Assembly (NCBI GenBank): GCA_020091685.1
Contig: CM034592.1
Span: forward strand, 35,874,350 to 35,938,349
DNA: 64,000 nucleotides
From: Lutjanus erythropterus
Lineage: Eukaryota > Chordata > Actinopteri > Lutjaniformes > Lutjanidae
Direction: 5' to 3'
The notes under the pieces were generated by a model. The model saw nothing but the letters and a program-made list of their open reading frames with translations, made no database searches and was not told where the DNA came from. Position 1 is the first letter of the stretch, and the number at the start of each line of letters is the position of its first letter. Both the position numbers and the translations under genes were made by a program. Of the stretch, positions 1-64,000 are shown piece by piece.

Positions 1-286
1 TCAACTATTCTTAAATATCCTTTTCTTGAAAGTGTGGATTTATCTCTGAAAGTGTTAAATCCATAAACAGTTTTTTTTATTCTTTATTTTTTGTTTTCCT
101 TCCTTTGTCTTCCTCTTTGGCTTTCTTTAATCCGCTCTGGGCATATCAGCCTATCTCTCACCCTCCTTCCCGCTGGAATGCAGCTGAGATGAAACAAAGA
201 TTACAGAGAACAGTCAATTCCGTAGATAACATAGACCATGACTGATGGTTTCCCACACTGAGCCTCTTCCCTTCCTCTCTCTGCAG
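1..286 (+). other. nav1 intron, 3' end only
   Basis: Intronic DNA ending in a good acceptor (TTCCTCTCTCTGCAG) at 286. The window opens inside this intron, so upstream nav1 exons are not visible. Confidence 0.8.
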
Positions 287-3200
287 CTCCGCACTGATGC
301 AGAGAAGCGCTCCCTGGTGGAAAGTGGACTTTCATGGTACAGCGAGGATGGCAAAGCCGGCCACAAGCTCAGCAGCAGCAGCTATGACACGGGGAGTCTC
401 AAGACAGAGGCCCCAAGCAAATGGAGGAAGAAGCCTCCAAGCCTGAGTGAAGATTCAGGGGGCAAAGGAGAGCTGAAGAAGCCTCAAAGTTTGGGTCAGC
501 CAGGAAGTTTCAAGAAGGGTCGTAATCCTCCTATAGGCGTGACCTCCCCCATCACCCATACCTCTCAGAGCACGTTGAAAGTCGCAAGTAAGATCTAATC
601 ACTTTACGTCTATGCAACCTTTTTTTCCTGCCTGTTCTTTACCTCTCCTGTAGGAATGTGGTGTATCACTGGCACATTTAACTTGTTTTAACCAAAAAAT
701 CTATGTCATCCATTATCACTTTGTGTCTTGTATCCAAATGTAAAACAGAGCCTGTTTGTAGAGCAGCCAAGGCGGATATCTGCTTGGTTTCAAGATGAAC
801 ACAGAAGTGTACCCCTTAGCGTAAGCCAGGTTCTGATTTGTAGCATAGCATAGTGTACTGAAGAAAAAAAGCTCCATGCAATCCAGTTCATTGAAGAAAT
901 AAAATCTCAAAATCTCAGCTTAAAGGCCAGAGCCATGTTTCTGCTATTATCTCAGAGAAAAGCCTGTTACTTTACATGTCTGCTGAGACACACTGTCTGC
1001 CGTCTGCAGCAGCTGAATTTATTTAATCCCCAACAAAACATGCCATCATGATTAAATAATAGGTTCAAATTGAGCTCCAATACCAACAGTTCTTGGCCTT
1101 TCATTTCAATTTCCTCAGCTTTAAACATAAGTGAAAAAGATCTGATTGTATGTATTCTGGCCACAGTTTTTTAGGGGGAAAAATCTCTTACCAGATGCAT
1201 TTTTAAGATTCACATTGGGGACAGTTCACCCCAAAATCAGAAGTGCATATTTTTACTCTGGCCTCTCTTGCTATTTACCCATCTGTGGGTAGCTAGGTAG
1301 TTTTGGTGTTGCTGAATTTTGCTGATATCAGCCATAGAGATGTCTTTCTTCTCTTCAATATATTGGAAATACATGGCACTCAGCTTTTGGTGCTCAAAGC
1401 AATAAAAAAAATACATTTGAAAAACTCATCAGCAATGTCTCTTTCCAGAAAACATGACCTTGCTACTGAAGATAATCCACAGACCTTGCTGTAACCAGTT
1501 TCATGTAGGAACAATTTTCTTTCTACTGAACTTCACCTGCCGATCATATCATCATGCTAGGTAGCTCAGTGGTGCTAATGTTACAGGGCAGTCGAGGAGG
1601 ATGTTTTTAGTGTTTACATCACAGCCTGTCACAAGCACAAGGCTGTCATCCATGAGTAGATGCACATTTACTTCCGCATGGTGATACGGTTGGCGAGTGT
1701 AATTTGGTTGGTCGTTATCTTGAGTCAGGTCATGATTTCTGGAAAGAGACTTTGCTGTGAAGTTATTAAAATGTACTTTTTGGCACTTTAATCACCGCAA
1801 ATTGCTATTTAGTTCTTTATGTTCTAGAGCCATCTCTATGGCCTATTCCCCAAAACTGAGCAACTCATACCAAAACAATATACAACTCGCACTATAGGTA
1901 AGAGTAAAATCATGTATTTTTGGTTTTGGGGTGAAGTTAAAAAAACACGTGACCGTTTTGCTCTCATCTTTTAATGAATCCCTCAATCGCTATGTTTGCC
2001 AGCTCTGTGCTTTACTTTAACAATCCATAACGATCAGATTTTGATTGATTATATCATTTGGATTTGTCATGTGATGAAGTTATTCAAAAAGTTTAATTTT
2101 GCATTAGCCCCTTCAAGTCAGAGTCTGTTGGTGAGTCACATTTTACATCATGGGCACATAAAAGCCTTCAAAGTAAACACAGATGTTTCTTGCTTATATT
2201 CAATCTCAGCTGTAATGCCTGGAATGACGTGTACATTTACTTTGATGTGAAGGTGTCTGGTTTGAGAGAAATGAGATATGACAGTGCTGATTATCCAGTT
2301 TGGTTTCAGTCATTGAAGTGAGATTGTCATCATTTGTTAGTCCAGGTTTACTAGTTTTACTGGCCCATCAACTGATCCAGCCTGTGAAAAGTAGCTTAGC
2401 TTAGCTTTTTCTATTTATTATATTAAGGCAAATAAGACACATAATACTCATGACATTACAATACGACTTCAAAAAAAGAAGGAAAAAAAAGCAATTGGAA
2501 GAAATGTAAATAAAACAAAAGAAACAAATCAACTTAAAAGGATCCCCTCAGTAACTCAAATAATTAGATTTTCAGTACAAGAACATTTAGAAAGTAATTA
2601 TGCATATAGCAGGTAGAATTCTGTTCACTAGAATAATTTTTCACCTTTTCATATTGTGGTGTGCTTTGTTATGGTTTGTAGCAATTACTTTCTTTTTCTA
2701 AAAGAAATGGCCTCACAATATACTTTTTAGAAAATTAAGTTCAGATTAGTTCTTGATTGAAGTCAAACAAATGGAAGACAAAGTTCAGCTAAAACTGAAG
2801 TAAATTAAAACACAAAGCAAAATACACAAACACACTGGAAAAGACAGAACAATAAAGTTGACAAGAAAAAATAAAACAAGAAAAAGTGTCAAAATATGTG
2901 GATATAAAAAGAATGAAAAAACAAGAATAAAAAAGACAATAGAAGATCACATAATGTTGACTTAAAAAGTGTAAAAAGAAGTAGGATAATCGCATAATGC
3001 CATATTGTCAGTGTTAATAAGTAAGTAAGTGGAATAACAAAAAGAATAATAATAAAGAAAAATAAAAAGACAGCATTGCATAAAAAGAAATCTATAAGTG
3101 GGTTTTAAGAAGTGATTTAAAAGATTCTGCAAATCATTCCAAAGTCGAGGAGCCCTAATTGTTGAGGGGCCCCTCAACTATGATGATTGCTGAATATTAG

Positions 3201-6200
3201 ACATGTTGAGTTAAATACAGTTGTTAAGATAAAATTGTTAAAATTGCCATAAGTCACATTGCCATGTTATTATTAATCTATACAATGTCTTTCTTTATGT
3301 CTTTATTTGTCTTTAGCACTTAAAAGTGAAAGGCCGTTGGATAAATCCAAGATTTCAGTGAAAACTGCTGGTCTACAACGATCTCGTTCAGATGCTGGCA
3401 GGGATCATCATCATGGAGAGCACCGCAAGCCCCCGTCAGGTTTAGTTAAACCCACTGCTGGAGCCTCATTTGGCTACAAGAAGCCACCAACAGCCACTGG
3501 TACCGCCATTGTTATGACAGCAGGGGGTGCCACCATCTCCAGTGGCTCTGCTACTGTGGGGAAAACCCCCAAGTCATCTGGCATCCCTGTGAAGCCTGTA
3601 GGAGGAGGACCACCCATGGGTCGAAAGAACAGTTTTGATGCCAGCAGCGAGCAGAGCTTCCTGGGGCCAAACGCCCGAAACAGCATTCAGTACCGCAGCC
3701 TGCCACGACCCGCCAAATCGAGCACACTCAGTGTGATCGGTCGCCCGGCGTCTCGGCCTATCAGCGGTACCATCGACCCCAGTCTGTTGAGTTTGAAACC
3801 TGTGCCCATCGCCTCCACAGGCCCCAGGGTTAAAGAGCCGAGTAGCTGCGGCAGTAAAATGGCTAATCGAAGCACAGGCCCGGTGAACCAGACGGACCGA
3901 GAGAAGGAGAAGGAGAGAGCCAAGGCCAAGGCTGTGGGTGCTGACATAGACTGTTCCTCTCTGAAGGGAGAGGAGACTCAGTCCACAGGAGAGACTGCAG
4001 TCAAACTGCATGGCCTGAGACGGACCAGCAGCAGCAAATACCCTGAACTGTCATCTCCCACCACACCAAGGTCATTCAGATATTACTTTAAAGTCCAAAA
4101 AACAAAAAAATATATATTTTTGAGCAGACAGATTTTGTATTCTCTAGTGGTATGTAGCCATGCAGTAACTGGTTTTATATGCTCAGGATTTCTGCTGCCA
4201 CAATACACCATCACAATACAGTGAAAGTACATGATTGAAAAATGACATCATAAAAAATTCAACAGCAATATCTCTTTGGTAGACAGTGTCCCACTTACTC
4301 TGAATACTCTACTGCTTTTGGATTTGTGGTGGCAGAAATCTTTAAACGTAAAGGCCAGAGCCATGTTTCTGCTATTATCTGAGAAGAACTTGTTCTGTTA
4401 CATGTCTTCAGAGACATAGTGTCTGCCATCTGTAGTAACTATACTTGTTTAATTCTCAAGAAAACATACCATGATTACATAATAGGTTAAAATTGAGTTC
4501 CAGTACCAAGATTTCTTGGCCTTTCGTTTTAGTTTCCTCAACCTATATATAGGTAGATATGATTCTTTGTATTCTAGCCACAGTTTTGCAAAGAGAAAAA
4601 AATCTCTCAGCAGAGGAATTTTTATGATTTACAGACTAACTTGTGAGCTTGGATGTTTTGTTATTTTGTTTTATGAATATACTATAAGAATAACTTTAGC
4701 TTTAGTCTTCACCCCAAAGTAAAATATTGGTACAAAGTACAACAAAGTACATGATTGAAAATTGGCGTCATTAAAAATTCAACAGCAATATCTCCTTCAC
4801 AAAGTGTCCCAGTTACTCAAAATACTCCAGAGCTCACTATGAACAGCTTTTAATGCATCTACTTCAGCCTCAGAAATGGCCTTGAGAAATGGGAACATTT
4901 TTCTTTGCAGTTATTTTGTTGTTGAAATTTAGAGACAGAAATTTCACTGCCTTTGCAAATACAATGGCAACTATCTACTATATATTACTAGAGGTAAGTT
5001 AGAAAATGAAGTGCAATGAAGAAACATCACACAGATGCATGAGGCCAGTGATGATATATACCAGGCCTATTCAATTACACCTTGAGAAGGGACAGATTTG
5101 GAAAAAAGTAAAGTGCCAAGGGGCCAGATGTTTATATTCCTTATGTCTGACCCGTAAACAATGCATCTTTTCAAGTTTTTCTCCACTTTATTAAACAGTA
5201 ATAAAATAAACATTATGTACAAAAGTTCAGGAAAAAGCAATACAGTAATCTTAGATGAGAAGTAGGTTTTTCTTTTAATGAACACAATGTTGCATTTATC
5301 TTTTTTTGTGCGTTTTGACTCTTCTAAATTCCGTTTACTTCAACAGTTAAAAAATATGTGCCTCTATATTTAACAACAAACACAACCAATAAATAGGCTA
5401 ATTAACCTATTAATAAAATGATGAGCTTGTAAAAAAAAAAACAGTGTATGCAGCCCTAAACTTTATTTATATTTCTAATAGTTCAAGGGCCAGATTGAGG
5501 TAGTTAAAGGATGTATTCAGCCCACGGGCAACCAATTGAATAGGCCCGACTTATACAGTAAATAAAGATTTCTTAATATTTAGAAAATTCGTCAAGGCTT
5601 CCCCTTAGTTTTTAGATTTTAACATCTCTTCTTGACTTGACTTTTAGGATGCTGAACACAAAGTCTCTGGGTCGTCCACCCAGCTTGGCTCACCTGGACA
5701 AGGTCAACTCCAACAGTCTCGACTCCTGCGTGACCATTCAGGACCTCCCGCCCAAAGTCCCCCCATATTCCAAGCTTCAGGACTTAGCCGGTTCCCACAC
5801 CTCCGCCCGCCTCACCCCCAGCCCAGCGCCTGTGCTCCACATCGATTCCCCTGGCTCCTACACCAGTGACAGCCTGAGTCTAAGTGGATCACCGCTGCTT
5901 TATCCCAAGCTGACCGGCATGCACCGTAGCATGGAGTCCCTGCCCCTGCAGATGAGCGTGCCTTCCAGTGCGAGGTTTGTCAAAACTGAGACGCATGACA
6001 AGGAAGAGAGGGCTGCTGGAACCTGGGGAGCTGGAAGCAGGACATCCCTTAACCTAACAGATGGGTAAGTCTCATTTCAAGGAGTATCAGATGTCCTTTG
6101 TGTCTAGATATTTTTGTTTGTTTGTTTATTTGATTGATTGATTTAAAAGGGCAATCAATTTTCTTTCAATCAACTAATCAATTAATCGACTAATCGTTGC

Positions 6201-7809
6201 AGCTCTGTTGCCCAAGACACCTAATTCCCCATCTTCTGCATGGGACATAAACAAAAAGGTGCATATATGTTACTCACTCTGATGTGTCAAACCGAAAATC
6301 GAAAGAAAATTGAAAGGAAAATTAGTTATTTGAGTAAAAATAACATGGCCACTTTTCCATCTTCCGATGAACCAATACTATAACAACATTTATCCTTGTA
6401 GCTGATAGTGTGAGAGACAAGATGCCAACATTGGGCTGTAAGTTTCTTGGCAGCAGAGATACCAGCCAACCATATTTTATGTGCCTTTTCCGGGAATGGA
6501 AAATTCTGATGTGTCATTTAGAAGATGCAGAGCTGGATCCATCTGAAGATTTCTGTTTGTCAAGGTGGAGATGGTCTGGATTCCTGCCAAAAGACTGTAC
6601 TTGTAGGCAATCTCACGCTGTGTGTATGAATGTGCCCAGTGTGCCATATGGGCTACATGTAGAAAAAGGATTAGAAGATAAACCCAGGAGATGTCTTACC
6701 CAAGTGTTATGCATGTCCTGTGATAAAATTTAAAATCATAGCGCTTGTGTAAGGTTCTGAGACGCATAAATTGTTATATGAATTATTCAAAATGTCTGTT
6801 TATTTTCCACTAACAATGTTTCTTCTCTTTACAGCTTGCAGACAGACAGAAATACCTTGCCAAAGAAAGGCTTAGAGTACGTCAAAACAATTTATTCTCC
6901 CAAGCATCCATTTGAAATCTCCCACTGTGATGTATCTTGAGTGTATAAAGTTTAAAATGACCTCTCTTTTCTCAGACGCTATGGCTCAAGCCTGTCAGAG
7001 AGTGAAGGAAGCAAACCAGGCAGGCGCCACTCCCATACCATAGTCAGCATGACAGAGAGCGATAGCCCCCCTCAGCTGCCTTCTCCCACCCGCCCTCTCC
7101 ACCCCTCCTCCGGCAAGGCCCCTCTCACCAACGTGGGTGAGTCTACTCGCTCAGTTTGGCTGCCAAGTTCTAAAAACACTCCCTGGTTGAGGTTTGAAAG
7201 TAATGAGGCTTGAGATCTTTGATAAGCCATCCATCTTATCACTCATTATTACTGAGGACAGGGATATTAAATCACAGTAAGCAAAGTCCAGGTTAGTTTT
7301 TACAGTGGACACAAGTTGTCAATAATATAATCCAGTCATGTCTGAATGATAAAGTGGTGGCAAATTATTGTGGTATCAGATCTGACTGTGAATATCTAAT
7401 ATCTGCACTCATTTACACTTCAGTTTAAGTCTGAAATATGCAGGAGATGGAGGCAATAGGGGGTCAAGTCAGGCTATATTTATCTCTTTGACTGTTGTGG
7501 AACCGTAGTATTGCTTTTCACTGACTCGTCAGAATAAGGGTGCTATACCTAGGTTCACTGTATGTGTGTGTGAGTGTTTCTCTACAGTTTTATCTGTTCC
7601 ACTCACTGCCTTTCCTAACATCTCTTTTGTGATAGTTGCCCCAATTTCTAGTGGCACCCCGAGGATATCACGCTCCAACAGTATTGGCCCCCCCAATGAC
7701 TCCGCCTGCGATCTCTATGGATCCTCCCCCCTGGGCAGCAGTATGTCCCTGTCTGACCGGCCCAAAAGCATGATGCGGTGCGGGTCTTTCCGTGAACCGG
7801 GGGATGATG
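287..7809 (+). CDS. nav1: nav1 Ser/Pro/Lys-rich microtubule-binding region (six exons)
   Basis: Exons 287-587, 3317-4070, 5648-6064, 6835-6876, 6976-7136 and 7636-7809 encode about residues 1-616 of the visible protein. The sequence is low in structure, rich in Ser, Pro, Lys and Gly, with family blocks such as SLVESGLSWYSEDGKAGHK, KWRKKPPSLSEDSGGKGE, NTKSLGRPPSLAHLDKVNS, LPKKGLERYGSSLSES and GTPRISRSNSIGPP. Basic Ser/Pro stretches like these bind microtubules in NAV proteins. A 42-nt exon (6835-6876) sits inside this part and keeps the reading frame. The 754-nt exon 3317-4070 is the largest. The open frame runs past its donor at 4071 to a stop at 4222-4224, so intron retention would add a short unrelated tail; I treat that as chance. 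Confidence 0.9.
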
Positions 7810-10601
7810 GTGAGCCTGCTCAGCCAGCCTCTCTGCAGGGGAGGCGCCCAACATGGCCTCAAATTAAACAAAGCTGTCAGCTCATGCAGTACACAATATG
7901 CTAGGTGAAATGTCAGAAGGACATTTGTTTTCATCAGCATGAAATGTGGAGAGGAGTCTTGGTGCCTCTATTTTAGATTAATAGTGAGTTAAATAAGATT
8001 TAAGATACTTACTGTGATCCAAATGTAAACAACACAGGAGACCCTCCACCAGTAATTTAAACGTGCTTTTACTTTCACATAATTGGCAGGCTTTATAATA
8101 CATATTCCAGCACTAGACTACCACTAAGTTCTTAAAGCTACTACAAGGACTGGATGTAATCCAGAGTATCTCTTTTATGGGTTGTCAGTAGTAAAATGTA
8201 TTTAATCTATGCTCAACTTTAGTCATTTATTCGTGATGGGAGAGCAGGGATTGGTACCAAATTATAATAAAGTATTAATTACTAACATTTCTTTAGTACC
8301 TAGTGTTTAGACTAGGAATATCTTGAAATTGTCTTAGTCTAAGTCAAATCTCTGCCCGTTTCAGTGCATGGCTCTGTCCTCTCTCTGGCATCCAATGCTT
8401 CCTCCAACTATTCCTCGGTGAGTAGACACAGTCATTGCATGTACAGTATATGGTTATATTACATGACTTTGGTTTAAACTTTGTCTTGTCTTCAAAAAGC
8501 AAAGGGATTAGTTTAGAAATCTTGTACAGCATAGAATCATTTTCTACATTACAGCCGAAACGGGCAAATTGCCTTAATCATGATTCATGCCTGAGACATT
8601 ACATGTTGGTCACAAACCAGTAGTACCTGCTATTACATTCTGTGATTGGACAACTATTCGTTACCTGTTCCAAGTTTATATTTCACCACTGTCATCTCTC
8701 TAAACTTGAGCCATGTCCCTTTTACTGTGGATTAGTAGCTTCTGTAACCTTCCCTTATCCCTCTTTATTGTTTATTTGTTTTCATCATGCCTTCTTTAGA
8801 ATGAGGAGAGGATACAAGGAGAGGTAAGGCCAGCGTGCCATGACTCTTCAGCTCACATTGTACCTTTGCTCTGCATCACCTTTCAGTCATTTCCTGTTGA
8901 AATGGGTCCATTCATCATCAGATTGTGTGTTATCAGTGCTGCTCAGTGAAGTCTATGACAAGAGATCTCTTCCTCAGGAACTCATAACCCAGTTCATTTT
9001 GTTTTATCTCTAATATTCTTTGTCCTTTAGCACCACCTGCTAACATTTAATAAAGACATTTTTCAGACCTCATAAAATTCTCAGTGCATGAGAAAAGTGG
9101 TAATAGTCCACTGTCATCCCTTGATTAAACATTTATTGTTACTTTGGAGCATATTTACTTTATTTTGGTTTCTGTTGTGGAGCAATAACTGTCATATTTT
9201 GTTGTTTTTGCATATATTTTTTTTAACCAAACAAAACAACACATTTCAACGCATTCAGCTGCTGCATTATCATGATCAAAACCTGTGTTAATATATATGT
9301 TTGTTCGTGGTACTGTTTAATACCTTACTTTCAATTTGTCCACAGCAAATCCGCAAGTTGAGGCGAGAGCTGGAGTCCTCTCAGGAGAAGGTTGCTGACT
9401 TGACCATGCAGCTTTCTGCCAATGTACGTATATTTTTTTTCTTTCAAGGTTCCTTTTAGGCCTCTTAAGCTAATTTGTTGATGTGTTGGATGTACACCAG
9501 ATCTTTTATCAGAGGGTTATCAGTCCAAATTTTAGATTACACCTCCTCTTAGTCATTGAGTTTGTACACCACAACCAATCAAGATAAGGAAACCCCCGTT
9601 ACTAGGTGTATCTAATATCTGCCCTGCATTTCTTAGAGGGTGAGATGTGGGGAAAATATGGTGTGAATCCTTGCTCACTCAAGAAAATAAGGATCAGTTT
9701 AGATGACTCTGGATGCCGAGGGATAACTCTGGCCTCCGTCCAGTTTGCAGGGAGTAAAGAAAACCAGTCATAAGATATCCAGGATACACTAACCTACCTA
9801 ACACTTGAGGCTTTTTTAAAAGATCCTTTGCAGACATGTTAACATGTATATAAATTGCTCTACTTTGAATAATAATTTGTATCTGATATGTTCTTTTCAC
9901 AAAAAAGTTCAGTTATGTTTAAATTTCTTAAAATGGCATCTACTCCTTCTTCATTTAAATCCAGAATCTATAACAGCTAGACAACGGGTATTTCCTGCGT
10001 CACTGTTAAGTCTATTCTCAGTGTATGTGCACTGGAGGCTTAAAGTTCCACATCAGTTTTGCAAGTTTAATATCTGACAAACATTCAACTGTAGAAACAA
10101 GCAGGAAATCATATTTTTGAGCGGAGGGGAACTTTAAATTAATTTTTTTTTTGAGAACTTTATGCCTTTTTGTGATACAAACAGTGATGACATGAAAGGA
10201 AACAAAGAGAGAAACCTGCAAAAAAAAGTTACGGCTCATGGTCAGCACCATAACCACTAGGTCTTTCTCACTACCTCTCACATCTTTCCACTGTTGCTAT
10301 CATCCTGAAGCTCTGCAATCTTAAAAGACAAGTTCAACTTTAACCCTCAGAATTTGCTTTTAACTCTGAACCAGCTCAAAAATATTCCACTCCTGCATCT
10401 CACGCTTCAGCTTCGAGATGCTTGAGTCTGGCTGTTTGAATCACACTCAACTTTTGCTTTAACACCAGCTAACCATTGACCCTGATCTAATAATAGACAA
10501 CCAGCATGATCTACAGTCTCCTATTGCACATTTTATGCACTGCCTCTGCTCAACTATCAACTAACCTGACTGTTTTGAACTATGTGACTATATGAAGCCT
10601 A

Positions 10602-10643
<42 letters not shown>

Positions 10644-13600
10644 AGTGTGTCTTTCTTTATATGTTTTTAATGTATAAGAAATTTATTCCTACGCCTAATG
10701 CTGCTGTCCCTCTCTTTTACGTTCTTGGCTGGACTCGCTGCTGCCCCCTGCCTGCCTCCTTCTGACCCGCTCCTCTGGATGCTGGGTGTAGCAGCTAGGC
10801 CAGGTTTGTTGGACCGTTGCTTCCAGAGTGATCTCTGTCACTTCCGCATGATTCTGAGTGGACGTCAAGCTGACGAGTTGTTGTCTAATGACATCTCTGT
10901 TGGGCTCGCTCTGTGGCACAGCAGACCTCATCACCTACCATGAAGCATGTTGACAAGGGCTGCAACTAATTAATCTGTTGAATATTTTTTCAATGAATAA
11001 TTCAGTCTATAAAAAAACAAAAAACAAAGTGAAAATCTGTAGCATAGTTTTCAAGAGCCTACATTGGTTTTCTTTATATCTTATTTTGTCTGACCAACCA
11101 TGCAAAGATTGTTCCTTTTTTAATAATTATGATTTGCAGTGAAAAACAGATGACAATTTTCCTATGGCAATTTTCTGAGATTTGAAGGATTATAAGATAC
11201 CACACATGCAGGTATAGAACATATAGATATTTGAAAGAACTGCACTTTTAAAAAAATGTTATGTAACATACTGTACAACAGCCATAGTTAGGCCTGCTGT
11301 GCATTGTTATGACTGTTGTGACCCCTGAATGGCTTGTTCTTAGAGTTGAATTTATTAATTACATTTTATTTATTTATTTACAAGGGACAGTGTACATTAA
11401 TCAACATTGCAGTTTACACTTAAATATAAAAGTGTCAGAGAGAGAAGCTAATTTTCAAAACTGAAATAAGCAAATTGCACTGTTTTGATGTTTTGAATAA
11501 CATCATTCAGACAATTTCACAGAGTAGCAGAGTATTTTTATTATTTGATAAATGTGACATCAAAGAGATACCTGAGGAAGGTACCAATAAACAGAAATGC
11601 AGAAGAGTATGACAGGTTGGTCAAATGTAAGAAAAAGGAAAGTACACATCCAGAACAGCCACATGACAGAGCTGTCAGATCTGGGCGATCTTTCTTAACT
11701 ATCAATCTCTATCAACAATCTCTGCTTAAACTATCAAAACCAAAAGAAGAAACAAAACCTGATGGATATAAAGTCACAAAAAGAGGTCTCTATCACCCAC
11801 CATTTACATCCTAGCCCAAAGGTCAAACATGCTACATGAGGTTGATGAGGTTTGTTCCCCAGCGCCACACCGCTGCCCTCCCTCACCACTATTACCCTAA
11901 TGTCCTCTTTCATCTCTGACATCATCCACAGCTGTCCACTACTCCGTCCCTTCCCTCCTCCCCCAGCAGATGGAGAAAGCCATTTGTTTGATGTGCTGTG
12001 AGCGTGTGAGGCTGCAGCCGGTGACTCATACCTGTTTGCTTTCTCAAACACCCCCTCACTCGTCACTGTCTCTGTCTCTATGTGTCCTCCTCTAAAGGCT
12101 AATCTGGTAGCAGCATTTGAGCAGAGTCTGGCGCTGATGACGGCACGCCTGCAGACCCTGTCGGTGTCCTCAGACCAAAAGGTACCTTGTCAACTTGTGA
12201 CACATCTTCCTATTTGTTGTATAAGGACGAGAAACAAGAAATTCCATGACACTTGAAGAAACAGGTCATTAATTAATGATTAAAAGGCAAAGTTAAATAT
12301 GATTCCAAAGAAACAGTTGTGTCAACCACATACACCTACTACTACTTATGACATGATGATGATAAACTATAAGGTGATCATCCTTCAACAGCTTTACATT
12401 AGATTCTGTCAGTGAAAGAGAAGCTACTGAGTGACATAGTTGTGCTGGAAATGAGATGTGGGTCAAAGGTTTCCACGGTGGGATTTTCACGTTGTCATCA
12501 GCCACTCAACACAACCTGCCATCCTTGTTGAAATGGGATAGACATTCCACGATCCTTGGTTCAGAAGAATCTTGGTTCAGTTACCAGACTGTAAGCTAAC
12601 ATCAACACATCTTGATATTTTCCCTCTTCAGGACTCTGAGCTCACTGAGCTGAAGGATACCATTGATATTCTGAAGGCCAAAAATACAGAAGCCCAAGAA
12701 ATCATTCAGGGGGCTCTCAGTAATCCGGACATCACGCCTAAAGGTACAGAATCAGCAAGGGATGTACGGCACAATTACAACTGAGGTCCAAAACACATGC
12801 AAAGAATTTTCTTCCTAATATTTGATGTGCTCTTTTTTTCTCTTGTTATTTAGAATTGCTGATCAATCGCCAGAACTCCTCAGAAAGCATCTCCAGCCTC
12901 ACCAGCACCACCAGCCACTCCAGTATGAGTAGTCTTAAAGAGCAGGAGGCCAAGAAGAAGAAGAAAAAGAGCTGGGTGAGGACAGAGGGATTAGAAATAC
13001 TGTTTTGTGTTTCAAAGGGTGCTTTCACACCTAACTTCTTTGGTTTAGTTAAGATGGACCCTGGTGTGTTTGCCAGGTTAGTACAGTTTACTTGGACAGC
13101 TGTCAGTGAATCCTGGTGCGGACAAAACGGTCAGACCGAGACCACTTGAAAAGGTGGCACTGGCTCTGGTTCTGGATTGGTTCTTTAGTGGTGTGAAGGC
13201 AAATATAGCAACAAATACTATAAGCCTATAGGCTACGCATATTTATGGAAATAATTTAATAATCATTGTAAAATGTGGAACTGTATTTTCCCTGATCACT
13301 AGGCCTAAAGCTGTGAAATCTGCTGTGCTTATATCGTACTCCATGTACTGTACTTCTTGAGTTTATGAAGTCCATTAAGAAGTGTGTGACAGGGATTCCA
13401 CAGTGATAAAGCCTGAATCATAGCCATACAAGACACCTCCACCAGTCTAATAATACTAATAATGTTTATAATCAGTTACTTCTTTGAGTTCTTTGTGAAA
13501 TCAAACATAAATACATACATCAGAAGCATTTAAGTGCTGCATAAGCTTCTTTCAGTGGAATTTGGTATCCCTAGGGTGTCCTGATGATCCAGGATGTTAA

Positions 13601-16600
13601 CTGCCAAAACTGCCCAATCAGTCCATTACCTGTCAGTCTGTAAAACTTTGTTTACTCCTCTGGTGTGTTAAGTTAATTGGAGCACCATATTTTTGGGGTG
13701 TGTGATATCAGGTGTCCCAACATACTGCCCTGTGAGATACAACTGTTTTGCTGTGGCTTATGAATCAGATGTTTTCTTCAGATCACTAGAGAATGAGACG
13801 GAAGCTACCAAACCATTTTCGGTACAGTTCTGCTTGTCAGGGTTTGTGAGCAATCAGGTGTCTCGTTAATGTCAAATTCAGTCAAAACTTCAAGTAAATA
13901 CATTGGTAGTCTTGATCAGCCTTAGATGATCAAATTTCAGGATTCAGATGATTTTTCTGTCAGATGCTCATACTGTACAATATGTTCAGTGACATGCAGG
14001 GTTGTATACTCATGAGTTTGTGCTGACAAGGTTAGTGTGAAATAAAGAATAATAATTTGAATAAGATTAAAAACAAGAAAAATAAATGATTAAGGATAAA
14101 AGTTCAAAGATAAAAAGATTATAAATACATGTAATACAATACATGTATTTGTATGTGGGTAAGTAGTGGACTGTTATCCATATTATGTTGTATTTGATTT
14201 TGAAAAAAAAAAAGAATTCAGGCAGCTGCTGTCCTAGTTTGTTTTCCTGCATGTATATATATGTATGTGTGATTCTCCTCCTATCCTGTTCCAAATCTGT
14301 TATTAAGTATGACTCTGGTCTCTCCCTCATGCTGCCCTGATTTTTATTTTAGGTCTTTGAGGTGAGTGATGTTGCTACAGTAAATAAACCCCAAACCCCC
14401 CTCCCTTCTCCAGCCTGCATGAACATTATGAGTCATACTTGTGAAATGTTTGGAAACTTTCTGTCGTCCTCACTTTCTAAACTTGATTTATGGAATCATT
14501 TTGTTACATGTTTTGAACATATTCATTTATTAAATTTAATGAGAGTATTGTGGTTTTATATATATGTATGTAAAGTGCATTGTCATTTTAACTGTTCTGT
14601 AATACTAGTCTGTAGATGTCAAACAGTTTAATGAAACTTTACACTGCTCAGTAGTTTAATTAACAATAATAAGGGGCCAAAAACAAAACATAATATGAGA
14701 AACACTTAAAAATGGCAACAAGGCAATATTTTGGTAACAATATGGTTATCTGCTAATTAGTGTTGTCACAATACAGTACATTGAAAAATATTGATGTTTG
14801 ATACCATTCTCTATTTACTTTGAAGGTATAAAAGTTTAGATTTTTATATATAGATATTAAAAAAAAGATATAAAAAGGCGAGAAAGAGCAAGAAAATGCA
14901 GTTAGCACTGAAGCATCAATACTGAGAAAATGAGTATTGAAAGCATTTCAAATAAGCAGCAACAATATTTGAATATTTCTGACAACACTACTGCTAATGA
15001 TAAAATAATTAATTCAGTGTAATATTTTTGGTGGATTGGATTAGGGATAATAATTGATAATAATGAAGTAAGGTAGGTTTTCACAATACATAGGCCACTG
15101 TAAGCATAATACCATCATAATCACATGAAAATTCTTGGAAATCAAAATTGGTAATTACCATATTTCCTTCCTTCCATATTCCTTTTAATTTCTTTGAATT
15201 TAACCTTACACCACAATCCAGTTTGGACATTTACATCTGCCAGCTGTTGCCCCAAAATTACATAAATATATGAACTAGATGGCTACATAGGTGACAGAAA
15301 TAAAGTCTTTACTAAAATGTTAACAGGAAGCAAGTGTGGTTGCCACTCTCAGAGGAAAACGTGGCCTATCTGTTAAAAGCAGTTCAACATAAGCACATTT
15401 AAGAAGTGATTGTTAATTGTATTACACTCAGGAGTTGTTTTCAGATGTGTCATTTATATCAGTCTCATATTTCTTCTCATATTGTCTCACTTTTCTTCTC
15501 TCTACAGTTACGCAGCTCCTTCAACAAGGCCTTTAGTAAGAAGGGCTCCAAGTCAGGGCCATATGCTGATATTGAGGAAATTGCCACCCCAGAATCCTCT
15601 GCACCCTCCTCCCCCAAAGTCCACCACGATGGAGACAACCCTCCACCGACACAGAAATCCACTGCATCATCATCAGGGTGAATCACATTATAACATCTGG
15701 ATAAATTAGATGTTATTGTCAAAAACTACTGCAAATACATAGCAGATACACATGTGTTGTTACTGTATTGATGTTTGCTTTTATGAAAATAAGATAATAG
15801 TTAAGACATAGTTGCATCCAAAGTGGTCCAGCATCTAGCATTTGAAAATTAGACGTTTATTCTGATGATGATTGCCATGATCACACATCTCTAATGTTTT
15901 CTTGTTTGACCTGAATATCTCCAGACTGTGTGAGGAAGGCGAGGTGGTGGATGATAAGGTTGTAACAGAATTGCGTTCGGAGCTGTGGGAGAAGGAGCGT
16001 AAACTGACAGACATCCGCCTGGAGGCTCTAAGCTCTGCCCATCGCCTGGAGCAGCTGCAGGAGGCCATGACCGACATGCAGGTATGTGTGCTATGTTTCC
16101 CTTTCATTATTACTAATTTAAAAAAAAAATAAAGGTTGGTTATCTTTCAGCTCCTGCAGTTTGTAGTCACCTTTATCAACTCCAATGTCAAACTTTTAAT
16201 TCTATTATATATATTTAGAGACGGTCAAGGACAATGGACCTAATGCAAGAACATTTTCATAGTCTTATCTAAAGTTTCTCTTACATTTTTTTCGTATGGA
16301 GGGCTCATATGAGTGTACCACATCAGATTCAGCAAACACTCTTAACTTCAGATAACTGTGAAAATGATCCGCCCATGCACTAATGGAGCACCTGTTTTTG
16401 AGAATTGTAAAATAGCATAATTAACACCCCAATAACCATATAAGGCTATAGGTCCTGCCCAGTATATCAGGAAGTGTTCGTGCATAAAAATGACATCAAA
16501 GGGTAGAAAAAGAATGAGTTTGGAGTTTGACATTCATCATTTTAACAGAAAGTCCTGCTTTCAGAGATCCGTAAGGGAAAATCTATCATTGTAACACTGT

Positions 16601-19600
16601 CAGCAGTGGGGTTAAGGGTCCTGCTAAAGGGGAATGGGGAATGGGAAAAAATAATGAGGGCTGTTAATGCCATGTTACCTGAGGGCCATACCGTCACTGA
16701 AATAAAGAAGAAATTTCTTGCCACAGCAAGGCGATCGATGACTGTAAAGTGGGAATAATAATAGGCCATAATATGTGATGTTGCACTGTTAGACGTTACA
16801 ACAGAGGATATTCCTCTAGACAGCGAGTTCATAAACCTGCATGTGAAGATATGGCCAATATGCCTGACAGTAGGCCTAATGCTAATAGCCAGTTTAAATT
16901 AATGATGATGTCATTAGGGTATATGAATGAATTTAGAATTCTATTATAATTCACATTGCCGAGTAATGATAACGTAATTACAAAGTGTAACTTATATAGG
17001 ATCTTTCTAACTCAAAATTGCCTCAAAGTAATAAAATATAGAAATCACTCGTGAAAAGCTTTGGTTTGAAAAACAGCAGTCTTAATTGCACATGAGTCTT
17101 AGAACAGGTCTGGACCGTTTTGTTTTTTGTGTTCGTACCTGAGAGAAAACTCAGAATATGAGAAAACTGATGAATGAGGCAAGTTTCCCTAAATCACTCA
17201 GAAAAAAACACAAGAAAATAAATCTGTTCATATGCGAGGTTTCTGCATTTTGAGTATTAGTGGCTGACTGGAACACATATTGCCTTCTTGATTTCTGGAT
17301 TTTAGTTTTCCTTTTTTTTTATTTTGGACTTTTTCTATACATACAGTAACATGTTAAGGTTCACCTTGTGATGTAATTTATTTCTAGTTGTTAGTTGATG
17401 TATGTAAGCTGTTGTGTATTACAATCTGTCATGCCTAACTGCCCTTTTTTACATTTCAACAAATATTACCCTCATTATTAGAAATCCTTATAACGTGGAT
17501 TCACAAAAAGAATCAACACTGCTGTTATATTATAGATGTAGCAGTGTGACTTATGAAAATTACAGCATCACTTGGACTGATTTTTACCCACAGAAGACGG
17601 TGGAGAACCTGAAGGTTGAGAACGACCAGCTAAGGACAGGTGGTCTGTCCCCCTGTCCATCTCCTGGACCCTCCAGCTCCGTGTCCCAGTCCTCAGGTCT
17701 CACTGCTCTGGGGAGTTCATCACCTCGACAGTCAGTAGCCATGCACATGCCCAAAAGCTACAGCAGAGGGCTGAGCAGCTCAGGTACAGTTTACTCTCTG
17801 ACATGTTAACAATGTAGAGTCAGACTGGTTCTACCAGTGTAGGCAGAGATAGCACTTAGATTAATGTATCTACAAATCTATGACAGAAATGAGTTCATTT
17901 TGAAAACAATGGGTGTGTTTTGCCTTAATCCTGTGTCAAATGTCTGTGTTACTTTTTATCATATTTAGTCAACCTCATCCTGTTTTTTGTTTTTAATCAA
18001 AAAAGTCTAGGCATTTTAGTCTTATAGTAAAACAAACGAACAAAAAAAGAGAACTATTAAAATAGTTGACGTTTTAGGTTTTTGTAGTCGTCAGATTATA
18101 CTGAATATTTCAGTCAGTGCAGTCTAGCTAAAACCAATATTTTTGGTCATTTTACTTATATAAATAATATATATTCTACTTAAAAACAGATTTTATTATG
18201 TAATAAGCTGTTGAAAAACACTAATTGAATCAGCCACAACACAGCCTACATAATGTAACACTTACTAGACAGCTTAATATATCTTTAAGAAAAAAACAAC
18301 CCAACATGTCATTAACCTACCTCACTTTCTTTGTGGTGAGCCTAAATGTATTTATTCAGGTATGCGTTTGTGGCGCGCGCACTCGCACAGCTCAGGAAAT
18401 GCAAAAAAACAGTCTTTAGTATTTATTCTCCTTTTTTTTTTTGTTTATGGGAAATTTAGAGAGATTTTGGTAAAGCTTTCGATTTTTAACCTGTGTTTTA
18501 GTCTCTTTATAACTGTCAGCAATATTGCATGTGGATAGTATTTAATTACATTGGTGCTGTCTCGTCTTATTCATGGAAAAAAGGTTGAGTAGATGAGTGA
18601 AATGTAGATTTTTAGTTTATACTTTATTCAGATCTAGTTTTGCTATAGTGTTATTTGTGTAAAGCGGCTAGACCTTCTGGAGTGCGAGTTCCCTTATATA
18701 TGTACTATTCTTTCATTTTGTTCATCATCTACAAGCAAGGCATATTACAGTAATTTCACTTTTTTCCAATACTAATAATCTTTTTTTTAATACCCAGCCT
18801 TAATTTTAAAGTAACATGTTGACTGTGCTCCTTGCCTCCAAATAAATTAACAAGATTATGTTGTAGTTCCCTTTTGCTACTCCCAAATACATTATATAAA
18901 AAAAAATATTTAGATTGCATTGGTTTAATGAGTAATAAGTCACAGAAATAAAATAAAACCACTCACAAAACAGCATTATAGTAAAAAATATACAGTGCAT
19001 TGGTTGAATAAATAATAAGTCACAGAAATAAAATAAAACAAACCATTTTGCATGGAGTGGTGAGGATGAATTAATCAGTCTCACAGCCTGAGGGAAGAAA
19101 CTGCTCTGCTGTCTGGTGGTACAGCAGCAGATTCACAGTTTATTTATTGATGCACATGTAGCCATAACTTTTCAGAGTCTCAGATTTGATTAACGAAAAG
19201 AAAAAAATCTTCTTACATGTTGATGTAACTTGTGTTACACATGCTGCATGATCTTTCTTTTCTTTGTCTGTTTTATTTCCACCTCAGCAGACATCCACTC
19301 TGCAGACTCTCTCAGTCTTTCTTCACAGCGAGATGATCACCGTGTTCGGGTGGTGGTGTGTGTTGCAGATTTACATGTCTTCAAAGATGTAAGTATGTTG
19401 TTAGTCACTTGTCCTCCTTCAGACCAGTAAACAGTATTTAAAACCTTCGTCTCACCTGTTTGTTGCACTTTGTATCAACAGGAGGTCAAACAGCAGGATT
19501 TCTTTGTCGGCACCGTCAGGGTGAACGGCAGGATGGACTGGCCCATGCTGGATTCAGCTGTCAGCCAGGCCTTCAAGGTGAGCGGCTCTCTTCTTACAAC

Positions 19601-22600
19601 TTCATTCAGTGTGACCTGTCCAAGAACTCAATGTGCGGTTTCCATAAAGCATGTTCTCAATCGTGAATTAACTGTCACAGAGAGTGCCAAGAGTTCAACC
19701 ACTGCACACTGTGGAAACTAAGGTGCAGAAATAGTGTAGGCAAATCACATTGAGGCTGTTGTTGCACGTCATGCCCAATATAACCAAAGCTTGTAAACTG
19801 TGTACAGATCATGTTTAATTTCACCTTTAACAAGTATTGGAAGTTGGCTCTGTAACACCACAAGGGGCACTGTCTGTTTGTTTGTCTGTCTGCACACACT
19901 AAATCCTACTTAGACAGATTTACTCAGTACTCTTTGTTCTTTTCTTTTCATACTAGGTGTACATAGCCAAGGTGGACCCCACCTCCAGTCTGGGTCTGTC
20001 TACAGACTCCATCTACAGTTACAGTATGGGCCACATCAAGAGAGTGCTGGGTGGAGAAGCTCCAGAGACACAGCCCTCTCGCTGCATGTCCCGAGGCCCC
20101 ACTGGCATCACAGTGGCTCTGAAAGGTCAGTGGAGAAGTGTTTAAGACATATAAACTTACAGATTTATAAGTAAATTAATTTAGACCAGCATTAGTGGCA
20201 TTTAGATGGCATGACTGATTAGACAAAAATAGATACATTTTTAAAGCACAAAGCTGAATTGGGCATTGTCGGACATATTTAATTTAGAATCATTCATTAA
20301 GCGTTGATTTAGTGCCAACTACAGTCCAGACTCAAAGGGACTAATGAGGTTAGTGCTCAAAAGTTGTGCAGTACAGCCTTTTGGAGTCAGTTCAGCTTCC
20401 ACTTTCAGTGCCATCTCTTCAGTTTGTAAGCCACAAATCTTTTGAATGAATATATTGATGGATCAGGTCTAGAACTGTCTGCTGGAAAATCATTTAAGAA
20501 GCCAAGTTCACTCACATTATGTCAGATGATGTATTTTTGCTTTTTAGCTGCATTATACAGCTGCATCATGGCAGGCTACAAACTTTACAGACCAACTCTC
20601 AAAATGACCACAAAACAAACTGTGATGGAAGCAGAAAAGGGTGATAGAGACAGAGGGAGTGATGAATAGTCAAATTTTTGTATGTAACAGCCAAATCCAA
20701 TTCAGCTGACAAAACTCTAACTTGGTTGCAGCCCTAATCAGATGTCAATCAGATCTTTTGCATTAGCTGTGTTGTGAAGTGTTTATGTGAGAAGTTTAAC
20801 AGTCTGATCCAAGTCTGACTGAGTGCAAATCCTTGTGTCTGTCTGCTTGTCAGCGCAACACATTTGGGCCTGTCTGTCTTTATTACCTTTTTATGCAGTG
20901 TTGCTTTTTTTGCTTTACAACTCTTGTTTACGTGCATTCAGTTACATTGAGCTCTGAGCTGTCCTCATCATGAACCAAAACATCAACTCACATGACCCTG
21001 TGGCAGCAGATAAACTCACCAGTTCAACAACTATGAGTGTTTACATTAAGGCTGCAACAGTTATTTTCACTATCAATTAAACTGCCACTTATGTTCACAA
21101 TTAATTCATTAATGGTCAAAAAATGTAAAAAATGCTCACAGTTTCCCAGAGCCAGAGCAAATATTGGACATTTTAGCATGAAAAATGACTGAGACAGTTA
21201 ATTGAATATCAAGATAGTTAGCAATTAATTTTCTTTCGATTGACTCATCATTGCAGCTTTTTTACATGCACACAAATATCCTGGCTATGATTGGGTTATT
21301 GAAGTATTTTGATTATGTTTTGCACATGTAAACAGCTTATCCCATTTTCAGATGCCTGGATAAGACCTTAGCACAGTTTTGAGAAACATGGATATGTGAC
21401 CTGGAATACTTCAATAGAAACAAGGATACTGTGACATGGAAAAAACCTCTCTAGGTTTCTGAACCATCTCATTTCATCCGGTGTTGCTTTTTTTGCAACT
21501 GTTGTTTGCATCCAACGTGCATTTACTTACATTGACCTGTGAGCTGTCCTCAACAAACCAACCGACCAAAACATCAACTCAAATGACCCTGTGGCAGCTG
21601 ATGAACCCATCGGTTCAACAGCTGTTTCCATGCACACTAATATCCTGGTCATGACTGAATTTTTGGAGTATAGTGGTTCTGTTTTGACCTGTAAAACACT
21701 TATCTCAGTTTCAGAAACTTGGAATGTACTTTCAAGTGCATTAGTATCCTGGTTTTTAGTCTTGCCCTGTTTTCGATTAGATACGAGATATGGTCTTTAT
21801 GGGGAACATGAAAAACCTGGTTATTCATATCCCTGTATAAATGATCTTAACAGTATCCAGGTTTCTGATCGCCTGCCTCCAGCTGTGTCTTGATTTCCCA
21901 CCATCTCAGCCACTATGAGATGGTTCAGAAACCTAGATACATGCCACAGAGTTCTCCAGGGGCCTGTGCGATGAAGCAAGGTCAACTTACCCAGGGTATC
22001 TGTTGGTTATCTGGCTTTACTAAACCTAAAAACAGCAATCTCACTTAGTAGTCACACAATAGTGGTCATCAAATCAGTAGTTCAATCCATTTTCCCAATT
22101 TAGCTATGAGCATGCTCACACAGAAAGAGCAGTGTATTTTCTAAATGAACCATGAGACTAGACTATCATATAAGTGCTACATCATCGTAATCCAGGCTAA
22201 GAACTTCAGCTGACAGAAAAAATTGCTGACTGTAATAATCTTTAATCTTTAATTTTTTTCAGCTGCAACCCTGGTGGTGTTAAATGGACTTGGGAGAGAC
22301 AGTTGCACTCAGATGATTAAGTAAATGGATTAAATGATACATTTCTGTGTCATCTGATCTGCCAGACAGGTTATCAAGGAAACATGAAATTATATATTTC
22401 TGTGTTCTCTCTCCGAAGTCTGTTAAACACCACCAGGGTTTCAGTTGAGTTCTCCTCACTCTCATCGATGTCCAGAAACATTGAATAACAATCGATTGGC
22501 CAATAGTAGTTGATCTCTCCTCTGGAATATAACCTACTCCAGAGCAGGTTAGATATTCAGCTTGAGTTACCATGGTGATGTATAACCCTGAAGAAGTGAA

Positions 22601-25600
22601 CCACCGTTGGAGGACTGAAAACCTGCAGTTAATCCTGAGGTTACCTTGCTAACCCCATATCTTGCTTCGCAGCACAGCCCCCAGATACTGTGGCATGTAA
22701 ACACCTTATCTAGGTTTCTGAACCATCTCATTTTATCCAGTGTTGCTTTTTTTGATGTACAACTCTTGTTACGTCCAATATGCATTCAGTTACATTCAAC
22801 TGTGAGCTGTCCTCTACATTGACCAAAACATCAACTTAAATGACCCTGTGCAGTTGACTAAGTCAGTGGTCCTCAACCTGGGGGTTGGGACCCTCAAGGA
22901 GGGCACAGGATTATTTCTGGTGGTCACCAGACTTTTGTGGAGAATAAACTAAAACAAAATATTGTGGTGAGCAGCACTGAGTTAAGAGGCAGGAAGCAGC
23001 TCTCAGTGACATCAGCACCTTAAAGACAAAAAATGGGGTAACACGCGAAATCAGGACACAAGTGAGCATGTAAACACACTGTTATAGTTTGCCACAGCTC
23101 TGGATTTATTTGGTCAACATACAAACTTTACATTATCACTATTAGTACAGGATTATGTGACTAATATTATTCATGCTTATATAGCAGCAGTGTTTTGGTT
23201 TGTGAGTAGCACATATGTGAAGCCCATCAGTGATTCTAAACCAGAGCTGTGATCAGTGAAGAGAGGCGAGGTTCTGCACTGGCAGTCGACCCCTCTGCAC
23301 CTTTTGCATGCAGGAATGTAAGGATCGAAGTGCTAGGAGAGCTGGGAAAGCAGCGGCAGCCCAGACGGGACTCTTGGTAACATGATCCCAGTGCAGGCAG
23401 GCCCAGCTGGTCGACCAGCCTCAGACACTTGGGCCCCATAGATGTGAAGGAGGAACATTAGACTCCTGCAGGCTGGTGGGGGTGCACAGACGCCCTACAC
23501 TTGATGCAAAGTTATTTTAAGAGCAAAATGCTTGAACTCTCTGTTGCTTATGAAGGACATTTGAGGTGATATTAATCTGTTTTCACAACTTACTCAGATT
23601 CATCCTGTTTGTAATGTATATTTATTTTGATATATATATTAACACAATTCTTATGAAGCACTTAAATATTAAGTATCACAGTTTAGCACCAACTCTAAAT
23701 TGCTCTTGGTGATTAACAGATAGTCAACATTAACATCAACTTCTTTGATTATTACATCACAGTCCATTCTTGCTTTTCCTCACTATGTTCAGGTTTGAAG
23801 GAGAAGTGCGTGGACAGCCTGGTATTCGAAACGCTCATTCCCAAACCCATGATGCAACACTACATAAGTCTGCTCCTCAAACACCGCCGTCTCGTTCTGT
23901 CTGGGCCAAGTGGAACAGGTAAAAGCTACCTCGCTTCCCGGCTGGCTGAGTACCTGGTGGACCGCAGCGCCCGCGAAGTCACTGATGGCATCGTGGTCAC
24001 TTTCAACATGCACCGCCAGTCGTGCAAGGTGACAGAAACTGATGTCCTGCATGAATCCGTACAGCAGGGGATTATTTGGTGTGTCATGCTGCCAGCTTCC
24101 TTTAGTCATCACTGTCTCTCTGTATCTCCTTTGTCTCCTTAGGAACTGCAGCTTTATCTGTCCAACCTGGCCAATCAAATCGATCGGGAAACCAGCACAT
24201 CAGAAATCCCGCTGGTAGTTATTCTGGATGATATTCACGACCCTGTGTCCCTCAGTGAGCTTGTCAATGGTGCTCTCACCTGCAAATATCACAAATGGTG
24301 AGCTGCATGTACACAGACTGAAACCAACAGTTGTTTTACTTTTTAAAGAATGTGATTGTTCATTCGTAACCTAAACTATAATATCGTTCTGCCCTCAGTC
24401 CTTACATTATTGGAACGAGCAATCAGCCTGTGAAGATGATAGCAAACCACGGCCTTCATCTCAGCTTCAGGTTGGTTGACTCATTAGGTTTGAAGCTCAA
24501 TGTGGAGTAAACAAGTCAATACAATAAAAATGTTTCAAAGCAGATCAATAGTAAAGTGTGAGTTAATGTGTTTGTATGTAATCTGATACAGTATGATTTA
24601 ATACAGCTTGATTTTACTCACTGAAAGGAATACCAATGATATTTTATATAAGTTTCTATTAGTTTGTTATGGTTGAGATTTAGTGACCAATAAAAGTTGG
24701 AATACCTGTAAATTATCAGATCGCAAACATATCTACACATGACAGTCATGATTTCCTTTTGTTGCTTTTAGTCTGAAGTTGGACAAAAAAAGCAAACATA
24801 AATTAAAGGGCAACGTCAGTATTTTTCAAACTGGACCGTTCTAACATTTATCAACATTATGGAAAGGATAACTACAGAGACAAAACTTTTTATTAACGAC
24901 AAACAGCTGTTTTTTGTTTTTTTTTCAAAGCCACCAGACTGCATTTATAGGAACAGTAATTTTATCATTGCCAATGTCATCTTCATTCAAACTCAACAGA
25001 AACAAAATAAAACTCACCAAAAACATGTTGGTTCGTCTTTCTACTGGCAACAATCACCAACCACTTTGGTTTGGTTTAAATAAACCTTTTCTTCACCGCA
25101 TTAAATGTGGATATATATCTATTCTGGTGAATAATGGGTATATTTAGACCAAAATAACAAAGTTGATTATGCTTGGTTTCTTTATTTTTGTCAAGTTTGA
25201 ATGAAGAGTGTGGTTCTGTAAATGGAGTCTGGTGGGTTTGGCGAGAGTAATAAAATGGATGTTTCTGGTTGAACAAGATCACATAAAGAGTGTCTTACTC
25301 TTTAACAGAAATGTCAGTCTCTGTGGGGATTCTTTCAATCATTTGGTCAGACACTTAGACTAGCAACTGCCTATGAGGCTTACATTGCAGCCCATTTCAC
25401 TAGCTGGTCTCACTCAATACTGGACACATTTCAAAAATTGCTGTCCCCATTGGTCACATAGACACAAACGTGGTAAAATAGAGTCAATGTTGAAAAATAC
25501 CAAAGTTCGTAGAAATAAATAGGAAATATTGGATTTGACTGTAAAACTGTAATAAGAAGTTGTTACAAGTTATTATTTCTGTTTTTGGTGGTTTACTTGG

Positions 25601-28016
25601 GTTTCCACAGTTTACAGTATAGTACAGTATAGTGTAATACAGCAATAAATAAAATGATTATAAAACAACAAAACAATAAAACAATATAATAGAGTACCAA
25701 TTGTAAATCTAAATCTAGGATCTAATATTTAAGTGTATAAAACAATTAATGGCACAGCTCATCCCATATGTAGCTAAACTGGCCCACTAATATACAGGCG
25801 TATTAGTCTGTATTTTCATATGAGTCTGTATGTGCTTTCATCATTTTAGGATGGTGACCTTCTCCAACAATGTGGAGCCAGCCAACGGCTTCCTGGTGCG
25901 CTACTTGCATAGGAAACTGATGGAGTCAGAGGACGAGAGAAGTTTGACCAATGAGGACCTGATCAGGGTGTTGGACTGGGTGCCCAAACTGTGGTATCAC
26001 CTGCACACCTTCCTGGAGAAGCATAGCACGTCAGACTTCCTCATCGGTATGAAACACAGTCTTACCAGGACAACTGTGGGCTGAATAAAGCTGCATTTTT
26101 ATTTTCTGGGGAATATTGACAACTTTTATTTCTCAGTGCATGTCCTTGAATGTTCATCTTTCTCCTCCTGCGTCTCCACAGGCCCCTGCTTTTTCTTGTC
26201 CTGTCCAGTCACGGTGGATGAGTTTCGATCATGGTTCATTGACCTTTGGAATCACTCTATAATTCCTTACCTGCAAGAAGGGGCCAAGGACGGCATCAAG
26301 GTGAGAAACACAGCCAACACATCCAGAAAATGGTCTCCAGCTAGTATTAGATTCTTCCTCACTAAGTGCTGGTGGCTTCCCTTTCACAGGAAATGTTGCA
26401 CTCTAATTTTACTGTTACTGGTATGTTGTGACGTTTCAGGTCCACGGCCAGAAGGCAGTATGGGAAGACCCAGTGGAGTGGGTGAGGGGCACGCTGCCTT
26501 GGCCGTCTGCCCAGCAAGACCAGGCTAAGCTGTTCCACCTGCCTCCCCCCAGCATTGGCTCCAGCAGCCCTGGTCAGTCTCTCGAAGAGAGGCCTCACAA
26601 GGAGACTCCACCCAGCTCCATGGAATCTGATCCACTGGTAAGAGAAAGGGCTTCCTGGTCTTTTGTAGTGATTTTTGTCAGAATAGACCTTTTTCACAGC
26701 AGCTATGTTGATATGAAATAGTAGGATAAGCATAGGTTTGACCAATGATACTAATAAAGATGCAGTTCCATTTAATGTAGCAGAGCCTTTCCAGTGAGCC
26801 AACATGCGATTGAACGAAACCTTAATCACTGTTATTGGTAACATTTGTGTTTATCCTACTATTTCATGTCAAAATGTCTGCTGTGAAAAAGGTCTGTTGA
26901 CCCTTCCTAAGTTCCACACCTGTTTGCTCTGTGCTCCAATAACAGGTGAACAAACTTGGTGCCCAGCAGAACCTCAGTTAACTTTCTCCATTTACTATTT
27001 CACGTACTTAGATACACTATGTGTTAGGCTTGTCTGTGTTGAGAAGAATTGTGAAGATGGTTAAAAGATGCTGCAGGAGAACCTGTAAGAGTGACACCTG
27101 CTGAATCACAGTTTGCCTACTTCTGTACTTACACTTCCTGTTTTCAGTGCATAAATGCATTCACATCGACATTTACAGCAAAACAAAGTGCACTGCGAGT
27201 ACTCGGATATTGTACTCAAATCAGCCAAAAAGTTGTGGAACGATGGATACTTGTCATCCTCAGTGGTCACCATCTTGTCTCGCACGCTACGCAAACGTGT
27301 ACATAGTGTGCAAAGTGTGCTACAGTGTACTAATGGAAGTATCTGAACTGAGACACACACTAATGTAGTTAATATTAAAAAACAACAGCAAGTTCACTAG
27401 CATTTTTCTGACATTAGAAAAATTTAGGCTGCAAGATCCTTTAATCATCTTCACAGAGTACTTGTTGCCTTTGTCGGTAAGAACATCAGGGTAAGCCAAT
27501 CAGAGGCAGAGTAGGGTGGGACATGCCTTTGTCATCATAGTAAAAAAATATTGCTTACACAAAACAGTAAAAGGAGAAAGTCGACTGAGGTTGCACCTGG
27601 GCAAGGCAAAGCCATGCACTACTCAACTCTGATTGGTTAGTGCTCATTGCCTTCGTTGGTTTGGGTCTTTTTAATTGGGTCGGTTCAGGCATGATGAGTG
27701 ACATTGTGTGGGGTTCTGGTAAGAATATCAGGGTAAACCAATCAGAGTCAAACTATGGCAGGTGATGCCTTCGCCATTGTGCCAGGTACCAAGCTTTCTC
27801 CAATGTTACTGAAGCACAGAGCAAAAAGGGGTGGGACTTAGGAAGGTTCAATAATCAGCTTTGTTTAATACTTTAAATTTAAATGGAATCTTCAGAATTG
27901 CTGATTTCTCAACTCTCTCTCCTTTGTTATAGATGGCAATGCTTTTGAAACTTCAAGAGGCTGCCAATTACATTGAATCCCCAGACAAAGAAGACCCTAG
28001 CCTGCCTAAACTTTGA
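287..28016 (+). CDS. nav1: Neuron navigator 1 (nav1), 3' two thirds, 26 coding exons; 5' part is outside the window
   Basis: Exons as read: 287-587, 3317-4070, 5648-6064, 6835-6876, 6976-7136, 7636-7809, 8365-8417, 8800-8823, 9346-9423, 12098-12181, 12632-12743, 12854-12975, 14353-14361, 15508-15677, 15925-16081, 17594-17783, 19288-19388, 19482-19577, 19957-20125, 23793-24028, 24143-24297, 24399-24470, 25850-26046, 26182-26300, 26440-26637, 27933-28016. All have AG/GT borders, and the phases join to 4275 nt ending in TGA (1424 residues). The protein runs from a Ser/Pro/Lys-rich region through two coiled coils to a C-terminal AAA+ ATPase (Walker A GPSGTGKS) and the ending EAANYIESPDKEDPSLPKL. 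Navigators are microtubule plus-end binding proteins of growing neurites. Nav1 rather than nav2/nav3 is favoured by the W-VFE-LRSSF linker around the 9-nt exon, by LRSSFNKAFS, and by the neighbour mybph. The a/b copy is undetermined. The start codon and earlier exons are missing because the window begins inside an intron. Confidence 0.93.
921..1213 (+). repeat. Dispersed repeat, copy 1 of a direct pair flanking a nav1 exon
   Basis: About 290 bp from TAAAGGCCAGAGCCATG onward align by eye, with many substitutions, to 4349-4640 in the same orientation. Shared words include GTTTCTGCTATTATCT and ATTCTTGGCCTTTC-like stretches. The inverted-end element at 1221 starts immediately after it, so the two may be parts of one transposon relic. 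Confidence 0.65.
1221..1938. mobile_element. Inverted-end MITE-like element (about 720 bp)
   Basis: The left end CAGTTCACCCCAAAATCAG and the right end, read on the opposite strand as ACTTCACCCCAAAACCA, form imperfect terminal inverted repeats of about 30 bp. Inside, ATGTCTCTTTCCAGAAAACATGACC near 1436 is the inverse of GGTCATGATTTCTGGAAAGAGAC near 1730, so the element is largely palindromic. A related copy ends near 62062. No coding capacity. Confidence 0.6.
2390..3190 (-). pseudogene. Possible LINE 3' remnant, antisense
   Basis: On the minus strand around 3100-3175 the sequence reads IRAPRLWNDLQNLLNHFLKP. This resembles the APRLWN..LP motif near the C-terminus of vertebrate L2-like LINE ORF2 proteins. 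The rest is AT-rich and eroded. The assignment is tentative. Confidence 0.3.
3577..3588 (+). other. nav1: SxIP-type EB-binding motif (SGIP) in nav1
   Basis: Codons TCT GGC ATC CCT read S-G-I-P in the context KTPKSSGIPVKPVGG, a basic Ser/Pro-rich setting. SxIP motifs in such settings dock onto the EB-homology domain of EB1-family proteins and carry +TIPs to growing microtubule ends. Navigators are known +TIPs. That this particular motif is the functional one is inference. Confidence 0.55.
4349..4810 (+). repeat. Dispersed repeat, copy 2 of the direct pair
   Basis: 4349-4640 matches 921-1213 in the same orientation. It continues into a fragment with CTTCACCCCAAAGTAAAATA near 4706 and CAACAGCAATATCTCC near 4780, words shared with the MITE at 1221-1938. 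Another fragment, with CAACAGCAATATCTCTTTGG, lies at about 4260-4290. Confidence 0.6.
5062..5548. mobile_element. hAT-type non-autonomous element with 8-bp target duplication
   Basis: Termini CAGGCCTATTCAATT and, on the other strand, CGGGCCTATTCAATT are inverted repeats typical of hAT/Charlie-like elements. The flanks ATATATAC (5054-5061) and ACTTATAC (5549-5556) match at 6 of 8 positions, as expected of an old 8-bp target-site duplication. It lies within 100 bp upstream of the nav1 exon at 5648. Confidence 0.75.
8365..12743 (+). CDS. nav1: nav1 first coiled-coil region, with a 24-nt exon
   Basis: Exons 8365-8417, 8800-8823, 9346-9423, 12098-12181 and 12632-12743 encode about residues 617-733. 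A Ser-rich lead (LASNASSNYSS) is followed by NEERIQGE from the 24-nt exon, then a heptad-rich helix with QIRKLRRELESSQEKVADL, LVAAFEQSLALMTARL and DSELTELKDTIDILKAKN. NAV proteins use these helices for self-association. Exons 8800-8823, 9346-9423 and 12098-12181 are all multiples of three with phase 0 borders, so each can be skipped without a frameshift. Confidence 0.92.
10604..10641. repeat. (GT)n microsatellite
   Basis: About 19 uninterrupted GT units in a nav1 intron. Confidence 0.95.
10955..11200. repeat. Teleost GGGCTGCAACTAA-type dispersed repeat
   Basis: Begins AGGGCTGCAACTAATTAATC and continues with an ATT/AAT-rich segment followed by GAAAATCTGTAGC. The same family, in either orientation and with heavy decay, is at about 6130-6215, 21045-21265 and 62220-62345. 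Confidence 0.6.
11340..11480. repeat. Short dispersed repeat fragment
   Basis: The stretch TTATTTATTTACAAGGGACA followed by GTGTACATTAATCAACATTG is a wording I recognise as recurring in fish genomes. Family not assigned. The remaining intron from 9424 to 12097 shows no gene. Confidence 0.35.
12854..12975 (+). CDS. nav1: nav1 Ser-rich plus poly-Lys exon
   Basis: Encodes ELLINRQNSSESISSLTSTT and on to a run of six Lys followed by Ser-Trp at the donor. The QNSSESISSLTS...KKKKKKSW signature is shared by all three vertebrate navigators. It ends in phase 0, directly before the 9-nt microexon. Confidence 0.92.
14353..14361 (+). CDS. nav1: 9-nt nav1 microexon encoding Val-Phe-Glu
   Basis: GTCTTTGAG lies between a strong acceptor (TTTTTATTTTAG) and a consensus donor (GTGAGT) and is phase 0 on both sides. 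From memory of the family, human NAV1 has Val-Tyr-Glu at the same place, between the Lys-Ser-Trp end and LRSSF, which argues that this is a real exon. A TGCTGC element lies 18-23 nt upstream (14330-14335), the kind of UGC motif used by SRRM4/nSR100 to include neural microexons. Regulation is inferred, not shown. Confidence 0.75.
15508..17783 (+). CDS. nav1: nav1 linker and second coiled coil (three exons)
   Basis: Exons 15508-15677, 15925-16081 and 17594-17783 encode about residues 778-949. First comes LRSSFNKAFSKKGSKSGPY and the acidic IEEIATPESSAPSSPK block. Then follows a helical segment (VTELRSELWEKERKLTDIRL, EALSSAHRLEQLQEAMTDMQ, TVENLKVENDQLR) and a Ser/Pro-rich tail (LSPCPSPGPSSSVSQSS). 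The coiled coil precedes the ATPase part, as in all navigators. Confidence 0.93.
16552..16758 (+). pseudogene. Relic of a PIF/Harbinger Myb/SANT-like transposon protein
   Basis: One frame reads VLLSEIRKGKSIIVTLSAVG, then LLKGNGEWEKIMRAVNAM, then GHTVTEIKKKFLATARRSM, and ends in TAA. This matches the layout of the Myb/SANT-like DNA-binding protein encoded by Harbinger transposons (LLSEI...W..I...VN......RT..E.KKK). The frame is shifted relative to an upstream FNRK segment and no full domain remains. It lies in the nav1 intron 16082-17593. Confidence 0.5.
18898..19046. repeat. Local direct duplication of about 82 bp
   Basis: GCATTGGTTTAATGAGTAAT...AAGTCACAGAAATAAAATAAAAC near 18917-18958 recurs near 19000-19039 with few changes. 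The next segment (about 19055-19130, GTCTCACAGCCTGAGGGAAG) looks like a common fish LINE/SINE fragment. Confidence 0.6.
19285..19290 (+). promoter_or_regulatory. nav1: Tandem NAGNAG splice acceptor
   Basis: CAGCAG directly precedes the exon. The first AG gives Ala-Asp-Ile; the second gives Asp-Ile. Both keep the frame because the previous exon ends in phase 1 with G. Confidence 0.6.
19288..20125 (+). CDS. nav1: nav1 domain N-terminal to the AAA+ core (three exons)
   Basis: Exons 19288-19388, 19482-19577 and 19957-20125 encode about residues 950-1071, including RVRVVVCVADLHVFKD, QQDFFVGTVRVNGRMDWPML, AFKVYIAKVDPTSSLGLSTD and SIYSYSMGHIKRVLGGE. This block is characteristic of navigators and sits immediately before the ATPase. 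The first acceptor is a tandem CAGCAG at 19285-19290. Use of the first AG adds one residue (Ala). Confidence 0.92.
20745..22860. repeat. Cluster of related foldback/dispersed repeats in a nav1 intron
   Basis: The phrase GAGCTGTCCTC...CCAAAACATCAACT...ATGACCCTGTG occurs three times, near 20955-21005, 21540-21595 and 22805-22850. GGTTTCTGAACCATCTCATT occurs near 21457 and 22709, and its inverse near 21916. This points to several copies of one palindromic element inserted near each other. No coding signal was seen. Confidence 0.6.
22865..22930 (+). mobile_element. hAT/Charlie-like 5' end fragment
   Basis: CAGTGGTCCTCAACCTGGGG with the following GTTGGGACCCTC is the classic hAT/Charlie terminus (CAGTGGTTCTCAACC). 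I found no matching far end before the next exon at 23793. The segment 23000-23500 may be its body. Confidence 0.55.
23793..28016 (+). CDS. nav1: nav1 AAA+ ATPase module and C-terminus (seven exons)
   Basis: Exons 23793-24028, 24143-24297, 24399-24470, 25850-26046, 26182-26300, 26440-26637 and 27933-28016. Walker A GPSGTGKS is at 23903-23926 (visible residues 1109-1116), Walker B-like VVILDD at 24215-24232 (1175-1180), and a sensor-1-like IIGTSNQ follows in exon 24399-24470. As in other navigators, the Walker B pair is Asp-Asp rather than the usual Asp-Glu. Downstream blocks include NVEPANGFLVRYLHRKL, VLDWVPKLWYHLHTFLEKHS, IGPCFFLSCPVTVDEFRSW, SIIPYLQEGAKDGIKVHGQK and DPVEWVRGTLPWPSAQQDQ. The stop is TGA at 28014-28016. 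Nothing looks broken. Confidence 0.95.
24806..25508. mobile_element. Inverted-end MITE-like element
   Basis: Left end GGCAACGTCAGTATTTTTCA; right end read in reverse is CTTTGGTATTTTTCAACATT. The interior has two halves that partly mirror one another (CACCAAAAACATG and GGTTTGGCGAG regions). It lies in the nav1 intron between 24470 and 25850. Confidence 0.5.
26685..26895. mobile_element. Foldback MITE, copy 1
   Basis: AGACCTTTTTCACAGCAGC and, at the other end, GCTGTGAAAAAGGTCT are long inverted arms. The sequences after and before them (ATGATATGAAATAGTAGGAT and its inverse) extend the palindrome over most of the 211 bp. A second copy is at 52462-52697. It begins 47 nt after a nav1 donor site. 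Confidence 0.8.
26894..27852. mobile_element. Tc1-like MITE, copy 1 (degraded)
   Basis: The left end CTGTTGACCCTTCCTAAG and the right end GGGACTTAGGAAGGTTCAAT are inverted relatives of each other and of the element at 43687-44360. Inside, AATCAGGGTAAGCCAATCAG-like phrases occur twice, near 27485 and 27728. It abuts the foldback MITE at 26685-26895. Confidence 0.6.
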
Positions 28017-31000
28017 ACACAAAGCTTACACGTAACACGCAGCACTTCAAATTTTATTATTTTTGTCCACTGTGATGACGCAGTGCACATTCAGGAACAA
28101 ATGAACCCTCAGAAATGGTTGTAGGGTGATTTAAACTGTCATTCCCACAGTAGGTTAAAAGTGCAACTGAGTAATTACAAATCTGTTCAGTATTTTCAAA
28201 AGACTGTTCACAAGTATTGAATGAGAATATATACTCTGTTACTATACTACATGTTTGACTGGATGACATTCACTTCAGTTTACATCCCTTTATCACCACA
28301 TTAGCCCTCAGTACTGTTAGATTGGTGCTAATAGATCACTATGAAATTCACTGTCTCAGCACTTAGACTTCAGGTGATTTCTGCAGCGGCACACCAAGTC
28401 CATCCTGTTTTGTGCTCAAGTGCATCATGGGTATGGAGTGCTTGTCAACAGGAGCTATTCTCAATTATGGTGACTCATTTCTGGAAAAGAGTATGACAGC
28501 ATAACAGATGCTACTGTTCTTTGGTACATATCAACTGTGTAAGTCTTTGGAGGCCAAATCTTATACATATGCAATCCTAAACTCTACAACCCAAGCAGGT
28601 GAAACAAATAAAATGCCTTAAGTACAAAACACATCAATGTCAGCTCAACTTCAGCAGATTATACTGGTGCTTTAATCAATATCATCCACCTAAAACTGTC
28701 AGAAATCACTTCTTTCTTCAGCTCTCTACCTTATTTATTTTTAATTAATCATCTTTTTTACCAGATAAAATTAAACAGGATAAATTATTATTTTCACATA
28801 TTCTTTATAATTTCAAGTTTCAAGAAAAATTAAACTTGCTGTCATACTCTTTTGCATAAAACCCAACTTATTTATTGGTAATGTGAGTTTGTGACTTTGT
28901 CACTGCATAGTACCGTATTTTCCAAGCACTTAACTTGGTTTTATGAACTGCTTTGTGTAAATCAAGCAGTCACCAATGTTGCCATATATATCAGGTATTA
29001 GATACACAGGGATAATGTAACATAACAAACACCCTCTGATTTAACAGATTGAGCAAATTCTATTGAATCCAATTCAGATTTTTTTCTATAACGTCTATCA
29101 AGGAAAGACTACATTTCAAATCTTTCTCCCCCATATTCAGAGTAGTTATTGTATATATAATGTACATACAATCAGGCTACATCACAGTTATTTTATCTAT
29201 ATTAGTTGGTGCAAATATCTAATATACTGAACCAAATACTGTACTTTAATCATGCATATTGACTGTCAAGTTTTAGGGGTTTAAGTTCAACTATGAATGT
29301 ATAGAAAACACTTATAAAGCAACCATTTAACAGTATCAATCATCTAGTAGGTGCTTTTAAAGGAAGCCTTATCACAAAGCTCCACTGCAAAACACTTTTA
29401 ACAATGGCTGAGTAGAGTGACTTTAAAGCTACATATGCCCATTTCATTTGCAACAGTCCATGCACTTCACAAGCAGAATGAAATATCCCATTCTTAATGT
29501 CACTCATGCTTATTATCATCATCTAGGTGCATATGGTGCTCTACAATGTCCCAAACTGTTTTGGTGTTGAATAAAGATCATGTAGACTTTCAGGGTAGGT
29601 TAGCAAAGAGTTTTGTGCTAAAGAAATGTGAAATAGATCTGGAAGATACTTTCTGATACTTTATAGGACGTGTTGTTGAAGAAGTGTTGAAGACATTAAC
29701 GTAGAGACAGTGAAGTCATGTGAGACATTGTATGGTGTGCGCCCATGTTGATGTCGTACGGTATTCATATTTGAGAACATTTTGAGTACACGACACAGTA
29801 ATAATGGAGAATAAGTGTTGCAAAGAAAGAGTAAAAAGCTAAAGATATAAACACTTTTTATGGTACTTTGTGTAGGTTTTTGTAAAGAAGCCCTAAAGGA
29901 GTAAATGACAGACGTGTGTGGAAATAACTCATCTGTTCATCCCGAGCTGTGTCATTGTCCAGGTGCTCAGACTAAACTTCACATGTACATAAATCCTGTA
30001 AATGAATGTCAGACCACTTTTGTGACAGCTTGATAAGAAAGTTTAACATTTTAAATAGTGTCTGAGCTGCTTATTGCTTCGTAATTGCACTGTTTGCATT
30101 AGGCTGATAACTAAACTTTAAGCTATATCGCAGCTCTGATTGGCCACTGTAAACTTTAAAAAATGAATGAATTAAAATAAATCAAAGAGCAAAAAGATGC
30201 CAAATGACCAGTGACTGTAACACTGGTCACAGAAATCAGTTATTGTAAATATTTCAGGTATTAGACAGTATTACCAACCCCACCCTGGTCTGTTTCTGCA
30301 GGATAAACAAAAGCCATCAGCTCGAGCTTATCATCATCATCATCATCTCATTCACTGGTTGTTGTGCCTGTTGCTCTGTAGTAGCTGTGATTTGTGTTTG
30401 CTTACTAGTGTATCAGGACTATGCAGCAACTTCTACTGGTGTTGGCAATCAGCAAATGTCTGAACTCAGTGTGTTTTCATCTGGTCTGTCCTTGAGTTCT
30501 TAATTTGGACCAAATTGCTTCACAGTACAAAAGCTGAAGCTTGTTCAAGCAGGTGAGCCTTAAAGACAGGATTTGTTTGGTGTTGCATTAAGAACAGGGT
30601 TTGTAGATGTAGTAAAAGAAATTAAGCTGTTTGGAAGCTGTTTAATGTTTTTGTCCTTATGAATGGCAAAAAAAAAAGTATCTTGTAAATGGTCAAATGA
30701 CGATAAACAAACAAAAAAAAAGGATTAAAAAATCAAATTTTGAGCCTGAAATAGTTGGTAAGAATCAGCACTTCAATGTTTGCATAGTTGATTTTAAGTA
30801 GAATTAAAACAGAAAAAGATGAAACTGATATCTTCAGCCAATACAGGTTGCTGAATAGTCATATTTTTGCAAAGCTTGTTGTGGACTAAACTAAGAAAAA
30901 AAAATGTTATGCGGTATCTAATGTCACTGACGTGCAAATGTTAAGGGTTTCCTAAGTGTTGTAAATGCATGTAAACTTGCTGTGTGATGAGAAAAACGTT

Positions 31001-31330
31001 AACATTAATGTATTGTTTAGGAAAATCATTCTAGATAATGTTTTCCTTTTTAATACTCAGATATTTGATATTTCTTTTCTTTTTTTTCTAAAGAATCCTT
31101 TGTAAAACTTAATTTCTCTATTTTGTACAGGACATCATTGTAAAGATTGTAAATAGGTCAGCATTCTGGATGCGGCAACAATCATTGAGGAGAGAAAAAA
31201 GAATCATCCTTGAGAGAAAGGTATATTTCTTCAGAGTTGGGTCCAGTACTTGGATAAGGCATGTTTCTGAAGGCTTTCATCCACCTATCACTGGTTGTTG
31301 GAATCAATAAAATACATGTTATATTTATTC
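28017..31330 (+). other. nav1: nav1 3'UTR (about 3.3 kb) with candidate poly(A) signals
   Basis: AT-rich sequence without a plausible reading frame follows the stop codon. AATAAA signals lie at 28607-28612, 29570-29575, 30176-30181 and 31306-31311. The last is followed by GT-rich DNA (TGTTGCTTCTTGTGT) and is the best end point. Five Pumilio-type TGTANATA sites occur on the sense strand: 29150, 29161, 29984, 30244 and 31148. A short ATC run is at 30330-30348. The true end is inferred. Confidence 0.6.
31306..31311 (+). terminator. Likely distal nav1 poly(A) signal AATAAA
   Basis: Canonical AATAAA in GAATCAATAAAATAC with a GT-rich region 20-40 nt downstream. Chosen over three earlier AATAAA copies because sequence character changes to repeat-rich DNA soon after it. 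Confidence 0.5.
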
Positions 31331-34318
31331 TGTTGCTTCTTGTGTATCAATTTGAACATGTGAATGTGTGGAAGCACCGACAGGCGAGTGAGAAAAAACG
31401 TTCCGGTGATCCTTTTTCTAAGTCTGGTCTAATTGTTTTTCTCTCCTGTGTTTGTGTCATGGATCTTTTTTCTTTAAGTGTTTGTTGTCGTAATACTCAT
31501 TTCATCCACAAAAGGTTAGTGCATCACGACCCCATGTTCTAAACAGGACTAAAAGCATTCATGTTTTCTTCCGGGTGAGTTTTATTTTTAATTTCCCCAT
31601 GCACTCTAAACAAAATGCACGTATATGGAATGTTGTATTTCGCATATATTTAGAAAGAACCTTTATTATATTCCACCGTATGTATTGGCACTTGACACTT
31701 CACACTTTTCAGCGTATAAACATAAAAAGTTTAGAATTAGGAAAAGAGTGCTATCACTTTTCTCATTCACATCTTTAATACTTTAAGGAATATTCAATCA
31801 AAATATTAAATTTCATTTCATTTAATGATTTTTTAAACTTTTTCAACTCTTACCTACTCATTCAAACTTTCCACCAGAAACTCCAGACATGAAAATGTTC
31901 CACATCTTTCATACATTTTGGGTATTAACTGTCTCACATTAATTCAACTTTTTCATATCTTAAATATTATTTACACAGTCACAGTTCAAAATTTATGTAA
32001 TTTTCAGACCTTCTGAGATATTTCCATTATTTTGTATGGGGCAGAATGTTAAGAGCTTGAGTGTCTTACATCATCACTAAAATGCAGAGAAAGTGTGAAA
32101 TGGCCTGAAAAAAAATCTTCTCTTAAACTTGCTCTCACTCCCACAATGTTCACCTCACATATATAATTTATACATCAGTGCGTAGGAAAATTTGTGCTGG
32201 CTGCAGACATGTAATTATGGAAGCAAACAGACTTATACTTTTGGCTCCCTGAGCCTCCCAGCAACAGGAGCACCAACCAACTGCCGCATTGGCTACCATA
32301 TTAACAGAGAAACATTATAAGAACAAAGGAAAATCAGCCACTTTTGTTCACCACAGTTCTCATGTTTTTGACACAACACACAAATTTCACACAGCGTGTT
32401 CACCAGGGTCTCAACGATCTTATGATCTCACCATTTTGTCCTTTTAGGATTAACTGTCTTTGAAGCAAAAGCAGAAGTATGAGAGGTGCACCCCAACTAA
32501 AATATCTGAGTGAACTCTGAGCCAGGAGTCAAACAGCATCACCATGGTTACCTTAGATCACAGCCAGAGATGCAGACAGACAGACAGACAGACAGAGATC
32601 TTAGACATTTTAATTTTTTCAAACATTTTTCAGTCCAAACCATATAATGTGCCAACTCATTTATGCATTATGAGATTTATTCTACTTTTCAGTCCCATTC
32701 ATACAAATTAGACTCTTCCCAACAATTCAGACTCCTCAGCTGCTTCTCCATACACATTAAAACCAGCAATTCAGTTTAGCGACAGCTGTTCATCAGATGT
32801 GGAAGTATTTCACATCATTAATACATCACTGGCATTATTCAACACTAAAACCAGCAATACTGTGTAGCTCCAGATTATTCTTCATACTCCTTCAGCAGTT
32901 TCCTAATTGCATACTAATTGAGATTTAGTCAACTTTTCAGTCCAGTTCATACTAATTAGACTCTTCCCAGCTGTTCATACTCCGTCAGCTGCTTCTTCGT
33001 ACAAACTCCCAGCTCCCAGACATTAGTAAAGTAAAGCATTTTAACTCCCAGCTTATACTATATTTTGCATCCTTCACCCCTTTCCAGCTTTTCCAACTAT
33101 TCATACTTTTTTTCAGCATTTAACTAGCCATTCATACTTTAGGCCAGAAACTTCATTCAATCCTTGTGTGCTGTTCCACATCTTTGATACATTTTGGTTA
33201 TTATTCAACTCCTCAAGCCAGCAGTTCAGTTTAGTGTCAGCTTCTCAACAACTAATCTCAAAGTAGTTCACAGCCAACAATTCAGTTTAGCTCCCAGCCA
33301 TTAATGAAGCAATGTAGTTTAGCTCTGCATCCTCTTTCTCTTTTCCACTTCATCAACAATTAACACAACTTCCCCCGCCTCTTCTTACAATTTAAAACCA
33401 GCAATTCAGTTTAAGGTCAACTTTTCAACAAACCATAAAATATTACACATTTTCATGTATTATTAGCATTATTTAACTTTTAAATTCAGCTGTGCAGTTT
33501 AGCATCAGCTTTTCAACATCCAGCTCCCACACTGCATTTTCTTCAGAAATGACCTTCTCTGGTTTAACATTACTGTCATGACTTTCTTTTGGCTTCCAGG
33601 TTTATGCATCAGTTGAAATAAATCTTTTCCACCCATTTCAGTCAGTAAACACAGAAAATAAAACAATTTAGATCAGTCTTTAAAAAAGAATCACCACAAT
33701 TTCTTTTTCTTACTTGCCACTGAGATCGTTTGTATTAATGTTATAAGAGTAATAAGAGTAATACCATTATTGTATTTCACACAGTAATGGTATTATTCAA
33801 CTTTAAAAGCCAGCAATGCAGTTTAGCTCACCGGCATTTGTGAAGCAGTGCAGTTCAGCTCTCACTGACAGTTTTTGGCACCAATTAAAATAAATTTCTT
33901 TTCCATCTGCTGCAGTGAGTAAACACAACTCATAAACACAGGAGAGAAAACTATTTAGATTAAACTTTTAAGAAGATGTCTCACTGGATTTTTTTCCTCA
34001 CTTGCCTTGGAGGGCTTCTGTAATAATGTCAAAAGAATAAGAGGAGAACAATGATTAAATTAGTGAAAAAATACAGCAATTTCTTTCTGTACCACAAACA
34101 TAACTGTTTTTACTTTACTTTAGATAAATATAAGATTAAAGTAAATAACTAATGCCCCCCTTCATATGTTTTTGTTTTTATGTCTTTTCATTTAATTAGG
34201 CCATAATCTATGTAGTGGAAAATATAATGATGCACATTGAGTGTTGATGAGTGGGACAAACAGACATGGTGGTCTGAGTCATACATGGGTCCCAGTATCT
34301 ATTACATGCAATTCATTA
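31331..34318. repeat. Intergenic, internally repetitive pyrimidine-rich region between nav1 and mybph
   Basis: No gene seen. The phrase CCAGCAATTCAGTTTAGC recurs in degenerate form near 32763, 33218, 33274, 33398, 33490 and 33809. It is usually followed by CAGCTTTTCAACA and preceded by ATTATTCAACTYYTAAA. CAGTCC-ATTCATAC-AATTAGACTCTTCCCA occurs at about 32690 and 32940. A (CAGA)n run lies at 32572-32597. This looks like an old, amplified satellite or transposon-derived array. Confidence 0.55.
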
Positions 34319-34354
34319 GGGGGCGGTGCCTGAACCTGCCGAGCCCTATATAAG
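34319..34354 (+). promoter_or_regulatory. mybph: mybph core promoter: GC box and TATA box
   Basis: GGGGGCGG at 34319-34326 and TATATAAG at 34347-34354 lie about 90 nt before the start codon, placing transcription start near 34375-34380. A CATATG E-box at 34163 is a candidate myogenic bHLH site. A sharp TATA promoter fits a highly expressed muscle gene. Confidence 0.65.
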
Positions 34355-34437
34355 CATGCCACCCCCGCAGGAATAACGGCATTGGATCCAGTTTTTAAGG
34401 ACTTTATCGAGTTGGGAATTAGCTGAAAACCTCCAAC

Positions 34438-34669
34438 ATGCCGTCCAAGCCTGCCCCAATCAAGAAGGCGGCTAAGAAAGAACCAGCCAAGAAGGAGGAG
34501 AAGGCTCCAGAGCCAGCACCAGAGCCGGCTCCTGAACCCGCACCAGAGCCCGCCCCGGCTGAAGCCGCCCCAGCCCCCGCCGAGGGCGAAGCTGCACCTG
34601 CTGCCGAGGGAGAGGCTGCCGCCCCGCCAGCTGAGGAGCCCAAAGCCCCCACCCCTCCACCCGCAGATG
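34438..34669 (+). CDS. mybph: mybph exon 1: Lys-rich head and Pro-Glu-Ala repeat
   Basis: Encodes [19 protein letters not shown], then [17 protein letters not shown], then Ala/Glu-rich repeats ending PPADG. A basic N-terminal head joined to a Pro-Ala arm recalls the actin-contacting N-terminal extension of long essential myosin light chains; that parallel is inference. The exon ends in phase 1, which sets the phase for all following mini-exons. Confidence 0.9.
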
Positions 34670-37600
34670 GTAATGCACCGAGCGCAGCGGCGCGTGAGCC
34701 GAGACTTAACGTCCTGTATACCGAATACCTGTGTTTCATTTCTCACTGGATGAGACTCGGATGAGTTGTTTAACCTTTTAATTTAAGCCAAAGTAGTCGG
34801 TTCATCTCACGGTAAGCACGCGGTAACCTTTACGCACACGCGCCTGTGCGCGCTCAGTGCGAAGGTGCAGTAGATACGGTAGGATGAAATAAAAGGGAAC
34901 CTGCATGGTTAACTTACTGCATAAACCGCCTGCTTGGACTATTAGAGTTCTAAACTTTACTGGAAGTTGTACTTAAAGGCGCTTTGCCTTCTTTCAGCGA
35001 AACTGCGTGATGTTAACTTGTAACTTTATTGTTAATATGCGCTTTTATACATCAGACTAACAAGCCAGCATTAACTAATATAAATATCCAAATAACTTAT
35101 TAAAAAAAGAAAGAAAAAAAACATAAGACGCATATTAACAACTGTTCTATTACTCTTTAACATCATCTCCAGTGTACATTGATTCAGGCATCTTTCTAAC
35201 CTCTAATATCTACATCAGCTGCTCCCACTGATGAAGCTGCTGCTGCTGTCGCTGCAGAACAGCCAGCCGCCGAGGGTATGATACCCTCAGAGCCTGAGGA
35301 GTATCTCACTTACCACCTAACTCACTCATTTCTGCACATTGTAACTTCTCCTTTTGTATTTTATTTCATATTTTTTATTTTTATTCGTTTAACCTCTGTT
35401 CTAACATTTTGAAAACGTTATGAAATGTTTTCAAAATGTTATGTATCTATTGATGTCCTCTAACCTCTTATATCAGCTGCTGCTGCTCCCGCTGCAGAAG
35501 AAACGCCGGCTGCTCCCGCTGAGGCCCCTGCTGATGGTAAAACAGACTATCAGTGGATTAACAGACTTCTTATATAACTTGTTATTTAAACTTGAACCTC
35601 CTACAGTAACACTAACCACACTAATATTTAACCCTAACATATTCTAACCTCTAATATCAGCTGCTGCTCCTGCTGTAGAGGAAACACCAGCCGCTCCAGC
35701 TGAGGCTCCTGCTGATGGTAAAACAGACTTTTAGTGGATTAACTGATATCTTATATTATTATATAAGTATCATTAAAACTTGAACATCATACAGTAAAGC
35801 TAACTATACTAATATTTAATGATGATATAATGACGATGATATCTTCTAACATTTAATAGCTAACCCTATTCTAACCTCTAATCAGCTGCTGCGCCTGCTG
35901 CAGAAGAGACACCAGCTCCTGCTGCTGAGGCCCCTGCTGATGGTAAAACTGGAATAATACCCAACTTCTTAAAATCCTGAACCTTGATTTCCCCAGGATA
36001 CTACAGTAAAGCTAACTACACTAATATCTAATGCTACATTTGTAATAATCAAGTTAAGAAAACTCATAAATTCAAGGCAGCAGCCTTCACTAGATTCTTT
36101 AAAATCAAATTCAAACTCTTAAGTTTTAAAATAAACGAAACAAAGTTTTGCCAATCTATGATCTTTTGTTGGGATAATGTATGTTTCTTCATTGGATAAA
36201 CTTGACTGTTTTGAGTTTTATACACCCCAGATTTGTATCATTTATGTGTTTGACAATTAAGTGGTTGCAATTGAAAATATTAAATCATTGACCTTTCGCT
36301 TCAATGAAACACTGCAAAGTTTTGAAATACAATTGTTTTGGGGTTCTAAAGTCTGAAGTTTATCTACAGAGGAAACGTGAATTGTCTCAACAAAACTTTA
36401 TTAGTTGGCAAAACTCTATCGAAACTTTTAGTTGAGTTGGGCGTAAAAATCAATTGAAGTAAGCTGCCTTGACGTTTTGAGTTTTCTGAACTTTTTCATT
36501 TTTACAATTGAATATCTTCTATCTTCTAATATCAAATGGTGATATCTTTTAAAATATCTCATGCTAATATCTTCTAACATCTAATATCTAATGCCGATAT
36601 CATCTAACGTCTGATATCAGCTGCTGCTGCTGCTCCCGCTGCAGAAGAAACGCCAGCCGCTCCAGCTGAGGCCCCGGCTGATGGTAAAATCGACTATCAG
36701 TGGCTTAACTTGTCTTATATAAGTTTTATTACAACTTGAACCTCCTACACTAAAGCTAACTGCGCTAATATCTAATTCTGATATCTTCTAACATCTAATA
36801 TTTCCTGCTAATATATTCTAACCTCTAATATCAGCTGCTGCGCCTGCTGCAGAAGAGACACCAGCTGCTCCTGCTGAGGCTCCCGCTGATGGTAAAAGAA
36901 AAAAAAAAGAACGTGGAATAATAAACAACTTTTTCTTTTTTATTTCCAACTTTTTATCATTAAATCTTGAACCATCCACCTGCTACAGTAAAGCTAACTG
37001 CACTAATATTTAATTCCAAAATCTTCTAAAATCTCACGCTAATATCTTCTAACATCTAATATCTAATGCCGACATATTCTAATCTCTAATATCAGCTGCT
37101 GCTCCTGCTACAGAGGAAACGCCAGCCGCTCCTGCTGATGCCCCTGCTGATGGTAAAAAAAAAAAATCACATGAGCCACAAAAGATATCTTGTGTATATA
37201 TATATATATGTATAATATATATACTGAATTTGAATCTTCAACCTCTTGCGGTAAAGTTAATGTTACTAACTTCTACATGAGCCCATTCTGCAGTCTAAAC
37301 ACACTCAGCATCATCTGTTAGAACATGTCCCATCTGCTCAATGCACTAATTATTAATATCTAACATTCAATAATAGCTGCCCCCGCTCCAGCTGCAGAGG
37401 AAGGTGCTCCCGCTGCTGATGGTGAAGCGCCTGCTGATGGTAACAGAACATGTTCACTCCTCTGTCTTTAATTTCTCAGATAGATTATGTCATGTGAGAT
37501 AAATTGGATAACGAGCCCTTCAGTATTAGCATTGTTTGACACAGAGAGCTGTTGTTTGATGCCGTAGCATTGCTCCGCTCATCACATGCTGCCAATAATA

Positions 37601-40600
37601 ATGCAAATGCCTATTTAACATCAGCTGAAGCTGCTGAAGCTGCACCGGAGGAGCCCAAAGCACCCACACCTCCACCCCCTCCACCCAAAGGTAACCTTCA
37701 GTTCAGAAAGAAATCTCAACGTGATTATACCTTCATATCTTGTTCTTTTCTTTATTACAGTGGTAAAATAAAGACTGCGTCATCGCCTCTTATGAACCTC
37801 AACTTTGCACTGATTTCTGATTTGAGCGTTTCTGCCCCTTTGCAGCTGAATAACTGATTTTTTTTTCCCTTGGCGTTTGCAGAGCCCACAAGCGCTCCAC
37901 TGGACCTGTTTGTTGAGGACAAGAACGACACCTCGGTTTCTATCATCTGGAGCCAGCCAGAGGTCGTCGGACACTCCGGTCTGGATGGATACACCATTGA
38001 AGTCGCAAAGGACGGAAGTAAGTCCTGCAAGTCCTGCTCTGCTTTTGCACAGGTGCATGAGAAGGGTCAGATTATTAATACACTGTGGTAAAAGCTGACC
38101 TTTAAATTACCGTGAAAAGTCTTATTTCAACATCTGATTTTAGGTTTTTACATTAAATATAGTTATATCTCTAAATATCTATAATTTTATCTTTGATCTT
38201 TAAATGCTTTTTAAATAACCTCGGGAACCTGTTAAATTGCCGCTTTAATGTGGGTCAGCCGTATCGGTTGCAGCTGTTCCTGAAGTGTCACTCGCAGAGT
38301 TATATCATGAGCTACCTAACTTCTCCCTACAAGGAAAGAGGCATTTCAGGAGCTGCTGTGGTCTGAGCTGCTGGAGGTCCTGCTTTTAGACTTCCTGCCT
38401 GAAGCTATTATCAGCAGACAGCACACGCTGGTTACCCACAGAACGGCAAATTAGTATCTCATACAAGAAATTTGTGTCAAACATAATCACTCTGTATCCG
38501 TTACAAAGCAAAAAGCAGCACTTACTGTTCTAATCTATTAATTCTGTATGAATTAGATCTGTTCTTCTGCAGTTCTCACAGTCAGAAAACATTATAATCA
38601 CAGTCTCAGTCCTGTAATATCAAGATAAACATCACTTCTGTGAATTGCATTAGTCTATCTTCATTTTGTATAATTTTCCCTCTCAGCTGATGACTGGAAG
38701 GCAGTCAATGAGGATCTGCAGAAGTCCTGCCGCTATGTTATCAAGAACCTGACCACCGGCGACCGTCTGAAGATCCGTGTGGTGGCTGTGAATGCCGGAG
38801 GCCGCAGCCCCCCAGTCGCCCTCCCCGAGGCCGTCCTGGTGAAGGAAGTTGCTGGTAAGAAATGTTCACAAAGACAGAGCGAGATTCATTTCAACACGAG
38901 AAATGAACTTCTCACCCTGTCATTTTACCATTTTATCACAATAATCATCTAGAAATGACAGATAAAATCAACCTCATTGATCCCAAACATGGAAATTGAG
39001 GGGACACAGCAACAAAATGAGGGGCAAAAGCATCCTATAGATAAGTATCCTGAAATATTATATACAATATGGGCATTTATTAAAATGCAAAAATCCACAA
39101 AAAAAACAGTGAGAAAGGGCTTCGCAAATGTATCAGTGATGGGTGCAAAAAAACAAGAGGGGAGCCATTAAATGCAGAAAAGTGAAAAAAAATTAATATG
39201 CTAAATATGGGCACAAACACAGGCAATAATTTGCAAAAGGGACAAAAAAAAGGCCCTTTTCTATCTAATATGTTCAAAATGAAGCAAAAATAAAAGGTAC
39301 TATACATATGTAAATAGTAACTACAAAGTCTATTTGAGTCTAAAATAGTCACAAATAAGTGATAAATCAGACTGTAAACGTCATTATTAGGCTTCTTTTA
39401 ATTTTGTTAAAAATGGTACCCAAAGACTGCATTGCACTGACAAAGACTGATTTAATCTAAGATTAGATCTAATCAGATTTAGCTAAACTAGGTTTAAAAT
39501 GAAAAAAAAAAAATAGATTTAAAATTAAGAAGAGCTCAGTTGCACAATTAAAAACTAATCTCAGTTTAGTACTTTCAGGTTTAGTGATGTAAATCCTCAT
39601 TAATATGGAGATGATTGCTCAATCAAATTAAAATGAATACATTTGAAAAAAAGTTAATTCAAGTGCTGTCAGGTCCTAGCAAGTACAAGTAAATATAAAA
39701 GAGGAGGGGAACCATTAACCTTCAGCTGCTCTGTATTCTTTATCAAAGTGTTACATTGTTTGCTAGAAAACTAAAAAAAGTTAACACAACGTTACAATGT
39801 TTGTTAGCTAAAAGAGTTGCTAGCTACTTGTTGGCCGAACTGAACTGGACTGAAAGAAAGAAGAGATGCATCATAAAAAAGAGAGGGAGAGAAACTTGAT
39901 TATTTTTCTCAATCCATCTCAAAAGGTCAGGCATTCAAAAGTTGAACCTCCTCAAGTGTAAGTTTTAATACTGGATCATGTTTTAAATTGGAGTTTAAAG
40001 TATTTAAAGTTACACAATTATTTAATCAGGTTTAATCGCCGCTGCTACCCAGCCAAAAATGTTGGACTCAACCCCAACATGACCAAAAATTAAAACCAAA
40101 TCACCAGTTCTAATTTAAATGAGAAATGTTTATTTAAATTTGTAATTGGTTTATTACATCAGGACAGTTTGTACCGTAGGACGCAGGTCTGGCATGACGT
40201 TTACTGGGACATTTATTATGGGAAAGGGGAGCTGTAAAAGGCAGGAGTCAAACAGAAACAGCTCAGCAATGTTTTCTTCTCAGCTGTCCGAGTCCTGCTG
40301 TTGGCACATACCTGCAGTGTTAACAGCATAAAACTGGGGTCCTCTGGCTCGTTTCCGCACTGATCCACCCAACCACAGTGTGATAATCACACGCGTGTTA
40401 AGCAGGCAGTTGTACTGATGCCGAAAACCTTCCAGCGATAATCACAGACAGTATATCTAAATTGATTTGCGGTAAAATGCTGATTGGACCCCGAGGGCTT
40501 TAAAAGGAGGAGCAGCGTTACTCTGGCTCCCTCACAAATCATCGTTACGCGTAATGGAGACCTGAACAGGAGGGGGCGGCAACCTGATCCCAGCTGGACT

Positions 40601-43600
40601 GGCAATACCTCAATAGTCAGGTCCATGTTCACCGTCGTGCTCGCCACAGCAGCAGGTCCGCATATAGACGCAACTTATGAATGGTTTCCGACAAAACGGC
40701 CACAAAGCTTTGGAAAAATAGCTGGGATGTCGCCGCTATTAACACAGATTCTTCTGCGGAGGGGTTGGCATTGCATTGTGATCCCTGCAAGGACTCACGC
40801 TGAGAGCCGGTGTCGGGCTCCTTTTCCGCAAGATCGATGGTGACAAGTGATCCGACTGCAAGCAGGTGGGGGGCTGCGGGGAAGGGGAGGGGGTGGATGG
40901 TAAATTCCAGTGTGCCCCATCTCTGCATTAAGGGGGGGGCGTTGGGTGGGGGTGGGGGTTGGATCTAACTTCTCAGGTGACATCCCAAATCTCATGACAC
41001 TTCCAGAGATCCACTGTTTATTTTGAAACATGCCACAGAGAGGATGTTCATTAGGCTTAATCCTCTCTGTATGAAGTGATAAGACACTTAACATGTGTTA
41101 TATTTGTTCTAATGTACACCAAACAATTTACGATCTAGTTTATGTTTACGAAACAGTTGATTACTGCGCCCTTATTAATTCATCTATAATTTTAATGTGC
41201 TCTGATGAGAGTGGGAGTAACTGAAGCTCCCAATCCTGCGTCATAGAGGAGGTGATATGCTACAGTACGTCGGCTTAATTTAGAGTCCTGACAAATGTTG
41301 CTCTGCTGGACTCAGCAGGTGGTGCCTCTCACCAAATCACTTTTACAAATGAGCCTCAGCAAGATTCTTCTGAGGCTTAAGTATCATTTCAAACGTCACA
41401 GTGGCTAACTATCTTTATGATTTTCTTTTTATGATTATTGATGGGCTATTTTGGGCTTTTTATAACCTAGCGCACAGTGGAGGGAGCGAGGGAAGCTTAG
41501 AGAAGAGGGAAGGGGGTTAAATGCAGCAGTGTGGACTCACACAGTTACATTAGACACATGTAAATAAGCCACCAGAACACCTCATGCCTGTGATGTTATT
41601 ATTTAGGTAATTCCCTACCTGCAGATACACACCTCTTACGGTCATAATTTCATGTGTCAGTTCAACTTAATCTGTCCAAATAACACAATAATACATATCA
41701 GCTTGCGCATAGGACAACTAAATAAAACAGACTAGGAAGTCTTTATAAAGTCTTAAAAATCCAAAACTTTGAATTTTAGGCCTTAAAATGTCTTAAAAGG
41801 TGACAAAGGAAAGTCAAATGTCTTAAATTCAACTTTGACAGGTCTCAAAAATTGATTGGATTATGAAGATAATGTTACTTATATGAAGTTGCACACCATT
41901 AACAACTACAAAACAAAAACAATGTTGAACCAAGAACCACAAATACAAAATAATAACTTAAATTGTTGAGCTTGTTTCACTTTTGTAGCATCATTAAAGT
42001 CTGACCCCGCACGACCCAATCTGCACAAGCACTGTTCTGGGACTCGCACAAGTATGGATGTGAAACAGGTCTTAAATTTCATTCATGATGATTATTAAAA
42101 GTCTTAAAATTAACTTCAAATCTGCGTAAACCTTGAGCAGGGTTCATGTATCAAATGCAATTAAAAGTTTTCCACCAACTACAATGAAAAAAGAAAGATA
42201 TGTAAATTATTATAATGAGAAAACTCAAAAAAAAAGACTGAATAGCGCAAAAAATAATGACTAAATGTGGAAAATAATGATACATTTTCTCAAAATAATG
42301 CCATAGTTATATTGTTAGAATTCTTGTTAGTTCAAATAAGTTTGACACCAAAAAAAAAATTTAATATCTCAAAATTATGTCTTATCTTGAATAATGACAT
42401 ACTATCTCAAAGTAATGAGTTAGTATGTTAAAATATGACTTAGTATCCTAAAATAATGAGAATCCCTCTCAAAATAATGACAATAGAATCACAAAATAAA
42501 GAGAAACTTTTTCAAAATAATCGTTATTTTGAGCAAGTTTGTTTTTTAATGACCCACAGGATCTTTTTTCATCATATTTGAAAAAAAAAAAGGTTTCCTT
42601 AAATATTAAACAAAAAATTATTAAAACAACACCTATTTTATATTTTATAGATTCATGCAATATAAAAAAGGCAATAGGCAAATCTTAAAAAATACAGTAT
42701 ATAGCCAAAACAGAATACACAAAAGCACACACAAATATTAAGTATCCTGCTGATTCCTGTCTTTCAGTTTATCCTCTTCCTCACATTTTATTTAACTTCA
42801 TTATAATCTATACAGAGCCCTTTTTGTCCTGTATTCTGTTTCACTGCTTTAACACATCATGCCATAAAATTAAAATGACAGGCATGCACCTCTGAGTAGA
42901 CAGAAATATAACAAAAGGGATAAAGGACTTAGAATACAGTTACTTTTATAGCCAGTTAAATCACAGACGTCCTCTGATGGTGCCAGGGAAGATTCCCCAG
43001 CTAAAATGGGCTTAGATCGGCTCAGCAGCTTTATCGATTTCCTCAGGATTTGTTGGTCGCAAAAGAAAATTAAATCTTCTTGCTTCACTCCAAAAAAAAT
43101 CACTTTGCACATCCTGGAAATCCTTTTCTACCATCGCTGATCCCCTGCGGAACCAGCAGATAAAAGAACTTCAAAAAGGCTTTCAGTATAAGTGCTGTGT
43201 AAATGTTGACTTGCTGTAATAGTCATCTGTTGTTTTTCGTTCATTGTTTCTCTCTCTAGATCGTCCAAAGGTCCGCCTGCCTCGTTTCCTCAGGCAGAGA
43301 TACGTCGCTAACGTCGGTGCTAAGATCAACCTGACCATCCCCTTCACTGTAAGCTGATGATGAGCATCTTTCATCAAATGCATGATGAATACAGCTACCC
43401 AAATAACCCGTTAAAATTCACTGTCCGATTTCCCTTTTTTTATCCACTCAGGGCAAACCCAAACCCGTGGTCACCTGGACAAAGGATGGTAAGCCCCTGG
43501 ACACGAAGAGGGTGAACATCCGCAGCACAGAGAGAGACAGCATCCTCTTCATCCGTGCAGCTGAGAGGGAAGACTCTGGAGTGTACGAGATGTGTGTGAA

Positions 43601-44731
43601 GGTGGACGACTTCGAGGACAAGGCTCCACTCACCCTGCAGATTGTTGGTGAGCCGAATATTGAGATTCTGTCAGAAGGAGGGCGTACGATTGACCCTTCT
43701 GAAGTCTCGCCCCTTTTTGGTCTGTGCTCCAATAACAGTTGAGCAAGCTTGGTACCCAGCAGAACCTCGGGCAACTCTCTCCTTTCCTGTTTCCTGTGTG
43801 CGACATTTTTTTAATCCCAGAATGCCAAAGACATCTCCAACCCTGCTCCGCTTCTGATTGGCTAACCCTGATATTCTTACCCTAGTGACTCTCCTCATGC
43901 CTAAACCTGCCAAGAACCTACCAAACCCAAACGACCAAAGCCCGTAAAGGCAACGAGATATGCTATGTGCTCGTTAGCTAGCTAACGATTGATATAGATT
44001 AGCTAACTAGTTAGACAGAGCAAAAACTTTAGCTAACTAAGTAGCAAACAAATGATGTAGAATTTAGTTGGAATTTTCAACTAGAATGCCTTCTGAAGTT
44101 GAATTTCCAAAGTCCAAGGAACCTCATCAACCCTGACCACAAAATCCAATATGGCCGCACCACACATCAACTATAATGAAAGCTGTTTACTAGTACTTGT
44201 GTTTGATTAAATCAGCTGTACATACAGTACTGTCTGTGGACAGTGTTTGTATGCCCAAAATACCGTGGAAAACTTTTGATGTCCAAGTTAAATCAAGCGC
44301 ACCTTAAGGAGAAAACTGACAGAGCTTCCAAAAGGGGCGGGACTTATGAAGAGTCAACTGTATCCGGTATACAGTGAAGAACAGTGTTTTTGATGCTTAT
44401 TTTGGTGTGATAAGATTAATTTAAATTAATACGTTCTTAATCTGCGCCTGGTTGTTCACAGAGCTGCCTGGACCTCCTGCCAGCGTGAAGATTGTTGATA
44501 CCTGGGGCTTCAATGTTGCTCTGGAATGGACTGCACCCTCCGACAACGGAAACACAGAAATCACAGGTTACACAATCCAGAAGGCCGACAAAAAGACTGG
44601 AGTAAGTTTTTTTTTTACAGTGTAAAAGGTTGTCTGATGTGTGGTCATAGTGAAATATATATGATGATTGTTAATAGAAGGATAAATTACACACAGTAAA
44701 TCCTGAAACCACAAAAGTTCCTCTTCTAATA

Positions 44732-44764
<33 letters not shown>

Positions 44765-47700
44765 TTCTTCACTGTGTGTGTGTGTCTCTGCAGGACTGGT
44801 TCACTGTGTTGGAGCATTACCATAGACTGAATGCCACCATTTCTGACCTCATCATGGGCAACACCTACAAGTTCAGAGTGTTTGCTGAGAACAAGTGCGG
44901 AATAAGCGAGTCTGCTAGTACTGCAAAGGAGGAGGCTAAGATCCTGAAGACAGGTACCGTTCTCTTTTATTGCTCCTTGACTAACAGGGAAACAAACACT
45001 ACGGAATTAATTTATTATTTCCATTGCATTGAGTGTGCGTGACTCTACGAGTGTCCACTCTGTCCGCAGCTAATCTCAAATACTACTGGACCCATCAGCC
45101 GAGGGTTTTTTTTTTTGCACACATTTATGACTGTATGCTCACAGACCTCTTGTTGTAGTGACTCAAACATTTTTTATAAACCATAAAAACCTTATTTTAT
45201 TATCTGTTTTACCAACTGCTAACTCCTCACTGCTTTTAACCAGTCAGTAGGGGCCACAAATGACTTCTAAGCTGAAAACAAGACTTGCCTATTTATCTGT
45301 TGCATGCCATATTTTGCCTTTGTCATGGCTCAAAAACTGTCATCCATAGAAAAGTTTGGTGGAATCTGCAGAGTAGGTCCATAGCATATATTTTAAGACC
45401 CACTTAAGTTAGGCACAATACAAAATGAATAAATCCCCGTTTTTGTAAAGCCACCAGGTAGCTTGTAATTGTCTAAATTAATAACAGAATGTTATAAAAC
45501 GTTTGTACTTGTTGTCCCATTTATTGTTTCATTATCAAGTTTATACAGTTAGGCGACCCCCGAATACTCGATTCCTATACCATTTCATGATTCTATGCAT
45601 CTTAAAGAAAACTGAAACTATACTTTACAAAAAACTTCATTCAAATATTTGCCAGTCTCTGCTGGTTGCATTTGTCAGTTGTGGTGGCATTGCAGTAGGT
45701 GCTTCACCATCTGTTTCCTTGCAGAAATCTGCTCTTCTTTATTAGAACATTTTTAACTGCATGGCAACAGATGGATTACAGATAGCCATTAGTTAACTGT
45801 TTTCAGTGGTCTTCCCCTGAAAACCTTAAATTGAATATAATGTTTTAATTTGTGTATAATCACCTGAAAATAAAAAGTGTTGTGTTTTTGTTACCTTAGA
45901 ATAAGCGCAGGTCCTCTTGCATGGAAGACGCCATGTTGCACCACCATCTTTGTAGTCTCTACAGTAGCCCAGAATGGACAAACCAAACACCGTCAGTAGA
46001 TATTGCATTTTTCATGGACACTATAGTTTCTCATGTATGCGTGAGGCAACTTGTTTGTAATCTGCAAACTCACAGTTAGATGCTGCCAAATCCTACACAC
46101 TTTTCCTGGATTCAGATTTAAATTTCAGTCAATCTGAAGGGTTTAGGTCCAAGATACTTATCTGCTGACCCATATGAACCTGAAAGACCCCTCAGGTTGG
46201 CTGGTTCTGATTTACTGGCAGTTCCCGGAGTCAAAGCTAAACATGGTGAAGCTGCCTTTATTTTCTGTGCTGCTCAAATGTATGATGATGAGACAATTCT
46301 GACCATTTTCAAATCCAAGCTGAAGCCCGACCTGTTTAATATTCCTTTTAATTAATTTTATGTTAATTATATAGTTTTTTGCTTGTTTGCTTTTATTGGT
46401 TTTATTCAGTGGGTTTTTGCTTGTTTTCTTCTATTGTTTTTATCATTTGTTTATTGTGTTTTTGTCAGTGTACTCTGTAAAGCACATTGGGTTGCCGTTG
46501 GGTATGAATTGTGCTATATACATAAATTTGCCTCACTATTCTCTTCTAGTTCTTTCATAGACAGAGATGTAATCCTGCATACAGTTGCACAAGATTGCTA
46601 CCGTGCAACTGACCTTTAGGTTGATCATTGAGGACAAAAAAAAGGAAGAAAAAGAAATGATAACACATTCTAAGAACTGTTGACTCAGATCATTCAAGCA
46701 AACTGATGGGCTTCAAAAAAGACTGGACTGACTTACAGTCACATCATGGTCAAATCTCTTTCTCTTCCGTCCTCCAGGTATTGACTACAAGCCTCCTGAG
46801 TACAAGGAACACGACTTCAGCGAGCCACCCAAGTTCACCACCTCTCTGACCGACAGAGCCACCACCGTCGGGTACAGCACCAAGCTGCTGTGCTCCGTCA
46901 GGGGATTCCCCAAAGTACAGTAACATTTTGTTTTTATTGCTTGACCAGCAGCATGTTATGTCGTTTTTTCCAACTAAACCAACAGCAAAATATTAGCACC
47001 TCAAGAGCAACATGAGCTAGCACTGGATCTCCATGGTTATAACTCCTTGTTTTGCTCAAAATCTGAGATTCAACATGATGCTACATTTGAAAAACTGATA
47101 TTATTCTTTAAGCAGCACCTGCACATATTTCGTCTGTCAAGTTCGGCTTCCCAACAGTGTAATTCATAAATTTCAGCATGTTTCCAGTAATATGTGGAGT
47201 TCCACAAGGGCTGACTCTCGGACCTCTGTTAGTTAATCTTTACTTTCTCCTACTAGCTAAAATAATTCAAAATTTTATAGTTTCATATCACATGTACACA
47301 AATGACATGCAACCAAGCCATAATTTTAATTACAAAACATTTTACAAATCTAAATACTTTGGACTGATGCTTTTAAACAAGTCGCTGCCAGCTGATTGTC
47401 ATTTATTTTGTGAAATTAATGGAAACAAATCAAACACAGGGATGCAGTCTAAACACTTAAACATGTTTGGGAAAAGGTTTGAAGTTATCTAATGGGTGAA
47501 ACTTACAAAACCTCTTACAGCAGTCCCGGGATTTGGCATGTTGAAATGCAGAAGTTTAGCGAGCTGTAATTTCTAACTGATGAACGAGTGTTGTTTTCAG
47601 TGTTTGTTGGATCAAACTGTAACACCAGCACTTGTCAGCAGCTCGGCTTTGAGCTGAGAATGTGTAAGATCTTTGCCTGACCTTGTTAGCCTGCTGTCAG

Positions 47701-48414
47701 AGCCTCTCACCTCCTGTTTGGGCTCCTAATCCCACCGGGTCACAAACAGGACAGTTGAGGTGGATGGTCTTGATGAGAAGGCTAGAATTGGTGTTCTTTC
47801 CAGGAGAGGAGGATAGGAGGCCATAAGGGTGACAGGTCAGCAGGGAAGCGGGGTCACATGTGTAACATTCCCTGCAGGGCCCCACGAGGTCTGTGCCATT
47901 AAAACTCCCAAAGCAGGCGTGTGCTGTGTGTCCACTTCAATCAAAAGGGTTATTTCTTGCCATGTAGCACAAACAAAAATAGAACCACCACTGCTGCTTG
48001 TTTATTTGTGTGATGATTGCTGTGAGGGGATGAAACGCCCCTGCAGGAAATCATGCGCAAATCACATAATGCATAATCTAAATCTGTTTACTTCTGCAGC
48101 CCAAGGTTCAGTGGATGAAGAACCAGATGATTATCGGAGACGACCCCAAGTACAGGCAGATCTGCGTCCAGGGTATCTGCTCTCTGGAGATCCGCAGGCC
48201 CGGTAACTTTGACGGTGGCGTGTACTCCTGCAAAGCCATGAACGATCACGGAGAGGCAACTGTCAGCTGCAAGCTGGAGGTCAAACGTAAGTTAAAAAAA
48301 AAAAACTCTTGGTGTAAAAATTGTGTTGAAGTTGGAGCATTTAACCATTTGAGAGCTAATAACTTGTCTTTGCTTTTAACAGAGCCAGGAGCTGCAGATG
48401 CAGAGAAGAAATAG
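34438..48414 (+). CDS. mybph: Myosin-binding protein H (mybph), complete, 19 coding exons
   Basis: Exons: 34438-34669, 35219-35275, 35477-35536, 35661-35717, 35886-35942, 36621-36683, 36835-36891, 37096-37152, 37377-37439, 37625-37690, 37883-38017, 38687-38854, 43260-43348, 43452-43647, 44462-44601, 44794-44953, 46778-46914, 48100-48286, 48383-48414. They total 2013 nt (670 residues plus TAG). The domain order is a Lys-rich head, a Pro/Ala/Glu-rich stretch (to residue 256), FN3 (257-357), Ig (358-452), FN3 (453-552) and Ig (553-670). FN3-Ig-FN3-Ig at the C-terminus is diagnostic of MyBP-H, which binds the myosin rod in the thick-filament C-zone. Human MYBPH is about 477 residues, so the fish protein is longer almost entirely at its N-terminus. 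MyBP-C genes are excluded because they carry many more Ig/FN3 modules. The ATG is preceded by CTCCAAC and follows the TATA box. Confidence 0.93.
35219..37690 (+). CDS. mybph: mybph array of nine mini-exons encoding a Pro/Ala/Glu repeat
   Basis: Nine exons of 57, 60, 57, 57, 63, 57, 57, 63 and 66 nt, all phase 1-1. Most begin CTGCTGC after ATATCAG or ATCAG and end CTGATG before GTAA. The repeat unit is close to [19 protein letters not shown]. The six exons from 35477 to 37152 are near-copies: 35477 pairs with 36621, 35886 with 36835, and 35661 with 37096. The introns after paired exons are also similar. The last exon (37625-37690) returns to [14 protein letters not shown], like the end of exon 1 ([13 protein letters not shown]). 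Any mini-exon can be omitted without a frameshift. Confidence 0.88.
37883..38854 (+). CDS. mybph: mybph first FN3 domain (two exons)
   Basis: Exons 37883-38017 and 38687-38854 encode [71 protein letters not shown] and [16 protein letters not shown]. The W...Y.(I/V)E pattern and the GD.LKIRV.AVN.GG strand are typical of the fibronectin type III fold of MyBP proteins. Confidence 0.93.
40867..40894 (+). other. G-quadruplex-type motif 1
   Basis: Four G-runs (6, 4, 4 and 5 Gs) separated by CTGC, AA and A, on the sense strand of mybph. A second such motif follows within 65 bp. Confidence 0.65.
40932..40960 (+). other. G-quadruplex-type motif 2
   Basis: G-runs of 8, 3, 5 and 5 Gs separated by CGTT, T and T. 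Same strand as motif 1. Confidence 0.65.
42200..42540. repeat. Degenerate CAAAATAATGA tandem repeat
   Basis: About ten imperfect occurrences of AAAATAATGA or CAAAATAATG, spaced 20-35 bp, typical of a decayed low-complexity array in fish DNA. Confidence 0.6.
43260..43647 (+). CDS. mybph: mybph first Ig domain (two exons)
   Basis: Exons 43260-43348 and 43452-43647 encode [39 protein letters not shown] and [19 protein letters not shown]. It is an I-set Ig domain with the core Trp and the DSGVY motif. The usual first core Cys is replaced (INLTIPF), a feature I also associate with muscle intracellular Ig domains. Confidence 0.92.
43687..44360. mobile_element. Tc1/mariner-type MITE, copy 2, with TA target duplication
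   Basis: The left end CGATTGACCCTTCTGAAGTC and the right end, in reverse, CAGTTGACTCTTCATAAGTC form inverted repeats that extend through GCCCCTTTTTGG/GCCCCTTTTGG. TA dinucleotides flank both ends (43685-43686 and 44361-44362), as expected for Tc1/mariner insertion. Length 674 bp, no coding frame. It lies in the mybph intron after 43647. A related copy is at 26894-27852. Confidence 0.75.
44462..44953 (+). CDS. mybph: mybph second FN3 domain (two exons)
   Basis: Exons 44462-44601 and 44794-44953 encode [60 protein letters not shown] and [29 protein letters not shown]...I.GY and GN.YKFRV.AEN.CG are strong FN3 signatures of the MyBP/titin family. The acceptor of the second exon follows a (CAT)n run and a GTGTGTGT tract. 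Confidence 0.94.
44732..44764. repeat. (CAT)n microsatellite
   Basis: Eleven CAT units in the short mybph intron 44602-44793, close to the downstream acceptor. Confidence 0.95.
46110..46535 (+). pseudogene. L2/Maui-like LINE fragment, C-terminal ORF2 and 3' tail
   Basis: Forward reading gives pieces like [19 protein letters not shown] and [18 protein letters not shown], then [10 protein letters not shown], matching the end of L2-type ORF2 proteins (PSRSLRSS..., KT.GEAAFSY.AP..WN, FKS.LKTHLF). The 3' end has the typical TGTAAAGCACATTGGGTTGC. Stops and frameshifts are present. It lies in the mybph intron 44954-46777. Confidence 0.65.
46778..48414 (+). CDS. mybph: mybph C-terminal Ig domain (three exons)
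   Basis: Exons 46778-46914, 48100-48286 and 48383-48414 encode a linker ([19 protein letters not shown]), then [20 protein letters not shown] and [20 protein letters not shown], then a 10-residue tail ending ADAEKK. The paired Cys of LLC and YSC and the WMKN Trp show an I-set Ig fold. In MyBP proteins the last Ig is the main myosin-rod-binding module. The intron 46915-48099 holds an L2-like LINE piece. Confidence 0.92.
47150..47492 (+). pseudogene. L2-like LINE reverse-transcriptase fragment
   Basis: [20 protein letters not shown] is followed by a YTND motif where active enzymes have YADD. GVPQGS.LGPLLF is the conserved block before the catalytic YADD box of L2-type LINE reverse transcriptases. 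The altered catalytic motif and lack of flanking domains mean a dead fragment. Since the RT piece lies downstream of the C-terminal piece at 46110-46535, they come from separate insertions or a rearranged one. Confidence 0.65.
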
Positions 48415-49635
48415 GTCAACATTCACATTCTCACAGGTCAGAAATAATCATGATCTTATTTGAATATCTTTCTTATAACTATGTTTGATAAATACACTTA
48501 AGTCAAACACAAATATAAATCATACTCAGAAAATATACATGCAAACATAGTCTATTATTTTTGGAATTAAACTTGTAGTTTAGTTGCACAGCATGCAAAA
48601 TTGTGAAATTAATGCAATTAAATGGGACGTATTGGATAGGTTCGTCTATATGAGTCCTGAGGTGACATCTGCCGCCTCTGTGACTTACTTTCCATACATG
48701 GAGGCACTAAACTTGGAAAAGGTGGCCTCTGCCACTGAAAGAGTCCAAGAGGTAGCACCCATAAATTAAATCTGTGGTGGCTCCTCATGTGTACGCGGTT
48801 TGGTGACTTAATCACATTTCCTCGACTCAGCAGCAGCAGCAGCAGCAGTAGCCTCCTTTAAAAGGCTGAGATACAACATTTAATTAGCAGGTTACTCTCT
48901 CAATTCTAACACATATCAAACATTTCAGACTTGTACTTTAGTCTGTGTGAAGGTTTTATACAATGCTAAACTGCTGGATAAAGTTTACTTTTAACACATA
49001 TCACAGTAAATACAGAAAAAGGTTCATGCATGCCTTATTTCTTAAATTCTTCTACGTGATTCTGAATCACTGCCGTCTCTACAACTGCAGCACTCGCTCC
49101 TTTTTAACACCTGTTGTTGTTTTCTGTTCATCTGTTGCAATCCCAAATTAGGAGCAGAAGGAATGAGGCCTTTGCAGCATAAGGTGCGTGACACTTTTAG
49201 CGCTTCTAAAACTGTCGTCCACAATCATGAATGAATAAAGGCTTTAAAGTTTCCGTTATTTCTGTGTCTTTACAGGAAGGTGCTGGATTCCTGCAAGAAC
49301 ATGTATATATGGCTGGTGACCACGCTGCCAAAGGGTTGTTGCTTGTGGCCCCTCGCCGAGTGTTACCCTGTGTCATGATGAACATTGTTGTCTTCGCTTA
49401 ATGCCTTTATCGTTCACTACATTATATTGAGTCCGTATCCATGTCCACAATCAGCTTTTTTCCCAACGATTCTGTCTATGGTAACTAAATTATCACATTT
49501 CACTATTCCTCCCTTGTTAGTGTAACTAGATGTACACCAAGAATTTTACAACATTAATTTACTGTTCCTCATAGGAGAACTACATGTAACATGTATACGC
49601 GTTTATATCAATAAATAATTTAATTTCTGGTTTTG
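48415..49635 (+). other. mybph: mybph 3'UTR, probably split over up to three exons, with poly(A) signal
   Basis: After the stop, a weak donor (ACAG-GTCAGA) is at 48437. A possible non-coding exon at 49152-49183 has a good acceptor (CCAAATTAG) and donor (GTGCGT). A further acceptor (GTGTCTTTACAG) opens an exon at 49276 that runs to AATAAA at 49610-49615 with T/G-rich DNA after it. Non-coding terminal exons occur in this family. The exact splicing is inferred. A (CAG)n run is at 48829-48849. Confidence 0.45.
49610..49615 (+). terminator. Likely mybph poly(A) signal AATAAA
   Basis: ATCAATAAATAATTTAATTT is followed by GGTTTTGTTTTTTTC, a typical downstream U/GU-rich element. Confidence 0.6.
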
Positions 49636-50943
49636 TTTTTTTCAATACAGTTTGTTCTTTACATTGAAATGTCCAGCTGAAGTGTGAAAATGCTTCCACT
49701 GTTTACAAAAGGTTGAAAAGACGATTTAATATTCTGCTGAAAGGGAAAATTCATGGTGTTTAGTGTGGATGTCCAGCCAGTGTTGATGATCATTTTAATC
49801 AATTGAAACAGCGAATTCCTCAGAGTGTGCTATATTGACTGAGAATGTTGAGTTGTTCTTCTCACAGAGCTGTGCTATGCCTGCATGTACCAGGATGCAT
49901 TGCACATCTGATGCTCATACCCATGTTGCTGTGTATCATCACCCTGGCCAATAGCTGTTATTTTGTTGGACAAAATAAATATAGCATTAGGTGACAAAAA
50001 TACTCTCCCAGCATTCCCCCTGGCTGCCCAAAGGAGCAGACTATAAATCCAAGCTGTAATGGCCTGTAGTTCTTCCTTAACACCAACTGCATCACTGTGA
50101 CAGTGTTGATGCTGCAAGGAAAACAGATTTTGCAGCACTAGAGCTCAGCTTTCTTGGTCAATATAACACACAGTGAGGAACTACATGTCACTATGAACCA
50201 TCAAGACCGACTGGATTCCACATAAAGTGGTGACTTTTCCCTTTAACATACGTATGAACAGTATTCTGCACACATAGTTACTCTAAATAACTATCTGTGT
50301 GCAGTTTTTATGAGAAACCGATGAAAGCTGCAGTAAAGCAGGGACTCTTGACTGTATATCTATAAATTATTTCATAGTTTTGATTTATACTGATCTTACT
50401 GATAAATGAGTGACTGAGTTGCTTAAAGTTTAATTATTTAGCAAAAATCTGTATATTTACTAATCATTTCCAGTATGTTTCCAGGAACAAACTGTGTTTA
50501 GTAGACATTTTAGGAAAGGTTTTAACTGGTACATGTCCATTTAATTAATTTCCATGAATTGCAAGTGGAAGTGAGAATTGTGAGTTAGTGTAGAGCAGGT
50601 TCAGCTCAACATGCAAACATATGAGGAAATGTGTATCGACACAATACAAGATACTGTACATAACAAATAAAAAATCCAATAATAAGTGACAAATTCATAT
50701 TTTGGTATATTTGTATATAAGCAATTTTTTGTTCAAAGGAAATTAATAAAAGGTTATCAAAGAAGAAAAATGTGCACATCTGTAGTTGGACAGATGCATA
50801 AAAGAACATGTCGACAATACAGAATAAAACAAACAAAAAAAGCACTGTCCTCTTCACTTGCAGTCAGAAATATTTAATTAATAGCAGTGTTTTGGTAAAC
50901 AGACAATCTGCAATTTAGAAGACAGACCACAATGAAGTGATTT

Positions 50944-51110
50944 ATTAAATCTTTATTATTTATCTTTTATTCTTTTTACGGCACCTTCCACAACCAGAGT
51001 AACAAAGTGCTTCACAGAATACAATACCATACAATATACATGGAAAGACAGCAAATAGCACAAAACAAAGTGCATACCCAAAACAGCAATAAAAACAAGA
51101 ATGTGGTATT
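50944..51110. repeat. Short LINE/SINE-like fragment
   Basis: The string TACGGCACCTTCCACAACCA followed by AAAGTGCTTCACAGAATA is a recurring fish repeat phrase that resembles the reverse complement of a LINE tail. Family not assigned. Confidence 0.4.
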
Positions 51111-52461
51111 ATTCAAATGTCGATCTGCACAGTTAGAACCAAATCTTCATGTTAAAAGGTTACAAAAAATTAAAACTGAAGTGCATTTAGCGGTTACAGA
51201 AACTCAGTTTTTGACAGGACTAACAGGCTACACTAACGCAGAAAGCTCCTGCATCTTCAAATTGATCGAATTACTTTCCACTACAGTTTCACTCAGCTGC
51301 TGAACTGTATGAAGGCCTGTTGGCAGCAGCAGACCAGTGAGAATCTGGAGACAGCGGCACTATTCATTTGGCTCACAGAGACCCAGGAGAACATCGCAGT
51401 ATGCCAGGACCGCCATAATAATAATACCAGACGATAATACTGATCTTGTAACTATTTGGACTTGGAGTTACTGGCATAGTGATAGTACGGGGCAGGATGC
51501 CAGAGATATCCAGGTTACACAGACACATGAGTTCACACAGAGAGGCTGACAAAATTAGCCTCGGTGCTCCATCTCGCTCAGGTTATTTTGGGAACAAGAG
51601 GCTCCACCGACCGGCAAAATGTGCTTTCCTGTTAGGTTAGAAAACTGAAAGAGTGGAATGGAAACAAATGCAAATAGAAAGCGGGAAATATAATCATCAT
51701 TTACATTTAAAAGGATCAAAAATGCTTATATTCCCTCCCTCACTCCCTCCCTCACTTGATCATGTTAAAATTGTATTAAACAGATGTTGGTGACATATTT
51801 TGCACAAAAATAATGTTTCCCAGTAGTATGTACTCTACTCTCTATTATGCAGAGACAGTAAGAAAGTGTATTACAGTGTGTTGCATAATGAGTGATCCAG
51901 CTCTACTATGGAGGAAAAAAAAAAACACTCTGACTGTTTGAGTGTGGCGTCCTCTGGTGTTACAACTGAGCAACGACATCTGCAGGCCTCAGAAAGGGAG
52001 GATTTAAAAAGCCATTTAACAGAGGCACAGTCATAAATTGCTGCCTTCACATCTGAAAAGTGAAGAAGTAGAATTCAGCAATCAAGACAGTTACCTGCCC
52101 ATTTCATTCACAGTCCTCTGAATAGATACGTCTGCCATTTTGAGCTGCAGAATTTGCATCGTGCGGCTTTAACCTGTGGGCTGGGAGCCATAATGGGTCT
52201 CAGGCCTACTTCTGGTGGGTCCCTGGATGCTGACATGCTGCAATAGGGTCAGGGAGCGAGAGACTTTCTAATTTCGTTCCTGCGCCGAGGAAGTTTCAAA
52301 CCTCCAATGAAAAACACTATTAAATCACTGATGAATAATGTAGGTAAGTGCATATATTGAATATATTGAAGTAATATGCCTCGCATGTTCGAATCCTATA
52401 TTTGTTTTCTGTCTCTTACAGTAACCTTGACTTTGTGAGATGAGAACTGCACACATTAAAC

Positions 52462-52697
52462 TCTTTTTTTCACAGCAGCCATATTGACATGAAATAGTGG
52501 AGCAAACACAGGTGTTACCAATGATACTAATTAAGGTCCTGTTCCATTCAGGTCAAACAGAGTCAAGCTGCTGCTATTGTGCATGTTGGCTCACTAACAA
52601 GGCTCTGCTACACTGGAACAGGACCTTAATTAGTATCATTGGTAACATCTGTGTTTCCCTACTGGCTCCTATCAACATGGCTGCTGTGGAAAAGGTC
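52462..52697. mobile_element. Foldback MITE, copy 2 (near-perfect palindrome)
   Basis: GGTCCTGTTCCA...TGGAACAGGACC, AATGATACTAATTAAGG and its inverse CCTTAATTAGTATCATT, and CACAGCAGCCATATTGACAT opposite CAACATGGCTGCTGTG define arms of about 85 bp around a loop of about 60 bp. Same family as 26685-26895. The arms here are much better preserved than in copy 1. Confidence 0.85.
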
Positions 52698-52874
52698 TGT
52701 GTTGGTTACAGAGGTGTTCAGGTTTTTTGAGCAGTTTTTAGTGATGGTGAGGTACGAGTTTGTGTTTTTTGCTTACTGTATGTTTTGATTATATGTTTTT
52801 TGTGGAAGTTTCATTTAAAAAATGTGTCAGTTCTGCATGGTCTGATTTTGGAAAATTAGCCTTTTAGCAGCACC

Positions 52875-53200
52875 AGCAGTTTGTCTCTAGGGACGGCAGT
52901 GTCAGTCTGTCAGTGTGTCAGTCCATCACTTTGTTTCAGACTGAAATATCTCAACAACTATTTGATGAATTGCCATGAAAATGTGCACAGACTTTCATGG
53001 TTCCCAGACAAAGTGTCTGCAACTACTGACTCTGGTGATCCCCTGACCTTTTCTCCAGTGACACCATGATGTTTGTTGATTTGTGGTTTGACTGAAATAT
53101 TTCAACAACGAATGGATTGACAATACATTTTGTGTATTCATGCATGACTCAGGATGAACTGTAATCACTTTGACAATCCTCTGACTTTTAATTCAAAGTC
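52875..53200. repeat. Common teleost dispersed repeat (CTGAAATATCTCAACAACTA type)
   Basis: Contains CTGAAATATCTCAACAACTA, TTGCCATGAAAATGTGCACA, GGTGATCCCCTGACCTTTTC and a second GACTGAAATATTTCAACAAC. This series is one I recognise as widespread in spiny-rayed fish genomes. Class not assigned. Confidence 0.55.
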
Positions 53201-53360
53201 ATTGTCAGAACAAACTGACCAAATACCTGAAAACTGATTATATTAAGCTGTACTTTGCCTTTAGTGCTAACTAGCAAATGATGGCATGTCAACACACCAA
53301 AATAACATAGTGGACATGGTAAACATTGTACCTGCAGTACATCAGCATGAGCATAAGCCA

Positions 53361-54103
53361 TGTTTCCACTGTAAGAACTTTCCCCAGGGACTAGGAACTT
53401 TTTGAGGAACTCTGAGCATGCCCACTGCAGGGGCCCAGGGGCAGTATTACAATTACTTCCAATCCTAAGTCCTTTAAGTTATGATAGGAAGAGTCTCAGA
53501 CAGGTTTTTCCCCAAATTGGTGTTACAGACAGCAAATCTTATTTAACTTAGGAATCATTCATTCATTTAATCATTAAAACAGGCTGAAATATACATTGAA
53601 ACATGCCAAAATAACAATGGACAGATGAGTTAAAGGTTTTGGTAACATATGTAGAGAAATTCAAAGATGTTCTTTTTGGGAAATTCACAACAATGCTGAC
53701 TGCGAGGATAAAAGAGAGTGGGCTGAAATAACAGGCACAATATCTGGCATCCATTGTGTAAAAACATTAAAAGAACAGCTATATGTATTAAAGTTAGCAA
53801 ACACCAATGTTAGCTACTGTTAGTGAACACTACTGTTAGCTACCAGTTTGCTTTTTGTTCACTGTGTTTCAACACATCAACATGGAGTTACAGAAGAAAC
53901 CATGCAGACAGATGGGGTGATGATGTCAGTGTTTATAGTAGCATGCAAAACAGCTTTTCATGCGTCAGCAGGCTAATTTGCCTGATCTTTGCAGGTCTTT
54001 GGACAGCAGTGGAAATGCAGACAACAACATGCTGAAGGAACCTTTTAGTTCCTTTAAGCGTAGTTCCTGGAACTAAAAGTTCTGGTATCTCTGGGTGGAA
54101 ACG
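53361..54103. mobile_element. Inverted-end MITE (TTTCCAC termini)
   Basis: The left end TGTTTCCACTGTAAGAACTT and the right end, in reverse, CGTTTCCACCCAGAGATACC share the TTTCCAC tip, then AACTT and TAGTTCC-rich sequence. Length about 740 bp. No coding capacity. Confidence 0.55.
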
Positions 54104-54977
54104 CTATTGTTATCATTGTCAGTATGAGCTTGTTAGCATTTAGCTCACTCATAGAGCAGCTGGCTGTATTCTTGTTTCACGATTCCATTTTCATTTAATG
54201 TTTGAGGCTCATTAGACTCCCTGGTTCTCCTTTATGAAACCAGACCTACACGGCTGCCTGAGGCACATATTCCACCTCTAATGCTGAATTATCTCCTGTC
54301 TCTATTTCATCTATTATGATTTACTGCCATGAAGTCCAGCAAGAGGCAATCACAAAATATCCTGTGGCTGAATAATTGGATCCCATGAAAACTTTTCTCT
54401 CCATCATTTCCCCCTGAGGAATAGAGGGAAATAAGCACGGCGGGAAGGAAAGTTCATAAAGAGGCAGACTGCCTTCTCGATGCAGCATCTCTGACTCATC
54501 TGGTGGAGCTGCTCTAATCGTTGGTCATGCACGGAGCACTGCCTGGTTGCTGCTATGTCAAGGGTAACGCCAAAGGCAATGAAATCATTGTGGGTCCTCC
54601 TCCTTGAAGGGGGGCCTGGCTGCTATTTGCTGCAGAGGTTTTGGCAACGTTCCCGGAAGGTTTAATAAGTGTAATGGTGAAACTGGCACTCGCACCGCTG
54701 TCCTGTTGCTGCTTTTCATTAACAAATGTTGCACTGCTAAATCAGCAGGATAGACTGTCTGAGGATGCTTTTCATTTCTCCCAGACTTGTGCAGTTAAGG
54801 TGGTATGAGGAGGTGATTTATGTACAGTTTGAGGCATTTGTTCTCATGTTTAAAGACTGTTTTGGAGCAATGATGTCCCTGAGATCTCTTATTCACCTTC
54901 CTACAAACACAATGTGATGCTGCAATGTTGTGATTGTGATGTTCATTTGTGATGGTGCAACGTTCCTGAAATATTAT

Positions 54978-55235
54978 AGTTAAAATGTTTTTTTTACAGT
55001 GATGTAACCAGAACATTACAGTTAAAAAGTTACCTTGCAGCAACATTACTGCAACATTATATTTAAAAGTTAGGTTGCAGCAATGTTACTGCAATGATAC
55101 ATGTAAAATGTCACGTTGCAGTGATGTTACTGCAACGTTACACTTAAAACTTAACGTTGCAGTGGTGTTCTTGCAACATCACCCTTAAAATGTTACGTTG
55201 CAGTGCCGTTACTGCAGCGTTACACTTAAAACCCT
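54978..55235. repeat. 41-bp minisatellite with hairpin units
   Basis: Five to six imperfect units of about 41 bp. Each has GTTGCAGTGATGTTACTGCA followed by ACGTTACACTTAAAA. Within a unit GTTGCAG and CTGCAAC are inverted, so every unit can form a hairpin. Units are better preserved toward the 3' side. Confidence 0.75.
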
Positions 55236-56029
55236 GTCACAACAGTGATGTTGCATGCGACATCCAGGCAAAATAAAAAGATGCTGTTACATCATCTCCA
55301 AAAAGTGGTTGGAAAAACATACCAGCATGTTGTGGACGACACTCTGGAGTTTTAATTGGTAGGTAGCCACAATGTTACATGTGACGTTCTAGCAGCTCCA
55401 CACCTGCCATGACTTTGTGTTTGTAGTCGTCTACACAGTGACACTATCTGAAATATTTTGAAATGATCAGATTTTGTATATTTCATGCTGTTTCACAGTG
55501 GCTGAGGTAAACAGTGATTCTCTCAAACCAGCTGCATACTGGATGGATTTCCCTGGAGAAACCTGCAGTGACAGTGTGATGCAGCTCTCCCCAGCTGTTC
55601 AGTGTATGACATCAGGTGCTGTATTGATTTCAGATGTCAGAATGAGACTTCATTATGTCAATTAAATTAAATTTGAGGCTCTTAATTATTCACAGAGACA
55701 GCTTCTTTTTTTCCATTTCTTATATGTTATTGGACTGATCTTAAAAGAAATGCTCATAAAACACATCAAATGTCAGGTTGTTGAGCTGAATGTTTGGTCT
55801 GCAGGCGACATCATGCTAGATTTAATGCTCTTCTTCAATATGCAGTTTGACTCCTGCTTGACTTTTACACTTTTTGTTTAATTAGATGACTCTATAATCT
55901 GTCTCGTTAATGAGGCAGCAGCAGCAGTGATCTGTGTCACTCCTGCAGCTCATCCCACCTTCTGCTCGTCTGAATTATTCACGAGTTACATGTTCGATGC
56001 CTGTAAACAAGAACGGGAAGAACTAGTTG

Positions 56030-57190
56030 TCTTTTAATGCTGCTGCTGAGCCTGCTGGAGCTTCACATCAACTGCTGCTAGAGAGAAAAAAAAAAAAAAA
56101 GAAAAACAACAACTTCCCATCTGCCTGCCTCTACACTGCAGCAAAACCAGCCTGAGCAGACCGGTAACTCCCCCTCACCCTTCCTCCTCCCCCCTCCTCT
56201 CCCTCCTGCTATCCTCCCTGGTCCTCACACCTCACTGCACTCAGGTTCCTGCAGAGTTCCTGCAGCAGTGAGGCACAGGACCTAAAAATCAAGCTCTGTG
56301 TATGTGTGTGAGAGCCACTGCAGACTGCCGGTTTACCATCTTCACCTCTTTCTTTTCATCACTCATCGATTCCCCCTGCTCTTACACTTCCCTCCCTCTC
56401 CTCCTGCGTCTAATTCTCAAAGCTCAGCACTCCCTGTATGCCTGTACTGAGAGGAAAAAAAGTGATGGAGCAAGAAAGAAAAAGAGGAGGAGCATAGTTG
56501 TTAGTGCGCCACAGAAAATCTAACCCCCCCTCCCTTACCCAATTGATGACAAGGAGGGTTTTTATTGAGCAGTTCCTCAGCCAATGAGCGAACAGTGCCG
56601 GGAAATACAGCAGTGGAACTGCACCGGCTCTGATGCTTGTGCTGATTTCAGTGTGTTAGAACAATGTTAATCTGTGTGAGTGTTTCGTCTCCCCTCTGCC
56701 TGATCTGACTGAGTGTTCCTCAGCAGCACCTTAAGGAAACTCTTGTTTGAGGGCTTCTTGGACAGAAACACCCCCCAGGTGAAACTGGGACCTAGCAGCA
56801 CTGGGAGGTTTTGAGATGTCTTTTGAGAGTGGGATGAACCAAAGTGCAGATTGTTAAGATTTTTTTTTTCTTTTTCCTGCTGTGCAGAGTACATCTGACC
56901 CTGTTCTCTGCTTCCACTCCTTGTCCAGGAGGCAGCACATCTCTGTATCAAGGTAAGCAGCATTTTCTTCCTCCTCTTCTTCCTCTCTGTTCAAAGACAG
57001 CATCATCGGTTACTGGGGCTTTTGCTGCGTGCCAGGTTGTCACAGAGGCACCTAGCCTCATTACACACATCCTTTCTGAATGTGCAGGAAAAAAAAAGCT
57101 CTGCAGAGAGAGAGAGAGAAAGAGATGGACTCAGGGGTAATTAGAGCAGACGGTGTTAGCGTTTTGCCAGTCGCCTCTCATTTCAGTGTC
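56030..57190 (+). other. Candidate 5' non-coding exon region of a downstream gene
   Basis: GC-richer, purine/pyrimidine-biased DNA contains CT-rich stretches, a GCAGACCG-GTAACT donor-like site at 56161 and a strong donor AAG-GTAAGC at 56952. Another possible donor in ATGGACTCAGGG-GTAATT lies near 57137. The look is that of untranslated first exon(s) with a promoter, the rest of the gene lying beyond 64 kb. No protein evidence; identity unknown. Confidence 0.3.
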
Positions 57191-57302
57191 TTAAAGTAAT
57201 ATTAAATCTGCCTGAGTGGAACTTTTACAGCATGCCGGTAAGTCCTCATGCCTGGTGCGTAGCATCATAGTGCTGCAGTATAATGTTACATAGCAAAAAC
57301 AA

Positions 57303-57303
<1 letters not shown>

Positions 57304-57376
<73 letters not shown>
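57304..57376. repeat. (GT)n(GA)n compound microsatellite
   Basis: About 18 GT units followed, after GAGTGA, by about 15 GA units. Confidence 0.95.
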
Positions 57377-57379
<3 letters not shown>

Positions 57380-58989
57380 GAACTTGAGATGGGAATTTCT
57401 TTGACTTTAGAAAGAACACTAAAAACTAAGAATTTAGATATAAGAATTGATTAAAAGTAAGATATATTTTCTTTATTATACACTGGGGTAAACATTTTCC
57501 TGAACAAGAAAAGACTGAAGATTGAGAATAAGTTGTTTTGAGCATTTCTTCTCATCTTTAGTCTTTAGATGGATGATGAGAGTCAGCTCGTTCTTATACA
57601 GTAAAAGCTCTGAGGGAGAGTGTGCAAAGTCAAATGTGCTGAGCCAGCAAGAGTGAAGGGCCCACGCAAGAGTCTGCAGAGCTCACTGTGTGTTTTTATG
57701 AATCTGTGTCGACCTATCAGCTGTTAAACCAATGGATTTATGCCAAGCCCTTTGCAACCTTTGCTTTAAATGTGTTTTAGTGAAATGCTCTTTTTGCTGA
57801 TTGTAGTGGAAGGTGGTTGGAGACAAAATTGTCATTAATATGTATTCAATATTTTGCGCATTACAGCCTTTGATGGGCCCTGATTACTATGTAGCTTGAA
57901 ATACTCGTCATTTAGGCAGCAAATTGTCTTTATTATGTCTCACAGATGTCTCCCATGTGGCTATTCCTGTTTTTTTTGCCCCCCTTGGATTAAGAAATAT
58001 TTTATTTTCCACCACAGATTTGAGTGAATGATCTCCTTCTGTGGTACTGTATGTTCCTGTGCTGTCTATGATGCAGTGGTGTGAACAGATCAGGTGATGC
58101 AGTGGGTTCTTCAGTCCCTGGGGGTGTTATGAGTACATGACTGGGACAGTCCTGAGTGTGTGTGCCAAATGAGGACTTCCTTTCTGGCATCAGCAGAGGT
58201 GGATGGATAAAGGGGTGTGTAGCTGCAGTATGACTGTACTCACACACTCATACTGACACACACAGTGTTCCTGTCCCATAGTATGGACTTGGTTTGGTGC
58301 ATTTTGTGCTGCAATATGTGTTTAACAGGTTTACAGTAACATGTTTTTATATGGCAGAAGTATGGCTGATGTAAAGCAAAAATGAGACCTAACAATTCAA
58401 TAAGAGAGCAAACTTATGCTCATATTTATCAATGTACACTTAAAATGTTGATATGCTTCCCTCCATTACCTCTTTCTCTAACTGCTAAGACAGTCATGGA
58501 TGATGAGTTGCTCACATGACTAATTAAAAGGAGCTAGAGAGATTAATTGCAATAGTACCAAGTAGAATATGCAGCAGAAATATTACAGTTAAAGAAGTAT
58601 TTTCTCTAAAAACTCGAAAAATATTTGAATTGACTTTTTCAACTGTCTCAATGTATGTTGGACTATGAAAAACATTTTCTGGAGAGATAATATCCTTTTG
58701 CATCTAAAGTTTTTTTTTTCTTGCTGAATTTGCATTTAGCTGTACACTGAGAGAGGATTAATCATACTGTACAGTTTTGCAGCCTGTGCTGATGTCTGGT
58801 GATGAAGTCAGCGTTACATCTCTTAGATGAGCTTCTGTTATAAGGTGTCCCTTTATAAGACTTGTGCAGGACTCAGTTTACATTATAAAATACGCATGCA
58901 AGTAAATGTATCTCAGCTCATATCTCAACTCATCTTGGATGGATTCCTCTGAAATGTCATGCAGAAATCCATGATTCTGATTAACCTTT

Positions 58990-59450
58990 GGAGTTTGATG
59001 ATCCTCTTTTACCCGAATGTAAACCCACTGTTACGTCACCTGGTTTGTGGACTACCGTTTTGAAGCAAGTTTAGAATTGTGGTCATCGCCATCTTGTTTT
59101 TTTAGAACCAGAAGTGATCATATTTAGGATGGATGGATGCACATTGCTACGCCTCTATCCTGATTGGATCTGACTGAGAACCCGAGAACATGCTGCTGTA
59201 GCGACTTGTCAATCACAAGGTAGCCACGCCCAAAAGTAATCCCCGCTTTATTGTCTTTTTTTTACTCAAAATAGGACCAGAATTTACAAAATGAACATCA
59301 TGCTGTAGTCGAGACGACTTGAAACTAGCAAATGAGACCATAAACTCATTAGGAAACTGTATTCTGTAGTCATAAATCAGGTGAGAAGAAAGGCCTGTTT
59401 CTTTGTGCAAACATTTGAGTCGCCCCCTACTGGGCATTAGTAAGAGATTA
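58990..59450. repeat. Common teleost dispersed repeat (CTTGTCAATCACAAGGTAGC type)
   Basis: Contains GACTTGTCAATCACAAGGTA, CCCCGCTTTATTGTCTTTTT, AAATGAACATCATGCTGTAG and AATGAGACCATAAACTCATT, a series I recognise as frequent in fish introns. Class not assigned. Confidence 0.55.
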
Positions 59451-61789
59451 TTGAGATTATGTAGTCAGATTACAAAAATAAGTAATTATAACGGACCCAG
59501 ATGACATTTGAAATTAGATTATAGTTGTCGAGGATAACTTACATTTTTGATTACATCTTTAAAATGTGGCAGTTTTAATATTACAAAACTTTTTTCACGA
59601 GAACCAATTCATTGTTAACTGATGAATAATGCGTCTGACATACAAGGTTTCTTAAGCAAGTGCTCCACGTTGTGGTGGATGTAACAGAATAAAGAACCCT
59701 TTGCAGAAATGTATTTTATCTGCACTGAAAATCTGTCAGATATTTAAAGAGAAAAAATATTTGTGGAACCAGTAATCCAAGTAATCCAAGACTAGACATG
59801 CCTTACATTTTCTCTGGAACTCAGTGGAATATGTTACTAGTTGCAAAAATCCCATGTACTTTGTATTTGGTAACTGAATATATTTCGGAGTAATCTGGCC
59901 CAAACCTGTTTAGGCTCACTGTGTTTGTTATGTGACCAAATAGATCTAAAACGTCTGAGCCTACTGGTCTCTGTCCATGTTTTATCTTTGAGATTAATGC
60001 TTAATAAGAGGTTTATCAGGCATCCACACGTATGTGAGCTGAACACCTCCAGTGGCTTAACATTGAAATTGTTGGACAATTTGATGACAGATTGAGGATT
60101 GTTGGACATCTGAATATCAGTAATGTTTTATTCCAGGTTGTAGACGGTTCTTGCAGTAATCAGGAGGCCTCGTTTTGAGCTCCTTTAAGTTTCTACATCA
60201 CGGCTCCTCCTGAGGAGGTGATCATGCCCGGAGCACTTCTGCTGCTTGATGGTTCATGAAATGGGATTCTGTGCTGCAGCCTATAATCCTGTCCTCCTCA
60301 GTAAACTGAGATCTTCCGTCACAGGCTGTCAGGTGCATCACTGTACATGAAGAGCACTGTTGATGTTTTTCCATTTATACTCCACACACACTCTTCTGTG
60401 TGTACTGTACTGTAGGTATAAGCACAATGATCCCAATTCACAAAATGACATTTGATGATCTGTTTGTGTTGAGACACGTTTTCACATCTATCACAGACAG
60501 TGCTGTCAGGGGAGACGTTTTGTAGAGTTTAAGAGCTTTTCCTGTGAAAGTTGCTGAACTGATGTCTCTGCTGGTGCTGCAGTGCGTTTTCTGTCAGCTG
60601 GATGCCATCAGTACGACATTTCTTTGCCCGGGGATACAGACGAATGGATCTGTTTTAAGGTGGAGCTGCCTAGAAAAGATATAGCTCAGGAATTGAACAT
60701 CTGGCCCTTTTTGCTCCTAAAAAACTCCTAAAATGTTGGCCAAGATTGAGCTTCTTGTAGTCAGCCAGTGGATCCAAAAAGAAACGGGTGACGATGCTGA
60801 ACACAGACTGGAGTAACACCAGAGAGAGATGGTGATGTTACAACTAGCACACAAGAGGCCGCAGCTCCTTAAAAAAACTGAAATCCAATAATCTGAGTTT
60901 TACGCCTTCAAATGTAAAAGTGTCTTAAATGCAATTTTGACAGGTCTTAATAATCAACTGGATCATAACGTTAGCATTACTTCTATAATGGTGCAGTAAT
61001 GTCTCGCTTTAAAATATGCTTTGGGGAAGAATTTGTATTGATCACAGCGTAATGACAAAACTGGACCAACATGGAACCAGTAGCCACTATCAGTGCATTC
61101 AAATGTTTACATGTTTACCGTGTTTATGAGAAGAGACCACATGAACCCACATTGTGAAATGGCTCCGGGTTCATGACGTTTGTGTTATAATGACGTTCAT
61201 GAGTTCCACTTGAACGCAGCATTTTATACAAGTTAGTTCCAGCAAGTAAAACATGCTCAACTTAGCATGACAGCACAACATGCTCATCACTAAAATTGTG
61301 ACTTCACCCACAGGAGGGCTTTTTTTTTTTTTTTATGTTTTTATTCATGAAAATAAATCGCAACTCTAGCAAAAAGTTTTGTCTTTTGAGACTGAATTGC
61401 CCCACAGTATAGGCTATATTTTGTATTACAGCTTTTATTTTGTTGGTAATAATCACAGTTACATTGGACATCACATTATATATTATCATGCTAATTATGA
61501 TGTTAAAGCACACCCTCTCATGTAGCACTGATTAAATGCAAACTTTGCAGCCCAGCCAGAATTTATTGTGGCGCACCCTGATATGCTCCACGTTCAAGTG
61601 GAGAAAAGACAAGAAGTCTTACATTATGCAATTTGGATTAGCTGATTTTAAGAGATTAATTAAGATACTTGTTTTTTTGCCAGTAGGGATGTGAAATGAA
61701 TCAAAAAGTCTTAAATCAGCTTGTTGAAACCTGCAGAAACTGTGGTCCGTTGGCAGAAAATGCCAGATGAAACAGCATTTGGAGAGTAT

Positions 61790-62062
61790 GTAACTTGCCA
61801 TGCTCACAACAAGGTCTGTGGATTATTTTGACTGACCAGGTCATGATTTTTGGAAAGAGACACCAGTTTTTGCTTTTTAAAATGTATTTTTTGGTGCGTT
61901 GAGCACCACAAGGCGAGTACCATTTAGTGCCGTCATGTTGTAGAGAAGGCAGACAGTATCTCCAAAACTCTGCAACCCACAAAACCAAAACTATCTGGAT
62001 GAATAAGTAACACTACAGGACAGCGGAAAAATATGTATTTCTGATTTTGGGGTGAACTGTCC
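61790..62062. repeat. Copy of the CAGTTCACCCC MITE, right half
   Basis: CAGGTCATGATTTTTGGAAA, GAGACACCAG..., AAAATGTATTTTTTGGTGC and the end ATTTCTGATTTTGGGGTGAA match the right half of the element at 1221-1938 in the same orientation. Confidence 0.65.
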
Positions 62063-63339
62063 TTTTAAATAGGTGCACAATATGATGAGGGATGTGTGCT
62101 GAAAAGTTTAAGGCATTTTTCATTTCATCTTGACTTTAAATCTAAAACCATCCTCTGGTTGCAGCAGTGTGATGATTTGTTGCTTTTTATTTTGTTTTGT
62201 ATCACCGAGTCAGTGGGACTTTGTGAAACTGTAGCTTTTTAAACTGTTTTTGACATTTTATACACCAGATGACTAAACGATTTATCTAAAATAATCAGCA
62301 GATTAATTGATAATGAAACTAATCATTAGTTGCAGCCCTGCAAAGAACATGTGGGTATCTGGTTGACATTTTACAGAACTGGTATCCAATATCTGAGCAC
62401 TGAAGAGAAATCCACGACGAAGAGGTGAAGACTGGATCAGAATGAGGGCAAGTTAAAAGCCGTTTTGATTTCAAGCTGCACAAATCGATGTTTTCAAATT
62501 AATTATGGATCACATAACACCACGCGGTAGATAAATGACTTAACGTATTTCCGCAACGACAAAAGACCAACAACATTGTATGATACTGTACTACCTTAGT
62601 GCATTTGTCTGCCACCGGCTTTATTTACTTAAGAGGCACAACATGACTGTAATGACTGTACAGGCTGTTTCAGCCCAACCTCTGCAGTGTTGTCGTGCAG
62701 CGCAGGATCAATACCTTTCTACAGATCAATTTTGAGTGCTTCACGAACAAATTAATATATTTAAGTACCAGATCGAGCAGAAACAATCAGTAGCTTAGTT
62801 TGCGTGCTGTATGTTTGTGTCTGTACGCCTGTCTGCCACCTCTGCAGGAGACTGACAGCCTGCATGCTGTAATACAGTGAGGATGAAAAGCTGAAAGTGA
62901 TATCAGAGGAGGTAAAAGAACTCTTTCACATCTCAAGTGAAGTACACACAAAACAAACATCAGCTCAGTCTCAGTGTTTGAGTGAGTGATTTGTACCAGC
63001 GGTGGAAAAAATATTGAGATCCTTCACTTAAAGCTGTCGCAGGCAGTTTATTATTTTTTTTAAGCTTTCAGCATGAAATTAATTCAAGTGGTCTGAGAGA
63101 AAACTAGACTTCTGCGCCTCCTCTTGGTTCTGTTTTCAGGCTTAAGAAAATCTAGTCTGACAGGAGACTTCGGCCTGTAGCTGATCGTTGAGTCTCATTC
63201 ACATCAAATATTGACGTTTTGAGATAACTGGCTCTTGGTATTTGACGACCAGGGAATGAGACTCAACAATCAGCTGTCTTTCTCCAGAACCGCTAACCGT
63301 AACTTTTTAAAGTGCCTGTAATGAGAATTGTATGAAATG

Positions 63340-63830
63340 ACAATGTGAAAGCAGCGTGAAAGGGGTCGTTTGTAAAGGATTATCTACAGAGAATTATCAC
63401 GTGAATCTGCAGCTTCTCGTGACTTTATGGAGCTTCACCTCATTTTTTAGCAATCCGGCCCACTTTAATGTTTTGTTTCACTTTCACTGCTCCCATTGTG
63501 CCATTTTTGGCCACAGGAGGCAGCCGTCTTCAGCTAAAACACTCTAAAAACCTGCTGTACTCTACCTTCTCTGCACCAAAGAGGAGACTGGCAAAGTAGG
63601 CAGCTAGCTGGTGAAACATAGTGGAGCATTAAGGAGCTACATAACCTGATATTTCCTTCAGGAGTTGGTAGAGCTTATCTGAAAGAGAGGGACTATTGGA
63701 TAAGTGGCTGCTGGATGTGTTAGCAACTGTTTGCTAACAAGTTTGTCGTATCAGCAAAGTCTACATGTAAATGTTACGCTGCCCCTAGGTGGCCAAAATA
63801 AACCAGTTATTGAGCCTTTAAGTAAAGGTA
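63340..63830. repeat. Common teleost dispersed repeat near the window end
   Basis: Contains TATCTACAGAGAATTATCAC, TTTTTGGCCACAGGAGGCAG, AAACATAGTGGAGCATTAAG and TACGCTGCCCCTAGGTGGCC. I recognise this combination as a dispersed element in fish introns. Class not assigned. Confidence 0.45.
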
Positions 63831-64000
63831 CCAATACAACATTATGTGAGTATTTTATTATGAGTAAAGGATCCACATTCAAAATACTATTTCGGTAAAA
63901 GTACAGAAATAATGCCGAAAAATTAAAACTTGTGCTGAGTGATATATTATCACATATGATATTATGAGATTGTGAATAGTGATGTATCAGCCTATTTTTG

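Follow-up and report, generated by a model that had tools for sequence, protein, structure and literature searches.

A tandem array of symmetric mini-exons in a mybph-type gene of Lutjanus erythropterus may encode an expandable acidic spacer

MyBP-H is a short, poorly understood relative of MyBP-C. The exons of the titin (connectin) PEVK array keep frame, and the N-terminal extension of the myosin essential light chain A1 is not known to be built from an exon array or to be strongly acidic. In the titin array, many short repetitive exons of a muscle protein encode a disordered stretch that has grown by exon duplication, and titin isoforms are generated by splicing (PMC6469411, PMC12241362). 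Fast skeletal troponin T, likewise a sarcomere protein, has small exons close to its N-terminus that undergo alternative splicing; they include the N-terminal variable exons 4–8 of TNNT3 (PMC2447309) and, in fish, an acidic Glu/Pro-repeat exon that is omitted from some isoforms (PMC1919359). The A1 extension, according to PMC3000078, contains two lysine pairs near its N-terminus followed by Ala-Pro repeats, contacts actin, and is antenna-like. The Pro/Ala-rich region of MyBP-C, located near the N-terminus of this close relative, has a proposed role in actin binding and has been associated with contractile velocity in comparisons among species (PMC7109175).

The locus described here lies in a window of 64,000 nucleotides (assembly GCA_020091685.1, contig CM034592.1, positions 35,874,350 to 35,938,349). 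The gene, provisionally named mybph rather than a near relative such as mybphl on the basis of its architecture, is organized as exon 1 with the ATG, nine mini-exons, and then an FN3 exon. Its spliced frame is open over 670 aa. The features are as follows, with window positions.

34438–48414, plus strand: coding span of the mybph-type gene, 19 coding exons, 670 aa (gene model, Pfam, structure match)
34438–34669, plus strand: exon 1, lysine-rich tip and first Pro/Ala/Glu (PAE) stretch, 77 aa; its end (34612–34662) resembles exon 10
35219–35275, plus strand: mini-exon 2, 57 nt, 19 residues (gene model)
35276–37624, plus strand: array introns, together 1935 nt, with a high density of YTAAY motifs resembling branch points and of ACTAAY-TAAY (QKI-type) motifs
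35477–35536, plus strand: mini-exon 3, core type, 60 nt (gene model, copy comparison)
35661–35717, plus strand: mini-exon 4, core type, 57 nt (gene model, copy comparison)
35886–35942, plus strand: mini-exon 5, core type, 57 nt (gene model, copy comparison)
36036–36510, plus strand: interspersed element whose terminal inverted repeats are imperfect, within the intron that separates mini-exons 5 and 6
36621–36683, plus strand: mini-exon 6, core type, 63 nt (gene model, copy comparison)
36835–36891, plus strand: mini-exon 7, core type, 57 nt, 19 residues (gene model, copy comparison)
37096–37152, plus strand: mini-exon 8, core type, 57 nt (gene model, copy comparison)
37377–37439, plus strand: mini-exon 9, related to the core type but further diverged, 63 nt
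37625–37690, plus strand: mini-exon 10, 66 nt, 22 residues, homologous to the exon multiplied in the paralog
37883–48414, plus strand: exons 11–19, FN3-Ig-FN3-Ig core (gene model, Pfam); the lengths of exons 11–18 equal those of the matching paralog exons

The original prediction of nine exons of 57–66 nt between 35219 and 37690 is borne out by the gene model, which places every one of them where it had been proposed (57, 60, 57, 57, 63, 57, 57, 63, and 66 nt in order). As had also been claimed, all nine enter and leave in phase 1, such that any one of them can be skipped without a frameshift. All are bordered by AG and GT. The mini-exons sum to 537 nt and encode the anticipated 179 PAE residues, which together with the 77 residues of exon 1 yield an N-terminal arm of 256 residues. 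This agrees with the view that the arm is greatly enlarged, given a total of about 477 aa for human MYBPH. The C-terminal half of the product has the FN3-Ig-FN3-Ig arrangement (two fn3 and two I-set stretches in Pfam), and the best match among solved structures comes from cardiac MyBP-C, at its C-terminal end. Unlike MyBP-C, the 670 aa product has no additional Ig or FN3 domain ahead of this core by Pfam.

The extent of the array was probed by scanning for AG, a PAE-rich phase-1 frame of 36–120 nt, and GT, with a rerun at 36–240 nt. Between 34670 and 37882 the narrower scan returned 30 rows, none of which begins outside the nine exons; four of these rows extend as far as a subsequent GT (36912 or 37451). 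The same scan found no mini-exon in the introns from 38018 to 48382, and the wider scan found none on either strand of window positions 1–34400 and 48501–64000; the array region likewise gave none on its minus strand. Hidden extra mini-exons in the arm introns were consequently rejected, as the scan gave none.

The copies were compared with one another. A 141-nt unit, comprising an exon and its upstream intron, is present in six copies with 60–84% identity to the reference copy, which makes a chance origin of the pattern untenable; between array copies the exons are 84–93% identical and the introns 57–87%. The mini-exons behave as coding sequence, since the six core copies differ mainly at silent sites (pN/pS of 0.12, with none of 2000 neutral simulations as low); of 19 columns at each codon position, 3, 1, and 11 are variable at the first, second, and third positions, respectively. 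In addition, the end of exon 1 resembles the exon-10 module, with 40 of 51 bases identical and no codon shuffle of 500 as similar. The possibility that the array is a dispersed repeat found no support: the six matches of the 141-nt unit all lie within the mybph-type gene, the five matches of a 236-base unit of the paralog all lie in the paralog, and a strict pattern (which misses exons 3, 6, and 8) matched only exons 4, 5, and 7, with none for the reversed control, in searches that skip very common words.

The array is not peculiar to this gene. A paralog on another contig has its own array of seven phase 1-1 mini-exons, all with intact frame and borders, which total 564 nt and encode 188 residues of a 267-residue arm; most of them derive from another founder exon. 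The core exon lengths are equal between the paralogs in all eight comparisons, whereas the arms differ. Exon 10 is homologous to a 66-nt exon of the paralog (0 of 300 shuffles), which has been multiplied in the paralog only, and it is the only pairing that stands out among the 15 tested. A weaker resemblance joins exon 7 to the 180-nt exon of the paralog (4 of 300 shuffles), and homology of exon 3 to that exon was rejected (92 of 300). The paralog array carries in-exon repeats and perfectly repeated units, with one unit repeated at 631/631 identity, which could partly reflect assembly duplication. The exon structure, the phases, selection at the protein level, and a second, differently built array constitute the established part of this analysis. 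The paralog's array and the copy of the exon-10 module that ends exon 1 are new findings beyond the original prediction. No published description of a mini-exon array in mybph was found among the matches listed; a J Gen Physiol 2024 article on MyBP-H in developing fast muscle (10.1085/jgp.202413604) might contain one.

The array resembles known kinds, namely the titin PEVK exons and the alternatively spliced exons of troponin T. The likeness to titin that had been drawn holds for exon architecture, as the array consists of nine short, symmetric, repeated phase 1-1 exons, and fails for composition: the arm is 43% A, 24% P, and 16% E, with only 4.3% K and 0.8% V, so P, E, V, and K do not prevail. 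By its Pfam domains the gene is not titin, and MyBP-H is a thick-filament accessory protein rather than an elastic filament. Troponin T is an unrelated protein, and for the fast troponin T of teleosts only two alternative exons are reported (PMC1919359), with no long array of similar exons. The tip, MP(S/G)KPAPIKK, is common to both mybph-type genes, and its lysine pairs precede an Ala/Pro-rich extension with APEP repeats, as in the A1 antenna; the A1 extension, however, is about 41 residues long and located on the myosin head. The device was also sought in MyBP-C genes, and no PAE-rich mini-exons were found on the gene strand in the 9.9 kb preceding the THB exon at four MyBP-C-like loci, out of 12 THB matches in the genome. 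A shared array is rejected within that span at those four loci.

Based on these observations, it is proposed that exon-plus-intron units were duplicated, after which the exons would have been held by selection for protein sequence while the introns drifted. The predicted product has a lysine-rich N-terminal tip, an acidic Pro/Ala/Glu spacer, and the FN3-Ig-FN3-Ig core. In the two genes, 25 residues at the tip carry a net charge of +4, followed by −45 and −39, and F, W, Y, and L are absent. The spacer is probably disordered, with interchangeable modules that are each about 20 residues long, and the core, by analogy with the family, would anchor to the thick filament. The spacer may set the reach of the tip, a role like that of the Ala-Pro antenna relative to the lysine pairs of A1, and the tip may contact actin or the head of myosin. 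Two points count against this reading: acidic actin would be expected to repel a strongly acidic spacer, and the A1–actin contact weakens at higher salt (PMC3000078). Because every module is symmetric, arm length can change without breaking frame, which could occur through evolutionary gain or loss of exons and possibly by exon skipping in the animal. On balance, we favor an array that is a real, translated, tandemly duplicated phase 1-1 exon family, with good evidence for translation from the copies themselves, together with an expandable, acidic, presumably disordered spacer that joins a lysine-rich tip to a putative thick-filament anchor.

Two other accounts question whether the arm length or the exons themselves matter. 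The arm could be drifting filler, in which any length is tolerated, modules turn over by unequal crossing-over, and selection merely removes copies that break the frame or alter composition. Low-complexity arms often vary in length, and the perfectly repeated units and in-exon repeats of the paralog indicate that copy number changes readily; however, the protein sequence of the modules is tightly held, frame and borders are intact in 9/9 and 7/7 exons, and two separately built arms reach 256 and 267 residues. This account is considered rather unlikely. The separate arrays in sister genes suggest that arm length matters in muscle and are the best sign that length or overall composition, rather than one exact sequence, counts, although the similar lengths of the two arms may be coincidence. 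Alternatively, the mini-exons might be duplicated debris or misassembly, absent from mature mRNA. Perfect repeats such as those in the paralog are of the kind that assemblies can create, but the nine open frames with intact borders and the silent-site pattern of the core copies argue against it, and the window copies are diverged and thus not assembly duplicates, which makes this explanation highly improbable.

The spacer reading is compatible with a further step, in which the subset of mini-exons that is included would vary with muscle type or stage, as it does for titin PEVK exons, and QKI or branch-point competition might act as the switch. The nine symmetric mini-exons allow 512 in-frame combinations with 56 distinct added lengths, zero included. 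A G at donor position +5 is absent from eight of the nine array donors of the window gene and present in only 1/16 array donors of both genes, compared with 13/16 core donors (1/7 versus 13/16, p = 0.005, with duplicated donors counted once). Nevertheless, weak donors were rejected as proof of skipping, as U1 pairing energies do not set the array donors apart as a weaker group: the range for the core donors of the window gene (−1.8 to −8.1) overlaps those for the array donors of the window gene (−5.0 to −6.5) and of the paralog (−5.3 to −8.0). The array introns contain 54 YTAAY motifs (0 of 100 shuffles) and six ACTAAY-TAAY elements (1 of 100 shuffles with as many), versus zero elements in 9480 nt of introns 10–18, and elements of this type are employed by QKI in muscle (PMC8860092). 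This excess was inherited via duplication, so the copies are not independent, and it is absent from the paralog array introns (18 of 100 shuffles for YTAAY and 11 of 100 for the elements). The array introns contain no RBFOX site, which also counts against this idea. The mini-exons hold 54 MBNL-type YGCY motifs, whereas shuffles average 40.2 (0 of 100), but these were not used as evidence because alanine codons tend to produce them. Published work offers hints: a study of starved catfish larvae mentions mybphb where it treats differential splicing, naming neither exon nor event (PMC13360135), and in the elephant shark the titin PEVK of the heart is unlike that of skeletal muscle (PMC12241362). 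Regulated inclusion is a tentative possibility, less likely than not.

In the broadest and more doubtful version of this idea, MyBP-H would be a second length-tunable sarcomere element beside titin, in which separately built arrays with largely different founders arrived at similar arms (256 and 267 residues) and splicing would set the reach of the lysine-rich tip to about 7–15 nm (a random-coil estimate), deciding whether MyBP-H can touch the thin filament. If the arm is modular and its length under selection, arm length would be a natural experiment: species, paralogs, and isoforms would offer arms of 77–267 residues for comparison against a constant set of folded domains. Given the perfectly repeated unit of the paralog, arm length may vary even between individuals.

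The window gene (34438-48414, plus strand) is modeled as 19 coding exons spliced into a 670-residue open frame, and each of the 18 introns has AG/GT borders. A domain search places FN3-Ig-FN3-Ig in the C-terminal 414 residues, and among solved structures the best match of these residues is the C-terminal end of cardiac MyBP-C. Judged from its sequence, the gene has the architecture of myosin-binding protein H, and on that architecture we provisionally name it mybph. Upstream, long open frames at window 3277-26528 resemble exons of a neuron navigator gene, presumably nav1. The N-terminal Pro/Ala/Glu (PAE) arm comprises 256 residues, of which exon 1 supplies 77 and nine mini-exons, all phase 1-1, supply 179.

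Mini-exons of the window gene (plus strand)
Exons 2-10, in order: 57, 60, 57, 57, 63, 57, 57, 63 and 66 nt

The exon lengths, phases and residue counts of the original prediction proved exact, and the observation of a mini-exon array in mybph is confirmed. Scanning mechanically for PAE-rich phase-1 frames bounded by AG and GT returned 30 rows in the arm region; each begins at the start of one of the nine mini-exons or within it, and four extend to a later GT. The same scan found no PAE-rich mini-exons in introns 38018-48382, on the strand opposite the array, or on either strand of window 1-34400 and 48501-64000. The repeat unit, an exon with its upstream intron, measures 141 nt and occurs six times, at 60-84% identity to the copy used as reference. 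When the 937.6-Mb genome was searched twice with this unit, with very common words skipped, it was located only in the window gene. Exon 10 is single except for a similar stretch that closes exon 1 (40/51 bases; none of 500 codon shuffles scores as high). Mini-exons 5 and 6 are separated by an intron that holds a roughly 475-bp element whose inverted repeats are imperfect (window 36036-36510); this element has at least 83 matching places, with 40 of 2,417 candidates scored.

By their substitution pattern, the mini-exons behave as coding sequence. Pooled pN/pS across exons 3-8 is 0.12, and 2000 neutral star simulations gave a mean of 1.04 and a minimum of 0.25. Variable columns at codon positions 1, 2 and 3 of these exons number 3, 1 and 11 of 19. 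The core encoded by exons 3, 6 and 7 is the same, and these three exons differ from one another by 4 to 8 silent changes. Identity between copies is 84-93% in exons and 57-87% in intron ends.

A genome search with the core of the window gene identified another mybph-like gene, located on contig C10 and read from four stretches of that contig. The cores are identical at 294/403 residues, and eight core exons of this paralog match exons 11-18 exactly in length (135, 168, 89, 196, 140, 160, 137 and 187 nt); the final short exon was not located in the four stretches. Seven phase 1-1 exons separate the FN3 exon from exon 1 (238 nt) and encode 188 residues of a 267-residue arm.

Array exons of the paralog (contig C10)
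Five exons of 66 nt, one of 54 nt and one of 180 nt

Window exon 10 and the 66-nt exon are homologous (0/300 codon shuffles); any resemblance of the core type (exons 3-8) to the 180-nt exon is weak (4/300 shuffles for exon 7, 92/300 for exon 3). The 180-nt exon (stretch L032, 1407-1586) contains nine copies of a 15-nt repeat encoding AADAP, and such in-exon growth is a second way of lengthening the paralog arm. Of the five 66-nt exons (stretch L035, 8044-9951; L032, 1883-1948), four are identical and the fifth carries one silent change; over the 150 nt that precede them, six of the ten pairs share 80-83% identity and the remaining four 88-100%. Silent sites of these exons also seem constrained or homogenised. 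Two adjoining exon-plus-intron units are identical at 631/631 bases (L035 8044-9371, contig C10 20779143-20780470), possibly reflecting a very recent duplication, copy-number polymorphism or an assembly error.

The mini-exons of mybph may be alternatively spliced, a candidate reading with which the symmetry of all nine is consistent. A +5 G is present at 1/16 array donors of both genes versus 13/16 core donors (1/7 versus 13/16, p 0.005, with duplicated donors counted once); by U1 pairing energy, however, the array donors as a group are no weaker. Branch-point-like YTAAY occurs 54 times in 1935 nt of array introns, a count reached in none of 100 shuffles. Its density is 27.9 per kb in array introns (35276-37624) versus 7.2 per kb in introns 10-18, with up to nine per intron, and these motifs could be multiple branch points or QKI sites. 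Six QKI-type bipartite elements lie in the array introns (1/100 shuffles has as many) and none in 9480 nt of introns 10-18. PMC8860092 describes QKI working through such elements in muscle, and PMC13360135 names mybphb where it treats differential splicing in starved catfish larvae; both were counted in favor of splicing. Against this reading, motif copies in the array introns are inherited through duplication, and the paralog array introns have no clear motif excess.

Other potential splice sites are present. An in-frame AG lies 18-24 nt into each of mini-exons 3-8 (window 35498-37114) as a candidate alternative acceptor, the use of which could trim the module to about 13 residues with the frame kept. 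Later in-frame GTs follow mini-exons 7 (36892-36912) and 9 (37440-37451), and the frame stays open; that after mini-exon 7, if used, would put a basic GKRKKKE into the acidic arm.

The original prediction likened the array to titin PEVK exons, and its overall interpretation is supported in part. The likeness holds for gene architecture, as PMC6469411 and PMC12241362 describe it for titin. Unlike titin's, the mybph arm residues are not PEVK, and therefore the array is no member of the titin PEVK class. In fish fast troponin T, a Glu/Pro-coding exon is omitted from some isoforms (PMC1919359). Contig C6 carries two titin-like genes, at about 37.41-37.47 Mb and 42.59-42.65 Mb, each with one open frame (5,733 and 5,794 residues) of Ig/FN3 repeats. 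A search of the 9.9 kb preceding the THB exon at four MyBP-C-like loci, out of 12 genome-wide THB matches, yielded no PAE-rich mini-exons. On the minus strand of the window's contig (C2, 36016568-36096295, about 78-158 kb past the window), four THB (MyBP-C-type) domain matches follow one another, perhaps a tandem family of igfn1-like genes. No earlier description of a mybph array of this kind was found among the literature matches listed.

Each arm opens with MP(S/G)KPAPIKK followed by more lysines (net +4 over 25 residues); the arms then turn acidic (net -45 in the window gene, -39 in the paralog), and lack F, W, Y and L. Textbook scalings, which yield estimates and not measurements, put the random-coil reach at about 7 nm for an arm lacking the mini-exons and 15 nm for one that includes all nine, and the fully extended lengths at about 24 and 79 nm. 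The A1 light chain, as described in PMC3000078, has lysine pairs and Ala-Pro repeats, contacts actin more weakly as salt rises and is termed antenna-like; the Pro/Ala region of cardiac MyBP-C is linked to velocity across species (PMC7109175). In view of these features and precedents, the arm is probably an expandable spacer carrying a putative contact tip. In each gene it was chiefly a different exon that was multiplied to enlarge the same arm; this second array in the paralog makes the mybph array more interesting.
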